In this document: one piece after another, positions 1 through 64,000 of the stretch
Layout of the letters: every line of letters begins with the position of its first letter
Numbering within the stretch: the stretch's first letter is position 1
Assembly (NCBI GenBank): GCA_017506865.1
Contig: JAFCMP010000528.1
Location: 248,001-312,000, forward strand
DNA: 64,000 bases
Reading direction: 5' to 3'
DNA from: Tribonema minus
Lineage: Eukaryota > Sar > Xanthophyceae > Tribonematales > Tribonemataceae
Notes under the pieces: generated by a model
What the model was told of the DNA's origin: nothing
Database searches by the model: none
The model's input: the letters and a program-made list of their open reading frames with translations, nothing else
Made by a program: the position numbers and the translations under genes

Positions 1-178
1 TGTACCTCGGTAGGATTGCTTGATGAAAATGTGGTCACCGTGGCGCGTACATGGTTTGCTACACCTGCATAAGCACAGCATGAGGTTATGTCCGCGTTAC
101 GTATGGACTTGTATTTATAAAGGCCCAAGGGAGGCCGGGTTGCCTATGCAATCGAAAAGCTTGCGTCAACGCAGCAGC
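1..178. other. 3' flank of the retrotransposon
   Basis: This stretch lies downstream (on the minus strand) of the retrotransposon stop codon and probably holds its 3' UTR. I see no ORF, no clear poly(A) tract and no tandem repeat. The true 3' end of the element may lie outside the window. Confidence 0.35.
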
Positions 179-3100
179 CTAGTCTGCGCTGTGCCCTAGG
201 AGTTTGGATACCGGCGCCGCAACACAGCCCAGCATTCGCGCTCCACGTGTGTATGCCATGACGCGCTCCGCCAACTCCCGCGCCAGCGATATGCTCAGCT
301 CAATGTGGATCTGACGCTTAACTAACCCGGCCTTGCGTAACACATCTGCCTTCCCCCCCCCTGAGCACAGTGCTGAGTGCATTGCCAACTCCTTAACAAA
401 AAGGCTTGTCTGCTTGCCCAGCCGTCCGTACGACTCCTGCACGAATGGCACAAAAGCCCAAGATGACGTCAAGGTGCCGGTGTGGTGCTTGACCTTCGCG
501 TCCTCCCCCACCCCAGCAGCATAGCCGTCCGTGTTCGAGGCATTTGTTTTGCCTGTCAGGTACGAGCTCGCTGTGGGCGCGCGCACACTTGTGTCTAGCA
601 CTATTCCCTTGTTACGGTATGCACTGCTAAAGTGCAGACACCCTGGGTCAATGACTGTGTCCGCCCGATACCCCGGTACCTTGAAGACGCTAGCGTCCTC
701 ATTGCGGACAATAGAGACATGGTGCTGTCTCAAGATGCGCTGTAGGCACCGCTTTTGGGCAGTGTGTGTCGCGTTGTGCCCCCGTATGTGCTGGCTGGGG
801 CAGCTGATCGCATGCGTGGAGGTGGGGCTCACGTCACTGCACCGCCATGGGCACACCTCGCCCTGTATGCCCCACCCGTCTATAAAGATCGCAACCATAA
901 TCATCGTGGCTGCTGCCATACTGGACATGGGCGCCGCACCCGGGCGGTCATTGGCAGCGGGTGGCACGCTCATCCACGCCATTGCCCCGGACGCACGCTG
1001 GCTGCGCAGCTGCGCCAGGACCCGCGCGCTAGCCTGTTGGCGGCGGCGGCTGGTGTCACGCAAGTCACCAATAAGTGTAGCCTGCGTCGGCTTGCCCACG
1101 GCACCAGCCGAGGCAGCCTCTAGGTCCTCCACGAGGCAGTCCTCGTATTGACGTCGAAGAACATTTGAAAGGCCGGCTTGTAGTCCGTGCGTGAAGTGAC
1201 CGCGCCGGCGGCGGGGCACTACCTTTCTGCAGATCTCGTCAGCATAGGCCTCCCAGTCGTCGTCGTCGTCCTCCTGCCCGCCGCTGCAGCTGCTTTCTTC
1301 CGCGCTAGTTTGTGTTTTACCGGGCGTGGAAGAGGCAGCCGCGGCAGCGGCTTGAGGGCCAGGTACGGTCGCCGCCGCAGCGGCCGCCTCGGCGCCAGGC
1401 ACAATGCCGTGGGTGTGTGGGGCTGGCTCAGTGGTCCCCGTCTCCGTGACGGCAGTTGCGGCGTAGATCGCTTGCACCGCAGTGGGGAGCGTCGACGCTG
1501 CGGCCGTTGTATCCGCTGCCCACCGTAGCAACGATGCTGGGAGCTGCTCGGCCACAGCTGTGCGTGATTTTTCGCCGCCATCAGCTGTCAGCGCTCGCGT
1601 AGAGCGTCGCACGGCCTCGATGATTGGCGGCAGTCCCTGGTCCTCGCGTATTGCGCATGAGTGCTGCGCGAACCAGGTGACTGCGCCGTGTTCGTCAGTG
1701 CCGAGCCTCAGGGCCCCTGCTGCCACAGTGGCATGAATTATTGCAGGCCGCAGTGTTGTGCATGCCTGGGCCGTGTATGCGGCTGGTGCCAGTAGCCCCA
1801 AAAGCGGCATGCCCAGACCGCCTCGTCGCTCCGGCAACCGTGACGCCCGCAGTGGCACTGCGATGTCCGTGAGTTCTGGCGGGCCCAAGCGCGGCAATAC
1901 CAGCACGCTGCCACTGCTGGCTACCTCATTGTCACCAGCAGTGCAGGCGGCCAGCAGGTGTGACTTCATGACTGCCGCGGTAGCGCAGCCGTGCAGGTGC
2001 AGCATGCGTTCAAGCGTCCATGCACAGAACCCGTCAAATGCGTGCAGCCATGTCTCACTCAAAGCCGTGTCAACGACCCGAGCTAAGAAGCCCATGCGCT
2101 TCGTCAGTGACCTGCGCAGAATGAACTGTGCTGCCTGTAGGTGATGCCGCGCCATCCCAGCTAGCTGCCACGACAATCGCCATGTCCCTGCGTCAACAAG
2201 ATGCTTGCTCATGGCAGCATGCACATAGGCTGGGTGCCCTACCGGTACCCCGACCGACGTAAAGCCCTGACTGGATTCTGGCATGGTGGCGTCCACAAAC
2301 GGTATGTCAAGGGCGCGCAGGCGTGCTCTGGCCGCTTCATCAAACACTGTGCCGCGCATGGCAATGGCCAGCGACTTGTCTGGTCGAACGCGTAGGCCCC
2401 CTGCCGCAAGCCGACGGATCACCTCTGCCACCCCAGCGGCCGCTGCATCGTCGAAGTAGGCAGCTTGCAGCACGTTGAGGTCATCCAGGAAAGCGCAGTG
2501 CGGGGCTGGCGGTTCCGCTGTGCTGTGGCCGTAGGCCGGCATACTGCCGGGCGTCGCATTCACTCCATCAGGGTAGAAGAGTAGGAATGCCACTGCCACT
2601 GCAAAGTACAGCGGCCCTAGAGGGTCCCCTTGCTGGCACCCTAGGTGGGAGCAGATAATGCGAGCTTCACCGTTCACCTCCACTCGCATCTCTGGGGCAG
2701 TGTCACCACAGTATACGGACTCAAAGTGCGGGAGCAGCTCCGGACAGAAGAGCATAAGTCCCCGCACAATGGCGGCGCGATCCACACTGTTAAATGCGTT
2801 CTCACAGTCCAGCTGGATTGTGGTGCCATACAGCTCGTGCCACACGCGCGCGCGCGCTGCCACATGCTCGACGCCAGACCGGTATCCTACGCCAAACTGC
2901 GACATGGAGGCCAACAGCCCCGATATTTTGCCCTTGACACCCCGTGCCGCTGTGGACCCGAGGAGTCTGCGCCAGACACTGGAGCAGGCGATCGGACGCC
3001 GCTTCTGTCCTATGCCTGAGAGGGCCGCGGCGCGGAGAAGCCGTTGCGATTGCTCCGGCAGCAGTTCGGGCTCAACAAGCAGCGTCGTGAACACCTTGGC

Positions 3101-4240
3101 CAGGTGATGGGCGAATGCCGGTTCCATCACATCCGATTCTGAATCACCAGCTAGTCCTGGCGAGGCACTGCCCACGGGGCGGGTGGCTGCTTTCACTGGT
3201 GCACCAGGCCCAGCGGCCATCAAGAGGTGTTCATAGCGTAGGCCGTCCAGCCCTCCTGCCTTCCCCGCCCCTGCTGCGGACAAGGTCGACAGTATGTCTG
3301 TCGCCTCCACCTCGAGGCGCCGTCCGGCTGCGCTGGCAGCATCCTCAGGCCTATCGCTGCGATCATGCGCCTGACCCGATTCGAAGACGGGACTGCCGCT
3401 GCCAGCGGGCCCGGCGGTCGTTGCCACCCCTGCGCCGTGCAAGCAGTGCCGCCGGGCGTCGCGTACCAGGCCGCGCACTTGCTCCATTGGCGTATCGACT
3501 ACCCCGGGCCGGGTGCCAGTTTCAGGGTGCTTTGCTGCCAGCACCTGTGCCGTGACCTCGTCTGCTGGGGCGCATGCTTCACGCGCCTCTAGTCGTGCGG
3601 CAGCCAGGCCTACCCCCCGTCGCTTGCCTGAGAGGGCAGCGCATGCTGTTTGCTGCCTGGAGTCAGCCTCCGTCCAGTCGGCATCGAAGTTCGTTTGTGC
3701 CGACGCCGTAGCTGCGTTGTTTGGTTTGGGGGCCCGCAGCGCCGCTGCTGCTGACAGCGTCTTTCTCAGTAGCTCCGCAAAGTCGCCAGACAGCAACGCT
3801 GCCAGCCGGGCCGCAGGCGGCATACCGGTTCCCTCCGGTTGCCTACCAAAGGCCATTGCTGCTAGCAGGTGCAGCAGCCTGTAGCCGCGCTGCACTAGAG
3901 TCTGAGAAACCTGATGAGCAAACGCCCCGGCACCATGGTGGAGGCGCACCCGTGCCGTCTCACGTGCACTGTCTGTGGCGTCCGCCAGTAGTCGTGTGGC
4001 GTGCTCCACTAGCCGTGCCCACTGGGTGCACTGCAGCTGAGTGCGGAAGGGGTTGGCAGTCGTGGTGAACCGTAGCAGCAGTAGATCCGCCTCATTGGTC
4101 TGGTCAAGTGCGTGGACGACCGAGGGCGTCGAGAGGTCCCAAGCCAGGGATGCTCGTGACTGGGGCTTTGAGGGCCTGCCACTGGTGGTGGTGGTCGGGG
4201 GGGGCGGTGACGCGGCATCGTCCGGCGGGTCCAAGTCCAT
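179..4240 (-). CDS. Non-LTR retrotransposon polyprotein (RT, zinc finger, REL-type endonuclease)
   Basis: An uninterrupted ORF of about 1,353 codons; I start at the ATG at 4240, because the upstream in-frame extension begins with GTG. Reverse-transcriptase motifs appear in order: motif A LDCENAFNSVDR near residue 480, motif B GCQQGDPLGPL near 540, and motif C FLDD near 585 with the two catalytic Asp. After a long acidic/Ala-rich linker comes a Cys/His finger near residue 1130 (CPWRC, then a CP, then RGHN), followed near 1200-1220 by YRADTVIDPG and IVLDTSV. That matches the layout of the REL (restriction-like) endonuclease in site-selective non-LTR elements such as the R2 group. The N-terminus is Pro/Ser-rich and unrecognised. 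The protein would nick DNA and prime reverse transcription of its own RNA. The open frame suggests recent activity. REL assignment is by motif spacing only; the RT call is firm. Confidence 0.9.
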   Translation of the reverse strand: MDLDPPDDAASPPPPTTTTSGRPSKPQSRASLAWDLSTPSVVHALDQTNEADLLLLRFTTTANPFRTQLQCTQWARLVEHATRLLADATDSARETARVRLHHGAGAFAHQVSQTLVQRGYRLLHLLAAMAFGRQPEGTGMPPAARLAALLSGDFAELLRKTLSAAAALRAPKPNNAATASAQTNFDADWTEADSRQQTACAALSGKRRGVGLAAARLEAREACAPADEVTAQVLAAKHPETGTRPGVVDTPMEQVRGLVRDARRHCLHGAGVATTAGPAGSGSPVFESGQAHDRSDRPEDAASAAGRRLEVEATDILSTLSAAGAGKAGGLDGLRYEHLLMAAGPGAPVKAATRPVGSASPGLAGDSESDVMEPAFAHHLAKVFTTLLVEPELLPEQSQRLLRAAALSGIGQKRRPIACSSVWRRLLGSTAARGVKGKISGLLASMSQFGVGYRSGVEHVAARARVWHELYGTTIQLDCENAFNSVDRAAIVRGLMLFCPELLPHFESVYCGDTAPEMRVEVNGEARIICSHLGCQQGDPLGPLYFAVAVAFLLFYPDGVNATPGSMPAYGHSTAEPPAPHCAFLDDLNVLQAAYFDDAAAAGVAEVIRRLAAGGLRVRPDKSLAIAMRGTVFDEAARARLRALDIPFVDATMPESSQGFTSVGVPVGHPAYVHAAMSKHLVDAGTWRLSWQLAGMARHHLQAAQFILRRSLTKRMGFLARVVDTALSETWLHAFDGFCAWTLERMLHLHGCATAAVMKSHLLAACTAGDNEVASSGSVLVLPRLGPPELTDIAVPLRASRLPERRGGLGMPLLGLLAPAAYTAQACTTLRPAIIHATVAAGALRLGTDEHGAVTWFAQHSCAIREDQGLPPIIEAVRRSTRALTADGGEKSRTAVAEQLPASLLRWAADTTAAASTLPTAVQAIYAATAVTETGTTEPAPHTHGIVPGAEAAAAAATVPGPQAAAAAASSTPGKTQTSAEESSCSGGQEDDDDDWEAYADEICRKVVPRRRRGHFTHGLQAGLSNVLRRQYEDCLVEDLEAASAGAVGKPTQATLIGDLRDTSRRRQQASARVLAQLRSQRASGAMAWMSVPPAANDRPGAAPMSSMAAATMIMVAIFIDGWGIQGEVCPWRCSDVSPTSTHAISCPSQHIRGHNATHTAQKRCLQRILRQHHVSIVRNEDASVFKVPGYRADTVIDPGCLHFSSAYRNKGIVLDTSVRAPTASSYLTGKTNASNTDGYAAGVGEDAKVKHHTGTLTSSWAFVPFVQESYGRLGKQTSLFVKELAMHSALCSGGGKADVLRKAGLVKRQIHIELSISLARELAERVMAYTRGARMLGCVAAPVSKLLGHSAD

Positions 4241-4574
4241 GTCCGCCCATCCCACGGCCGTCCCGTGGGGGGGGCTGCTGTCCTGCAGCCTTAGGCTGTT
4301 AGACTGAGTGCGGCTGCCGGCGCTGCCAGGCGGTGCCGCAGCAGCTGCCGTTCGGCGCCGGCGTTGCGCGCCGGTTGCCCGCGTTACTGCCTTTTGAAAG
4401 GTTCAATCCTGCACGTCGGTCGTTTCACAATGCCTTATGGGCACCATTTTGAGTTACCTGACATACGTCCAAAAACACGATTGGGTCGTTTGATGATGGG
4501 CACCTATTAAGTATGTGCCGTATTTTCTTGCTGTTTTCTGTTTGCAGACATCATGGACCAGGTCGGCAAAGCAC

Positions 4575-5337
4575 ACGCAAGTGCTGTGCAAGACGCAGGA
4601 CGGCCTCAGCATATACTGCACAGAGAGACCGACAAACGAGGAGGACGTGCGCTTCCTCAGCACGTCTTGTCATCCTTGCGACCCATCCGGAGCAGGCATT
4701 GAACTCGGGGGCGTCACACGGGTCTTAGGTGGTGGCGTGGTGGAGTCAATGGAGGGGGCTGGTGGGGATGGGGGAACCTTGTTCAAGGTGACGTGCAACA
4801 CTGCAGCTGCGGCGACTCCCACCACGTCTGCACCAGCGGCGCCTGCTACTGCATCACCAGCAGCACCGGCAGCAGCGCACACGGCACAGCTTACGACGAC
4901 CAGAGCGCCTGCTTCAACTGTGCCAGCGAACTTCGGGCGGAAAAACGAGGGGAGCGATGTGTGGGTCTTCACGTCAGCGGAGTGCAGCTGCAGGTGTGCA
5001 CAGCGCCAGTGTCGTCGGTGCGGCAACACCACCGCCTGCGACACTTGTGGTATGTGTTCGCACTCCACTTGCGGGTCCTGGCTGCTGTGCAAGCTGTTGT
5101 CGTTCAAGGGTCACCAACCTGATGCCGCTTCAGCACCTTCTACCTCCTCACCTACAGCGTCGGGCATCTTCACCTTTTCGGCCGCAATCAGCAAGGAGCG
5201 CCATGCGCACACAGCGCACCGCACCCTGCGGCTTGACCTGCGCACCACGCAGTTCAGAACCGAGAAAGGCGTTGAGTGTGCTGCGGTACCACGGGGCAGT
5301 TGGGTGCTGGTCGAGGAAGTTCGAGTCATGCGAAGGT
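4575..5337 (+). CDS. Possible 5' exon(s) of the tyrosine-recombinase gene; Cys-rich finger
   Basis: An open stretch on the strand of the downstream recombinase gene, preceded by an acceptor-like TTTGCAG at about 4547. One frame encodes an Ala/Pro/Thr-rich linker and then GRKNEGSDVWVFT followed by a cluster of Cys pairs (CSCRC, CRRC, CDTC), reminiscent of BED-type or other zinc-binding DNA-binding modules near the N-terminus of transposon proteins. The other two frames are also open over much of this GC-rich stretch, so frame choice is uncertain and I could not fix donor and acceptor sites. It may be part of the gene at 6031-9830 or an independent fragment. About 700 bp between this and 6031 shows no further exon I can support. 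Confidence 0.3.
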
Positions 5338-8300
5338 GAGAGTGGTACATGTACCTGTCGTGTACATGAATGATGCATGTGTAGTAGAAACGAGGTCTGG
5401 AGTCGCTGACCTATGTACATGTAGTTAATCTAATCGGGAGACATACACAACCAGGCGTTCACACGACCTAGTATTCACACGCTGACACATGCGCCATTCG
5501 CATCATGCCATGCTTTCTGCCGCACGACAGCCTGAGCCCTGCACCCAGTTCAAGCACCACCCAAGCACCTCTCGCCACCGCCAGTAAGAAGCGCAGCGCT
5601 CCAAGGTGAGAATATTAGACTGCGAATGACCTGGCATGCATACTTATTTAGAACAGACACTGTGTACAACACGCTCTTGATTGCTACTTCAGGTGAAACT
5701 GTACAAGAAAACTTCTTTCCAGAAAATGGAGGTCCCGTTATGGCTTCAACTGCATCATGTGGTGTCATGGTGTATTTAAAGCAATGAAGCAGATTTATCC
5801 AGACCTTGCACTCAGCCACAAGAAGCAATTGCATCGATCGTGTTGATTACGTACACTCGAGCGCGCGGATGCAGATGTGGCATTTGTACCCACGATTGTC
5901 CCTGTGATGCCACCGATTCTTTGCAGCTGCAGCCATGCCAGCAGCCACAGTGCACAACAACGCCGAACTCTTCAGAGATTGTACACGCTCATAAGCACGA
6001 CTTCACTGCTGCTGCTATAGCTTGCAACAGGTCCACATCTGCGACAAAGATGGTGCGGTACATGCATTTCTTGGATGTGCTGGAGTGGGCGGCTCCAGGG
6101 CAGCGGGTTATGTCTGTGGGGGAGGCCTGGAGAATCTACCTGCGGCAGAGAGCAGCTATTTGGCTGGAGGGCGTTCTGGTCTTCCGCACCTTCTTGACGG
6201 ACGACGTGAAGCTCCAGCGGTGCAAGAGCGCACACCGCACGACGCCCGAAATGTACAAGGAGTCTAGTGTCAACATACTTTGCGAGGGGAGAGGAGTAGC
6301 GGCTGGGGCGTCGCCTCGCACGCACGGACTCGCACAAGCGATTGTCAGGGCGGTGACATGCGATGATCTGCTGTGGCGCACCCACTCCTACGGCGACACC
6401 GACCTCAACACTAGCTACCTCAATTTCTGCTGGCCAGCACTGGACTGGAGGCTGCTCGACACGTTCATCCTCTTCAAGCAAACCGGAGACACCATCGGTG
6501 GCAATGCCGGCATCCCGGTGAACGACTCCGTCAAGCGTCTTAGCACCGCAGCTGCACTGGGGCGGCTGCCCACGTGTGCGTCCAACTGTGTGCAGCTCAG
6601 CAAAGAAGAGCTGCGCATCGTGTCTCACCGCTGCTCTAACGTCATCAGCCTCTCAGCGTTCGACAGCACCGTCGCCGCTGTGCGGCCCCCGCCCGCAATC
6701 GTCACATCGCTTCCGCGCTCGCTCAGCGTGTTGCTGGACAGATGCTGCATCGGCGTAGCACGATGGCAGCTGAGCCGTGTCGAGGTTCTCTTGCGGGCCA
6801 TGGATAGTGGACGCACCTCTCACTACGTCGAGGGCACTGTCAACTCCATCAACGAGAAAGCCATCTACATGTACGACACGATACGGTGAGTTACTGCAGC
6901 ATTTCCCTGATGATGCATGTGGGTACGTGCTGCGTAAAGCATTGCTTGTGAGCAGTGCACACGGACCTGCGCTGCTGCTGCTGCTGCTATTGCCCCCTGC
7001 TGCAGTGCGCTGCCTGCATGCTTGCAGGTGTTGCCGAAGTTGGGGGAGTGCAAGTAATTGTTGACGTGAGCCCGTGGGCAAAGACGCATGATGTGTACGA
7101 GTGGTGTACGGTTATGATGCTTGTGAGCGTCGTGCTGGTGTGAAGTAGAAAACGCTCAAGTGCACGTGTTTGCTTATCATGTGAGGATGCTCCCTCACAC
7201 AAACTGGGAAGCACACTCTTAAAGTTTGGACTTGTCTGGTGCCTGGCGTAGGTTCCGAGTCCGCCGTCCAACGCCATTTTAGCAGCAGCGATGCAGCTCT
7301 CGCCTCTCGACATGTCTTCAACACGCGCAAGAACTCTTGCCCCCCCGCCCTCGCAAGGCACATGAAGCACAACACAGCCCGCAATGGTGGATGGGATTAG
7401 GTGTAGATCAAGCGCTCGCTTGACGCCTCAGACGTGCAGCGCAGGATGACCTTAATACGCTAACGGGTGATTAAGTGACCCTCGGTGCTGCTGTCTGCTA
7501 ATTTCTGTTTTGTGCACATTCTTGATCACAGGTGCCACACCGGGCTTGCCATCAAACAGTACCTCGATGACCTTAAGGCACAGCAATCGTCATGGCAGCG
7601 AAGAAAGCGCAACAACCTCACGGCATACCTCTCCATCAAAATCAGGGATCAGCGCATAGTTGCCATGGGGAGGCTTCCACCAGACCAGGATGCGGGCGAA
7701 CTCTTTTCCACCATGATGCAGACCATGCTCCACGGCACCTGGCACGCTTTCGAGAGCGCCATTGCCGGTCACCTCAAGATGCAGAGAAGGTCATTCGACG
7801 ACTTCGACAGCCTCGGCAAGGACGCGAGCCTCATTAACATCCTTATCAACATCAGAGGCACACCAGCTGCACACACAGGAGAGCATCTCCGAGTGCGCTG
7901 GGTACACTTCCTGGCCGATGCTCTACTGAAGAGCTCCGGCTTCACGATCGGTGATGTCACTAGGCTGGAGCTGCTGCCGCACATCCTCGTGCTAGTACAC
8001 AGTCCAGTGCGACCACAGGTGAGGAAGCAAGATCTGTTTGCGATTACTCTACAGGTACACATTATCTTTTTTTTTGCTGCATCAACTTACCGGAGAGTTG
8101 AAACTTTGGCGTCGAAATGGCAACAGCACTCAGGCCAAATCAGTGCTGACAGATGTACATGGTGCAAGAGACTTGATTGAGCACCTAAAATTCATTTTGC
8201 TGCTGCTGCCGTTCGCTGCTGCTCTGCGCAGGCACTGTTCAATAATAAGGCATCATTGGTGTATGCGGTCAAGATGCAAAATGGATACCCCCGCCTGTGC

Positions 8301-8498
8301 CAGGTGAGCTAATGCAAAGAAAATTCGCATGGCCCCAATGTGCATTGTTGCGTGCATCATAAATAGTGGCTCACCACCTTTATCGCAAACTAGTATGCTC
8401 TTCTCAGAAGAGCGCTTGGAAGTACTCTCTATCATGCATATTACCTGGACTTGTGAAGTGCTCCTGAGCTGATTTGCGGTCATTGAAGTTGGAAGTGA

Positions 8499-8890
8499 CT
8501 ACAGAGTCATAACAACTTTGAGTGATGCAATGAAGCATCGAAGACAGCATGCATATCGGCCTGATAGCTGGCCTGCTGACCGGCTTGTTGGTAGTTCATG
8601 ACTTGATCCCATTTTTTCAAAGCAAAGGTGAACATGCAGCTTACTACCATCAGTAGCAACGACTCTAGAAACATTGTGGTTCTGTATTGATCTGTTCATA
8701 TCGCCGAAAGAATCTACGACCGAACTGCCTTTCTGGAGACCAACCGGAAATCGTGTACTCACAGTTGACTCCATCGCATGTTTAAAAGCTTCAGGTCTTT
8801 GCCGTGCATCGTTTGAGTCTGTGTAACGTGTGTCAAGCATTTCTTTTCCATAACTCTGCGATTTCTTAAGCGGTTGTGCTGCTGCCTTCT
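8499..8890 (-). pseudogene. IS4-like DDE transposase fragment inside an intron
   Basis: The minus strand inside the 8304-8898 intron encodes DMNRSIQNHN followed by ATDGSKLHVHLCFEKMGSS and TSRSAGQL. The same block, DMNR-IQ...FAIDGSKVHAHPCF...TSRSVDQL, occurs on the plus strand at 37.8 kb. The Asp in IDGSK/TDGSK fits the first catalytic Asp of IS4-family (DDE_Tnp_1-type) transposases. Only the region around the first catalytic residue is present; the second Asp region is missing, so this is a fragment. It lies opposite to the host recombinase gene. Confidence 0.55.
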
Positions 8891-9476
8891 CGTCACAGAG
8901 CATCGACGAGCCCACGCTGAAGAAAGTCGGCGGACGGAGGGACAGCGGCGGGCCTCTCGCCACCAATGTGCCTCTCCCTTCCGCAATGACACGATTGTAC
9001 CTCATGGTGCTTTTTGTGTGCCGGGAGATGCGCGCAATCGTGTTTGGGGACGTACCAGATTTTTGCGTGGGGTTTCCAGCCTATTCCAACCTGAGGGTCA
9101 CCGCCAACCAGCTCAGAGTTGCCATTCGTGACGTCGGCCGATGCAATCTGGGCATACTTCACTTTGGCGCATACTCTTGTCGGTCCTCCTGGTGCACCAG
9201 TCTTTGTAAGTACGTAGCTGAGCTCAAGCGCACTGGTCGGTTCGGGGAGAGTCAAGCGGTACTGGAAGCAGCTGCACTGATGCTTCACACGGGGTCGAAA
9301 ACATCACGAACTCCTACAGCCAATACGAGCAGGTGCATGCTGAGACTGGTTTGACCCTCATGTTGTCAGACAAGGAGATCAGTACACTGGCCAAACCCAC
9401 CATGCCGAGTTCTTGCGGTGACAGTGGTGTCTCTAAGCAACTGGCCTCATCGTTGCAGTTCGCGCTTGAGCACATC

Positions 9477-9640
9477 ATCGCCCAGCAGCAGCCCCTAGTA
9501 GTGGCTCAGCAACACTTCCAGCAGCAGATGTGGCAGCAGCAGCAGAGGCTGCAGCAGCAACAGCAGCAGCAGATGCACATGCTGCAGCAGATGCTGCAGC
9601 AGCAGATGCAGCACCGCATGCCACAGCCACAACAAATGGG
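9477..9640 (+). repeat. CAG/CTG trinucleotide-rich tract encoding poly-Gln
   Basis: Interrupted CAG repeats with ATG and CTG interruptions code for runs of Gln, Met and Leu in the tail of the recombinase gene. The imperfect repeat is in frame with the downstream stop. Confidence 0.85.
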
Positions 9641-9830
9641 CATGCCTTCCGCGGCGCAGATGCAGTACGCATGCATGCCTGCTATGGCAGTGCCGCTGAA
9701 TGCACACAATGTCATGCCTGCCATGCAGCCGATGGCACGCGTGCCTGCCATGTCACTTGATGCAGTGCGGCACCAGCAGTTGCAGCAGATGCAGCAGTGG
9801 CAGTACCCACAGCACTACCAGCCCTACTAG

Positions 9831-10170
9831 TAGGTGTATGGCTTGCACAGTCACAGGGGTGGCACGCTACATTGGTGTGTGGGGCACATATGATAGTGCA
9901 CACCGCAGAATGCTGAGTGCACGGGTGCCGATACACATTGATCAGTAGTTGTAGAGAGCTCGTGAGATCGCAAATCTGATGGAAGATGCCAGGACTGTCA
10001 ATTGCTGTGTGCAGGCACACTCTATCATCAATGAGCCAGCACTTGATACTGCACTTGTGTTGCTGTATGTTGTAGCATTCATTTTCCATTGCTGCTCAGT
10101 GCGCTGCAAGTTGTATGCTATGAGGTTTGCGATGATGCTGTTGGTGGTCTATACCCACTGTTGCCTAAAT
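9831..10170. other. Intergenic, no gene seen
   Basis: Downstream of the recombinase stop. Only short ORFs in all frames; no splice-consistent exon, repeat or RNA gene that I can support. Confidence 0.4.
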
Positions 10171-10171
10171 G

Positions 10172-12466
10172 TCACTTGCACAGCGTTTGAGTAGTGACAC
10201 CACTCGCAACAGCGTCAAGTACACAATGCGAGCGCGAGTGCCAACGTGTCTCTAGCGCATACATGTACTCAGATTCCACCAATTCAATTGCTTCGGATTG
10301 CCGTAGTGCATGCTCCAAGAACGCCACGATGTTTAAGAACCAACACTGATCACGCACAAAGACTTATACAGGCCCTCACCTTTTCAAGCAGGTTTATGTC
10401 TGTCCCAATTGGCCAGATCAGCGAATCTGACAAGTCGCCTCGTTCCGCCAGGAGGCCTGAAATCGTTCTTCCTGATGATGTAAGCACAGGACAGCACAAA
10501 ATTATTTGAGTACGCCTCATATTGCAGAAACTTCTGCAGAAACTACGATACCTGCCTCATGACATTGATTCTTGTAGATGTTGTAGATTGATGTTGAGCG
10601 CATGGTGGCCTTCAACATCCACCGAAAGCAATTGTGTCATGTGTGCAATGGGAGTGAAACAAGTGGATCAAAGTTGAGAGTCTGCCACCGCAGCATTGGT
10701 CCACTCGCTTGTTTAAAGGTTGTAATGTTCTCTTGCACAGCCAATGTCCATGCTCACGGTCCAGTCGTCGTCAATCTCCACCTGGTACTCTGTGTATACG
10801 TTGAACAGACTATTCAAGAATTGGCCAGAGTAAATCATTGTGCGCTACTACCTAAAAGTTAAGATATTGAATGTGCCCGAAATATCGAAGAATGTGCCGG
10901 GGTATTGTTTCGTTCAGATGCAGTTGACCAGTGTACACTGAAACCTGCAGCCCATTGATGCTGTAACGTAGGGATGTGAATTCTCCAAAATCAGTATTAG
11001 AAGACACCAGGCTTGTAGCTATAGAGGCATCTGCCAGCTTGCAATAGCGCAAAGGCATCGTGCCTGCGTTTACTACAGGCTGCATACAGGTTCTACAGGT
11101 CACGTAAGCACGTGCATGCGCTGTTGTCACAATTTTCACTGGCCAGCTTGCGCCAGGCTTCCAGTTGAACCTGAGATCACGCAGGTGCATATGTGCTCGC
11201 AGCAGCACCAGCACTTGATGCCATGTGACAAAAGCGCATGCACGTGCTGATGTACATGACCGCAGAACCTGTGGCAAACACAGGCACAATGATGTTGGCG
11301 GTATCATGCAGTACGTGAACCTCGTAGCACCTGGGACTGCGCACTTCGTGGCATGGAGAGCTGCACTCTGAAAAAGCCAGACCTTCTGTGTGTGTACAAG
11401 CAGAACAATTGCAGTCTGCACTTGGAGGTCTGCTTCTGATGCAATCAGGGATGACCTCTGTGCAACTTTGAGTAGGGTGTGGAATTGGGTGAAGGCTGTT
11501 GCACCAACAGAACAGACATGAAAGATCAAAGTTGGTTTCGGTGCTGCAATGCCTGCCGCAGCTTCTGCGAATGCCATGGAACATGTGGACAAGTAAGACT
11601 CGTAATGTGCATTGATATGAGAAGAATAAATTGACACCGAATTCTTGGGTTTATGCATTGGCCACCTGCACACAATATAATCAGTTGCCGCTTGTATCCT
11701 CGCTCGCTTGGTTTCTGCGCAGCAGCACTGCTGCTGTTGAGCGCAATGCTTGAAGCGACTGAGCACGTGCAGGTCGAGGCTTGGTATGTTTGCAGCAGAT
11801 TCCTCCCATATTCATAATTGACATTGCCACACTAGAGGCTGTAAAGCTCTTGCTGAAGAGAATACAAGTACAGCTCATTAACTGAACCACGGTTTTGTAT
11901 GCGCTCAAAGTGCCGGTCTTGCAATTGGCATAACGAAAATGAAAGGCTTACCTTTGTCAGCAATGACAGCGATTGCTCTGAAAGGCTCGAAGGGTCCGCG
12001 CTTTCGACTCAGCTCCTGCTGCTGCTCCCGACGGCGCCTGTTGTTGTTTGCCTGCCGCTGCCGTTGCAGCTGTTGCTGCTGCTTCCGACGGCGCCTGTGG
12101 TTGTGTGCCTGCTGCTGCTGTTGCTGCTGCTGCTGCAGCAGCCGAGACGCATGCACATAGAAAACACCAGTTGGTGCACGAATCACGCAGCAAGACAGTA
12201 AGCAGCACATCATATTGCATGTCCGACAATGCAGCCCATATGAGACACAATAGCAATATGCAAACAGGATACGCGCGCATGGAGCAGCAGTAGGAGTGGC
12301 AATGCATACCACATACAACATGGTATTGATTACAACATGTGGTGTTGCTGTGCCCGGTGCACACACGATATGCTAGCATGCTCTCTGGCTGACTGTCATC
12401 CTGCATCTCCCGCGACACCCACTTGACCTCAGGCAGGCACACCACCGACACGGCATTCCGAGTCAC
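10172..12466 (-). CDS. Unrecognised minus-strand gene, exon fragments only
   Basis: Several stretches read like coding exons on the minus strand but I could not assemble them. An exon begins at about 12466 after a CCTCAG acceptor and encodes TRNAVSVVCLPEVKWVSREMQ. A Gln/Arg-rich exon at about 12150-11950 ends in GPFEPFRAIAVIADK at a GTAAGC donor. A stretch near 10830-10770 encodes FNVYTEYQVEIDDDWTVSM, and one near 10443-10395 encodes DLSDSLIWPIGTDINLLEK before a GTGAGG donor. The long ORF at 11766-10852 probably crosses introns. No family is recognised. It could equally be a decayed gene. Confidence 0.3.
12000..12145. repeat. CTG/CAG-rich imperfect repeat
   Basis: Two blocks of CTG/CTT repeats separated by a CCGACGGCGCCTG unit that itself recurs at about 12028 and 12084. 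On the minus strand it encodes Gln-rich and Asn/Arg-rich sequence. Confidence 0.7.
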
Positions 12467-12533
12467 TCTGAGGAATCAATCTAGCGCCACCTAAAGCAAA
12501 TGTCGCAAATGGGCGGCGTTCCTGGCACAATCA

Positions 12534-12900
12534 TCACCCCATGAAGCTCAGCAGGAATGAGAGCATCAGCACACTGGCGATGTACGGGAGGCTGCTGAAC
12601 CAAACCACTACACCACCACCAACAGCGGTCTGTTCCGCACAGCTCTCAGTACAACTAATCCATGGCCGCCGCACTGTCATGAATGCGCGACGCAACGCTG
12701 GGAACGCAAGCCTCATGCGGGGCACTGTCACTAGCTGCGAAGGCTGCACTCGGCGGGGAGGGGGGAGCGGCATCACCACTGTGGATGTAGGCTACACTAT
12801 CTGGGTCGGCTTGGAGGTGTAGCAGCGCCTTGCTGACATTGCGCCGATCTAAAGCACTTCTGCTGAACCGCAAACAAAGCTGACAGCTACTGCCTTGACG
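12534..12900 (-). CDS. Possible 3' exon encoding a tail-anchored protein
   Basis: The minus-strand ORF ends with GGGVVVWFSSLPYIASVLML and a further FLLSFMG before a stop at 12534. That is one hydrophobic segment of about 20 residues at the extreme C-terminus, as in tail-anchored membrane proteins. Upstream, in another frame, after a CAG acceptor near 12860, there is RRNVSKALLHLQADPDSVAY. The two would need an intron or a frame slip to join. No family recognised; the membrane reading rests on hydrophobicity only. Confidence 0.25.
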
Positions 12901-12986
12901 ACCTCTGCCCTCCCAGCCAAGCCAGACTGTACCTGCTTGCTGCTGACTTCTGCACCCCATAGAGCACTGTACGCCTGAAAGCCCGG

Positions 12987-13102
12987 TTCACCGACCGTGC
13001 CACAGCCCCCACCGCATTGCTCTCCGGCACCGCGATCGACAGCACTTCACCGACCGTGCCCCCCCCCCGCATTGCTCTCCGGCACCACAATGACAGCACT
13101 TG
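12987..13102. repeat. 59-bp tandem duplication
   Basis: A unit starting TTCACCGACCGTGCC and ending near GACAGCAC is present twice with a 59-bp period. The copies differ mainly in a C-run (nine C in the second copy) and a few substitutions. Confidence 0.8.
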
Positions 13103-16090
13103 TGCCTGCTGTTGATGTATACCTGCTGAACACAGAGAAAAAAAGGGGTTTGACTAAGCAAGCAACACGATGACTTGTGAAGTGTTTCTCACCCGGTAAA
13201 GTCACAGTGACTGTGATACATGTGTGTGAGTCTGATAAATATTATTGTGCTGGCTGCATGGTGTGTGATGACCTGGTGCTGCAGTGCCTGCAACAGTAAG
13301 AAAGACAGCATCGTGTTCGCTCAGCCATTCAGAGTTCAGCTGGAGGTACGGCAACGACAGCTTCCATCTGCTTTACGCTAGCGATGATATGTGCATGACT
13401 ACAATAGCAAGGCTACATTGCCACCGCTCTGTAACCTGCATCCCAGAGCGCTGAGCAACAAGATATGAGTACACATGTGCCTGCAAGACCACAACGATGC
13501 AGTGGGTACAAAGATTGCTGAGCGTCAGGCAGAAGATCAACACTCACTATCGCGAAGAAAGCCGTGATGAACTGAGAACTGCCCAACGCTGCAGTGCAAC
13601 TTACAGCATAGTAGGGGGCATGTCACGCGTTCCAGTTGTGCCTGGGCAGGCTAAAAACATTCTGTCTGCATGTCAATGCATGTTCCTGGATATACATGTA
13701 GGCTACAACAGGACATGTGTTTGCTAAAAGACGGCTTTACCTGCAGGTGAAATGCTGCCGCAGGTACAGTGATCAAATCTCATCAAAGGAACCAATTTTG
13801 AAGGTGCGACAGTGCAAAGCTCTTGGTCTGCGGGCTGACCAGGGATGCATTTTGGTCCAACACTGCAGAGCTGCTGCTGTGCCACGTATGTGATGTTTTG
13901 TTACACGCTGTATATTCGTGCAATTGTAGTCGGCTGCTCAGGCCAAGGGGTTGTGGACCTACAAATAATAATATAAGTACTACTACTTAGTAGACTACAT
14001 GCTGTGCTGTCGTGCAAACGGCGTACTCATACCTGGTGCAGATGCCCTGCTGTGATGCCCATGGTGATGAGAGGCTCTGTCACCATGTCCATGTCCTGCA
14101 GCTCATCTGCAACGGTGGCAAAAAGGGCACCATGGTAAGTGTATTGTCAATCAGCAGAGCCTTGCGTATATGCAGCAAATGATACTACAGGGAGCTTTTG
14201 ATGAGAAGTGTGCTGCATTGCAATTCGTCGACCACGAAAGTGTGCAGTCGCAGCATGCATGATGGAAGTGTTTTAAGCTCAGTGTCTTCGACGTACATTC
14301 TATGCATACATGGGCACAGACGATGAGAAAATGTGTCTGCGCAAAACACAGCGTGCTGAATGTTGCTGCAGGAGCCTCCTCAGGACGTGTGAAGGTGAGG
14401 AGCCAGGGCCTGTTCTGCATGTGGGGGCAAAGGCATGCGCAGCCATGGTGCAAACTTGAATGCACGAGTAAGGTGGGGGTGAGCGCCATTGTCATGTTGC
14501 GGCATGCGCGGCAGGGGCATGCGAAATGTCAATAGAGCAAGAGCGTGATATGCATGTGACTTTGCTATTAGAGAGCACGTGTTCATGCATAGACAAGCAG
14601 GCGAATCAAATCACTGGTCGCCGTATACATGCCAGATCCTTCAATCTGCTGCGTGACTGAAAATAAGACAAGAAACACTGCGGGCAAAGGTTGACAGAAG
14701 TCTGGACGATTTGCAAAGGTCACACACATGACCAAGACCCACAGCAGTACGACTTGTCGTCACAACAGAAGCAGGGCTTTAGTTGATGTTGCTGACATCA
14801 ACAACCAGTGCTGCACCACCACAGGGCTCTTGAGTGATATGAAGTACCAACGGTAGAACGCAAGAGTGCAGAGCATTCTAAAATGTAATGAACCAACGCT
14901 CATGTAGCCGCTTCCCCAAAACATGTGATGATTTGGAGGTTTCAGTGCCATATGCCTCTTGCTTTGTGTTTCAGACAACTCCGCGTACTCCCGCCACTGC
15001 TGCTGCCGCAGCGGCAGCAGAACAGCAGCGGCCGCTGCGTCACGCTCCCTCCGCGCCTCGTTCACCTTTGCCGCTGTTCGCAGAGGCGACAAACAGCAGC
15101 AGCAGTGGCGGAATGAACATGAACCGCACCCAAGCATTTCGTGCACGGGGGCTCCGTGGTACACTTGTGACACCTGAAGCATCAACCACGCCCAAGCTGC
15201 ACATGCTGCTCCGGGCAAGCACGTGCATGCAAAAGACAGCCGAAGAGTGTTCATGATCATAAGAGGTCCACGCGCATAGTATCAACGCACACGGTGTACC
15301 TGGACAACTTCAAAGGCACTAAGGGCGCCGGCCAACATCAGCACCAGCCTCATTCAAGCACGGTCCCCATTGATAATATGAAGCCAGGCCATGGCCGAGA
15401 CTGCAATCTACATGCAACAGAGAGCCCAAATTGCCCAACTGCAATTTAGGCACCAAATGCACAGACAGCCTGAGCTCGTGTTGAACAGAGCTCGCATTGT
15501 TTCAAATGAGTTTTTTGCACCACAATGTCATGTTTCTTTCAGTGGCCATCACTAGCGTCAATTGATGCAGCGTATTGCCCTATCTGAGATAATGTTATGT
15601 CTTATGTGAACACTGATTATGCTTACACTGCACGACCCTTGTAGTACCTCATGATGGGTCAGACGTAACCATGTAAGCATGCACCTGTAAATCCAACTAG
15701 ATGCCAACTTCAACATCTGTTGTTGTTGCTCACAGTGCCTCGGTCAGTACTCTGGTGTGATACTGCACATGCACACAGCACAAGCGGACAAGCCCCATCG
15801 CGTCAACTTCAAGTGGAGCACCAAAAGCTCAGCCTGTTGTTGCACGCTTCACTTGACCGGGGCCTATGGACTGCCGCACTGCACTAAACTTAACAGCGCT
15901 AATTGGGACGTTGCAAGCCGCTGCAAGCCCAGCTCACAGCTTTTGAAATCAAGGCAACGATTTTCTGACAGCAGATGCACCAGTAAACTGAAACACACCA
16001 AGCGGTGTGGACCGCAATCTTGCATGGCGTTGTTGCGCAACCGCGCAAGTCCTAATTGCAGAGCGCAAATCCTGTCCACTGTGGCCAGCC
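13103..16090. other. Mostly non-coding; one possible coiled-coil exon
   Basis: No assembled gene. On the minus strand at about 15080-14950, after an AACAG acceptor, there is KVNEARRERDAAAAAVLLPL and then RQQQWREYAELSETQSKRHM, charged and helix-prone, possibly an exon of an unrecognised gene. At 13930-13985 a 50-bp segment resembles one at 45072-45120, with the shared core TCAGGCCAAGGG and GTGGACCTACA. The rest shows short ORFs only. Confidence 0.35.
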
Positions 16091-19000
16091 CTACCCTGCC
16101 ATGTGAGAGTGCAGCACATCAAGAAATGCATCTACAGACACGTCTTTGACGTATGGCCCGCCATCTGGGAAGAAGAGGTCATGGAGCTGCTGGATCACTG
16201 CGTGCAGCTCAGGTGCACAGCGTGCCTTCACATTCACACGCCATGTCTCAGGATCTGTCATGGACGAAAGCTTCGAGTTTTCCATGTAGGGCCCTTGTGC
16301 ATGCTTCCACCTGACCGCCACGCCATCGCTGGCCAGGTGCAGCAGGGTGTGGAAGAGTGACTCCAAATCGGTGGCAGCAGAGTGGCCCTCCGTGGCGGTA
16401 GGGTGGCGCAGGCTCACCGCACGGTACCATGGCTTGCCGGTTATGTAGGAAGCATCTGCAGACGGCAGCCCATAGTCCGTCTCTCCAGTTTGGCAACTTA
16501 CGTGAAAGTCAATCAGCAGGCCACGCCCCCCTGCTGCCAGGATGTTGCTGGGCGATATGTCTCTGCGGCATAGAAAGAAGGTCAAGATGGGATCGCACGT
16601 GAGCATGATGCCAATCTGCCAATGCTGTCGCCAGCTGTCGCCGCAGCTATAGATTCACGCATGTGTTTCGCACATTTGTTGCTGCTGCAGCCTATGTTGT
16701 ACTTGAGCACTCAAAGACGCTAGGAGCCAGATAAGTCAAAGTCTGCTGCTGTTCATGAGAGAAGGCATCCTCACACGATGAGCAAACTTGTGCACTTGAG
16801 CGTCAATTACTTCACATGCGGGTCGAGCCCAACCTACACGTGCAAGCCAAGTGAAGTGACTTCAGAGCATTGGAAGGTTTCCCGCCTGCGTCAGAAATCT
16901 GCCATTGCAGTTGGTTGTCCGAATCAACCACATTAAGGAGAGATGGCGCATTCAGTGCGCTTTTTGACTTGACCGACGTCACCGCAGCAGCAAAGTCATG
17001 GCTGTGTAAGCTTTTTGACAAGTTCTTTGTTGCACTCCAAACACCATGTCTGGCCCTTAGTAGGAGTAAAGAGCATATAGAAAAAGAAAAGTGCCGGAGT
17101 TGATGGAAAGCCATGTATGCAGCACCCGGTCCATTGCGCTGACGAAACCAGCACACATTGCGATGCTGCACCGTGTGCTGCCAGGATCCATGACGCATAG
17201 CCAGTCTGATGTGCAAGATACGCAGAAGACATGGGACTGCAAAAAGAGAGACTATCAACACACGCCAAAGGAATATCATTTATGATTTGAAATCGGACAC
17301 CATGTCATTACTCCACAGCTCATTGTAAATCATCAAGGGCATTGGCTAGAAATCAATGCCATGTAACGTACCATAGATGATGACAATTAAGACGGGGGTT
17401 TCACGGCCAAGTGCGCAAACTTTTTTTGGGGAGGGAGTCCTAGCCATGTACCCGGGTCTGGGTTGGTGGTGGTGCGCCTGTTGTGCTCAACGATTAAATG
17501 GAAGACGGGGGGGAAACGATGAATTGCTGCCTTGCCAGTAGCCAAGCCGATGCTAGCATGTCTGAAGACACCCGGCAGTGCTGTAACTAGCAGCGGCAGT
17601 AGCAGGCAGCAGCAGCGGCAGCAGCAGGGGCCAAGTACGACTCTGAGAATGCTAGCGCCAACGCCAGAGCCCGCCTCTTTCCCTTGGAAATGCCATCACT
17701 GGCAACAAGAGGCCCAAGGCCTGCTGTTGCGTTCCAACCTCCCAGCTAAACTGAGGGCATCCGCGTGTGCACACTGCATGATGCACTTCTATCTACAATC
17801 ACGATCGGTACTGCACATGCTTAGTGTGTGTGCCGCCCAAGTGTAAGCGTCATGTATGCACTGCACTTTGTGTGAAATTCGTTGCGCTTTCATTTATACA
17901 TGGCATGCACGCTTGCCAATACACACACACCGTGACAGCTGGTAGATGTCCAAAGTCAGGCCATGAGCTTGACGGGGGGAGGGTCTTGATCCATAAAGCC
18001 CCGTCGCAGCATGTTTTTGGAGCACTGTGCTTGCGACAAGGGATTCAACCCCCCCCCTGATCAGCATACCCGTCTTAAACTGTGTACTCGTCTTCATCGT
18101 CATCATCTACAGTAGTAGCAGTTGACTTGCCTGTGCAACAGCTGCATCTGGCTCATGGCTTGGATCACGACTGCCACGTCCAGCACCACTTGCATAATAA
18201 GCGCAGGTGCAGCGTCGGTGCCTATGTGCTGTCCAACAGGGGTGGTGACGATGTAGTGAAAATCATCAAGGGGGGGTGGCATGCTGCCTCGGGCATGCAG
18301 CCGCGGCACACAAGCCACCTTCGCCAGTGCATCGAGTGCTGCAACCTGCACGCAGTGGAAAAGCACGGCACAAAAGAACATCAGGTGACGTACGAAGATG
18401 CTGCCGCAAGACTGCCAACAGCAGGCGCTGAGTTGGCAGGCATACACACAGGTCATGGAGGAGTAGCGTCATGCATGCCTCACGATGGAGCACTACACTG
18501 TAGAAAAAGTAACGAAGTGTGGACAGTGCAATCTGTGTCAGTGCACGTCATGAAAAGCTCAGCTCGTATGATTGGTATGTAGAAGCAGGGGTGGATGCAG
18601 CTTGACCTCGCAACTGGCCACAGCAACGCACAGGAAAACGAGATGACGCGTTGGAGCTGAGAGCTCAACGTGCAACAGCAACTACGCCAAGCAGTTGCAT
18701 AGCTTACTCACCTCATGCTCCACGTCACATTGCGGTGCCACTTTCAGCGCAACAATGTCCCTTTCAGCCATCAAGGCTTTGTAGACATATGTGGCATGCC
18801 GGCTGATGCCAGCACGCGTCACCACTGCTATGGGCACAAAGTCTCGCAGCCGTCGCCTGTTGCTGGCGGTGAATGCGGCAGGCAGGATGGGGGTTGAATA
18901 GCCCACCTCGTTGGGCTTGGCAGACAGGAGCGCCAGCAGTGCCTGTCACATGACCAGCATCACAAGTTCGAGGCACAGTGTAACGCAGGTGTCATTGCAT

Positions 19001-22000
19001 CGCACAAGGCAGACAGAAGCAAGTATCCGACCATGACCGCGACCAATCAGCGCTACCACCGCCGGTTGCCTTGTGCTACTCCGGATGTCAAATCACCTCC
19101 CATTACCGTAAAACACTACCAGCAAACGCTGCTCGTGATGCTGCTGAATTTGGTCCTATTATGGGACGTTCACTAACAGCAACAGTAATACTTCCTCCAT
19201 ATGATAATACTTGCAACACTTTGCCTTGCTGTGTATATCTTTTGATCACATGGTTTTTGAACACAACACATCACCTCAAACTTGAGAGCAAGAGCTAATG
19301 AATGAGTCACTTTGCAAGGAAACCCATCGGATGGAACTTGAAGTAGCGGCTGTTGAAGTTTGCGTTCTTTTTATTGCGGGGGAAAAAGCAGCAAAAATTG
19401 CACGCCCGATAGGTGGCGAAGGCACCAAACCGCGAAAGCGGCTGCGTTTGGCAATGGCGGTGGTAGAGGCTGGTTGTGGCAGTACAAGGCATGGCACAGC
19501 AGCGCAATAGAAGCCATGGCTGAGGCCGGGGGTGGCTCTAGACAGGTCGCATCGACCCTGGCTAAGCGTGCAAACACATGGATCAGTAAAAGGGTGGTGA
19601 TGGCGATGCTGTGCCAGCGGTGCTGAATATCCGCAGCAGTCAACCTGCAGGGGTGGTGATGATCTCCCACAATCATATTGGGTGTGGCGGGAAGCGCATG
19701 CAGATGTTGCTGTGGTGAGATGGGTAACTGCAAAAATCGGCTGCTAAAGCAGCTTGCCAGCAACAACCTTGAAGCAGTGGCCTGTCGCCCATGGGGGTAA
19801 GCAGACACGAGATACATGAAGATTATGTTTAAAGGTGAGCAGAAGAACTACGATGGCATGCGTGAGCGCTCCTGCAGATGGCACACTGCAGGTTGCACAC
19901 CAGTAAGCTACCTCTCGGTCACCACGATCAAGCGAACATGTAAGCCTCACGGAAACTGCAGTTGCGAGCGCACATGAGCGTAGCAGGTGCTTCTACAGTT
20001 CTAAGTCATCAAAGGAGACATGATCTTCATATTGTTATCGGAGCTTGCATTTTCGGCCCTGTGTTCTTGCGTCGATTGCTTGGCAAAAAGTGCTGCAAGT
20101 ATTATGATGCGGAGGAAGGAGTACTGACATCCGAGGAAGCACGGGTAAATTGCACATACACGTGTAGGCAGTACACATTGACTGGGGTTCACTAGACAGA
20201 GATGACATGCAGTGCTGCCGGTGAAGAACAGCAGCTTCGCTCAAAGATGACCTGTAAGGTACAAGCCCTCTCTTTGAACAAGAGTGGGCGCTGACAGGCG
20301 ATGCAAACTGGGAGGATGTTCTGGGTAGATGGGCAGATGACTAGCTAGGGCTCCACTACAAAACGATGAATGAGGTACCTGCCTTCTCTGCGAACGCTGA
20401 CTGTTCAATGCTGCAAACTGAGAGTAGGGCGATGGGCGCGCGGATGCACGGTGCACAAGACACATTGAACACATCAGAGATTATCTACTTCTCTTCATCT
20501 GAGGAAGACCTGCTGATCATGCGCGGCCTTTGAGTCATGCACACATGCGCTGTCTGCATTGGGGTGCTGTATCACATCTGAAGCAAAGTTATGGGTCGCA
20601 ATACCAGCACACTTTGTTACAATGCGCGGCATCACTTGGTGAGGGCGCTGCTCCTGCTGGACTGGTAGTGGCCCAGCACTTCAATTTTCACACCAGTCTA
20701 TCTGCAGAACAAAGCATGACCGATTGTGACGTTGGTGTTTCCAGCATGGGTGAGTGCGCACCTGAAAGCCCTCGTTAGCGCTATCCCAGCTAAATTTAAG
20801 GCGACCAGTCCTTTTTGGAAGGCGAGCGCAGTCCAGCCGGATCAGCCCAATCTCCGTGCGCCCTAGCAAACCGAATACTCCAAACTGCCGATGGGGTTGC
20901 TGATCGCAGATTTTGCGAAACCGATCAAGCACCTGCTGATGCAAACGCACGGTGGAACATGAGCTCATACACTTATAATGTGATTGCTCACGAGGTTAAA
21001 TGAATACTCAGCTTTGATTGCACTTGATCTTACCTGGCTGAGCCCCGTGACGTACTGGTCTTGCTTGCTCAGATCGAATTTCAGCTCCAGGAGAGATATT
21101 AGAGTCGTCCATAGTGCCTGTGCGTGCAAGATCGGATGTGCAAAGCAGGTCAGAGCGGTGTGAATGACCTGTTGCTCCTCATATATATGACAACAGCAAA
21201 CAACCATGCTCATGCACTGAAGACATTTATATAAAACTCTCTTACCTCAGGTGAGTTGGACAGCGATACGTCAATCTTGGCAGTTGGGCACTTGTTATAT
21301 CCCTTCTCATGTGTGTCCAGGACTGTATAGGTTGCCGCTCTGCGCAGTGTTGCCTTTATGTGGTCTACAATGACCACAATTGCCTCGCAGAAAAGTACCT
21401 GCATAGGCAAGCCAACGAGAGGACACAGCAAGGGCAGGCAAAAATTCGTTAGAGAAGTGCGTCGCAAATGATGCAGATGTGCCAATGTCACCATGTGTGT
21501 GTATAGACGGTAAACAACGAGGGGTAACATGCACATGGCTGAAGTGACTGGAATCTTGAATGAACAGGTAAACACTACTCAATACCTTAAGTTTGCCCAC
21601 GATTTACCGAGAAGGTGCTGTTGCCTGCTGCTGCCGCCGCCTGCTCTGGCATGCAGTGATGGCCGAACACTGCTACCCTTTGCAAGTAATCCACCTGGAC
21701 TCAGCGCCCCGCTTGCGTAACTTCAATTTCTGAGCGACTGCAATCCAGACCATATCGTGAGTGTGCGGTGCACGCCTGCATACTCGCCAAAGTCACAACT
21801 GTTGAGTCATGGGCGTTTCTCGTTTTTTTGTCTGCTCACACGAGTGTCGTGACCACAAAGCACCTGATAGGAAAGAACATGACGCCAACTTCACATCACC
21901 TCAAACCAGCCGCAGCCAAATAACCAAGCAGGGATGACAATAATGTACCTGTAAGTCGGCCTCAGTTTCAGCTGCATCCCACTTTTCCTGGAGATCAGGT

Positions 22001-24731
22001 GCAAGGAGGCGCTGCACGACTTCCAGTCTCGGGGGATCAGTGGTTGGTAGTACAGAGTGTGCGTCGGAGGTTTCAACGCAGCTGGTCAACAGCCGCTGTC
22101 CATCAGAGTTGAAGGTTGTCTCTGACACCTTAAAGCGCTTTAGCTCCGCCTGCGTGTCAAGTGTGGTTGCCTGGATGGCGTCCAACTGACGTTTCCATGC
22201 CGCGTCTGCCGCCAACAGAAGTCACGCACAGAAAATGGTGTGACAAACGCAGTTTGGTTGAGAACAGTTGTCTTTGTTTGGAGATAGATGCCCTTTAGAG
22301 CTAGTCAAAACTCATGACAAGTGCACCAGGCAGGTGACAGCACCTGCAGCATCAGCAAGGCGTCAATGTCCACCCACACCAAACTGTCCACCCAAACCAG
22401 AACAGGTGCATGTTTGGGAGGCTGCTTTGAACAGCTGCAAAAGAGCTGCTCCAGCAGCCATTGCTCGCCAGGCGCGCCACAACAAGAGATGCGGGCATGA
22501 CCAGGCAGAATGGCAACACACAATCTTCAGGTTGCTCAAGCACAGGCAGCGTCATCTGTTCATCTGTCCTTCACTCCCTGTTCGTCACCTGAAAACACCG
22601 ACAGTACCCATCTTATGGGCCATGAAGTGGGGGCTGTGGCCGATAATTTGCTGAAGCAGGGATACCGGCATGCACTGTGGCAGGCAGTGTGGTGCTTTCG
22701 AACCAAAGGTCAGCGGGGCTAGCTAAAAGGTCGGATTTGAAAACTCACAGCACGCGTCACACGCTTATATACAGCTCACGCTCATGGCGCTTTGAGAAAC
22801 CGGGCGCTGCTGCCTGAGGCCGCATATGGGGGCGCATGCCAAAGTGCTTGTGGCGCAGTGCTCAAACTGCAGTTTCACTGTGTATTTATCAAACACCAGA
22901 TTTTGTCGTCAGGTATGCATTCATGAAAGCGTCAGGCTGAAGCAAGCGACCAGTGAAGGTTGCAACGTAAAGTTTACTCGGTTTGATCACTTGCGCAATT
23001 AGCGCGAAGGAGAACTGAGCGCCGATGGTACATGGTGGCTTGTCGGTGACAGTGCGGCAACGAGCGCGCTGCTTGCTGTGATGGTGGCCAGGCCGAGCAT
23101 CGTCACATACAAGTAACCCCCCCCCCCCCACATCATCACCAGCACCATTATTGCATTAGCACTGCCATCTGCACGATGCTTGATACCAGCATCAGCACCG
23201 GCGCCATCTGCTGAGAACATCGCTGTTTGAGGCAGCTTGTGCTGCTGTACATTGTGCGCAATGATTACAGATTACACCAACAAGGCATGTTTTATGAGTA
23301 CAACAGTGAAACTGCAGCACAACAAGCGCACATGATGACTGGCCAACATCAAAAATTATTTGATTTTGAACTTACGCTGATGCTGACTGCTATGCAGTGT
23401 CGATTGCATCTGGTTCGGCATTGGACTGATGGCAACCCTATCTCATCCTTTGCTGGCAATTTTTCATCTATTCCCCGCTCCTCATTTCACAAACTCAACA
23501 GCAGCTCCCTCAAATTATTGCATGACTTTAATTCTACACCGGCAAAAGAGTTTGGGCGAAAAACAACATGCCTCAGATATTCGCGCCTGCAAAACATTAT
23601 GTTTAACCAGCACCCCAATGAAATTGGGCGATTCACAAAACAAAGTCCAGGGCACAGGTAACGGTAACTGCACCATCTGCAGGGAAACACAAGAACATAT
23701 GCAATGCATACAACAACCATCTCACCTGCAGCCGAGGCACCTACGACTTGCGCGGCACCTGAGGGTAAAGACAGACAAGGCAGTGATGCACAACGCGGTG
23801 GGCAAGATATCGGGCACGTATTACAAGATGTGGCATGATGGCAAACCAGCTATAAGCATGACTGGCCTGAGCAACAGTGCTTACTACGTTGAATCAAGCT
23901 GACATGTGTTTGTCGCAGTTGGTGAGCACATCGACGCTGCGACACCGCTGGTGCACAGCAACAGCCAGCAGCAGAGTGGCCCTGAGCAGCACGTGTGCAT
24001 ATTTGCTACCGTTGACAACCAAGAGTGAATCGGCAGACACTATATTGCCGTAAAGCAACAGCAGCCAGAGGATAGCATGGCACTGGGTTGAAGATGTGCA
24101 CACATCCTACCGAGGCACTGGGAGCATAAACAGATGTGGCGGCGAAACAACGAGCCGACAGCGCACCAAAAGAGTTGAGCCGTATCTTAGTATGAACGTG
24201 TGCGCCTGCATGAGGGACTTGCAGTGCGAATCAGGTCATGCACGTACATAGATGTGGAATCGAGGAAACGAGCAGACAGCGCACCAAAAAGATGAGCCAT
24301 AACATAGGACGAAAGCGTGCGCCTGCATGAGTGACTTGCGATGCGGACACATCATGCACAGCGCAAGACGCCTCGGCACATGGGCTATAATGCAGCAGGC
24401 TCCATATGGCAGGCGATATGCTGCATGCTAAACAATGTTACCAACACAACTAGGCACAGCAACATTAGAGTTGTGAGCGTAGCTCACCAAATGCCCTTCT
24501 GAGAGCTTTGATCACCCCCGTTTTCAGCCCAAATGCCACCAGCTCCTCGTCGCTAGTATCTGCAATAAGCTGTGCGTGCAACAGCTCGTTTTCCACGAGA
24601 ACAGAAGCTGCCCGCTTGACCAGAGCCAGCAGGTCCGCATCGTTGTTGAGCTTCTGGCCTGCCACCTGCCACAGGTCTTCGAGCATGCGCTGGTTTGCCT
24701 GGTCTTCAGATTCATCCATGCTGCCTGCCAT
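16091..24731 (-). CDS. Fungal-type (FunK1-like) protein kinase with an N-terminal PD-(D/E)XK-like region
   Basis: Eight exons join in frame: 24731-24488, 22205-21949, 21398-21246, 21117-21034, 20932-20762 (or from 20935), 18942-18712, 18345-18131 and 16562-16091, giving about 608 aa. Exon 1 is helical and ends DEELVAFGLKTGVIKALRRA, resembling the C-terminal half of a SAM domain. Exons 3-4 hold KIDVSLSNSPE and LLELKFDLSKQDQYVTGLSQ, an Asp...Glu-x-Lys pattern as in PD-(D/E)XK folds. Kinase parts: VVTRAGISRHATYVYKA (glycine-loop-like), DIVALKVA with the beta-3 Lys, VTTPVGQHIG, then LLHRDISPSNIL and LLIDFHVS, then SAATDLESLFHTLL. The HRD motif is split across an intron whose donor is GC (AG|GCAAGT), and the phases fit exactly. 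The catalytic Lys, Asp and metal-binding Asp are all visible, so it is probably active on protein substrates. Large introns hold CAG repeats (about 17590-17625) and unrecognised ORFs (22.27-22.65, 23.23-23.9 kb). The start is the first ATG of exon 1; a second lies four codons on. Confidence 0.8.
24129..24359. repeat. Diverged tandem duplication of about 117 bp in kinase intron 1
   Basis: Two copies (about 24129-24243 and 24246-24359) share AGATGTGG, CAGACAGCGCACCAAAA, GTGCGCCTGCATGAG and GACTTGC in the same order, with roughly 20% divergence by eye. Confidence 0.7.
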
Positions 24732-24798
24732 CTGCACAGCGGAACGCAGGCAAGACGCGGTATAAAACCCTGAATCCAATACGCACAAAGCACAGCAG

Positions 24799-26111
24799 GG
24801 GGGAGAGGTTTGAATATATCGGACTCGGGGCGACGCCCGACCCACTTTTGGGTCTCCGGCCATGCAAACCAAAAAACCCTCCAAACCTATAGAACATCCA
24901 AAAATGCTGCCACAGCACAGAACAAGTGCACTTGACACTTTAGACAGCCTCGATGCCTAACTGTGACGCTGCTGCTGCTGCTGCTGCTGTGCTTGCTTGC
25001 TGCTGCCCTGGGCGGTGTTCAGTGGCATGTCACTCTTGAAGTTGAGGGTTGGCTCCGTGCTGCTGTCTGGCGGTGGCGTATGCTACATCAGTGGCCAGAG
25101 GCGGCGTCGCTGCTGCCACCATGTGGCCCATGCAGGTGTTTAGTGTACCATGCTATCACGCCTGGGTCCACAGAGCTGCAGCAGTGTGCGAACAAACTGC
25201 TGCTGCCAGCTGAGGCCACCCTGCGCGACGTCTATGATACCATTAGTTGGGAAGGGACAGCTGTTGCTGACATCCTCGGTAGGCCAACCTTGGACCACTG
25301 GCAGGTAGCTGGGGCTAGCACATCTGCAGAGCTCACCGCAGCACCAACAGCAGCAACGACTCCGAGTCTAGTGCAGATTCTGACGCTGACGCCAGTGAGG
25401 CAGGTGGGGAATCGGACGCAGTTGTGAAACCAACTGCAAAGCGAGCACGTCTCACCAGATCTTCAGCGTCAGCTGGGCTGGTGGTGCTGTGGCCCCGCAG
25501 GCGGCTGGATGTGGTGTTACCCCATGCACTGACCTCAGCTCGGGCTGGTCGGTCAGCACGCATGCAAGAGGTGTAGCAAGGCAGTGCACAACCTATGCTG
25601 CCAGACAGTGCCTGGCTTTGTAGAGGGGTAGTTTTGTAAGAAGGAAGCATGCTGGGCAGCGTACACCACTCGGTAGTCACTGACCCCGAAAGCCAAGGGC
25701 ACTCGCGCAGCCACGTCATAAGAATGTAAATTTACTTTAATAATTCGCTGAGGATTGTAATCGATTATAAAGTGCCTAAGGCAGTTAGACACACCCAGCT
25801 TACCCCTCTGCATTGAGGTATGTCATGAAACACCAGTAAAGCACAGACTGTCTGAGTTGCGGTACCCCCCGCGTCGACGATCGAATTTGACTTTGCGTGG
25901 TGAACTGCAAATGCTTGTAGGCCATGCCCAGGGGTTGCCACAGCCATCAAACGCAATGTTGGCGTTGGGGCAGCCCTTGTAGGACCAATTGACACAATAC
26001 ATGGCCGATTTTGGCCGCCATCGGTTTGCCCATTCGGTTTGGTTTGCATCGACCGACTGACTCTTTTTGGAAAAAGTTCGACCAAGTCCGATATATTTAA
26101 ACCTCTCCCCC
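24799..26111. mobile_element. Candidate non-autonomous element with 30-bp terminal inverted repeats
   Basis: A 30-bp sequence beginning GGGGGAGAGGTTT and continuing through ATATATCGGACT lies at 24799-24828. Its reverse complement is at 26082-26111, with two mismatches. The 1.3-kb interior has CTG repeats and open frames without recognised domains. I see no clear target-site duplication. The left end lies about 70 bp upstream of the kinase start codon, so it could influence that promoter. The two ends might instead belong to two separate copies of a small element. Confidence 0.45.
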
Positions 26112-26960
26112 AGAAATGAAAGTATCGCAGAAGCGCCGGCACAACATAGTACAACGCAACAAGGCAGGCGACCGCAGTGGCAATCAAGCACTCAGGGGAG
26201 AAAGGAAGCTCTTGTGGTGTTGCATCAATGTGTTCTCGCCTTTGCAAACAATGCTTCACAAGCGGTGACTTCAACCCCCAGTGTCGTGCACTGGCACTGC
26301 CGTACGAGAGCAACGGCGATGTCCCTTCACTCGATTACTCGACACCTCGCCTCTGCTATCCATGCTTCCCAGTCCCCAATGTTGCCTCTTGCACTATGCG
26401 TGCCTTCAGCTTACGGCACACGTGGTCAAATGTTGGGTAGTGCCAGATTAATCTCACGGGCTGTACAGCTTGACCTCCTGCCAGCACCTCACCTGCTGTC
26501 GGCAATCACCGTCAGCTCTTTCAGCCACCTCTATGCTGCTTGCCTTCAGCTCTGCAGCTTCCTCCATGCTGCCCGCCTTCTGCAAGCAGCAACATGCAAA
26601 AAAGGAACCATCAATCACACAGCTTCCCTTGGTGCCTCATCAAAGCAAATCAGCGATGAAGTATCGCAGAAGCCGGCACAACGGAGTAGAGGCGTCATAA
26701 GGCAGGCGAATACGGCTGTGCTTTAACATGAAGCAGTCAAGAGAGAAAGAACAGCACCATTAACGCTCCACAATGCCACGGGCACTGCCGCCTTCTGGTA
26801 CTACAACCGACAGCGATGATGTTTGAGGGCATGCTAAAGTGGTGCAGCATCAGCGCGACGGAGCTTGCTATCGAACAGCGAAACTCACCTGCTCTGTCCC
26901 TTCACTCGACACCTCGCCTCTGTTCATCCATTTCCCTGGTCCCCAAAGTGCAGCAGTGGA
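26112..26960. repeat. Diverged segmental duplication
   Basis: About 26113-26400 and 26657-26960 share, in the same order, GAAGTATCGCAGAAG, GCCGGCACAAC, AAGGCAGGCGA, TCCCTTCACTCGA, GACACCTCGCCTCTG and a block ending in CCCCAA. The right copy carries extra sequence. Between them, a minus-strand segment near 26575 encodes AGSMEEAAELKASSIEVAER, resembling the start of the neighbouring kinase (AGSMDESED). Confidence 0.65.
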
Positions 26961-27159
26961 GTTCCTGCTGTTCAGTTTGCGCTGCTGAGCATCTGTGCTC
27001 TGCCTGTTGCTCCAGGTGGTGGATTTTGCGTTTGACATGCGGTCCGTGAAGGGCAGCCGCGCTTTTCTGCGCTCATGCGATTTCGTGCTATGAGCTCTAG
27101 CTGCTGTGTTTGCTCGATCTATGATGCTGTGCATGACCCTGCGCCTGCAACACTGCTCA

Positions 27160-27640
27160 GTGGATTTGCAAATGCTCAAGAAATGGATTTGAGGCATTTG
27201 GGCGTCAGGAAGATGCTTGACGGAACAGGCACAGCCCAAATTTTTTTTGCAACGCTGCTTGAACGCATTTCAATGGCATCGAAAATGCACATCAAAGATG
27301 CTGGATGCATCTGGAAATGCTCGGCTTGCAGTTGAAATGCTGTCCCAGATGCATCACATTCTGCTCCGAAGCATTTACAGTTGCTCCCCAAATGCATTTG
27401 AAGAGGATTGCCAAATTTCTGCTGCAGGCGCCAAATGCTGCTGAGTTGGCAGCCAATGCATCTGTGAATTGCCCTTTGGCTCTTTGGAAATGCATTTGAG
27501 GAAATGCATTTGGGAAGTGAGGAAATTCATCTGAGGATGCTCCAGTTAGCATTTGCAGAAATATGAGCTACAATTTTTCCAACAGCATTTCTGAGGCACC
27601 ACACTCACTTTCCAAAGTCATTTGGCCCTGCATTTGCAAA
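27160..27640. repeat. Tract rich in AAATGC / GCATTT words
   Basis: AAATGC, its reverse complement GCATTT and the palindromic AAATGCATTTG recur dozens of times at irregular spacing in about 480 bp, far more often than in flanking DNA. No fixed period is obvious. Confidence 0.65.
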
Positions 27641-28917
27641 TTCAAATTCCTCTCATTCAAATTCCGGCTGGTGTTGCAAGTGCAACCAGCATTCGTAGAG
27701 GCCTTGAGACTGCCACTGCATCACCAATTAGTTCATGAGCCCCACAGAGCGAGTGCTGCAGCCACCACAATTGCATCATCACTGACCATCAGAAATGAAT
27801 CGGATGTAGTTACTGCGCGCACAGTAAAGCAGCACCAACAAAAATCAACGGCGTCAAGTGGCACCGGTAATAGCACGCATGCAGCAGCGAAGATGTCCGC
27901 CTCGAATGCCAGCAGCAAGAGTGCATCTGCGCCACAGCCTGCTCGATTCCTGACCTCCATGCTTGCGCAGGTGGCCAACATGCTTGCGATGGTGGCAGCA
28001 CATCACGTCGAACATTGCAGAAAACCTGACAGCGAATCACGCCCAACGTTCTGGCAGCAGCAGCGAACCTGCACTAGCGCCAATGTACAAATGAAACAGA
28101 CTCCCAGCTTACCTCCTGCCAGCTTGGGAGAGGCAGTATTTCAGCTTGGGTGGGGGGTCTTGTGGAATGGACAGGGGGAGTGAAATGGCAGTTGGTGTGC
28201 TGCTGCTGCAGCAGCACACGAGAGCTCGTCCAGCGAGCTTTAATTGTGCTTGTAGATGCTTTGTAGCGACGAGATAGATGGGGGCATTCTGGATGATCAA
28301 GCTCTGCAGCTCTTTGATGCGTTGCCTGGAGGTGGGACCACGGACACAGACACCGATTCAGTAACACAGCAAACACAGCTGCTGCTACTGCTGTGCTGCT
28401 GCTGCCGCTCACGTAACTGGTGCAACTTCTGAGTCTCATCACGCTGGAGATGCGCTAGTAGCTGCTGGTAATGCATCAGCTTCACAGCAGCAGCAGCAGC
28501 AGCGGCAGCAGCTCAGTGCGCATCAGCTGATGCTGACTTGCTGACAGGAAGCAACAAGAGCTGCTGCAGCCCGTGGTCGTGAGACATGGAATGCACTTTG
28601 TGCTCAAGCACCAGCGTCACCAGATTCTATTGCAACAGCAGCAGCAGCAGCGTGATGGCGCCAGACCTAGCACCGGTGAGGCTGCTGCAGGGGCAGTGTC
28701 CAATAGCATTCAGTGGGTGTCTCAGAAGCTGGGTGTACCACGTAAGCGCATCACGATCCGAGGGTTGTGTGCGAAGTGTGCTTACTAGTAGCCTGGGTCC
28801 AGAGGTGTTTGTCCGTGAGCCCGCAGCGCTGTCTTCGCATGCTATGTCGGCTGGCATATTGATGCTAGAAACAGCTGCTGTTCAGTTGTCACGTAGCGTT
28901 GTGCACGATGCGGCAGC
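27641..28917. other. Trinucleotide-rich DNA, no supported gene
   Basis: Interrupted CAG/CTG runs near 28200-28215, 28380-28405, 28483-28512 and 28630-28650. Open frames over them (for example Gln-rich around 28600) are explained by the repeats. A Ser/Ala/Thr-rich open frame at 27690-28180 has no recognised domain. Confidence 0.35.
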
Positions 28918-29365
28918 ATGGAAGTGCTAGACGCGCAATATCAGCAGCTGAAGCACAGGCTACGTGACGAGCCCGTGGCAATAGTGCCACCGATGAAAGG
29001 CAATGGTTCCGCTCAGCTGCAGCGCAGCACGGAGCCTCACCTGCTGGTGGCATGCCGCTGCCTGTGACATTCATACGTGTCATAGCGCCGCAACGGTGCA
29101 GCTGCAGCCAGCCACGCAGCCCCCGTCATCTGCCGTCGATGATGCCGACGAGACGCGGCGTAGGCAGTTTCGGGAATCAAAGCAACGGGCAGCAGAGCGC
29201 AAGCGAAAGCAGCCGCCTGCTCCGCTCTCGGAAGCTGAGCTGCCTGCGGTGCTGGTGAAGCGTGAGAAAGATCGCAAGCGAAAGGCAATCCAGCGAGCAG
29301 CAAAACGGCAGGCCTCTGACTCAGCTCATGCCGCTGATGATGCCGCTGATGATGCCACAGTGTAG
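28918..29365 (+). CDS. Small basic, charged-helix protein, two putative exons
   Basis: An ATG at 28918 opens MEVLDAQYQQLKHRLRDEP and runs to about 29046. A 55-bp intron (GTGGCA...GTGCAG) would join it in phase to 29102-29365, which encodes DETRRRQFRESKQRAAERKR, a short Pro-rich break, SEAELPAVLVKREKDRKRKA and an acidic Ala/Asp tail, then a stop. Total about 130 aa. The Arg/Lys-dense helices suggest nucleic-acid binding, like the basic region of bZIP-type or transposon accessory proteins, but there is no leucine heptad I can defend. The intron is unusually short and could instead mark a frameshift. Confidence 0.4.
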
Positions 29366-31541
29366 TTTTCTCAATTGTCATAATGAGACTTCCCATGTCC
29401 TTGCATTTCTTGTGGCTTCCATATTTGTGGCACTGCGGCACCACTATGTGTTGCCTGACATGGCATTGGGCAGGTTGTCATTGATGGTTTGAATGCCGTG
29501 AAGATGTCTTGATTTGTGTGGCTCAAGGCAGGGGTAGAACGGGTGCGCACATCAGGCTGTTTTGATTATGGTCATCTCATGGTGTCATCAGTGACTTTGC
29601 ATTGCGTATGAGCGGTAATATGCGCTTTAGATCATTCTTATATCACAGCGCACTGGAATCTGTGCTTGGCGCCTGCTTCATGCTGCTTCAAGTTCAGGTT
29701 TGCACCGTGTGGCTTCTGCCAGCCACACTGTTACCAACGCGCACCCCTAACTCTCTCACTGCCGATCATGAGAGCCAGGGATGCAAGCAAGTATGTGCTG
29801 CTGTACGTACAGCCCTTGACATGCCAAAGTTTGCCATGATTGATGTCACGGCATCATTTCTGCATGCATGACTTCGCAGCTACGGCTGCTGCGCTGCAGA
29901 GCCCAGTGGCAGCGTATGTGTGCTTTGAGAGCACACCATCTTTGTACAAACATCAGACAGACATAAAAGAGAAAAACCATGGAGCAGCACCGCTTACAGC
30001 ACGGCTTGGCACGCACTTGGACGCATCGCAATTCTAGTCAAAAATTTCCCCTTTTCTCTTCTTTTTCTCCCCTTTTTTTCTTATTTTTTTCCTCAGCCCC
30101 ACAGAGCCAAAAATTTGCCCAGCTTTGTGGGCCGCTGTGTGGCTTGTTTTGTGTGGCAACAGCCGTAACCCTGAGGTTGATCCGTAAAGTTGCAGTTGTG
30201 AAACTGCCAACAGTTTCTTGTCTTGTTTTTCTTGATGCTTGCCGGCCTACTCTGAGGCAGCAGCAGGGCAATACACCTATCTGGCACCTGGACGCAGTTG
30301 TTGGTGGGAGTTCTGTTGTTTGTTTCTTTGTCAACCCATCCTTGGTGACTCTGCTTCTTCCTGGTAAGCAAGAGTACATCAGTGCTTCTGGTGCTGCTGC
30401 TGCAGCCACGTGCTGCTCCTCCTCTTGTGCTCTCCTCTGTGTGTTGCTGCCTGCTGCTTTGCGCGCAGCTATTGCTGTGCTGCTGCTGCTGATAATGCTT
30501 GCTGCTGTTGCTGCTGGCTGCTACATATGCAGGACAGGAATTTCTTTAGCATATACTGTGGTAGTTGTGCGCTATCAGGCAGCCAAAATTGGCAGACAGA
30601 AGCAGAAGAGCTCACCCAGCACCAGAGAGGGTGTTCACACACTCTGCTGCAGTTGGAGCACTGCAGTATATATGCCGGACTCCTCAAGTCCAGAGGTCCG
30701 GCATAGGACACGGGGAGCGGTGTTCGGGGCCGCCCGAGAACCAGGCCCTCACGAGAACCCATGCCAGCATTATGCGCCTTGAGCTACTCATCTCAGTTTT
30801 CGGCTGCTCATCTCCTTCATACATTGCTCACAACTGCACCACTACACACTCACTTGCACAACCTACTTGCTCACAGGCACCAGTAGCAAGCGGCAGAAGA
30901 TATCTTGTCCCGCAGCAAAGATGCTTGATGTGATGATATAATACACGTATTGGTCGCAGCAAATTGCCAAGCGCTTGACCACTAACAGCCTGTCTCCTTT
31001 GTGAAAGTGGGCACTCATTGACCCCTGGCGAATGCGTCTCTCCCAACCACCTCCCATGTGTTTGCATGCACCTTCCGCCTCTTGCCGTGCCATTCCCCAG
31101 CGCCCAAGCATGTAGTGCTGGCGGTTATGTCTGATTCCAACACTGTGGCACTATGATGTATGTGCCCCAAAGCTCTCACGTTTGTCCGATGGCCAATGTG
31201 CATACGTGCCAAAACACTCATGCGCATGTGCTGGTGGGCACATGTGTAGTCCTCAAAATGCTGATGATGTGTGCGTATTGCACGCCTGGCACGTACAGCT
31301 TCAGTGCATCTGCGTTTGTACCACTGATATACATTCGTTGTGCCAGCGCCAATCAACGTCTGCCAGCATCCAACTACCTGCAGCTTAAATTTGATATACA
31401 TACCTCAATTATCATCGTATGCCTCGCGTTTACGTCCGCACATGTGTTTCTAGGACCCGTCCCCCCACGCCTGATGTCTTGGGGCAAGCTCAGAGCTACG
31501 ACAATACGGTCTATCTCTGAGATCTACTGCTCTGGCTTGTG
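29366..31541. other. No supported gene
   Basis: Pyrimidine-rich stretch at 30045-30095 (TTTTCTC-type runs) and CTG-rich stretch at 30390-30520. The long plus-strand open frame at 29979-30782 is Leu/Ala/Cys-rich because of those repeats. Nothing else recognisable. Confidence 0.35.
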
Positions 31542-31691
31542 CTCCATATGCATTCATTGACAAGCTAGACACACACATCACGTGAAGCTTGTGATGATGC
31601 CAGGGTCACAAGTTTACTCCATATGCATTCATTGACAAGCCAGACACACACATCACGTGAACCTTGTGATGATGCCAGGGTCACAAGTTTA
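31542..31691. repeat. 75-bp perfect-length tandem duplication
   Basis: Copies 31542-31616 and 31617-31691 start CTCCATATGCATTCATTGAC and differ at two positions that I can see (CTAGAC/CCAGAC and GAAGCTT/GAACCTT). A recent event. Confidence 0.9.
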
Positions 31692-32133
31692 CGTCCGTGT
31701 GTGGGCCACATTGAGTGTCAAGGCGATTACACCCCCTAGGTTGAGTGGTAAAGGGGCTTCTGCAGCCAGTAATCATTACCATACAAGGGCGCGAGGGGAG
31801 CTGCCTTGCCTGTGCTGTGGCATATGGTTCAAGCAAATGCTCCAAGTATCCTGACAAACACAGCTGATGTCGCAGAAGCACAAATAACAGAGCAGCAAGA
31901 CACGCTGCTTGCACTGGAACAGTAACAGCTGCTAGCAGTCACACAAAACTGTTGCCCCTTCGTAGAATTGGGCACTCGTTTCCCTCTTGTGCATACCTCA
32001 TTGCCAACATCAGCCTCGCAGGTTTCCGCCGCTTACAAGGCATGGAGAATGCCAAACACTTAAATCCTGCCGTGTCGCTGTTGCACTCCCCCTCCCCCTT
32101 AGCCTCTATAGCCCCCCCTCCCTCTAACTCGTA

Positions 32134-32575
32134 TCACAAGGCAGTGCGAAGCTGCTTGTGGCATCTTTCAGAGCACATATTTTCAGGAGTTACAGCACTG
32201 CTGGTGTGCAAGGAATGCCAATATGCCAATGTCACAAATGTTTCAGACAAGCTGCCCGACACCTGCCTCTTCAGTCCCTTGTCGCAGCCACCTGCCAGCA
32301 GCCAGGTTGATCCTCTCAAAGCCTTGTGAGCGATGCCCCTCCAGGTCAGTGCATCACACTCCGCCCCCCCTCCAAACAAGACAAGCTGCGTTGAGTGCCT
32401 CCACAACATCGGCAGCACTGGCACCCTCGGCTGCTCTGTGCACATTGATGAACCAGCGCAGTCCCCCAATTCTAGCCTCCTTTGATGTGATCTTGGTGCT
32501 GATCTCTGCACCATCTCCAACTAGCGCAACCACCCCATTTGCCTGGGCCTCGCTGTAACACATCACTCGACCAAA
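32134..32575 (-). pseudogene. Unrecognised gene fragment with a poly-G frameshift
   Basis: The minus strand encodes GVVALVGDGAEISTKITSKE, ARIGGLRWFINVHRAAEGAS and EALNAACLVW. It loses frame at a run of seven G near 32370 and continues in the next frame as ECDALTWRGIAHKALRG, STWLLAGGCDKGLKRQVSG and SETFVTLAYWHSLHTSSAV. Both halves look like ordinary protein. The Gs are a typical slippage site, so this is a pseudogene, a sequencing slip, or a frame joined by splicing. Family unknown. Confidence 0.4.
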
Positions 32576-34160
32576 ATCAGCTGCACCATCACTTGCGATG
32601 CATTTCTTACTTTATGAATTCCAATCAGTGATGTAGATGATGTCAAGGCGAAGTGGCAGACTTCCAAGCACTAACCTAAAAGCGCACACCATCACAAGCA
32701 AGCAAGGCACCAAAGAGGCACTGGCCTATCACGCCCAGGGCGTCGCGCATGCCATCGAAACAGCCTGTGACACCGCTGCGCACTGGTCACCCGCAAAACA
32801 CGGGGTGTCATGCTGGGCCCTGAGCATTTTCACAGCCGTGCAATGGACTCCGCGCGATGCTCACGCATGACGTCGTCTCACAGGCTCGACCAGCTCCGCA
32901 AAGGGTCCGCCAGGTGCATGAGCACCAGCACCGGCAGGATCAGCAGCAGCCACCGACATTGCGGCAGCCGACTTCGAAGACAGGTTGCAGCCGTGCCGCT
33001 TTGGCCGCAGCCGTTGGCCTCGCTTGCAACGGCGTAGCCAGGGTCTCCCACAGGCTGTCGCAGGGACTGCGTGCGAAACACGAAAGCATATATAAGTTTC
33101 AATGCCAATGCAGGCTGACTACATACTGGATGCAGGATCCTCAACGAAGAAGGCGCAAACACATACTGTAGGTCTGGACATATACTACTTGTTGCTACAC
33201 ACGCAATCGGACACAAATGGCAAAAGTACACAAGCAACCATCTGCAACGAGTGTAGAAAAGAGTCACAACACCGATTCTACTTGAGGAAACCTGCCACAC
33301 AGCAGTGCCAGAAACTTGCATGGCCAACTGAAAGCAAATGTGTTGTGCGCCAGCTCGGCAGTAGCGACACACAAGGGCAATGTCCTGCAAGCTGCACTCA
33401 CCACATCTCACGCTGCTGCTGCTGCTGCTGCTGCGCGGTTTCCTGGATCGGACGGCTGTAGCAGCTGCAGCGCTACGCTTACCAGCGCTGCCTGCCTCCC
33501 CATCGTGGCGACCTCGTGCTCCTCTGCTCTGCTGCTGCTGCTGCTGGTTGTCAAGGCGTCCTGCTGCGGTCTCGGCAGGTTTTACGTTTAACACCGAACG
33601 GCACTTCTGCTGGTGTGGGCATTGCCACGTCTACAGACATCAACAACTCTGACTGCCTTCACACGGTCAATATGCTCTCTGCTGTTACGTCAGGGGTGTG
33701 TGGTCTGTGGGCCAACTGGCTCACAAACTTCAAGTCGCAGACAACTGCAACAAGAGGTGTGCTCTGAAGCTGTAGCATGAAGCACAGTGTCTTAGCCCCT
33801 TCACGAAGGGTCCCAACGCACGAGCCTTCATGACACTGGCAGCCACTGTGAGTACAGGCTGAGTACACAAAAGCCCCAGTCTGAGCTAAGGTATGGTAAG
33901 AAACGCTTGCGTAAAGTAACAAAAGCATAAAACCGCGTTTGCACGCTTGTGCAAGTAGCAGAGGTCACACACATCACTGGCAGAGCAATCTCTGCTTCAC
34001 ATAATGTTTGCACTCATTGAAAGTGCGTAACTGCAACAGCAGCACTGGTATCGACCATTTCATCAAGGATGCGCAGTAAGCGAACACGATCTCGAGGGCC
34101 TCGCTAAGGCTTACATGCAGATATCAATCACCTAAGCGCTGATGTGCTTTGGACTTGCTT
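32576..34160. other. No supported gene; CTG-rich patches
   Basis: CTG/CAG runs at 33412-33436 and 33528-33548. Open frames on both strands without domains. A plus-strand frame at about 32637-32870 reads smoothly but has no supporting splice sites. Confidence 0.3.
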
Positions 34161-34167
34161 ACTGTAC

Positions 34168-36810
34168 AGTTATGTGGCAGAAAACCTAAACAAGACTCGC
34201 AATGTTGACGTTCCTGCCCTGTTTGCCAATGCACAGAAAATGGTATGGGAGCAGTTCCAACAGGACCAGTGGATTGGCGGGCGGCGGTGCTCGCGGGACG
34301 TGTTGTACAAAGTCCGGCAGAAGCGTCACTCCGACTTTTCGACCCGCACAAGGCTCACCTGGCCACCGCAACGTGCAGTCTCAGGAAAGCTAAGATGCCA
34401 CTATAAGGTCAGCATTCAAACTTGCCTGCACCGTAGTACTCATCAACAACTTCGCTTGTCCTTCTGGATGTGGCCAAGACGGTCAGATTTACTGGTCACA
34501 CCATTGCTTAAGACCGTTGCATCACGGTGTGGAAGCCTGCTGTTGGCGTACTTGTGAAGGTCCAGCCATTGCAGTGTCATATTGACTAGCAGTTACACAT
34601 GTGTCACGGTTGCCTTACACGCAATCTACGTTATAACTTGCAGACGGGCGCTTAGCATCTTCCTGATTGTAATCTGTGGCTGTGCTAGTAGTGCCAGGTT
34701 CCTGCCTGCTTTCTCTACACTAGGTAGCACTGTCCTCGTGCACCACATCTGATGCACTTGCAGCCTGCACTTGAGACGGCCTACATGGAACTTAGAAGAT
34801 GGCTTTCAGTCTTGATGGCTGGTTCATCCCCATGTGCCTTGCGCTGTAAGGGTTGCTGCGTACAATCACAGTGGCTGTGTCACTGCGCGTCGTGCCAGAC
34901 GCCTGGGTCACGGTCCCCGTTGTGCATTTGCTAGCACTATGCCGTGAAATCACGGGGTATTTGAGATACTTTCTCTGTATCAGACACGGGTATCTCTTTG
35001 TGTCTATGTCACTGCGCGTCGTGCCAGACGCCTGGGTCCTCGTTGTGCATTTGGTAGCACTGTACCGTTAATCACAGGGTATAAGAGACTACCTCTGTAT
35101 CAGATACGAGTATCTTGTATGCCGTATAAGGTGTACCTGGTTCTTACAGCAATCTCGAAGGGAGTGTAGGCAAGACGCCGGGTTCGCTTTGTGTAAGGCA
35201 ATCATATAGATTACATGCAATGCTGTACAAGATACCCCTTTTTGATACGCCGTATAAGAAACCCCATTCTGAAGGGATCTGAAGACCGGCCTTGTTAAGG
35301 AACGGGGATTCTAATAACCTATTTACCGTACTTGTGCACCACATCTTGTCAGCCCTTGTTTCTGTGCCCACGTTGCATTGCGACTTTTGCAGCAACACAC
35401 GTGCATGCTTACATCTTGATTGCATACTGCTGCCACCCGCGTGCAGGAGGTGCTGCTGCAGCGCAGGGACTATGATCGTGCTGGTGCAGAGCGCGCGCAG
35501 ACACATCGCTCTTTGGATTCGGCTTTGGTGGTTGCATTCAATGGTGCTTACTTCGGAGCGGAGTGCCGACCTTTCATCAGGTTGGTTGTTGATTTTTGCA
35601 TCCATATTGCTGTTCTGAGTCAGTATGCGTACAGCTGAGCACTCATTCAAGTACCATGCATGCGGTACTTGTCTCGATTGTAAGCATGCGTTGCCAGCAT
35701 ACTATAGCACTAATTCCTGATTAGCATGCGGCGCCAGTAGCACTACTTCCTGATCAGTTCCTCTGCCTTTGGTGCTGCAGTCGATGGCGCTTCATTCGAG
35801 AGCGGAGTGCTGGCCTTTGATCATGTTGGTCGTTGATGTGTGATTCCATAATGTTCAGAGCCAGACTGAGTATGTGTATGGCTGAGCACGTCTGTCGGAC
35901 TGATGAGCAGGGTAACCTTTTCCGATTGTGCCAGTTTGCGGTGGCCTTCTCCCGGATCATAGTAGTAAGTACATGTGCATTGCTTGCATCGAACACTGAA
36001 ACAATGAGTGAATAAACTTCATGACCTTTTGTTGCATCCTCCTTGGCGTGTGAAGCACAGCGACGTGCCTCACTGTTTACCCGGTATGATCGTGTGTGCA
36101 AAGTTGAAGGTCTGACCGATCAAAAGCATGTACTACAGTAGTATGCGATGAGAGAAGAACCGTGAATTTGTGAGGAAATTAAACAAAAGCCTCAGGTATT
36201 TCGTGCATCAACTGTCAACCTGTGGCACGGACATGGAAGCTGTGGAACAAACATGGTTACTACAGGCACATGTCTTCTGCGATACTGTTGGGCAGGACTA
36301 GGTGCAATGCACTGCATGGCATGTGGTTATGAATAGTACCTTGGCACCTCGCGCACCACAGTGCTATGCTATCCTTGTCAAGCAGTCATAAGCACCGCAG
36401 TCACGGGGGCGCGCCACTTTGGATTTCAAGCAAAGCAACAGCTCGATGTGAACAGATCATGCACATGCTCTCTAATCATTGCATTACTGTTGTTTGCAAC
36501 AGGTTCACTGGGAGCGCCGCGCATTGTTCAGGGGCATCAGTCGGAGAACAATCCAGACTTCTACACTGGACAGCATCCCTTTAAGCCATGTATTGCAGAT
36601 GGCAGGCCTTGGGCAGACTCTGTTGATCTAGCCTCAGTGGAGCAGCTTGTCATTCCACACGTGCACTTTAGTAGTGACAGTGTCCGGGTCTGTAGCAAGT
36701 ACTTTAGCAAAAAGGGAGCCGCGGTGCCTCCCCTGGCTTCAGCCCGTCACGGCCTCTGCCCCTCATTGCAGGCACCGGCGCCACTGGCCTGCATGACACA
36801 AATCGAGTAG
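34168..36810 (+). CDS. Unrecognised multi-exon gene
   Basis: Four stretches read like exons. About 34168-34407 follows a GTACAG acceptor, encodes NVDVPALFANAQKMVWEQFQ and DQWIGGRRCSRDVLYKVRQK, and ends at a GTCAGC donor. About 35446-35591 encodes EVLLQRRDYDRAGAERAQTH and LVVAFNGAYFGAECRPFI before a GTTGGT site. About 35880-35965 encodes AEHVCRTDEQGNLFRLCQFA before GTAAGT. A last exon from about 36507 (ACAG acceptor) encodes GAPRIVQGHQSENNPDFYTG, WADSVDLASVEQLVIPHVHF and more, to a stop at 36810. I recognise no family, the phases between exons are not all proven, and some may be transposon remnants. Confidence 0.4.
34877..35130. repeat. Tandem duplication, 129-bp period, in an intron
   Basis: CACTGCGCGTCGTGCCAGAC occurs at 34881 and again at 35010, followed in both copies by GCCTGGGTC, GTTGTGCATTTG, TAGCACT and a CTCTGTATCAGA block. 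The second copy has a few small deletions. Confidence 0.8.
35518..35889. repeat. Diverged duplication of an exon-like segment
   Basis: About 35518-35643 and 35763-35889 share CTTTGGTG, CATTCAATGG/CAGTCGATGG, GAGCGGAGTGC, CCTTT-ATCA, GTTGGTTGTTGAT/GTTGGTCGTTGAT, ending GCTGAGCAC. The first copy overlaps the exon encoding AFNGAYFGAECRPFI; the second is too degraded to code the same peptide. Confidence 0.65.
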
Positions 36811-37325
36811 GTGTTGTAATCATTCAATGTGTTGCATGGTGTGCTTTGCCACATCTGCTGCTGCTCAATGTCTGTTGTTTGCATATTGCAGTTTTGTCTC
36901 ATATGAGCTACCTTGTCGGACATGCAACATGATGTGCTGCTGACTTGTCTTGTTGGGTGATGCGTGCGTTAGCTGGTGTTTCCTGTACTTGCATGCGTGT
37001 CATGTACTGCTTGTCCAAGAAGTTGCCAACGTGTGTAGGGTTGCCAATTGCATGTGCGTGAATGCATTGACAGGTTGCTGCTGGTCTATATGCGTGCGTT
37101 GACAGCTGGATTTGCTGTGAAGTGTATATCTGGCTTGCCCTGCACTCTGTGCTTGGCTTGCAATGGTGGGATGGTGATGCTTGTACTGGCAGTGTGGAAC
37201 AACCACCCAAAAAACAAAATCTCTTACTACTAATAGAAAAAACACAGCCAAAATGGCATTGCGGGCATTTTGGGCCTGGACCCCTAGAATATTTGGGATC
37301 CCTCATAAAAAATCTGCCGTGATGT

Positions 37326-37500
37326 TTGTGAGCGCTTGCCGTTGCTGCATTTCAGTGAGCGCTTGCCACTGCTGCATTTCAGTGAGCACTTGTGATTGCT
37401 GCATTGAGTAAACGCTTGCCGTTGCTGCACGTTGAGTAAACGCTTGCGTGTGCAGCATTGAGTGCAAGCTTGCCGTTGCTGCATTTGAGTGCATTGTTTC
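37326..37500. repeat. Minisatellite, about 27-bp unit, six to seven degenerate copies
   Basis: The unit approximates AGTGAGCGCTTGCC followed by GTTGCTGCATTTC. On the minus strand it encodes repeats of the type ALTEMQQRQ. Copies diverge toward the right end. Confidence 0.8.
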
Positions 37501-37699
37501 AAGTACAGTAAAACTTGAGTGTATGATTGCAGTGCTTGCTGTGCAACAGTTGAGTGTGTCGTCGCAGTGCTCGACGTGCCATAATCGACTCTGTGCTTGG
37601 TCACGAAAATTTTATACTAGTAACGTGCAGTGAAAAAGGGTTCAGCATCTAAGCAGGCATGGCGCCACTCGAGCAGGGCAGCTTCATCCTACATCTGCA

Positions 37700-38260
37700 C
37701 AACATCCTGACGACACGTCATCTGTATTTGCGGCAGTGTGCTCCGCATCTCGCAATACACGTAGAGCAGTTCATTCACTGCTCAAGCAATTAGAAAGGCA
37801 CGTGACAAGCTACCTACAGATGTCTTCAAAGACATGAATAGACTAATACAGACACAAAACCAACCTCATACATTTGCCATTGATGGTAGTAAGGTGCACG
37901 CTCACCCCTGTTTCACAGGCACGATCATAACTCTTGAACAAATGACAAGCCGGTCAGTAGACCAGCTGCAGCATATAAGGCCTATATGCATGCTGTCTTC
38001 GGTGCTTGATGTCAATAAGCGCACATGTTGTGACTCTTTGGTGTCTTCGTATTGTAATGAGCAAACATCAGCACTCTGGAACACTTCAAGATGACGCATC
38101 CGGGTGATGTGATGATTTTCAATAGAGGTTACTTCTCTAAAGCTCTCATAAACAGTGCATGTGATAACGGCCTGAAAGTAATCTTCAGGCTGAAGTGGTC
38201 AGTTCAGCCGGCTAAGTTTCTAATTGATGAGAATAAAAAAAACTTAAACTGATTCTGAAC
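37700..38260 (+). pseudogene. IS4-like DDE transposase remnant
   Basis: Three frames carry consecutive pieces of one protein: TSSVFAAVCSASRNTRRAVH; then DMNRLIQTQN with TFAIDGSKVHAHPCF and MLSSVLDVNKR; then MTHPGDVMIFNRGYFSKALI and NGLKVIFRLKWS. The order and the signatures IDGSK (first catalytic Asp) and PGDV...F-N-RGYF (normally DRGY, second Asp) fit IS4-family DDE transposases. The second Asp is Asn here and there are at least two frameshifts, so it is dead. A related fragment sits at 8.5-8.9 kb. IS4-like elements in eukaryotes are uncommon, though piggyBac is a distant relative. Confidence 0.6.
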
Positions 38261-38459
38261 GGCATACACAAGTTCACCTCTGCATTATACAACCACTATG
38301 CATGCAGGCATCCACATGCAAAGCTCAAGAGGCATGGAGGCTATTGATTATGTGGACACCAATGTATGCATGCGTGCTTTATAGTTGCAAGTGCGTGTGT
38401 GTGTGTGTCGGTGAGGTTAACTACACCTCACTGCTTCAGCATGCTGAGCGACTACTGCA

Positions 38460-40467
38460 TTAGTAGTCGCCGTTCTGCTCCGCCTCCTCTGCACTTTCAC
38501 CTGCATTTTCGGCCTCAAAGCGCCGAGCTTCAAACTCTGCATCGGCTGCGTCCTGTGCAGCCTGCTGACGCTCTACTACAGCGTCACCATCATAGGACAT
38601 ATCGCCGGCGCGAATACGCTCCTTTCGCGTGTAGGCGTCCTCTCCCTCCTCTACTGGAGTGAGGATTGCGGTTTCAGTGTCGTAGTCATACACGTACGTG
38701 AAGTCGTGAGCCCTGCACGCTCGCCAGAGCGTGCGCCTGGACCTCTTCAGCTGCGCCTGAATCTCGCTGTACGCTGCCGCATTGCCCGCCAGCTCCCCCT
38801 TGAACGCCGCCATGATCCCACGCTTCCGCTGCACCTCCGGCTCCAGCTTCTTGATCTCTTCGACGAGGCGAAGATGCTCAGCTTGGCATGCCTCCAGCTT
38901 GCGCTGCTGCTCGTCAACTTCCTCCTCCGTGCGCTGCAGCGCAATGTTCTGCAACCCAGCAGCCAGCTGCGCCTGAGTGAAACCCATCTCATGCGACACA
39001 TCCTCAATGGAGAGCACGGCGCCAGCAGGAGCCTCAGGCTGGTTGACAACCGCCTCCGCCGCCTCGATCATGAGCAGCTGCTGATGCGCCTTTGCCGCCT
39101 CCGCCGCCTCCGCTGCCGCGATCATGAGCAGCTGCTGTTGCGCCTGCTCCTCACGCTGCATGGCGGCCATCAGCTTTGGGCACGCTGCAACGCCGCTGAG
39201 CAAACGCACCGATGCTTGAAGAGTGTTGGTGACAGTGGGCCACGGCACGAAGACGTCGGTGGTGGTGACGACGTACGGAAAAGGTGAAACAACGTTAAAC
39301 TCATCCACCCATGACCCTGTACTCGCCGGTGCAGGGCACTTGCCCTTGTTTTCGAGGTACACGTCGGCGTCCTCGATGACGGAACGGTGGTAGGGTCACT
39401 TTGGCAGCTCAAGGCTGGTCAAGTACTTCTTGATGTTGTTGCTGTTGGCGCGTGTCTTGGTCTCGATGTACAGGATGTAAAACGGTACTCCAAACGGGTT
39501 GTGCTCCGGCACGACAGCGGCGTCGATGGTGTCCCCAATCAGAAAAGCTGAATCGCGCAGACCAGAGCTGACTGCACCGACGTCGTTGAGGGGCGAGTCC
39601 ATACTGTAAGGGGATATGAGCGACAGCGGGGGTTCGCCTTTGGCCCGCGCGCCGATACATCTCCTCGTGCTCTTCCCTCCGCCGGAGGTGCAGCGGGAAC
39701 TTGATGAGCAGGACATAGCCGTTTCAGTGCCCCTGCAACAAGTGTGCACAAAAAGGATACACGCGGAATCAATGAGCACAAACACAAAAGCAGCACACTT
39801 CGCCCAACACAACAGCATTAGCTACTTTACTTACTTGACTCTTAAATGGACCCACTCGTGCAGATCGGACTACTATGTGTGCACAATAAGGATACACGCG
39901 GGACCCGGTGTGAAACGAGCACAAACACAAAAGCAGCACACAGCACACCTTCGCCCAACACAACAGCAACAACTATTTTACTGACCTTGGCAGCCCCTGA
40001 TGCGCGATGGCGATCCATGCCGGCAGAGGGTTGTACCTGGCTGCTAGCACGGGCTGCGGCCGATGGCGATGGTGCTCCTTGTGCAGGAGGGTTAGCCACG
40101 GCGTCAAACTGCATTGGTGTCAGCACCCCCGCAGCCGTGAAGATGATGGCGGGGGCGTCGGGCAAGAGCTGCGAAACTGCTGTAGGACCTAATCGAGACG
40201 AGCAGCGATGGCTCGCTGCTTCTCTAGCCTCACGAAGATGAACGGGGCATCAGCCTCTGCGTCGAACATCCACACAGCATCCTTCGTGTTCTCCACCGTG
40301 CAAGCCGCAGTGGTGATGCGTGTGTACACCTCCTGGGTGGGATAGTCGCTGCTGCTGCGATCCTTGTTGAGGGCTTGGATCCAGTAGGCTGTTGCCTGCC
40401 CGCGGGACGCCGCCATGGCTGTTGTTGTGGGCGTTCTCTGCTGCTGGTTTACCCGTCGTGACCCCAT
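38460..40467 (-). pseudogene. Decayed coiled-coil protein gene, two exons
   Basis: Exon 1 (40467 to about 39985) starts MGSRRVNQQQ and encodes AYWIQALNKDRSSSDYPTQE and VWMFDAEADAPFIFVRLEKQ. It slips frame near 40185 into LGPTAVSQLLPDAPAIIFTA and reaches an AAG|GTCAGT donor. Exon 2 (39737-38460) begins in a frame encoding NGYVLLIKFPLHLRRREEHE, slips near 39640 to SAFLIGDTIDAAVVPEHNPF and YILYIETKTRANSNNIKKYL, meets an in-frame TGA at 39396-39398, and stays open for a further 300 codons to 38460. The last part is a long charged coiled coil (QRTEEEVDEQQRKLEACQAE and following) with a repeated QQQLLMI..AEA block, then an acidic tail. At least two frameshifts and one stop make this a pseudogene. 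Function unknown; possibly a transposon or virus-like accessory protein. Confidence 0.55.
39743..39984. repeat. Tandem duplication filling the intron of the decayed gene
   Basis: GTGTGCACAA-AAGGATACACGCGG, GAGCACAAACACAAAAGCAG and CTTCGCCCAACACAACAGCA occur twice, about 134 bp apart. Each copy carries its own donor-like site on the minus strand (GTAAGT near 39833, GTCAGT near 39981), so the intron appears to have duplicated with its splice signals. Confidence 0.75.
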
Positions 40468-40477
40468 CTCATGCGTT

Positions 40478-40670
40478 CAGATACATACATACACAATACA
40501 TACATAATACATACATACGGATCTATATTTTACTTCAAGAAATATATATCTTACGTGAACAAGAGCTTATGTGTATTACTTGCATCTGTGTTCTATAGCT
40601 AGCATACCTAGACCTATGCTCATTGCATATGTATGTATTATGTATGTAGTATGTATGTATGTATGCATTA
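40478..40670. repeat. ATAC / GTAT microsatellites in inverted orientation
   Basis: ATACATAC-type repeats at about 40482-40520 are followed at about 40628-40665 by GTATGTAT-type repeats, so the two can pair into a hairpin with a loop of about 110 bp. Confidence 0.8.
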
Positions 40671-40725
40671 TGCATGTACTCATGAGTACATATTCTCGCA
40701 TTAAAAAGTCAGCCACACACATGCA

Positions 40726-40912
40726 ACGGTTGTTGTGATACACACCTGGAGTTGTGCTCCTGAGGCTCATAACAACACAAGTGTTAAAAAGGGTCAGGGT
40801 AAGGGTTAGGGTTACTCAACATGTTGTTGACCCCGTAGGTTGTTGTGACACACACATGAAGTTGTGCTCCCAAAGCTCATAATAATAAAAAGTTTGTATT
40901 AAAAAGGGCCGC
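40726..40912. repeat. Direct repeat flanking a telomere-like tract
   Basis: GTTGTTGTGA-ACACAC, AGTTGTGCTCC, GCTCATAA and TTAAAAAGGG occur at 40726-40792 and again at 40838-40908. Between them at 40791-40814 is GGGTCAGGGTAAGGGTTAGG continuing as GTTA, a degenerate interstitial telomeric repeat. Confidence 0.75.
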
Positions 40913-40984
40913 GAGGAAGGCCGGCTGTGTGTGTGGGAACCGCGGAGAATCTGTGGGCTGCTCTGTTTAAACAGAGCCATGTCC

Positions 40985-41360
40985 GAGTAGCGCCAATACC
41001 GGGCGCTGTCACGGTGCAGCCAAGCATGTGTGCACCACGCACACTCTGACACTCTCTGCGAGCTCCTGCAGTACGCTAGCGACCTGCTCACCGCCGCAAT
41101 TATCTGTTTCTTGTTGTGCGGCTTTGCGCTTCATCTGTGCCCCCCTACCCCCTGTGCGCAGCGCTGAGGCATCGCCAGGTCCTCGACGAATCGGCATGCC
41201 CGAGTCCCCAATCGTCCGTACGACTCCTGCATGAAGGGGATAAACACCCATGATGAGCTCAGCGCGCCATCGTGGTGATCAATTGTCTCCTTCTCCCTCA
41301 CCTCCGCTGTGTGCCCATCCGTGGTGGCCGCTTTGGCCTTGCCCGCGAGGTATTATATAT
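40985..41360 (-). pseudogene. 3' fragment of a relative of the REL-type retrotransposon
   Basis: The minus strand encodes SSWVFIPFMQESYGRLGTRA, closely matching SSWAFVPFVQESYGRLGKQT near the C-terminus of the full-length element at 0.2-4.2 kb. A frame slip follows and then GGAQMKRKAAQQE, EQVASVLQELAESVRVCV. Only the last 120 or so residues are represented, so the copy is 5'-truncated, as is common for target-primed insertions. Confidence 0.7.
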
Positions 41361-42990
41361 GGAAACGTACTAGCAGTGCGTAAGGCTCTCAGTTATCTAG
41401 CTGTAGGCTGTCAGTAGTCAAAACGACGGTTGCTGGGCCACAAGTAGCCCACAAAAGACCGATATACGGGCAGGGTGCCACATTTAGGTGTTCGCATGTC
41501 ATTTGCATCAATATTTGCTCATCATCCTTGGTGTCTAGTGCAATAAAAGCCAACAAGCTCCCAAGAGTTGCCAGAACGCAAGCTCAGCATGATATTTATG
41601 TAGGTGAAGTCACGTTAAACTTGCCCAAAACTCACTCATAGAAGACATCTTCTATGTGCCACACATGTTAAGAACCAGGGACAAGAGTCACCATGCGCTT
41701 CTTCTGTGGTCATTGCCCACAGGAGGCCCTAGCGGTTTTTTTAATGACCACTTTTTTTTTGCGTGGGCAGCCCATGATGTTTTTTGCCACTGGCGTGGTC
41801 GACCATCCTGGGTTCTCTGTCTAACCCAGCTAGACTGCCTCATATGAAACTATAAGGTAAGGAGGAAACCCCTGAACTCTGAGTGCCGCCAAAGCAGTTT
41901 GCAAATGATCATGCTCACTGGTGTTGTGATTTACAAGCTTTCGCGCTTGTACATGAGAGTCAAAGGATTGGTAGCGTGGTCATCACTCTCTCTGTGCTGT
42001 ACTGGCGAATGATGAAAAGTGGTGAATTCTGAGTGCCTATGTGGATTGCACAACGATAGTCATGATTGAATGAAATAGAACAACGTATTACCATACGGCG
42101 GGAGACTCGCTCATTCGGTAGGGCCGCATGCCCATGCTGCAGTCACCTTGCGTGTGTGTCTGCAATATCATTCAAGTTGACGGTGTCGCACGAGGCGCAT
42201 CACTGGTGGTTCTAAAGCTTTGTTGGAGAGTGTTATCTAGACTTGCCTATGCAGCCCGTGAAGTGCTTTGACGGAGCTCGTGCTGCAGCACGTCGTTGCA
42301 TTAGAGAACAATCTGTGCAGCCTTCATGCGCCAGCATTGTTCTTCAAAGTTCAAGGTCAGGCTGCATGCATGCAATGCGCGGCGGTGCAGTGCAGTGCCG
42401 TGCGCACCTACGCCGATTGTGCAAATGAAGCGCGTGCAAAGGTCAATGACAAGTTGCTTGGTGATGTTTCCGTGTGTGATACCTCATGATGACACAGTAC
42501 TTCTTCCAAGTCAAGAAACAAGAGTTATAAAAAAGGTGGACTCAGCACAGTTGTCAACAGGTCTTTGACAGACCTGATGCACAGCACTTTTCATGTTCAT
42601 TGTGCCCCACGCAGGTGGCCAAGGAGGATCGCGTTCCACCGGGCGCTGAGAAGTCAACAGCTGCGTGGAGCCTGCGGTTGAGAACCGCAGGGCCTGCGTA
42701 CTACTAGCAGCATAGCCGCCACATACAAGCATGTGCACACATACCCTGCGCCAAAGTTCACATTTTCCACGTTGCTATCTTTGCTCATGCCTGTGTGATT
42801 ATGCTGCAATTCTGCTGCCAAAACAAGGCAAATGCCTGCAAGCTACTTGTCCAAGAGACGTTCTGCGCACAAACAAAATGGAATTTTTGCAAGCGTGAGC
42901 AAAATCGCACATGCTATGTGCAAAATGCGCTATTTTGCGCCTGCATAGTATGTGCTGGTTTTTGTGCAAGAACTGACCACCCCGTTTTCC
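41361..42990. other. No supported gene
   Basis: AT-richer, short ORFs only. A smooth plus-strand peptide at about 41656-41847 (RDKSHHALLLWSLPTGGPSG) has no partner exons. No repeat of note. Confidence 0.35.
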
Positions 42991-42999
42991 TGACGTGCC

Positions 43000-43740
43000 A
43001 CCTGTGCAGTACGTAGCGAGCGAGGACGCATGAGTAGCAAGCGGCGATCTGGCATCTGTGTGCTAACAATACTGACACCTAGCAACAGCGAGCGAAGAGA
43101 GTGAGAGAAACACTTCCACATGACCGCAACCGTAGTTTGATTCACGTCGGGCACAAGAGTGTTTCTGAGTAGCCGGACGCCCACCACATGCGCCCCTGAC
43201 ACTGTACCCCCGAGGCCTTCAGCCACGAGCTTGACTTTGTCCAAGAAGCTTCTGAGCCCTCCACGCATCAGCATGTGCCTGAATGTGCTCTGCAACCTTT
43301 CATACATGTCACATTCGTCAGCTTCGGCAGCGACAAGCATCTGCTGAAGCGCCAGTTTGCGAGTTACACTTGTGTCGCGCCTCTCGCATCGCGCCCACCT
43401 CGTCAAAGTCGTCGGTGACAACGGCGCAGAACACCCCGAGCTCACAAAGCTCTACGAGTATCTTCTCATGATGCCCCAGGCCGTCACCTCGATCGTCATC
43501 TTCCGGATCCTTCAGCAGTCGCGGCAGCGCGTCGCTCAATCTTTGCGCCTCCACTGCAGGTTGTCCTCATAAAAAGTCAGACGCGCCTCCTCTTTGTCCA
43601 GCGTGGCCATGCCCTCCTTCAGCGCCTCCTTCCGCCGCTCCGGGGTCTCCTCCACATCGCGCTTGCCCTCGAGCTCATCGCGAAGTTTCGCCTTGCTGGA
43701 GCGCAGCTCGGTCTCTTTCTGGCGGCGCCGTCAGAGCTCT
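43000..43740 (-). pseudogene. Decayed coiled-coil gene fragment
   Basis: Consecutive minus-strand pieces in different frames: RRRQKETELRSSKAKLRDEL and RRKEALKEGMATLDKEEARL; then EAQRLSDALPRLLKDPEDDD and KILVELCELGVFCAVVTDDF; then LALQQMLVAAEADECDMYER and RSFLDKVKLVAEGLGGTVSG. At least two frame changes lack splice signals. The first part is a charged coiled coil like that at 38.5 kb, but I see no shared sequence. Family unknown. Confidence 0.45.
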
Positions 43741-43834
43741 GAAGGAAGAGGGTGGGTCGTGTCGCGAGTGAGCGAGTCAGCGCGGTCGGCGGGCCGCTGC
43801 GCGAAGCCGCGCCACAGCAGCTGCGACTGACAAG

Positions 43835-44010
43835 GTGCTGCGATTGCTACAGTGCTGCAAATATCGGCCGTGCTGCAGATGCTGCAATTGACACGGTGCT
43901 GCGAACGCCACGTGTCGGCCATGCTACAGATGCTGCCAATGCTACTGTGCTGTAAGTGTTGGCTATGCTGCAAGTTCTGCAAGCGCTGGCTACGCTGCAA
44001 GTTTGGCTGT
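43835..44010. repeat. Degenerate minisatellite of GCTGCAAATGCT-like units
   Basis: GTGCTGC/ATGCTGC words recur every 12-30 bp with interspersed GGC-ATGCT and TTGGC-ATGCTGCAA. The period is irregular and copies are diverged. Confidence 0.6.
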
Positions 44011-44459
44011 GCACACTGGTAGCTAGCATTGTGCGCATAATGACACTGATTGTACTGCGCACAATGTATATTATAAGCCCATGTATGTTATAGTTCTCAG
44101 GAAGTACTATAGCAACGTACTGCCATAATCCATGACGCGTAGAGGGCATAGGATATTTGATGAAAAGTAGTAGTAGTAGTAGTCCAAACTGTACTCACCG
44201 TTACCAGTGATTGACACGGTCATGCTCAGCTCAGATGTTCACGGAGCCCCAATGATGGCTGACATGACGTGACGGCCTGCACCATGAAAGCAGGCAGCAG
44301 AAATAGTTTTAGGCTGGCAACAACAAAGCCGACAATCCAAAGATGAACACAAGGTTTGACGACTGCACAACGCAGTGCATGTCGACAGTGTCAAGAGTAA
44401 TTCACGTGTCCACGCACAACCAGTGGTCTTTCATAGCTCTCATGGCATTTGATTGCAAT

Positions 44460-44583
44460 GGTGAGCAACGCACGGCTGGCAGGCGCTGTGCAAATAGGGG
44501 ATCAACGCTGCTGCAAACAATGGTGAGCACTGCACGACTGGCAGGCGCTGTGCAAACAGGGATCAACGCTGCTGCAAGCAACA
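44460..44583. repeat. 62-bp tandem duplication
   Basis: Copies begin GGTGAGCA at 44460 and 44522 and share GGCAGGCGCTGTGCAAA and GATCAACGCTGCTGCAA, with a few substitutions. Confidence 0.85.
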
Positions 44584-46411
44584 TAATACGGCACCATTTG
44601 GTGACATGCTGTTCAAATGCCATGTTCCAGTCAATGAATGAACGACATGATGCTGTTTATACGCCATCCCGCTCCAAGCAGCCACACGAGCCCACTCACT
44701 TAGAAGCCAGCCGCCGTCGCAAGCTGACGCGCTTTTCCAGACAACTGGTACGTCGTTTCTCCATCATCATTCGGGACCGTCTTGTATGGACCCTTGCCTC
44801 CCCCCTTCGTTTGTCCGCGACTCGCTGCGAAGGTGCTCCTGTTGTTGCACATGCGCTTGCGTTACAAATGCTAACGTCGCATTGAGCTCCGCAGCACGTG
44901 CCAGGCTCTGGTGCAGCTGCTTTTTCGAACGCCGAAATTGCTTTGGCAAGCTCCTTAAAGAATGGCTGCATGCAGCACACCTTTTTCGGATTGACATTCA
45001 CTGCAGCTTGTACTTGCACCACTAAAAACCTTTTTTCCACATAACTACATGTATATAGCCGAGGCTGGTGCAAGCTGGTCAGGCCAAGGGTACGTGGACC
45101 TACACATAATGATGAAAGTACAAGCAGGGAGGCCTTAAACTTCAACTTGAGGTTAATAAACTTCAATCAGATGTACTTGAGGCACAAACTTCATCTGCAG
45201 TCATGAGCCTAGTACTTGTCTCACGTACAAGCACGAAAGCTTGCAAATACAACACCTAGTGACAATTACCCCTTTCCGAACTGATTTGGCGACACTCGTA
45301 GTCTAAGGCGCACCCCCCTTACCTTATAATTTCTCATGAGAGCAGTTCAAACATAAAAGTATAGCAGTATGGCACTGCAAAAAAACATAAACAAAGGTCA
45401 CAAGGAACGCAAAGTGGACAAGCTGATGATGAACTTTGATGATGAACTCTGCTGAACATTTGGTACACAAGAGCGAAGTCATACATTGTGATGCGCGACC
45501 ACGACCAACGCTCTCACTTGCCTAATTGGCCAGGACCGAGCTCTTGGCAAACCGCACTCGATGTACCCTTGCGCAGCATGCGCCATGCCACAGTGCTACC
45601 CAGGATCCTTGCAGCGCCTGCATGGGCAACACCGATTGCCGCTGCCACATTGAAGTGCAACATGATTGGGCGCAAAGGCATCAGCGCAACTGTCGCAAGC
45701 AAGAGAGTTCCTCATAGTGTGAGCACGCGAGTGTGCCTGAAGCTCTAGATTTTACACTGCCAGTACTATCGGGGGTTGCATCCGCGCAGATGCCCAACAC
45801 TGAAGAAACGCATTCCTCAGTGTGTTTGCAAACCACAGGAGCGGCTCATGCCCGCGTCCCTGAGCGCATACATGCGCATGGGCTTGAAAGTATGCCGCTG
45901 AGCACTGTTCATGTACTTCTCAGGCGCCGAGAAGCTATGGCGCCCGTCAAAGCCTCGCAGCGTGTTGCTCGCGATGGAGCATATCGCCGACCCCCTGCAG
46001 AACTTAGCACGTTAAAAGGGTGTCTATACCCAGGCCTGACAGAGTCTCACTGTCAATCCGTTGTCCCGCCATGTAGTCGCTAGTGTCCTGTTATAATGTA
46101 TCTGTTGATATTGTTGTTGTAGCACTGCCTCTCTCCGCCGCTCATATAGAGGCAATTCCATCACGGTTTGTGCGCGCTCAAGAGCACGAGACGTGGAAAG
46201 GTGCGACAAATTCAAGGCACTGCCGCTTCGCCGGCAGCTTCATTTGCATCATTTGCATCACTGTTGCTCATTCATTTGTTCACGTGTCAGACGGCCCAAA
46301 TGCTTCATGATTTATTATCATGATTTATTTGAATAAAAGAAATATATATACATACATTTCAATTAGCACATTGCCGGGAAATCACAATCACTCCCTCATT
46401 CTCGCGGCAAT
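44584..46411. other. Mostly non-coding upstream of the recombinase gene
   Basis: A minus-strand open stretch near 45010-44700 encodes FFKELAKAISAFEKAAAPEP in one frame and ARAAELNATLAFVTQAHVQQ in another; neither is supported by splice sites. A 50-bp segment at 45072-45120 resembles 13930-13985. An AT-rich AAATATATATAC lies about 70 bp before the ATG at 46412 and could be a TATA-type promoter element. Confidence 0.3.
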
Positions 46412-48141
46412 ATGGCGACCGACGGCCTGACATCTATCTGCAACAACACCAGCAGCGGTGACGCGATGAGGAAGGCAGCTGCCATCGCTGAAGCCGCCAT
46501 CAACAAGAGCACCAGGTTCAACACTGCTTCGGTCGCAGATTTGGTCACGTGGGTTGCTGACTTCAAGTATGCCAGCCAAGATGACCGGCACATTAAGATG
46601 GTGCAAGAGTTCTACGACTTCACCATGACACGTCTGTCAGTCACTTCACTAGGGGACGTCAAACCCAGTCCAGAGTTTGGCGCCCTGGGGGAGGACGTCA
46701 AGGACAAGTGGACCAGAGAGCTCGCTGAGGTACATGCGCTCATCGCGTTTGCGCTGTGGACAGTGCTCATCCCCTACTATGTCAAGGAAAGGACCAAGCT
46801 CGGCACAAGAGGCAAGCACTGGCGTCCGCTCGAGGCCGCTTCTCCCATCAAGCGCGACCGGCTAAACGTGTACAACCTCGTCAAGACGCTGATGGCATTC
46901 AACTTTGTGATTGGCGCACCTGCTGTCCCGCTGCTGAACTACTACAGCTGGGACTTTGCCCAGGACGACGAGAGGCTGTGTTTCCTGCTAGATAGGGACT
47001 TTTTGATCGAGGGTGAGAATGCGGAGACGGGGGGCACATCCACGCACACAATCCGGAACGTCGCGAGCACCTTTGTGCGTGTGATGTGGGTCGCCCTCAT
47101 TGTGTTGGTCAGGGAGCCGCATCACCTGAGCGCCATAAGGCCGCTTATGGCAAAGGAGTGGTGTGTGCTGGTGCAAGGGCATGGCATTCCCGAGGACCTG
47201 CTGACGGGTCGCAGAGAAGATCCGCCAATCAACTATGCTGAGCTCAAGCGCAGCAAGGGCGAAATTGTGCCCTGCAAGGAACGGACATTCTTGACCGCCA
47301 TCACCGGCGACGCATTCTACGCCGACATATTCCTACCCACCGGTTTCTTCGCATTGCGTGCACAGAAGTTGGCAGAAGGCTGCAAGGAGCCTAACGTCGA
47401 CCAGCACTTCCTGTGTCGGCAGATTTTCAACAGCTCGAGCGACACCACCGTGGCGTCGTTCAATAACAATTTGGCGGCTGTGTTCAGCGCTCTAAAGCGC
47501 TGCGGTGCCGACAGGTACACGCCAGATGCTATGGAAATTGCAGCCATGCAAGCGTACGGCATCGATACGCACGCACTGGAGGCGTCAGGGCTGGCGCTTA
47601 CGTACTCTGTGCACAAGTACATCAACGCATTCAACGATGATTTCCTCACTGCCAGGCGTACCATACGTGCCAACGTAACCGTCAGCAGGGCGCTCGACAG
47701 GGGTGGACTCAAGTCTGAGCAGTGTGCAGGCAGGCTGCCAGAAATGGAAAACGACGGCCTTCGCGACATGATGAAAGCTCTGAGAAAGCAGGTCTGGAAA
47801 TCAGTTTGGGTATCGGTCATTCAGCCTTGGCTGCGGCAGATGTCCCTACCTGCGGACGCACATGGTTTCTTCCTGGCCACAGAGTCTGGTGGCCTTAAAG
47901 ATTTCGCGGACTCCAAAGGATTCACGCGCGCAGACGCCGAGCGCGTACAGCTGCTGCTGATGCTTCACCGGTCAGTATTTACGTCTCAAGTGTGGCGGGA
48001 TTCTGTGGTGGAGGAGTTTGAGCTGGTTCAACACGACGGCGATAAGTTCTACAAGTTCAGTCTCTCACGTGTGTTCAAGACGGCAGCGGCGAAGACGGGC
48101 GATGGCATTCCGCAGCTGACGAGCTGGAAGCTCTCCGAGAC

Positions 48142-48344
48142 GTCTCGATCCAACGTCGCGTCACAGGAGCGCCATTGGAGTTGATGAACATGCGCTGACT
48201 CCTCTTGGAGCCGGTAGCAAGCAGGGGACGACACAGGACGAGCACCGTGTGCACCAGCATGGACTCAGCTACCGGTTCCAAGAGGAGTCAGCGCATGTTC
48301 ATCAACTCCAATGGCGCTCCTGTGACGCACCGTTGGATCGAGAC
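48142..48344. repeat. Inverted duplication, 77-bp arms, 49-bp spacer
   Basis: 48142-48218 is the reverse complement of 48268-48344 with three mismatches. Read on the minus strand, the left arm and spacer give MLVHTVLVLCRPLLATGSKR followed by SQRMFINSNGAPVT, which is the expected core sequence. So the spacer and left arm are an inverted copy of the proper coding segment, placed head to head with the true one. Confidence 0.9.
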
Positions 48345-48818
48345 AAGAACAGCAGAGCTGGGTAAGCACTGGCTTGCAGTGCCTCGCCTGGGTCCCCACT
48401 CGTTGTGGACAATGTGGCAGCTGGCTGGTCGGCAAAGGCTTGGTAAAAGAGCAAGATGTCGACAACCTGGCTGCCTATGTTCAGGTCGGTCGTTGCACTA
48501 TGCTGGAGAACTACGTCACTCCGAGCTTCAGTGCTCCGGCACAGCGCGTGGGCCAAGCTTTGCGCGACGGCGGTCTGAATGGTGCAGCTCCCAACAGGCC
48601 TCAGAGCCTGTGGCATCGTCGGACTCAGCAGGCTCAAGTAATGCTGGGCAGGCAAAGCGTAAGGCCCCGTACGGAATACAAATTAGCACGATCCGCAAGC
48701 AGTACAAGGCACAAGCACAGGCAGTGGTCGAGGCTCACGGAGGCGATCACAAGGCGGCATTTGCGTATCTTGTCGCGAAGCGCAAGGCGGAAGCCCTGAC
48801 TGAAGATGAGCAGTGGTT

Positions 48819-48827
48819 TTCGAAAAA
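48819..48827. repeat. Target-site duplication, left copy (9 bp)
   Basis: TTCGAAAAA immediately precedes the left end of the palindromic element. The identical 9-mer follows the right end at 55107-55115. Nine base pairs is typical for Mutator-like elements. Confidence 0.85.
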
Positions 48828-48862
48828 GCACCATAACACATACCGGTCGCCCAGCTTTAAGC

Positions 48863-48895
48863 CCCCTACCCCCGACCCCCGACCGAAACCCCAGG
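48863..48895 (-). other. G-rich terminal motif, left arm (possible G-quadruplex)
   Basis: About 35 bp inside the end, the minus strand carries four runs of four or five G separated by 2-8 bases (GGGG, GGGGG, GGGGG, GGGGG). The mirror copy lies at 55039-55071 on the plus strand. Confidence 0.6.
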
Positions 48896-48999
48896 GTGCT
48901 TGAAACGCCAAAAAAATGTTGTTCGCGTGTTGGTGCCCCGTTGCGGCACGCCAGGCATCGATTGGCAGTGGCAGTGGCGTGCGCATGATATGAGTTCCA

Positions 49000-49449
49000 T
49001 TGCTGAGCTTGTTTTATGAAAAGCAGAGCTATGGCGCTCCAGTAGACAGTAGTTTGCGCTCGCACGGCTACTTGTTTGGCTTTGCTTGTGCGTTATCACG
49101 ATGCATCGCGCGGCTTGCTGCCAATTACCTAATTGATACACAGCTGGCATTCATCCCCACTGCTTTTGGTTCTGATACAGCTGCATTTCCACGCCAATGC
49201 GATGAGCAAGCTGTCAGATTGGCCAGGCGCCAACATACATATGCCACAAAAGAAGACTCCGATCTGATAGCTGGTGATCCGCAAAACAGCTCCTACAACT
49301 GCATCAAGACTAGATCCAGACTAGCACAAGCATTACTTGTAACAGAACCATTTTTAGAGTCATACAAGCAGTGGCAGCAGCATGTGTTGCACTCAGCAGC
49401 AGGAAGGCAGAAAGCAGGAGAGGAGACGAAAGGCAGTATCTGTTGGTAG
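49000..49449 (+). CDS. Second ORF of the Mutator-like element, left copy
   Basis: An open frame of about 149 codons starting 172 bp inside the element end and running inward, toward the 3' end of the transposase gene. It encodes GYLFGFACALSRCIARLAAN, IDTQLAFIPTAFGSDTAAFP and ESYKQWQQHVLHSAAGRQKA. There is no ATG in the open part, so it may be an exon, use a non-ATG start, or not be translated. No family recognised. Two genes converging from opposite ends recalls MuDR, whose mudrB lies opposite mudrA; that is an analogy of layout only. Confidence 0.35.
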   Translation: MLSLFYEKQSYGAPVDSSLRSHGYLFGFACALSRCIARLAANYLIDTQLAFIPTAFGSDTAAFPRQCDEQAVRLARRQHTYATKEDSDLIAGDPQNSSYNCIKTRSRLAQALLVTEPFLESYKQWQQHVLHSAAGRQKAGEETKGSICW

Positions 49450-49518
49450 AAAACAGAAATTGAAATTTGCGGGAGTAGCAGCAATGACAGTGTGAACGTA
49501 CAGCAGCGCTGGATAAAG

Positions 49519-51971
49519 TCAAACTGGAGGTGGGTTTGCAGGGCCACTTTTCTGCCGCGTTTTTCGCTTGGGATAACATGCCTTACTCTGTCGCTGGAAG
49601 TTACCCAGCGACCGTTCCTTTGTGGGTTGGCGCCCACACTCTGGCATGCGCACCAGTGGCTTGTTGCAAACAAGCGCATCCGCGGCGTCGGGCGCACACC
49701 GCTTTCGGTGACTAAACAAAGGCTTGCAAGTCCCGTCCGTCTCTTGCCTGTTCCATGTCATCTTGCTAGGAACTGATTCGACTGCAAAGTGCGGCATTGA
49801 TGCCTCGCAAAGATCTGCCAGTTCACGCATGGCCGGCATAACCTTGTCTAACTGGGCTGGCGCAACCAACTGTGCATTGTTTGCAAACTGGCGAAAAACT
49901 GCTGCGCAGCGCCTGACCTCTTTTACCCCCTCAGGCAGCGCGCCTGCCTCCCCAATTGCACTGCTGATGGACTTGGCGGTCTGTGTCGCCTCCATCAGTG
50001 CCTTCACCGCAGCCTCCCCCCCAAACCTGTTGAGCGGCTCCTCAACGTCCTGCAGCATTGCTAGGGGTGGGAGTCGCCGCACTTCAATGCGCTCATTGAT
50101 GTCAGCAGGCGCCGGAGGATCGTAGGTGGCGAGGTTGCACCCGGTCTTGAAAAATGTATCGTGTAGCTGTGCTGCCAGAAGATGGGCGCATGTGTGGAAC
50201 AGCTGCGAGTCCAGGCATGTGCAGAACCAGGTGTAGATGTTGAGGGTGCATGAAGCAGCTGTTGGAGCCGCTGGGCAGAGCCGCCTGGGAGAAGGCAGAC
50301 GGGGAAAGCCATATGTCAGCATGATATTGCTGACAGTATACTAAGTATGTGAGAAGCTCTCTGCAGCGGAAGGTTGATGTTCACAGCTCAACAGTCGATG
50401 CTCATCATGTTTGTGCACAAATTTAAACAACAAACGTTGTCAAGTGTATGTGGTGACATGACACCCCATAAGGGGAGGCGGGGGTGCCGCGTTTACTACT
50501 GGTGTGCAATGAAAATACAGCTGCATCATAAAATCACAATACGCAATATGCTACTTCTAGAAGTAATATGTCAGGAATTACGTCCCATCACACACCAAAA
50601 AATAATCCAAGTACTAATTACTGTGGTGACAAAGCTCCTTTTTCTTCAAGCTGAACGCAAAAAAAATCAATAGTACTTTGCCATGACCCAACAGTGTGGC
50701 AATCGCAGTGTTGAAAAATTAGTTTCCCCAGCCATTAGCAGCGCAACGGCAACTTAAGAACTGAGTACCAATGGCAAGATAAAATTGGCCTACGACCGTC
50801 ATGGCCATCGCTGCACGACTACAACCAGCATGCGATTTATGAGGGCCACTGTGACAGTTGCCCTGCTCAAGCGGAAATGGTGACGTCCAAATAGCTGCCC
50901 TAGCAAGGTATGCTAAATACTATTGCGGCCAGTGAGTGAGTGTAAGACCAAAGTATTTCTCTTGCCTGCATTGAAGTACACCGCTGCTCAAGTCGACCTC
51001 CTCCAAGTGGTCCACGAGCGCCTCAGCAGTGCGCAGCCGCATAGCGTGCGTGAATCCAATGCTGGTGGCGGCGGCCTCGAGGTGCTTGCATACATTGCGG
51101 CATGCCTGAGGGCACGAGCAGAAAAGCTCTCCCACAAGTCCAGAGTAGCTGGTGGAACCGGGGTGCTTGACGCTCGTGCATGTGAACGCCCCCATGGCCT
51201 TGTCTCCAGTTGGAGTGACGTAGCCGCGTTCGAGTCTGAACTGGACTTGGTGCTGGTGGCGCTGCAGTGCTGACATAGCAGCTGCGTAGAGGCACATAAT
51301 CAGGAAAATGATAATGTTAGTGTACTAGCCTACATGCCTCAACATGAGAGCGTTTCATACTGTGCTATGCATCGCACGCCAAAACGCGTGGAGCACTGTC
51401 ATTGAGTTGCATCCTACTTCAACAAGAAGCGGTAGCGTCACCCTCACAGCCAATTCAATATGAAGGTTTGGGGCGCTGCGGCAGTGCTGTCATTTTCAAG
51501 CATTAAATAGCAGTTGCACGATGGCTTGATCATGGCAGAATGAACAAAAAAATTGTGGTGATGTTAGCGCTGACCGCGGCTGCACTTAACAGGCATTCAT
51601 GCCATGCAAAAAACCTATGCGTAAAGTATACTTGTCACGCTAGAGTCCCATTCCAGCGCTCCAGGTGGTTGTTGGTGTTGACGTCCATAGCAGACACTGC
51701 TGTTCGCCCATAGAATGCCCAATGCTCAGCACAGCACGCCCAGTTGTCGTTGTAGTATTGAACCACCGCTGCATGGTGTTGTAGTATTGAACCACCGCTG
51801 CATGCTTCTTTTCTGTCCAACTAGATGTGATGATTGCAGCACGCACTTTCTCATGTGTATGTTATGCAGGTGGGCACACCAACCACCGCTGCATGCTTCT
51901 TTTCTGTCCAACTAGATGTGATGATTGCAGCACGCACTTTCTCATGTGTATGTCATGCAGGTGGGCACACT
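49519..51971 (-). pseudogene. MULE transposase 3' half, left arm copy, internally deleted
   Basis: Mirror image of the right-arm gene. It keeps the two SWIM finger exons (50966-51281 and 49519-50284) and the segment encoding MDVNTNNHLERWNGTL near 51690-51640. It lacks the 187 bp that in the right arm encode the end of the DDE-domain exon and its donor site, and it carries a few amino-acid differences (for example LAMLQDVEEP versus LAMPLDVEEP). It cannot make the same protein as the right copy. Confidence 0.75.
51750..51971. repeat. Direct repeats at the palindrome centre
   Basis: A block starting ACCACCGCTGCATGCTTC repeats at 51791 and 51882 (91-bp period, nearly identical, each ending with a TATGCAG/CATGCAG|GTGGGCACAC splice-acceptor-like site). 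Just left, a 29-bp unit GTTGTAGTATTGAACCACCG occurs twice (about 51750 and 51778). These mark the junction where the two arms were joined. Confidence 0.85.
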
Positions 51972-54415
51972 ATGCAGCGGTGGTTCAATACTACAACGAC
52001 AACTGGGCGTGCTGTGCTGAGCATTGGGCATTCTATGGGCGAACAGCAGTGTCTGCTATGGACGTCAACACCAACAACCACCTGGAGCGCTGGAATGGGA
52101 CTCTCAAGTACGTCTTCTTGATGAGGAAGAAGGCTCGGCAGTTGGCGCAGCTGCTCTCTCTGCTTGTCACCAAAGTCATGCCTCACTACATGCATGACCG
52201 TGAGAAAAAGCTGGCCGGCCTGGAATCATCAGGTGAGCAAAAGTACTTTAATTCATAGGCTTGACATGGCCCAAGCACTTGAAGACCTCGCCAGCGTGAC
52301 AAGTATACTTTACGCATAGGTTTTTTGCATGGCATGAATGCCTGTTAAGTGCAGCCGCGGTCAGCGCTAACATCACCACAATTTTTTTGTTCATTCTGCC
52401 ATGATCAAGCCATCGTGCAACTGCTATTTAATGCTTGAAAATGACAGCACTGCCGCAGCGCCCCAAACCTTCATATTGAATTGGCTGTGAGGGTGACGCT
52501 ACCGCTTCTTGTTGAAGTAGGATGCAACTCAATGACAGTGCTCCACGCGTTTTGGCGTGCGATGCATAGCACAGTATGAAACGCTCTCATGTTGAGGCAT
52601 GTAGGCTAGTACACTAACATTATCATTTTCCTGATTATGTGCCTCTACGCAGCTGCTATGTCAGCACTGCAGCGCCACCAGCACCAAGTCCAGTTCAGAC
52701 TCGAACGCGGCTACGTCACTCCAACTGGAGACAAGGCCATGGGGGCGTTCACATGCACGAGCGTCAAGCACCCCGGTTCCACCAGCTACTCTGGACTTGT
52801 GGGAGAGCTTTTCTGCTCGTGCCCTCAGGCATGCCGCAATGTATGCAAGCACCTCGAGGCCGCCGCCACCAGCATTGGATTCACGCACGCTATGCGGCTG
52901 CGCACTGCTGAGGCGCTCGTGGACCACTTGGAGGAGGTCGACTTGAGCAGCGGTGTGCTTCAATGCAGGCAAGAGAAATACTTTGGTCTTACACTCACTC
53001 ACTGGCCGCAATAGTATTTAGCATACCTTGCTAGGGCAGCTATTTGGACGTCACCATTTCCGCTTGAGCAGGGCAACTGTCACAGTGGCCCTCATAAATC
53101 GCATGCTGGTTGTAGTCGTGCAGCGATGGCCATGACGGTCGTAGGCCAATTTTATCTTGCCATTGGTACTCAGTTCTTAAGTTGCCGTTGCGCTGGTAAT
53201 GGCTGGGGAAACTAATTTTTCAACACTGCGATTGCCACACTGTTGGGTCATGGCAAAGTACTATTGATTTTTTTTGCGTTCAGCTTGAAGAAAAAGAAGC
53301 TTTGTCACCACAGTAATTAGTACTTGGATTATTTTTTGGTGTGTGATGGGACGTAATTCCTGACATATTACTTCTAGAAGTAGCATATTGCGTATTGTGA
53401 TTTTATGATGCAGCTGTATTTTCATTGCACACCAGTAGTAAACGCGGCACCCCCGCCTCCCCTTATGGGGTGTCATGTCACCACATACACTTGACAACGT
53501 TTGTTGTTTAAATTTGTGCACAAACATGATGAGCATCGACTGTTGAGTTGTGAACATCAACCTTCCGCTGCAGAGAGCTTCTCGCATACTTAGTATACTG
53601 TCAGCAATATCATGCTGACATATGGCTTTCCCCGTCTGCCTTCTCCCAGGCGGCTCTGCCCAGCGGCTCCAACAGCTGCTTCATGCACCCTCAACATCTA
53701 CACCTGGTTCTGCACATGCCTGGACTCGCAGCTGTTCCACACATGCGCCCATCTTCTGGCAGCACAGCTACACGATACATTTTTCAAGACCGGGTGCAAC
53801 CTCGCCACCTACGATCCTCCGGCGCCTGCTGACATCAATGAGCGCATTGAAGTGCGGCGACTCCCACCCCTAGCAATGCCGCTGGACGTTGAGGAGCCGC
53901 TCAACAGGTTTGGGGGGGAGGCTGCGGTGAAGGCACTGATGGAGGCGACACAGACCGCCAAGTCCATCAGCAGTGCAATTGGGGAGGCAGGCGTGCTGCC
54001 TGAGGGGGTAAAAGAGGTCAGGCGCTGCGCAGCAGTTTTTCGCCAGTTTGCAAACAATGCACAGTTGGTTGCGCCAGCCCAGTTAGACAAGGTTATGCCG
54101 GCCATGCGTGAACTGGCAGATCTTTGCGAGGCATCAATGCCGCACTTTGCAGTCGAATCAGTTCCTAGCAAGATGACATGGAACAGGCAAGAGACGGACG
54201 GGACTTGCAAGCCTTTGTTTAGTCACCGAAAGCGGTGTGCGCCCGACGCCGCGGATGCGCTTGTTTGCAACAAGCCACTGGTGCGCATGCCAGAGTGTGG
54301 GCGCCAACCCACAAAGGAACGGTCGCTGGGTAACTTCCAGCGACAGAGTAAGGCATGTTATCCCAAGCGAAAAACGCGGCAGAAAAGTGGCCCTGCAAAC
54401 CCACCTCCAGTTTGA
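51961..54415 (+). CDS. MULE transposase 3' half with two SWIM zinc fingers, right arm
   Basis: Three exons fit in phase: 51961-52232, 52653-52968 and 53650-54415. Exon 1 carries the end of the DDE domain: WACCAEHWAFYGRTAVSAMD then VNTNNHLERWNGTLK, the W...TNN-E-W-LK signature of Mutator/FAR1-type transposases. Exon 2 holds a SWIM finger, FCSCPQACRNVCKHLEAAA (CxC...CxH). Exon 3 opens with a second SWIM-type finger, FCTCLDSQLFHTCAHLLAAQ, then a helical stretch and a basic tail with GRQPTKERSLGNFQ. The intron after exon 2 needs a GC donor (CAG|GCAAGA) to keep phase. Upstream catalytic Asp residues are missing because the palindrome centre lies immediately 5'. Tandem SWIM fingers in one transposase are unusual. 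It may be transcribed but cannot be a complete enzyme. Confidence 0.75.
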
Positions 54416-54484
54416 CTTTATCCAGCGCTGCTGTACGTTCACACTGTCATTGCTGCTACTCCCGCAAATTTCAATTTCTGTTTT

Positions 54485-54934
54485 CTACCAACAGATACTG
54501 CCTTTCGTCTCCTCTCCTGCTTTCTGCCTTCCTGCTGCTGAGTGCAACACATGCTGCTGCCACTGCTTGTATGACTCTAAAAATGGTTCTGTTACAAGTA
54601 ATGCTTGTGCTAGTCTGGATCTAGTCTTGATGCAGTTGTAGGAGCTGTTTTGCGGATCACCAGCTATCAGATCGGAGTCTTCTTTTGTGGCATATGTATG
54701 TTGGCGCCTGGCCAATCTGACAGCTTGCTCATCGCATTGGCGTGGAAATGCAGCTGTATCAGAACCAAAAGCAGTGGGGATGAATGCCAGCTGTGTATCA
54801 ATTAGGTAATTGGCAGCAAGCCGCGCGATGCATCGTGATAACGCACAAGCAAAGCCAAACAAGTAGCCGTGCGAGCGCAAACTACTGTCTACTGGAGCGC
54901 CATAGCTCTGCTTTTCATAAAACAAGCTCAGCAA
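54485..54934 (-). CDS. Second ORF of the Mutator-like element, right copy
   Basis: Identical in layout to the left-arm ORF at 49000-49449. It starts 172 bp inside the right end and runs inward, ending 70 bp from the transposase stop codon, so the two genes converge tail to tail. The protein is the same in both arms, with no difference visible to me. Function unknown. Confidence 0.4.
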   Translation of the reverse strand: MLSLFYEKQSYGAPVDSSLRSHGYLFGFACALSRCIARLAANYLIDTQLAFIPTAFGSDTAAFPRQCDEQAVRLARRQHTYATKEDSDLIAGDPQNSSYNCIKTRSRLAQALLVTEPFLESYKQWQQHVLHSAAGRQKAGEETKGSICW

Positions 54935-55038
54935 TGGAACTCATATCATGCGCACGCCACTGCCACTGCCAATCGATGCCTGGCGTGCCGCAACGGGGCA
55001 CCAACACGCGAACAACATTTTTTTGGCGTTTCAAGCAC

Positions 55039-55071
55039 CCTGGGGTTTCGGTCGGGGGTCGGGGGTAGGGG
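55039..55071 (+). other. G-rich terminal motif, right arm (possible G-quadruplex)
   Basis: GGGG, then GGGGG, GGGGG and GGGGG within about 33 bp, 35 bp from the right end; mirror of 48863-48895. Such runs near both ends could affect transposase binding or replication of the ends. Confidence 0.6.
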
Positions 55072-55106
55072 GCTTAAAGCTGGGCGACCGGTATGTGTTA
55101 TGGTGC

Positions 55107-55115
55107 TTCGAAAAA
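55107..55115. repeat. Target-site duplication, right copy (9 bp)
   Basis: TTCGAAAAA, identical to 48819-48827, directly after the right terminal inverted repeat. The sequence that follows continues the recombinase reading frame. Confidence 0.85.
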
Positions 55116-55873
55116 GGTAACGGATATCGACGATACAAACAAGAAGGCATGGAAGAAACTGTGCTCGTAGCCTCAGTACTGTCGTATGTTTTATGTGAAT
55201 AAGACAATATCTCATGTCAAACACCAACTCTTTGCCGCTGATGCTTGCTTGTGCACATGCATGAATACCATACAGCAACCTGGCCAATCCCCGATTGACC
55301 ATTTGATTATAGCATCGCAAAAATCGACAACAGCAGTGCACTCGTGTGTGGTGCAGCTTTGCCCCATACAGCCAGCTGGTTGATTGGCTGACGCCACACT
55401 GCTGCTGCTGCCGCTGCCAGCATCGCTGTGATAGCAGCCTCGTGCCTCGTAAGTCAAGGTTTAGGAAGACCTCCAACAATTCAAGACAATGCGCCTCACA
55501 GCTCGCCAAGTACAGCCAATCAACTGACACTTCATCCGTTACGGACGACGACGACGTTCTACCAGGTCGCCACAAACAGGTGTCGTGTGTAAGCAAACCT
55601 TTACGAGATGCGCCTTTGTGCATGTAACGTAGACCGGCAGGTGCATTACGTATGCAGATTATTACGCAGATGCCCGCGCAATGCTGTGCATAGCGCATTA
55701 CGCCGCAGAGCCCGTATCGATGTGCATCGTAATTCTTACTGTGCCCATGGAGATCAATCACGTGAAAGCACGGTGTGCTAGCTGAGCATGCAGCAATAGA
55801 GGATGCAGAGTTATCAATGTACCCACAGTACTTGGTGCATTGCATGCGAGAAGGAAGGGGTTCCTAGGCAAGG

Positions 55874-55877
<4 letters not shown>

Positions 55878-55904
<27 letters not shown>

Positions 55905-55905
55905 T
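55878..55905. repeat. (AGC)n microsatellite
   Basis: About nine uninterrupted AGC units. Confidence 0.95.
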
Positions 55906-56280
55906 GAACAGACTGAGGCTCTCAGTTATCTCTTACACAGGCGTGCAAGCTTCTTCTTACCATCGCTGACCATAGGGCCTCGCTCTGGGAACCTAGCGAA
56001 TCGCACCTATGAAGAAACCGAGTAAACGGTATCAAGCGCATCGTTTTTGTGCCTATCGAGCCTTGTTGCGCACGCCAAGGTGATGCTTATGTAGAATCAG
56101 CGAATTAGAAGGTCTACCTGGTACACTTACAAATATGCTCATGCGCAAAACGTAGTCTACCCTACTTGCATGCGCAAAAATTGTCGAATTGTAAGCATTG
56201 CAAATAGCAAACAGCAAATGCAACATCTTCCTTCAGTTTTAGCAAACGCAAACCGAACCGCAAACAGCAGCAATACTCAA

Positions 56281-56360
56281 AGTGCTGCTGCTGCTGCTGC
56301 CGCTGCTGCCGCTGCTGCTGCTGCTGCTGCTGCTGCTGCGGCTGCGGCTGCTGCTGCGGG
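56281..56360. repeat. (GCT)n / GCC-interrupted repeat
   Basis: About 25 GCT units with GCC and GCG interruptions; codes for poly-Ala or poly-Ser in silico but shows no gene context. Confidence 0.95.
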
Positions 56361-56406
56361 TGAAGGAACCTGAAACTGCAAACAGCAATAGCGACATGCC
56401 GCCTTT

Positions 56407-56548
56407 CTTAGAGAGGTGTGCGCGAAGCAGTGCAATGAAGGCGATCATGAAGCCTGGAATTATTTCGCCTCGTAAGAGCCAATTGGTCCCATTCTCCATT
56501 TGACGACAGTTCAATTGGCTTCAATCGGAGTTGGCTCACCTCTCTAAG
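56407..56548. repeat. Short inverted-repeat unit (12-bp ends), MITE-like
   Basis: CTTAGAGAGGTG at 56407-56418 and its exact reverse complement at 56537-56548 bound a 142-bp unit. No clear target-site duplication. May be a tiny non-autonomous element or chance. Confidence 0.3.
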
Positions 56549-57249
56549 CGCAAAATCGGTCCATCCAATTCTACCCTCGTAAACGTCAGTGCTAGCCCAG
56601 CGCTGTCCCCTCATCCTCCGCTACACCCGCTGAAGCATATCGGACCAGTCCAATTGGGAATCGATCAGCGTCCGACTGACGATGCCATGTTGAGAGACCA
56701 TAGAGAGAATTGAGATGCACGTCCCTCGGTGATTAATTGAACCGTTCAATTGGAATCGACCTTTGAGTCGACCACGTATTGTTCTTGCCCGTAAACTCTC
56801 CATGAAGTCCATCATTCATCATTGGATCTAACGTCAACCCCACCCAACTCTGATCCACACTCATGGGTTGATTTGTTACCAGTGTTTTTTTTTCGCAGTA
56901 GTTGTCTGCATGGTTGTGACAGATGACAGGCCAAGCCTCTGCTGTCGCTGCACATGCATGCGTCAAGTCTGCCAGGCTCATCATCTGTCCTACCTCTTCA
57001 AGTTGCCTTCAGCTCCTGAAGCATTCATCTTGCAATCTTTCACTTCACATACATTTGTGAAGCGCCATATACTGAAGCAGCAGTATACTTCAATGCGTAG
57101 TACATGCTCTGACCAGCTTTTGATGCACATGCGCTTACGGTACACTCATAAAAAGCGTACTCAGGCAACTCTACAAGAGCAACATAACCTTTTCATTTTA
57201 AATGCTCACAAAAAGTGACAAATTGCACAGCTAAGGCGCCAGTCGCAAC

Positions 57250-57790
57250 CAGCTAGTCTGTACTGTGCGCTAGGCGCTTTGGATGCTGGGCTGCAACGCA
57301 ACGCAGCCCAGCATCTAAGCTGCGCACGTGTACGTCATAATGCGCGTTGTCAGCTCCTGCGCCAGCGACATGCTCAGATAGGCGAGAATCCGACGCTTAG
57401 CAAAACCCTGCAGCCTTGCGCAGTATGACCACCTCCCTCCCGCCTTAGCACAATGCTGATTGCATTGTTGACTGCTTCACAAACAGCTTGATCTGCTTGC
57501 CCTGCCGTCTGTATGATTCCTGCCAGTGTGGATGAACGGCGCGGAAGCCCAGGAAGATGTCAAACTGCCGATGTGGTGCTCGACCTTCGCGACCTCCCCT
57601 ACCCTGGCAGCAAAGCCATCCATCTACCTTTGAGGAATTTGTTGTGCCCATCGGGTATGGGTCGCTGTAGTGTGCGCACACTTGTGTCCTGTACTATGCC
57701 CTTGTGCAGTAGGCGCTGCTGAAGTGCACATACTCCTGTTTCCGTCCGATACTCAGGCACCCTGAACGAACTCTCACACCCCCTGCCACG
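57250..57790 (-). pseudogene. 5'-truncated copy of the REL-type retrotransposon (3' end)
   Basis: Colinear with about 180-650 of the full-length element on the same strand. Shared blocks include CTAGTCTG-CTGTGC near the stop codon, CAGCCCAGCAT, TCCTGCGCCAGCGACATGCTC versus the matching CGCGCCAGCGATATGCTC, GCTTGCCC-GCCGTC and CACACTTGTGTC. Small indels break the frame. Only the C-terminal endonuclease region and 3' UTR are present. Confidence 0.8.
57282..57315. repeat. Perfect 13-bp hairpin, 8-base loop
   Basis: GATGCTGGGCTGC at 57282-57294 and its reverse complement at 57303-57315, loop AACGCAAC. It lies near the 3' end of the retrotransposon copy; the full-length element has only the right-hand arm (CAGCCCAGCATTC). 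Confidence 0.8.
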
Positions 57791-58623
57791 ACTTCAATAA
57801 AACGCGCAGGACCGGCAAACTTCTGCTGGCATCAGGCCCGACACCTTGAGCGTCGCAGCTCGTTGCGCCCTTCATGCACAAACCATATTAGGCAGCTGGG
57901 CAACCAAGCAAGGCAAGCGCTGCGCTCCATGTCAGAGCTGCAGAGCGTTTACCATGCGCATGGCGACAACTCCTGGTTAAAATCAGGAGGTTCTGGAAGA
58001 TGACAGCAGTACAGTACATATGGAGCGATGACCTGGTCATCGCTTCCAAACTTGCACTTCTGTACCACACATCACTTGCTGCGGTGCGCCGCGCCGTGAC
58101 GACGCCATTACAGGCCTAGCACAAATGCAAAGTGCATGGTGCGAACCATCTTGCCCAGCGCCCGCTGCTCGTGTATGAATGCGGACAACGCCGTTGGCAC
58201 CAGCTCGTGATATATTATCCACCTTCATTCCTCCCAACACTAGTTGAAGGTTTCCGTTGAGGCTTAACGGTTCAGGCCTTGGAGTTGGTGATGCTTCGAG
58301 GTCGACTGCACACAACCACAAGCAATGGTAAGGCTCGGCGGATGCAATGATCAGTAGATTCGCTTGAAGTGTGGAGTACACTTTGCAACCACCCCCACTA
58401 TCGCTCCCTTTGCTCGTGCCAGGATCCCATGTACTTGGTGGCGCAAGACAAACAATATATACAGCAGCTGTTGTTCCTGTGGTGACAACACGTTAGACAG
58501 CAGCCGACAACGGCAGCAAAGCATTTGTTTACTCGAATGCATCACTGAATCCCACGTATACTGCAAGGCGACGAGATACAAATTTCCTGTCCTTGTGTTG
58601 CCGCCTTGCTGTGTTTTGTGCAG
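57791..58623. other. Upstream of the dynein exons; no exon seen
   Basis: No stretch here joins in phase to the first recognised dynein exon. A minus-strand open frame at 58381-58037 has no recognised domain. The 5' end of the dynein gene may lie here or further left. Confidence 0.3.
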
Positions 58624-61600
58624 GCTGAGGACTGTGAGCGCAGCATGGTGGTGGTGGATGCCCGGAGGGAATGGCTGTTAGCGCAGGTGCAGAGCTGCTT
58701 TCCCCAGGTGAGTCAATTGGCAAGCTCCTCAACAGGTTGCACAAATTTTTTTCACGCAACTTGCGATGCTTGCTGTGGTGTTTTGAAGAGTTGTTTTCTA
58801 TTGCATCGTGCAGATTGTACAGAGCAGTATCTAGCAGATGATGCGCAGTCTTATGCGGCAGTGTCAGCGCAGGATTTGCACATCATTGCTATGGGTTTTG
58901 AGAAACCACATCAAGCAACAACAATGATCATCGAACGAGGCCTTGCTGCCGCAGCAGAGCACTTGCGTTTCACTGTATTAAACGCAGAAAAACCAGCAAG
59001 CAAGTGCAAACATCCTGCGGCTAGAGATTGCACACACTTTAACAATCCCGGCATAACGGTGCGCGAGAGCCAAATAAAATACTTGGGTGTACATAGTACT
59101 GCGTTGCCATCTTGAGAGGCATCAAGCAGTGCCTAGTAAGCCCACAAAACCTGTATGTGCAAGCCACTGCTTGCTCACAGAAACTTGACATCAACTGCGG
59201 CGCCATTTTGAGATCTGATCATGTGGCAGCAGTGTACGTCAGCATTGCTGCATCATGTCATCTCAGCACAAACTTGGCCTGAACTGTACATGTTTAGATC
59301 AATTGCAGGGACAGCAGCAACTGTTAGATTGCGCTTTTGAGCCGAGATCGTCGTCAACTTTTTCTGCTGCATGGTGCCAAGTGTATTATGGTTCTTTGTG
59401 TTTGACTGAACCACAACAACGCAGTGCCACAGTTGCTAGCACTCGCAGCAGAGTTGCAGCAGGTGAAATGCCACACCTGGACCTTGAGCTTGCTTCTTGT
59501 GTGCAGCAAAACTGCAGTCTGTATGCATACAAGAGTTTTTCAACATTTGCCAATTAAAGGTACTTGAAAGTATTGATGCATTTCCATTTAACATCTGCAT
59601 CTAAGTAGTACTTGTGCACAGTACCAGCAGCTCTGCTTGCGATGTTGCAATTTGAAGTTTTTGCAGGCTGCCAGTTCTCCCGTGAAATCGCCACACGCAT
59701 CATGCACATATGCGTTTTGTGATGACTGCACCTGTGCGAATAGTGTCCTTACTTTGTCATGCTAATGTCAGGTATCCAAGGCGCAGTAGCCATCAAGCCA
59801 ACAGGTGCCTGTTGCCGGACTTCTCAGCGCTGACACATTATGAATGATGCATTGCGATGCATTGTCTCAGGCTACCCCTGTGGCATTGGGTGCGCTGTCC
59901 TCTGATACCAACGCTATACAGCTCATACATGAGTTCATGGAGGCCACAACTGAGGTACAGAACACAAATTTCAGAGATGGCCAAGGTTGCAATACGTTTG
60001 CAAGGTTGTGGGTGTGATTGCGATGGCACCTTCCTCTCGAGCACGTCGCGGCCCGCTGTGGCTTGAACTTGGATTATTGTGTTCGTGCTGCTATGACTGC
60101 TGCTATCATTGCTGTTCACGTGACACTAATGTGCACTGACAGTATGCATCAGCCTCATATGACACACCTTGATCGTTATTTTATGCATTTGATGTATGTT
60201 GGGGACCTCTCGCATCAGCACACTGCGCTTTGCTAATTACTGAGACACGCATTGGCTCAAAGTGGTTGTCCGGCATGTCTTATGCCACAATGCAACTGAA
60301 CAGCACTATGTTATTGCAGTGAATAACATGTGGTCTGAACACCAGTTGACAACTGTCTGCCCCGCAAGCTGATGCTTGCGGTGTAATTCTGGCAACAGGT
60401 GACTGAAGTGTCAATATGTGAGTGCGCACGCATGCTCGAGTAACTTGCCTGTGGTCTGTCCTACTGCTTACTTGTTTGTGTATACTTGTATGTGGCAGGC
60501 TGGAGTGCTTTACATAGCACTAGAACCTCGTGCCAAGGCGGATGGCGGAGCTGATGGCGTGTTCTACATTGGCCCTGAGCTGCCCAAAGCTTTCACAGGT
60601 ACAGCTTGCCGTTTGCATGTGCCATCAGCTCTGTCAACATTTAGAGAAAGTCAAAAGTACTTGATAGTTACTTGCGCATCATCTGTAGGCGTACCAGCAG
60701 CTGCAAGTGCCCATCTTGTATGGCAATGCATTTCGTTGTTCACTGGCTTATGTGTATGACGACCCATGTCAGCAAATGTGAAACATGAGATGCTAAGACA
60801 TTCCTGACAACTGCTTGCTGTGGATTGATTGTAAACTCATCGCACAGGTAAATTTATTTCTACGGGGTATCAGTAGTCAACAGGTATTAACATTTATGCG
60901 CAGTTTCCATGCCTTAACAAGCAGATCTTCATTGTACCTTTTTATCATGTTGGCTTGTATGCTCAGCACCTTTTATATGCTATTGCATTGTCTCACGTCC
61001 AGCGAGTACTGGAGCTGGATTACAGTGCTGCTATGTTGCAAGGCTGGAGAACAGGCCTGTCACTGTTGACAACATCAGGTGTGTGTGGTGGCAGGCTGTG
61101 ATAATGTGCATTGTGGCAAGTCATCACTTTTCTTTGCCAATCCCTTGCTATGAGGTACGACCACCATACCTGTAATGCATTTGAGTGGCAATGCTGTAGA
61201 CAGTAGTTTCTGTTTTTTTGTGATTGCTGCTAGCAGTCGCCCAGAAACTGTGGCTCTGATGAGCTTGATGCTGTGTGGAGTAAGTAGTTTGTCTCCAAAT
61301 CATACTCATACGGCGGCTTGAAGCAGTTGTGTAGATCGTAGCTTTTGCAGGCACTACCAAGCATGCAGTATATTATGACATGGGATTGTGGGTACTGTAC
61401 TGGTGGCAAGCAGACCATTCGGGAAACAATGACAGACTTCACATTGACATGGACTCCCATGGCAAATGGCTCCACCACATCCTTGTTTGCGCCCTCCACT
61501 TTTTACTGCCCATGCAGCTGTCAGCTGGTGTTTGGGAGCCTGCCTGCAAGCGGACAAGGGCTGTTGGAGCATCTCACCGTCATTCTGCAGGCAGGTCATT

Positions 61601-63581
61601 GAGCCTGAGAGCATGACACGTCACTAGCATGGTGCTCACATCAACAGCATGTTCTGGTGCTCAATTATATCCATGCGGGATGATGGTACATATTGGTGAA
61701 GGAGTAGCACTAGCGTGTGTGTTGCTACGTACAAAGCATGGCGGTTTCAGTTACTTGCCAGGTTTTTTTTCTGTGGCCTTTGCTGCCTGTAGCATACCAT
61801 TTGAACCTGCAGTCTCTTGCTTTTGCATGATGGCTGCGCACCGACACGGTAGCCGATCGTGGCAAGCAGTGTCTGTGGTTCAAGTGCCTTGCAGGTTGTT
61901 GAACGAACTCGCACTGCATTCCGCTCTGTACCCCGACCCCATGATCTGGCACTGATGCGTAATAATCCTGTATGTGTACATTTATGCCTTGCGGTCTGCC
62001 AACGCAGGATATATATGGGCCATTGCTGGGCACATGGGCCCAGGATATGCAGGATGGTCACGGAGATGCAGCAGATGAAAGGGAAAGGGGTGCAGGGGGT
62101 GCTGGCTCCGCAGGAGGGGAGCTTATGGAGCAATTTGGGACACTGCTGGCTAATGCGCACGTGGTCTGTGCACAGGTACGTTTGCGGCAGGGCATTGCTG
62201 ATGCTAGCCTGCGTTGATTACCATGCAAATATTGCATCAGGCAAGCCAGGCATGATCATAGCTCCTGCAGGGCGAGTTGACAGCGGTGCCAGACACCGTT
62301 GTTGGTAATGCACAGTAGGTAGGAATGGTGCATTTTCTTGACCATTTGATGCTGGCTTGACGCTCACTCGCAATATAAAACGGGTCACTTGTTGCACCAG
62401 AAGTGAGAGGCGAAGTCAACTGGGCTGTTTGAATTAGGTTAGCGTTAGGGTTATGCTAAGGGTTAGGGTTGCCCGAACCCTAAGCTGCCAGGGGATTAAG
62501 ATGCCAAGGAATGGTGCCACGTCTGCGCACGGAATGTATGCCGCATTTACTGAACAGACATCAGCAACCAGGCCTCATTTGCTGCGGCAGCTCATCGCCA
62601 CTCTGACAGGCACCGTGTCAGCTATAGTTATCGACATGATTGGTAGGTGCATACACTCGCGGCCGCCTAACATTTGTATGCTGCGTGCATTGCTTGACAG
62701 GCGCATGACAAAGTGGTGCTGCCACTGCCACTCTCGGCTACTAGTATTGCTGACACAGTCACGCAGGAGAGCGGTGCTGCACCAAGTACAGCTACCGGCG
62801 ACAGCAACTCCATATATGAGCTGGAGGGCACCATGATAACATGGACGCGACAGATTCGTGGGGTCCTGGACCAGGTACTTGCACGCACTTCTTCAATGCC
62901 CTATACACAAAGGCTGCGCAGGTCTAGTGCGCGTTTTTTGGATTTTAGTCATTTGTCATGTAAGGCTGAGCTTTGTGGGTTTCCGTCTGCTTTCTGATTG
63001 CCGTATGCGTAAGCCAGATGATGCTGGCCGGTCTGCTAGTCATTGTCAACGTGTGAATGCAGTGCATTACACTATCCAACGATGGCTGATTTTGGAAGTA
63101 GGCTTGCATTCGTTCACCTCTCTGGGTAGCCAATACGGCACAATGCACGCGCTGACTCCGGGCTAAAGTATCCTTTACAGAACCAAGTGAGCCATGCTGA
63201 TGCGGGACTTATTAAATCAAGAAAAAGATTCGCGCGGCAGCACATGTGTTGTTGCTGTCGCTCATGCGCTAAACCAACAACACTCGGGTCATCCTACCAA
63301 ATCTGCCAAGCATCGATTCTAATTTGTGCATTCACTACCACTCAATTACAGGACTCCGAGGCCCTTCTAGAGGGGGGAGGGCACCCCGGACCTCTGCAAG
63401 AACTTCACTTCTGGCGACGGCGGGCACGCCTACTGGATGAAATCTTTCGGCAGTTACAGGGGGAACAGGCCAGGAAGGTTCTCGTGGCCCTAGATGCGGG
63501 GCACAGCACCTACTGCGCCCCCTTTGCCAAGCTGTGCAAAGAGGTCTTCATCGCTCGCGAGGAGGCCAAAAGCAACGCCAA
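58624..63581 (+). CDS. Axonemal-type dynein heavy chain, N-terminal tail (partial)
   Basis: Eight exons join in phase: 58624-58707, 59871-59954, 60499-60598, 61003-61078, 61518-61590, 62008-62175, 62701-62874 and 63352-63581, about 330 aa. Key segments: REWLLAQVQSCFPQ; IQLIHEFMEATTE; VLYIALEPRAK; CQLVFGSLPASGQGLLEHLT joined to DIYGPLLGTWAQDMQD; LMEQFGTLLANAHVVCAQ; KVVLPLP; then MITWTRQIRGVLDQ and GGHPGPLQELHFWRRRARLL. The W-T-x-Q-I-x-x-V-L and HPGP-E-x-FW-x-R-x-x-L pattern is typical of the DHC_N1 tail domain of axonemal dynein heavy chains, where it builds the stem that binds intermediate chains. Exon 5 ends at a GC donor (CAG|GCAGGT). The motor domain would lie beyond the window, and the start codon was not found. 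Introns hold a LINE fragment (58.8-59.1 kb) and a telomere-like tract (62.43 kb). Confidence 0.8.
58790..59115 (+). pseudogene. LINE reverse-transcriptase fragment in a dynein intron
   Basis: An open frame encodes YLADDAQSYAAVSAQDLHII, then AMGFEKPHQATTM, EHLRFTVLNAEKPASK and SQIKYLGV before a stop. LADD with the following N-x-x-K and KYLGV matches RT motifs C, D and E of L1/RTE-like non-LTR elements. The upstream motifs A and B are absent. It is not the same family as the REL element, whose motif C reads FLDD. Same orientation as the host gene. Confidence 0.6.
62434..62482. repeat. Interstitial telomere-like tract
   Basis: TTAGGTTAGCGTTAGGG, then TAAGGGTTAGGGTT, a GCCC, then GAACCCTAA in the opposite sense. 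So TTAGGG-type repeats meet head to head inside a dynein intron. Confidence 0.75.
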
Positions 63582-64000
63582 GTGAGTGTGCGGCAATGCC
63601 AAGCTCACACACGCACATACGTTGAAGTGTGCCTGTTTGAGGATCAGACACAGGTGCTGCGCTGGAATGCGTACATGGTTGGCGGACATAATTGCAGTCT
63701 TCAGCCTGCAGTTTGCGCACCATTGCATTTGTGGCACGGCTGATATTTGCAGGACTCTATCTTCAACACCTAGGATCAGCTTACAGGGCTGTTATATAAG
63801 TGGCAGTGCACAGTGGCTGCGGTGACTCATCGCTTATGACAGTGCAACAGACTCGAGATATTAATGCAATGTGCGTTTGATCTAATGCTACATCGTTGTA
63901 CGTTCGCGAAAACATGACAGATTGAAGTGCGAGAACACGTGCTTGTAACCCTAACCCTGAGCGCGGCATATCGCTGAGCATTGTTGCTACTGCCAAGCCT
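63582..64000. other. Dynein intron and window end
   Basis: An intron begins at 63582 (GTGAGT). No next exon is certain; an acceptor-like TTTGCAG at about 63751 precedes only a short open stretch. A CCCTAA-type doublet lies at 63945-63959 (TAACCCTAACCCTGA). Confidence 0.4.

Follow-up and report, generated by a model that had tools for sequence, protein, structure and literature searches.

The palindrome at positions 48828..55106 of the window, that is, of the whole 64,000-nucleotide stretch of Tribonema minus DNA analyzed here, is real, and it is probably a non-autonomous, foldback-type derivative of a Mutator-like element (MULE) that was born by template-switching repair, with a second palindrome in the same genome having arisen separately by the same route. 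The anatomy of the element, its full-length relatives, its junctions, the flanking TSDs and an uninterrupted paralogue of the insertion site can all be read directly. We refer to the window copy as C525 and to the other loci as C11, C18, C74, C25, C255, C71 and so on; junctions and arms are numbered on the C18 element as reference.

The C525 element is 6,279 bp long, carries GCACCATAACACATACCGGT in inverted orientation at both ends and is flanked by an exact 9-bp duplication, TTCGAAAAA (48819..48827 and 55107..55115), all precisely as given in a preliminary description of this DNA. The outer part of the left arm (48828..51641, plus strand) corresponds to C18 1-2808, with 97.7% identity to C18, and pairs with the right arm over 2,814 ungapped bp at 99.716%. 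The inner part (51642..51779, plus strand), equivalent to C18 2997-3134, follows at a blunt junction after a 188-bp deletion (C18 2809-2996). The right arm (51896..55106, minus strand) runs from C18 3205 to 1 and is free of this deletion, so that only here are the 188 bp kept (52105..52292, minus strand). Because the left arm lacks them, the palindrome has two axes, the second pairing 51642-51779 with 51967-52104 (138 bp, 99.275%). The arms had been described as mirroring each other around one axis, without an indel over the outer parts; the ungapped outer pairing bears this out, and the second axis with the left-arm deletion refines it. Besides the deletion, 9 of 2,952 sites distinguish one arm from the other, and approximately 94% of the element is paired. 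Six inverted repeats of at least 60 nt were listed in the window, two of which belong to the element; the longest of the other four spans 99 nt at 72%.

We took the left 364 bp of the element as a query against the genome (158,181,000 bases in 554 contigs) and obtained at least 16 matches. Six covered nearly the whole query at 96% identity or more, two each at C525 and C11 and one each at C18 and C74, and the remainder comprised one match at 80% (C550) and nine partial ones of about 37 to 110 bp. Two of these loci are full-length elements, C18:115831-126402 (10,572 bp, no TSD) and C74:275622-286200 (10,579 bp, TSD TTACAGTTG), which are 97.7% alike and have TIRs of approximately 76 bp each. A third, C11:213933-221236, is a second palindrome of 7,304 bp with TSD TTATGGAAA; its arms pair over 3,131 bp at 99.68%, 86% of the element is paired, and in the site comparison described below its arms differ at 5 of 3,126 sites. 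The two kinds of relative that the preliminary description had proposed looking for, full-length copies with a non-duplicated centre and a further palindromic copy with a different 9-bp TSD, are thus both present. Both palindromes consist of the left ~3.13 kb of the full-length relatives placed head to head around different centres, in agreement with the proposed head-to-head duplication of one MULE end.

Other copies were less complete. C25 is an internal deletion joining C18 positions 3934 and 8717, with the left terminus missing. C255 agrees with C74 at 99.8% across 11.3 kb that take in the right part of the element and its right flank, and is probably the other haplotype of that locus; its contig ends within the element copy, adjoining a 46-bp inverted piece. 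Closely related sequence of substantial extent is thus present at five loci (C18, C74 together with C255, C25, C525 and C11), of which two are palindromic, both of them left-left. The right 1.5 kb of C18, used as a query in the same way, was found once each in C18, C255, C74 and C25 (94-100%) and in C509 (71%), with at least 13 further short matches of no more than 76 query bases at TIRs; no right-right palindrome was seen among these matches, which are a lower bound. Across eight copy regions, inverted repeats of at least 200 bp lay inside a family copy only at C11. The C25, C550 and C18 regions contain other inverted repeats of this size in flanking sequence. A genome-wide PF10551 search for other MULE palindromes (E 0.001) returned no match, not even this family, and was uninformative.

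The transposase gene of the full-length element lies on the minus strand and extends from about 8.6 kb towards the left end. Seven open frames of C18 were scanned against Pfam. Frame 5048-5548 matched the ZSWIM1-3 RNaseH-like family PF21056 over the cut-off (8.5e-9) and the MULE family PF10551 under it (2.7e-5), frame 2090-2491 matched SWIM PF04434 at E 0.0037 and 17.2 bits, below the 19.6 cut-off, and the other frames gave weak matches or none. P0001, a protein of 599 aa derived from a Trinity transcript (eukprot), carries both PF10551 and PF21056 and aligns to C18 in five blocks of 97-100% identity, which implies that some close relative of the family is transcribed somewhere. Another transposase relative, P0002 (Tribonema minus JKP88DRAFT_255926), is encoded on C241 in four blocks at 95, 100, 99 and 90% identity.

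The right arm of C525 holds three of the five P0001 blocks, covering residues 150-599, on the plus strand: an exon for residues 150-241 with the TNNHLERWNGTLK region (51959..52234; element 3132-3407), an exon for residues 240-347 with the SWIM-like region (52649..52972; element 3822-4145) and the last exon, for residues 346-599 (53648..54412; element 4821-5585). The left arm has the same coverage minus residues ~199-239, with minus-strand copies of the SWIM-like exon at 50962..51285 (element 2135-2458) and of the last exon at 49522..50286 (element 695-1459). The preliminary assignment of the 3' half of the transposase gene to each arm is thus confirmed. The two RNase-H-like blocks (P0001 residues 1-150) are absent from the palindrome arms, and both palindromes are for this reason presumably non-autonomous. 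As for the hallmarks of MULEs, the 9-bp TSD is exact in C525, C11 and C74 and missing in C18, and the RNase-H-like transposase is present in the full-length form. TIRs measure ~76 bp in C18 and C74 versus ~3 kb in C525 and C11, and in the latter two they fill most of the element, as in foldback transposons. Internally repetitive TIRs, also a foldback hallmark, were not found when C525 and C11 were compared with themselves; direct repeats are confined to the centre of C525 (one 91/92-bp tandem pair) and C11 has none.

Each centre can be followed as a path through the C18 element. In C525, positions +1-2808 join bluntly to +2997-3134, slip back with a 2-bp overlap to a 27-bp repeat of +3104-3130 (51778..51804, plus strand) and invert bluntly, at 51804/51805, to -3205-3129 (51805..51881, minus strand). 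The path then switches with a 1-bp overlap to +3116-3130 again (51881..51895, plus strand), repeats the same blunt inversion to -3205 and continues to -1. Together, these final steps leave the 91/92-bp unit duplicated in tandem; its first copy is formed by 51805-51881 together with 51881..51895. In C11, +1-3143 is followed through a 5-bp overlap (ACCTG) by +7359-8208 and through a 3-bp overlap (GAA) by -3587-3394, which meets -3132-1 with no exact overlap (one mismatch, then three matching bases). Overlaps are thus 2, 0 and 1 bp in C525 and 5, 3 and 0 bp (0-3 with one mismatch allowed) in C11. Repeated switching of this sort agrees with models of gap repair or fork stalling, and transposon gap filling is known to show template switching with microhomology (PMC8277862).

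The inner arm ends lie at 3130 and 3205 in C525 and at 3143 and 3132 in C11, so three of the four (3130, 3143 and 3132) fall within 14 bp, inside a 21-bp hairpin at 3125-3145 with an imperfect 8-bp stem. Assuming uniform and independent breaks, and computed post hoc, the chance of any breakpoint pair lying at most 13 bp apart is 1.0% (2.1% if limited to 1-6 kb), and that of both C11 ends lying at most 13 bp from one C525 end is 1e-5 (4e-5 if limited to 1-6 kb). Hairpin windows of equal stability number 16 across the 10.6 kb and cover 3.8% of the element, which makes the hairpin a lead and not proof. Several of these windows are stronger and have no break, and the hairpin as sole cause of the breaks was set aside.

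We infer a repair mechanism, a role for the hairpin and separate origins for the two palindromes, as follows. The parent would have been a full-length MULE of ~10.6 kb with ~76-bp TIRs, whose left end was copied inward twice, either during a gap repair that was aborted or during a replicative process equivalent to it. Synthesis would have stopped at the small hairpin (~3.13 kb), after which several template switches would have joined the left-end copies head to head. The product would carry two left-type TIRs and no RNase-H-like transposase exon, and would move only with transposase supplied from elsewhere; the C11 palindrome would have been made separately by the same route. In favor of this origin are the two full-length relatives with short TIRs, the left-left form of both palindromes, the way both centres re-use segments of this one element in either orientation, the three inner arm ends that lie in the hairpin, and overlap lengths as expected of template switching with or without microhomology. 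Against it, microhomology is almost absent at the C525 junctions, and separate origins call for sister parents. C18 and C74 differ from the arms by 1.8-2.5%, therefore neither is a direct parent; the C525 and C11 loci differ from each other by about 1.2%.

Whether one duplication or two took place was addressed with the 2,934 columns in which C18, C74 and all four arms of C525 and C11 are represented. Fourteen sites set the C525 arms apart from all others and 14 do so for the C11 arms; another 12 group the two palindromes to the exclusion of C18 and C74, 14 are changed in one arm alone and one is homoplastic; none links one C525 arm with one C11 arm. In a tree built on the inner part (first 660 bp excluded), each arm pair has a support of 100 and the two pairs are joined at 100/99. 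Given that single arms of C525 and C11 are nowhere linked by a site, two separate inverted duplications in sister lineages appear likeliest, with one duplication followed by arm homogenisation as the less likely alternative to two events.

The insertion site bears on how the palindrome came to lie here. When joined, the C525 flanks align to C71, which is unbroken at the insertion point (376 of 486 columns identical, extending 49 bp past the point) and has the duplicated 9 bp once, with substitutions; C71 serves as an empty site and is a paralogue, not an allele. One reading frame runs through the insertion point both in the joined flanks and in C71. On account of this continuity, TTCGAAAAA looks like a true target duplication and the element appears to sit in the last ~20 codons of an apparent coding region. 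The joined C11 flanks matched nothing apart from C11 itself. For the neighboring 605-aa open reading frame (46367-48184), no Pfam match was found at 0.01, and its one PDB match (E 0.98) is not meaningful.

That the TSD brackets the palindrome had been taken to mean that the palindromic form itself must have transposed. We reject this as proof: repair inside an already inserted full-length element leaves the identical TSD, and no single palindromic form is found at two sites, as the C525 and C11 centres differ. The right terminus of C525 has a left-type base at position 33 and a shorter C run. The right ends of C18, C74 and C255 carry another base at position 33; that of C25 is left-type, the base is deleted in the C11 right end, and the C18 left end has a longer C run. 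Variants of the right TIR were considered as a mark of in-place repair, but there are two variable places, each with an exception, leaving a mild lean towards movement of the palindrome to the C525 site after it had formed.

Alternatively, one ancestral palindrome may have transposed to both sites, with one or both centres rebuilt later and the arms kept alike through within-copy gene conversion. The sister relationship of C525 and C11, expressed in the 12 common sites and the 100/99 join, would be expected of such an ancestor as well, and so would the shared left-left form, the nearly identical inner ends and the left-type base at the C525 right terminus, as two left ends predict. However, complete homogenisation between arms must then be invoked for each of the 28 sites setting the two loci apart, none being common to single arms; the inner ends are not the same (3130/3205 vs 3143/3132), and each centre has parent pieces missing from the other, so that new breaks at the same place would be needed anyway. 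We therefore consider a common palindromic ancestor unlikely. A break inside a full-length element could also have led to sister-chromatid fusion, giving two adjoining left ends with the left flank on one side and its inverted copy on the other, from which transposase, acting on the two TIRs, cut out the left-left unit and inserted it here. Fusion would account for the left-type right terminus, for the TSD around the palindrome and for the nearly blunt, asymmetric inversion from 3130 to 3205 in C525; on its own it leaves unexplained the two insertions in C11 (850 bp and 198 bp) and the repeated switches of C525. In the course of the other searches no donor locus with an inverted flank turned up, and we regard fusion as improbable.

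Inverted arms that are nearly identical are known to endanger correct assembly, and the C255 contig does break within its element copy beside a 46-bp inverted piece. An assembly or fold-back-read artefact is nevertheless very improbable for C525: the mirror ends at the element termini, the flanks differ, carry one TSD and jointly match the uninterrupted C71 sequence, the arms are distinguished by nine sites and the deletion, and a second palindrome, flanked by a different TSD, is present on a separate contig.

The preliminary description regarded TIRs of this kind as not standard. This is partly right, but close precedents exist in Mu killer (Muk) and in Galileo elements with extended TIRs, by which the kind is already known. 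Muk of maize, the closest case, is an internally deleted, partly duplicated MuDR, both of whose TIRs come from the mudrA end; it is described as one newly arisen locus with inverted mudrA copies and a centre that resisted sequencing (PMC3440606). Like Muk, C525 and C11 are MULE derivatives with both ends from one parental end and two inverted partial copies of the transposase gene. In Muk, the TIRA end is duplicated, 1.298 kb into mudrA, and the locus silences MuDR in trans; in the Tribonema palindromes the duplicated end holds the 3' part of the transposase gene, the arms reach ~3 kb, and there are two elements with sequenced centres. Galileo of Drosophila has TIRs that include the end of the transposase ORF, by 69 bp in a nearly complete copy and by more than 500 bp in copy 147; one 9,021-bp copy consists almost only of TIRs (4,246 and 4,680 bp), and three extended copies are flanked by identical TSDs (PMC4168063). 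Galileo thus resembles C525 and C11 in its reach into the ORF end and in its identical TSDs, yet it belongs to the P superfamily, has a 7- or 8-bp TSD and has TIRs of ~760 bp already in the nearly complete copy (PMC4168063, PMC3573991), unlike the ~76 bp of our full-length relatives.

A further comparison is with Mutator/Foldback elements, among them Tm1 of root-knot nematodes; FARE of Arabidopsis is mentioned in the same source (PMC3169594). Tm1 shares with C525 and C11 a MULE-type transposase, a 9-bp TSD and foldback-like TIRs, but TIRs of the Tm1 type are composite, internally redundant and variable in length. Gradual TIR expansion, which others have proposed for foldback transposons (cited in PMC3169594), contrasts with the long TIRs of C525 and C11, which look like the result of one duplication. 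Deletion derivatives from interrupted gap repair are similar in their short or absent junction overlaps and in pieces taken from elsewhere in the element, but usually retain each end once (PMC8277862); C25 is of that usual kind. Among the titles in our partial literature coverage, nothing concerned these Tribonema elements or the genome of Tribonema minus. Added here are the stramenopile (xanthophyte) host, arms of ~3 kb that consist of the 3' end of the transposase, the shared breakpoint region, and two products with readable centres alongside full-length relatives. With short-TIR full-length forms and two palindromic products in one genome, every junction of them readable, the origin of a foldback form in a single step becomes open to direct study, and so does a possible hotspot of breakage.

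For Muk, a 2.4-kb hairpin RNA is reported to be processed to siRNAs (PMC2563033), and another account ties silencing to two short antisense transcripts (PMC3440606). An RNA spanning either Tribonema palindrome would fold into a ~3-kb stem over three transposase exons, and by analogy the palindromes could possibly silence the MULE family through hairpin RNA. On a bolder and rather doubtful reading, the hairpin at ~3.13 kb would be a hotspot that recurrently yields left-left palindromes, i.e. Mu-killer-like loci, whose hairpin RNA would feed Argonaute and keep copy number low; the transposon would then limit itself through a built-in tendency to fold back. If the loci make hairpin RNA, the idea that a transposon limits itself could be tested on them in a stramenopile alga. 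The same genome has Piwi-domain exons on C50 and RNase III exons on C379, C46 and C516.

Among the other copies of the MULE family in the T. minus genome, the one on contig C255 (17850-19413), probably from the other haplotype of C74, matches C74 together with its right flank at 99.8%. This copy ends at element position ~9050, beside a 46-bp inverted piece (9018-8973), and the break point represents either a further fold-back-like junction or a misassembly. A 114-bp element on contig C540 (242456-242569) consists solely of two opposed TIR ends of the family, with no TSD found at its ends. The internally deleted copy on C25 is flanked by inverted repeats of ~0.3-0.6 kb that are 99-100% identical (C25:168228-169086 and 179043-179605).

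The palindrome itself splits a reading frame on the forward strand (window 46367-48184 and 48199-48827) ~17 codons upstream of its stop, and an uninterrupted paralogue of this frame is present on contig C71 with 77% DNA identity. The 605-aa ORF upstream of the palindrome had no Pfam match at E 0.01. Within this region lies a 77-bp inverted repeat, 96% complementary (window 48142-48218 and 48268-48344).

Elsewhere in the window, a 1,407-aa open frame on the reverse strand (179-4402) carries a reverse transcriptase domain (PF00078, 2.2e-7, above cut-off) and is a retrotransposon. On contig C50, Piwi-domain exons form two sets facing opposite ways, 27107-30150 (+) and 40388-43706 (-), corresponding either to a pair of Argonaute-like genes inverted relative to each other or to a duplication in inverted orientation.
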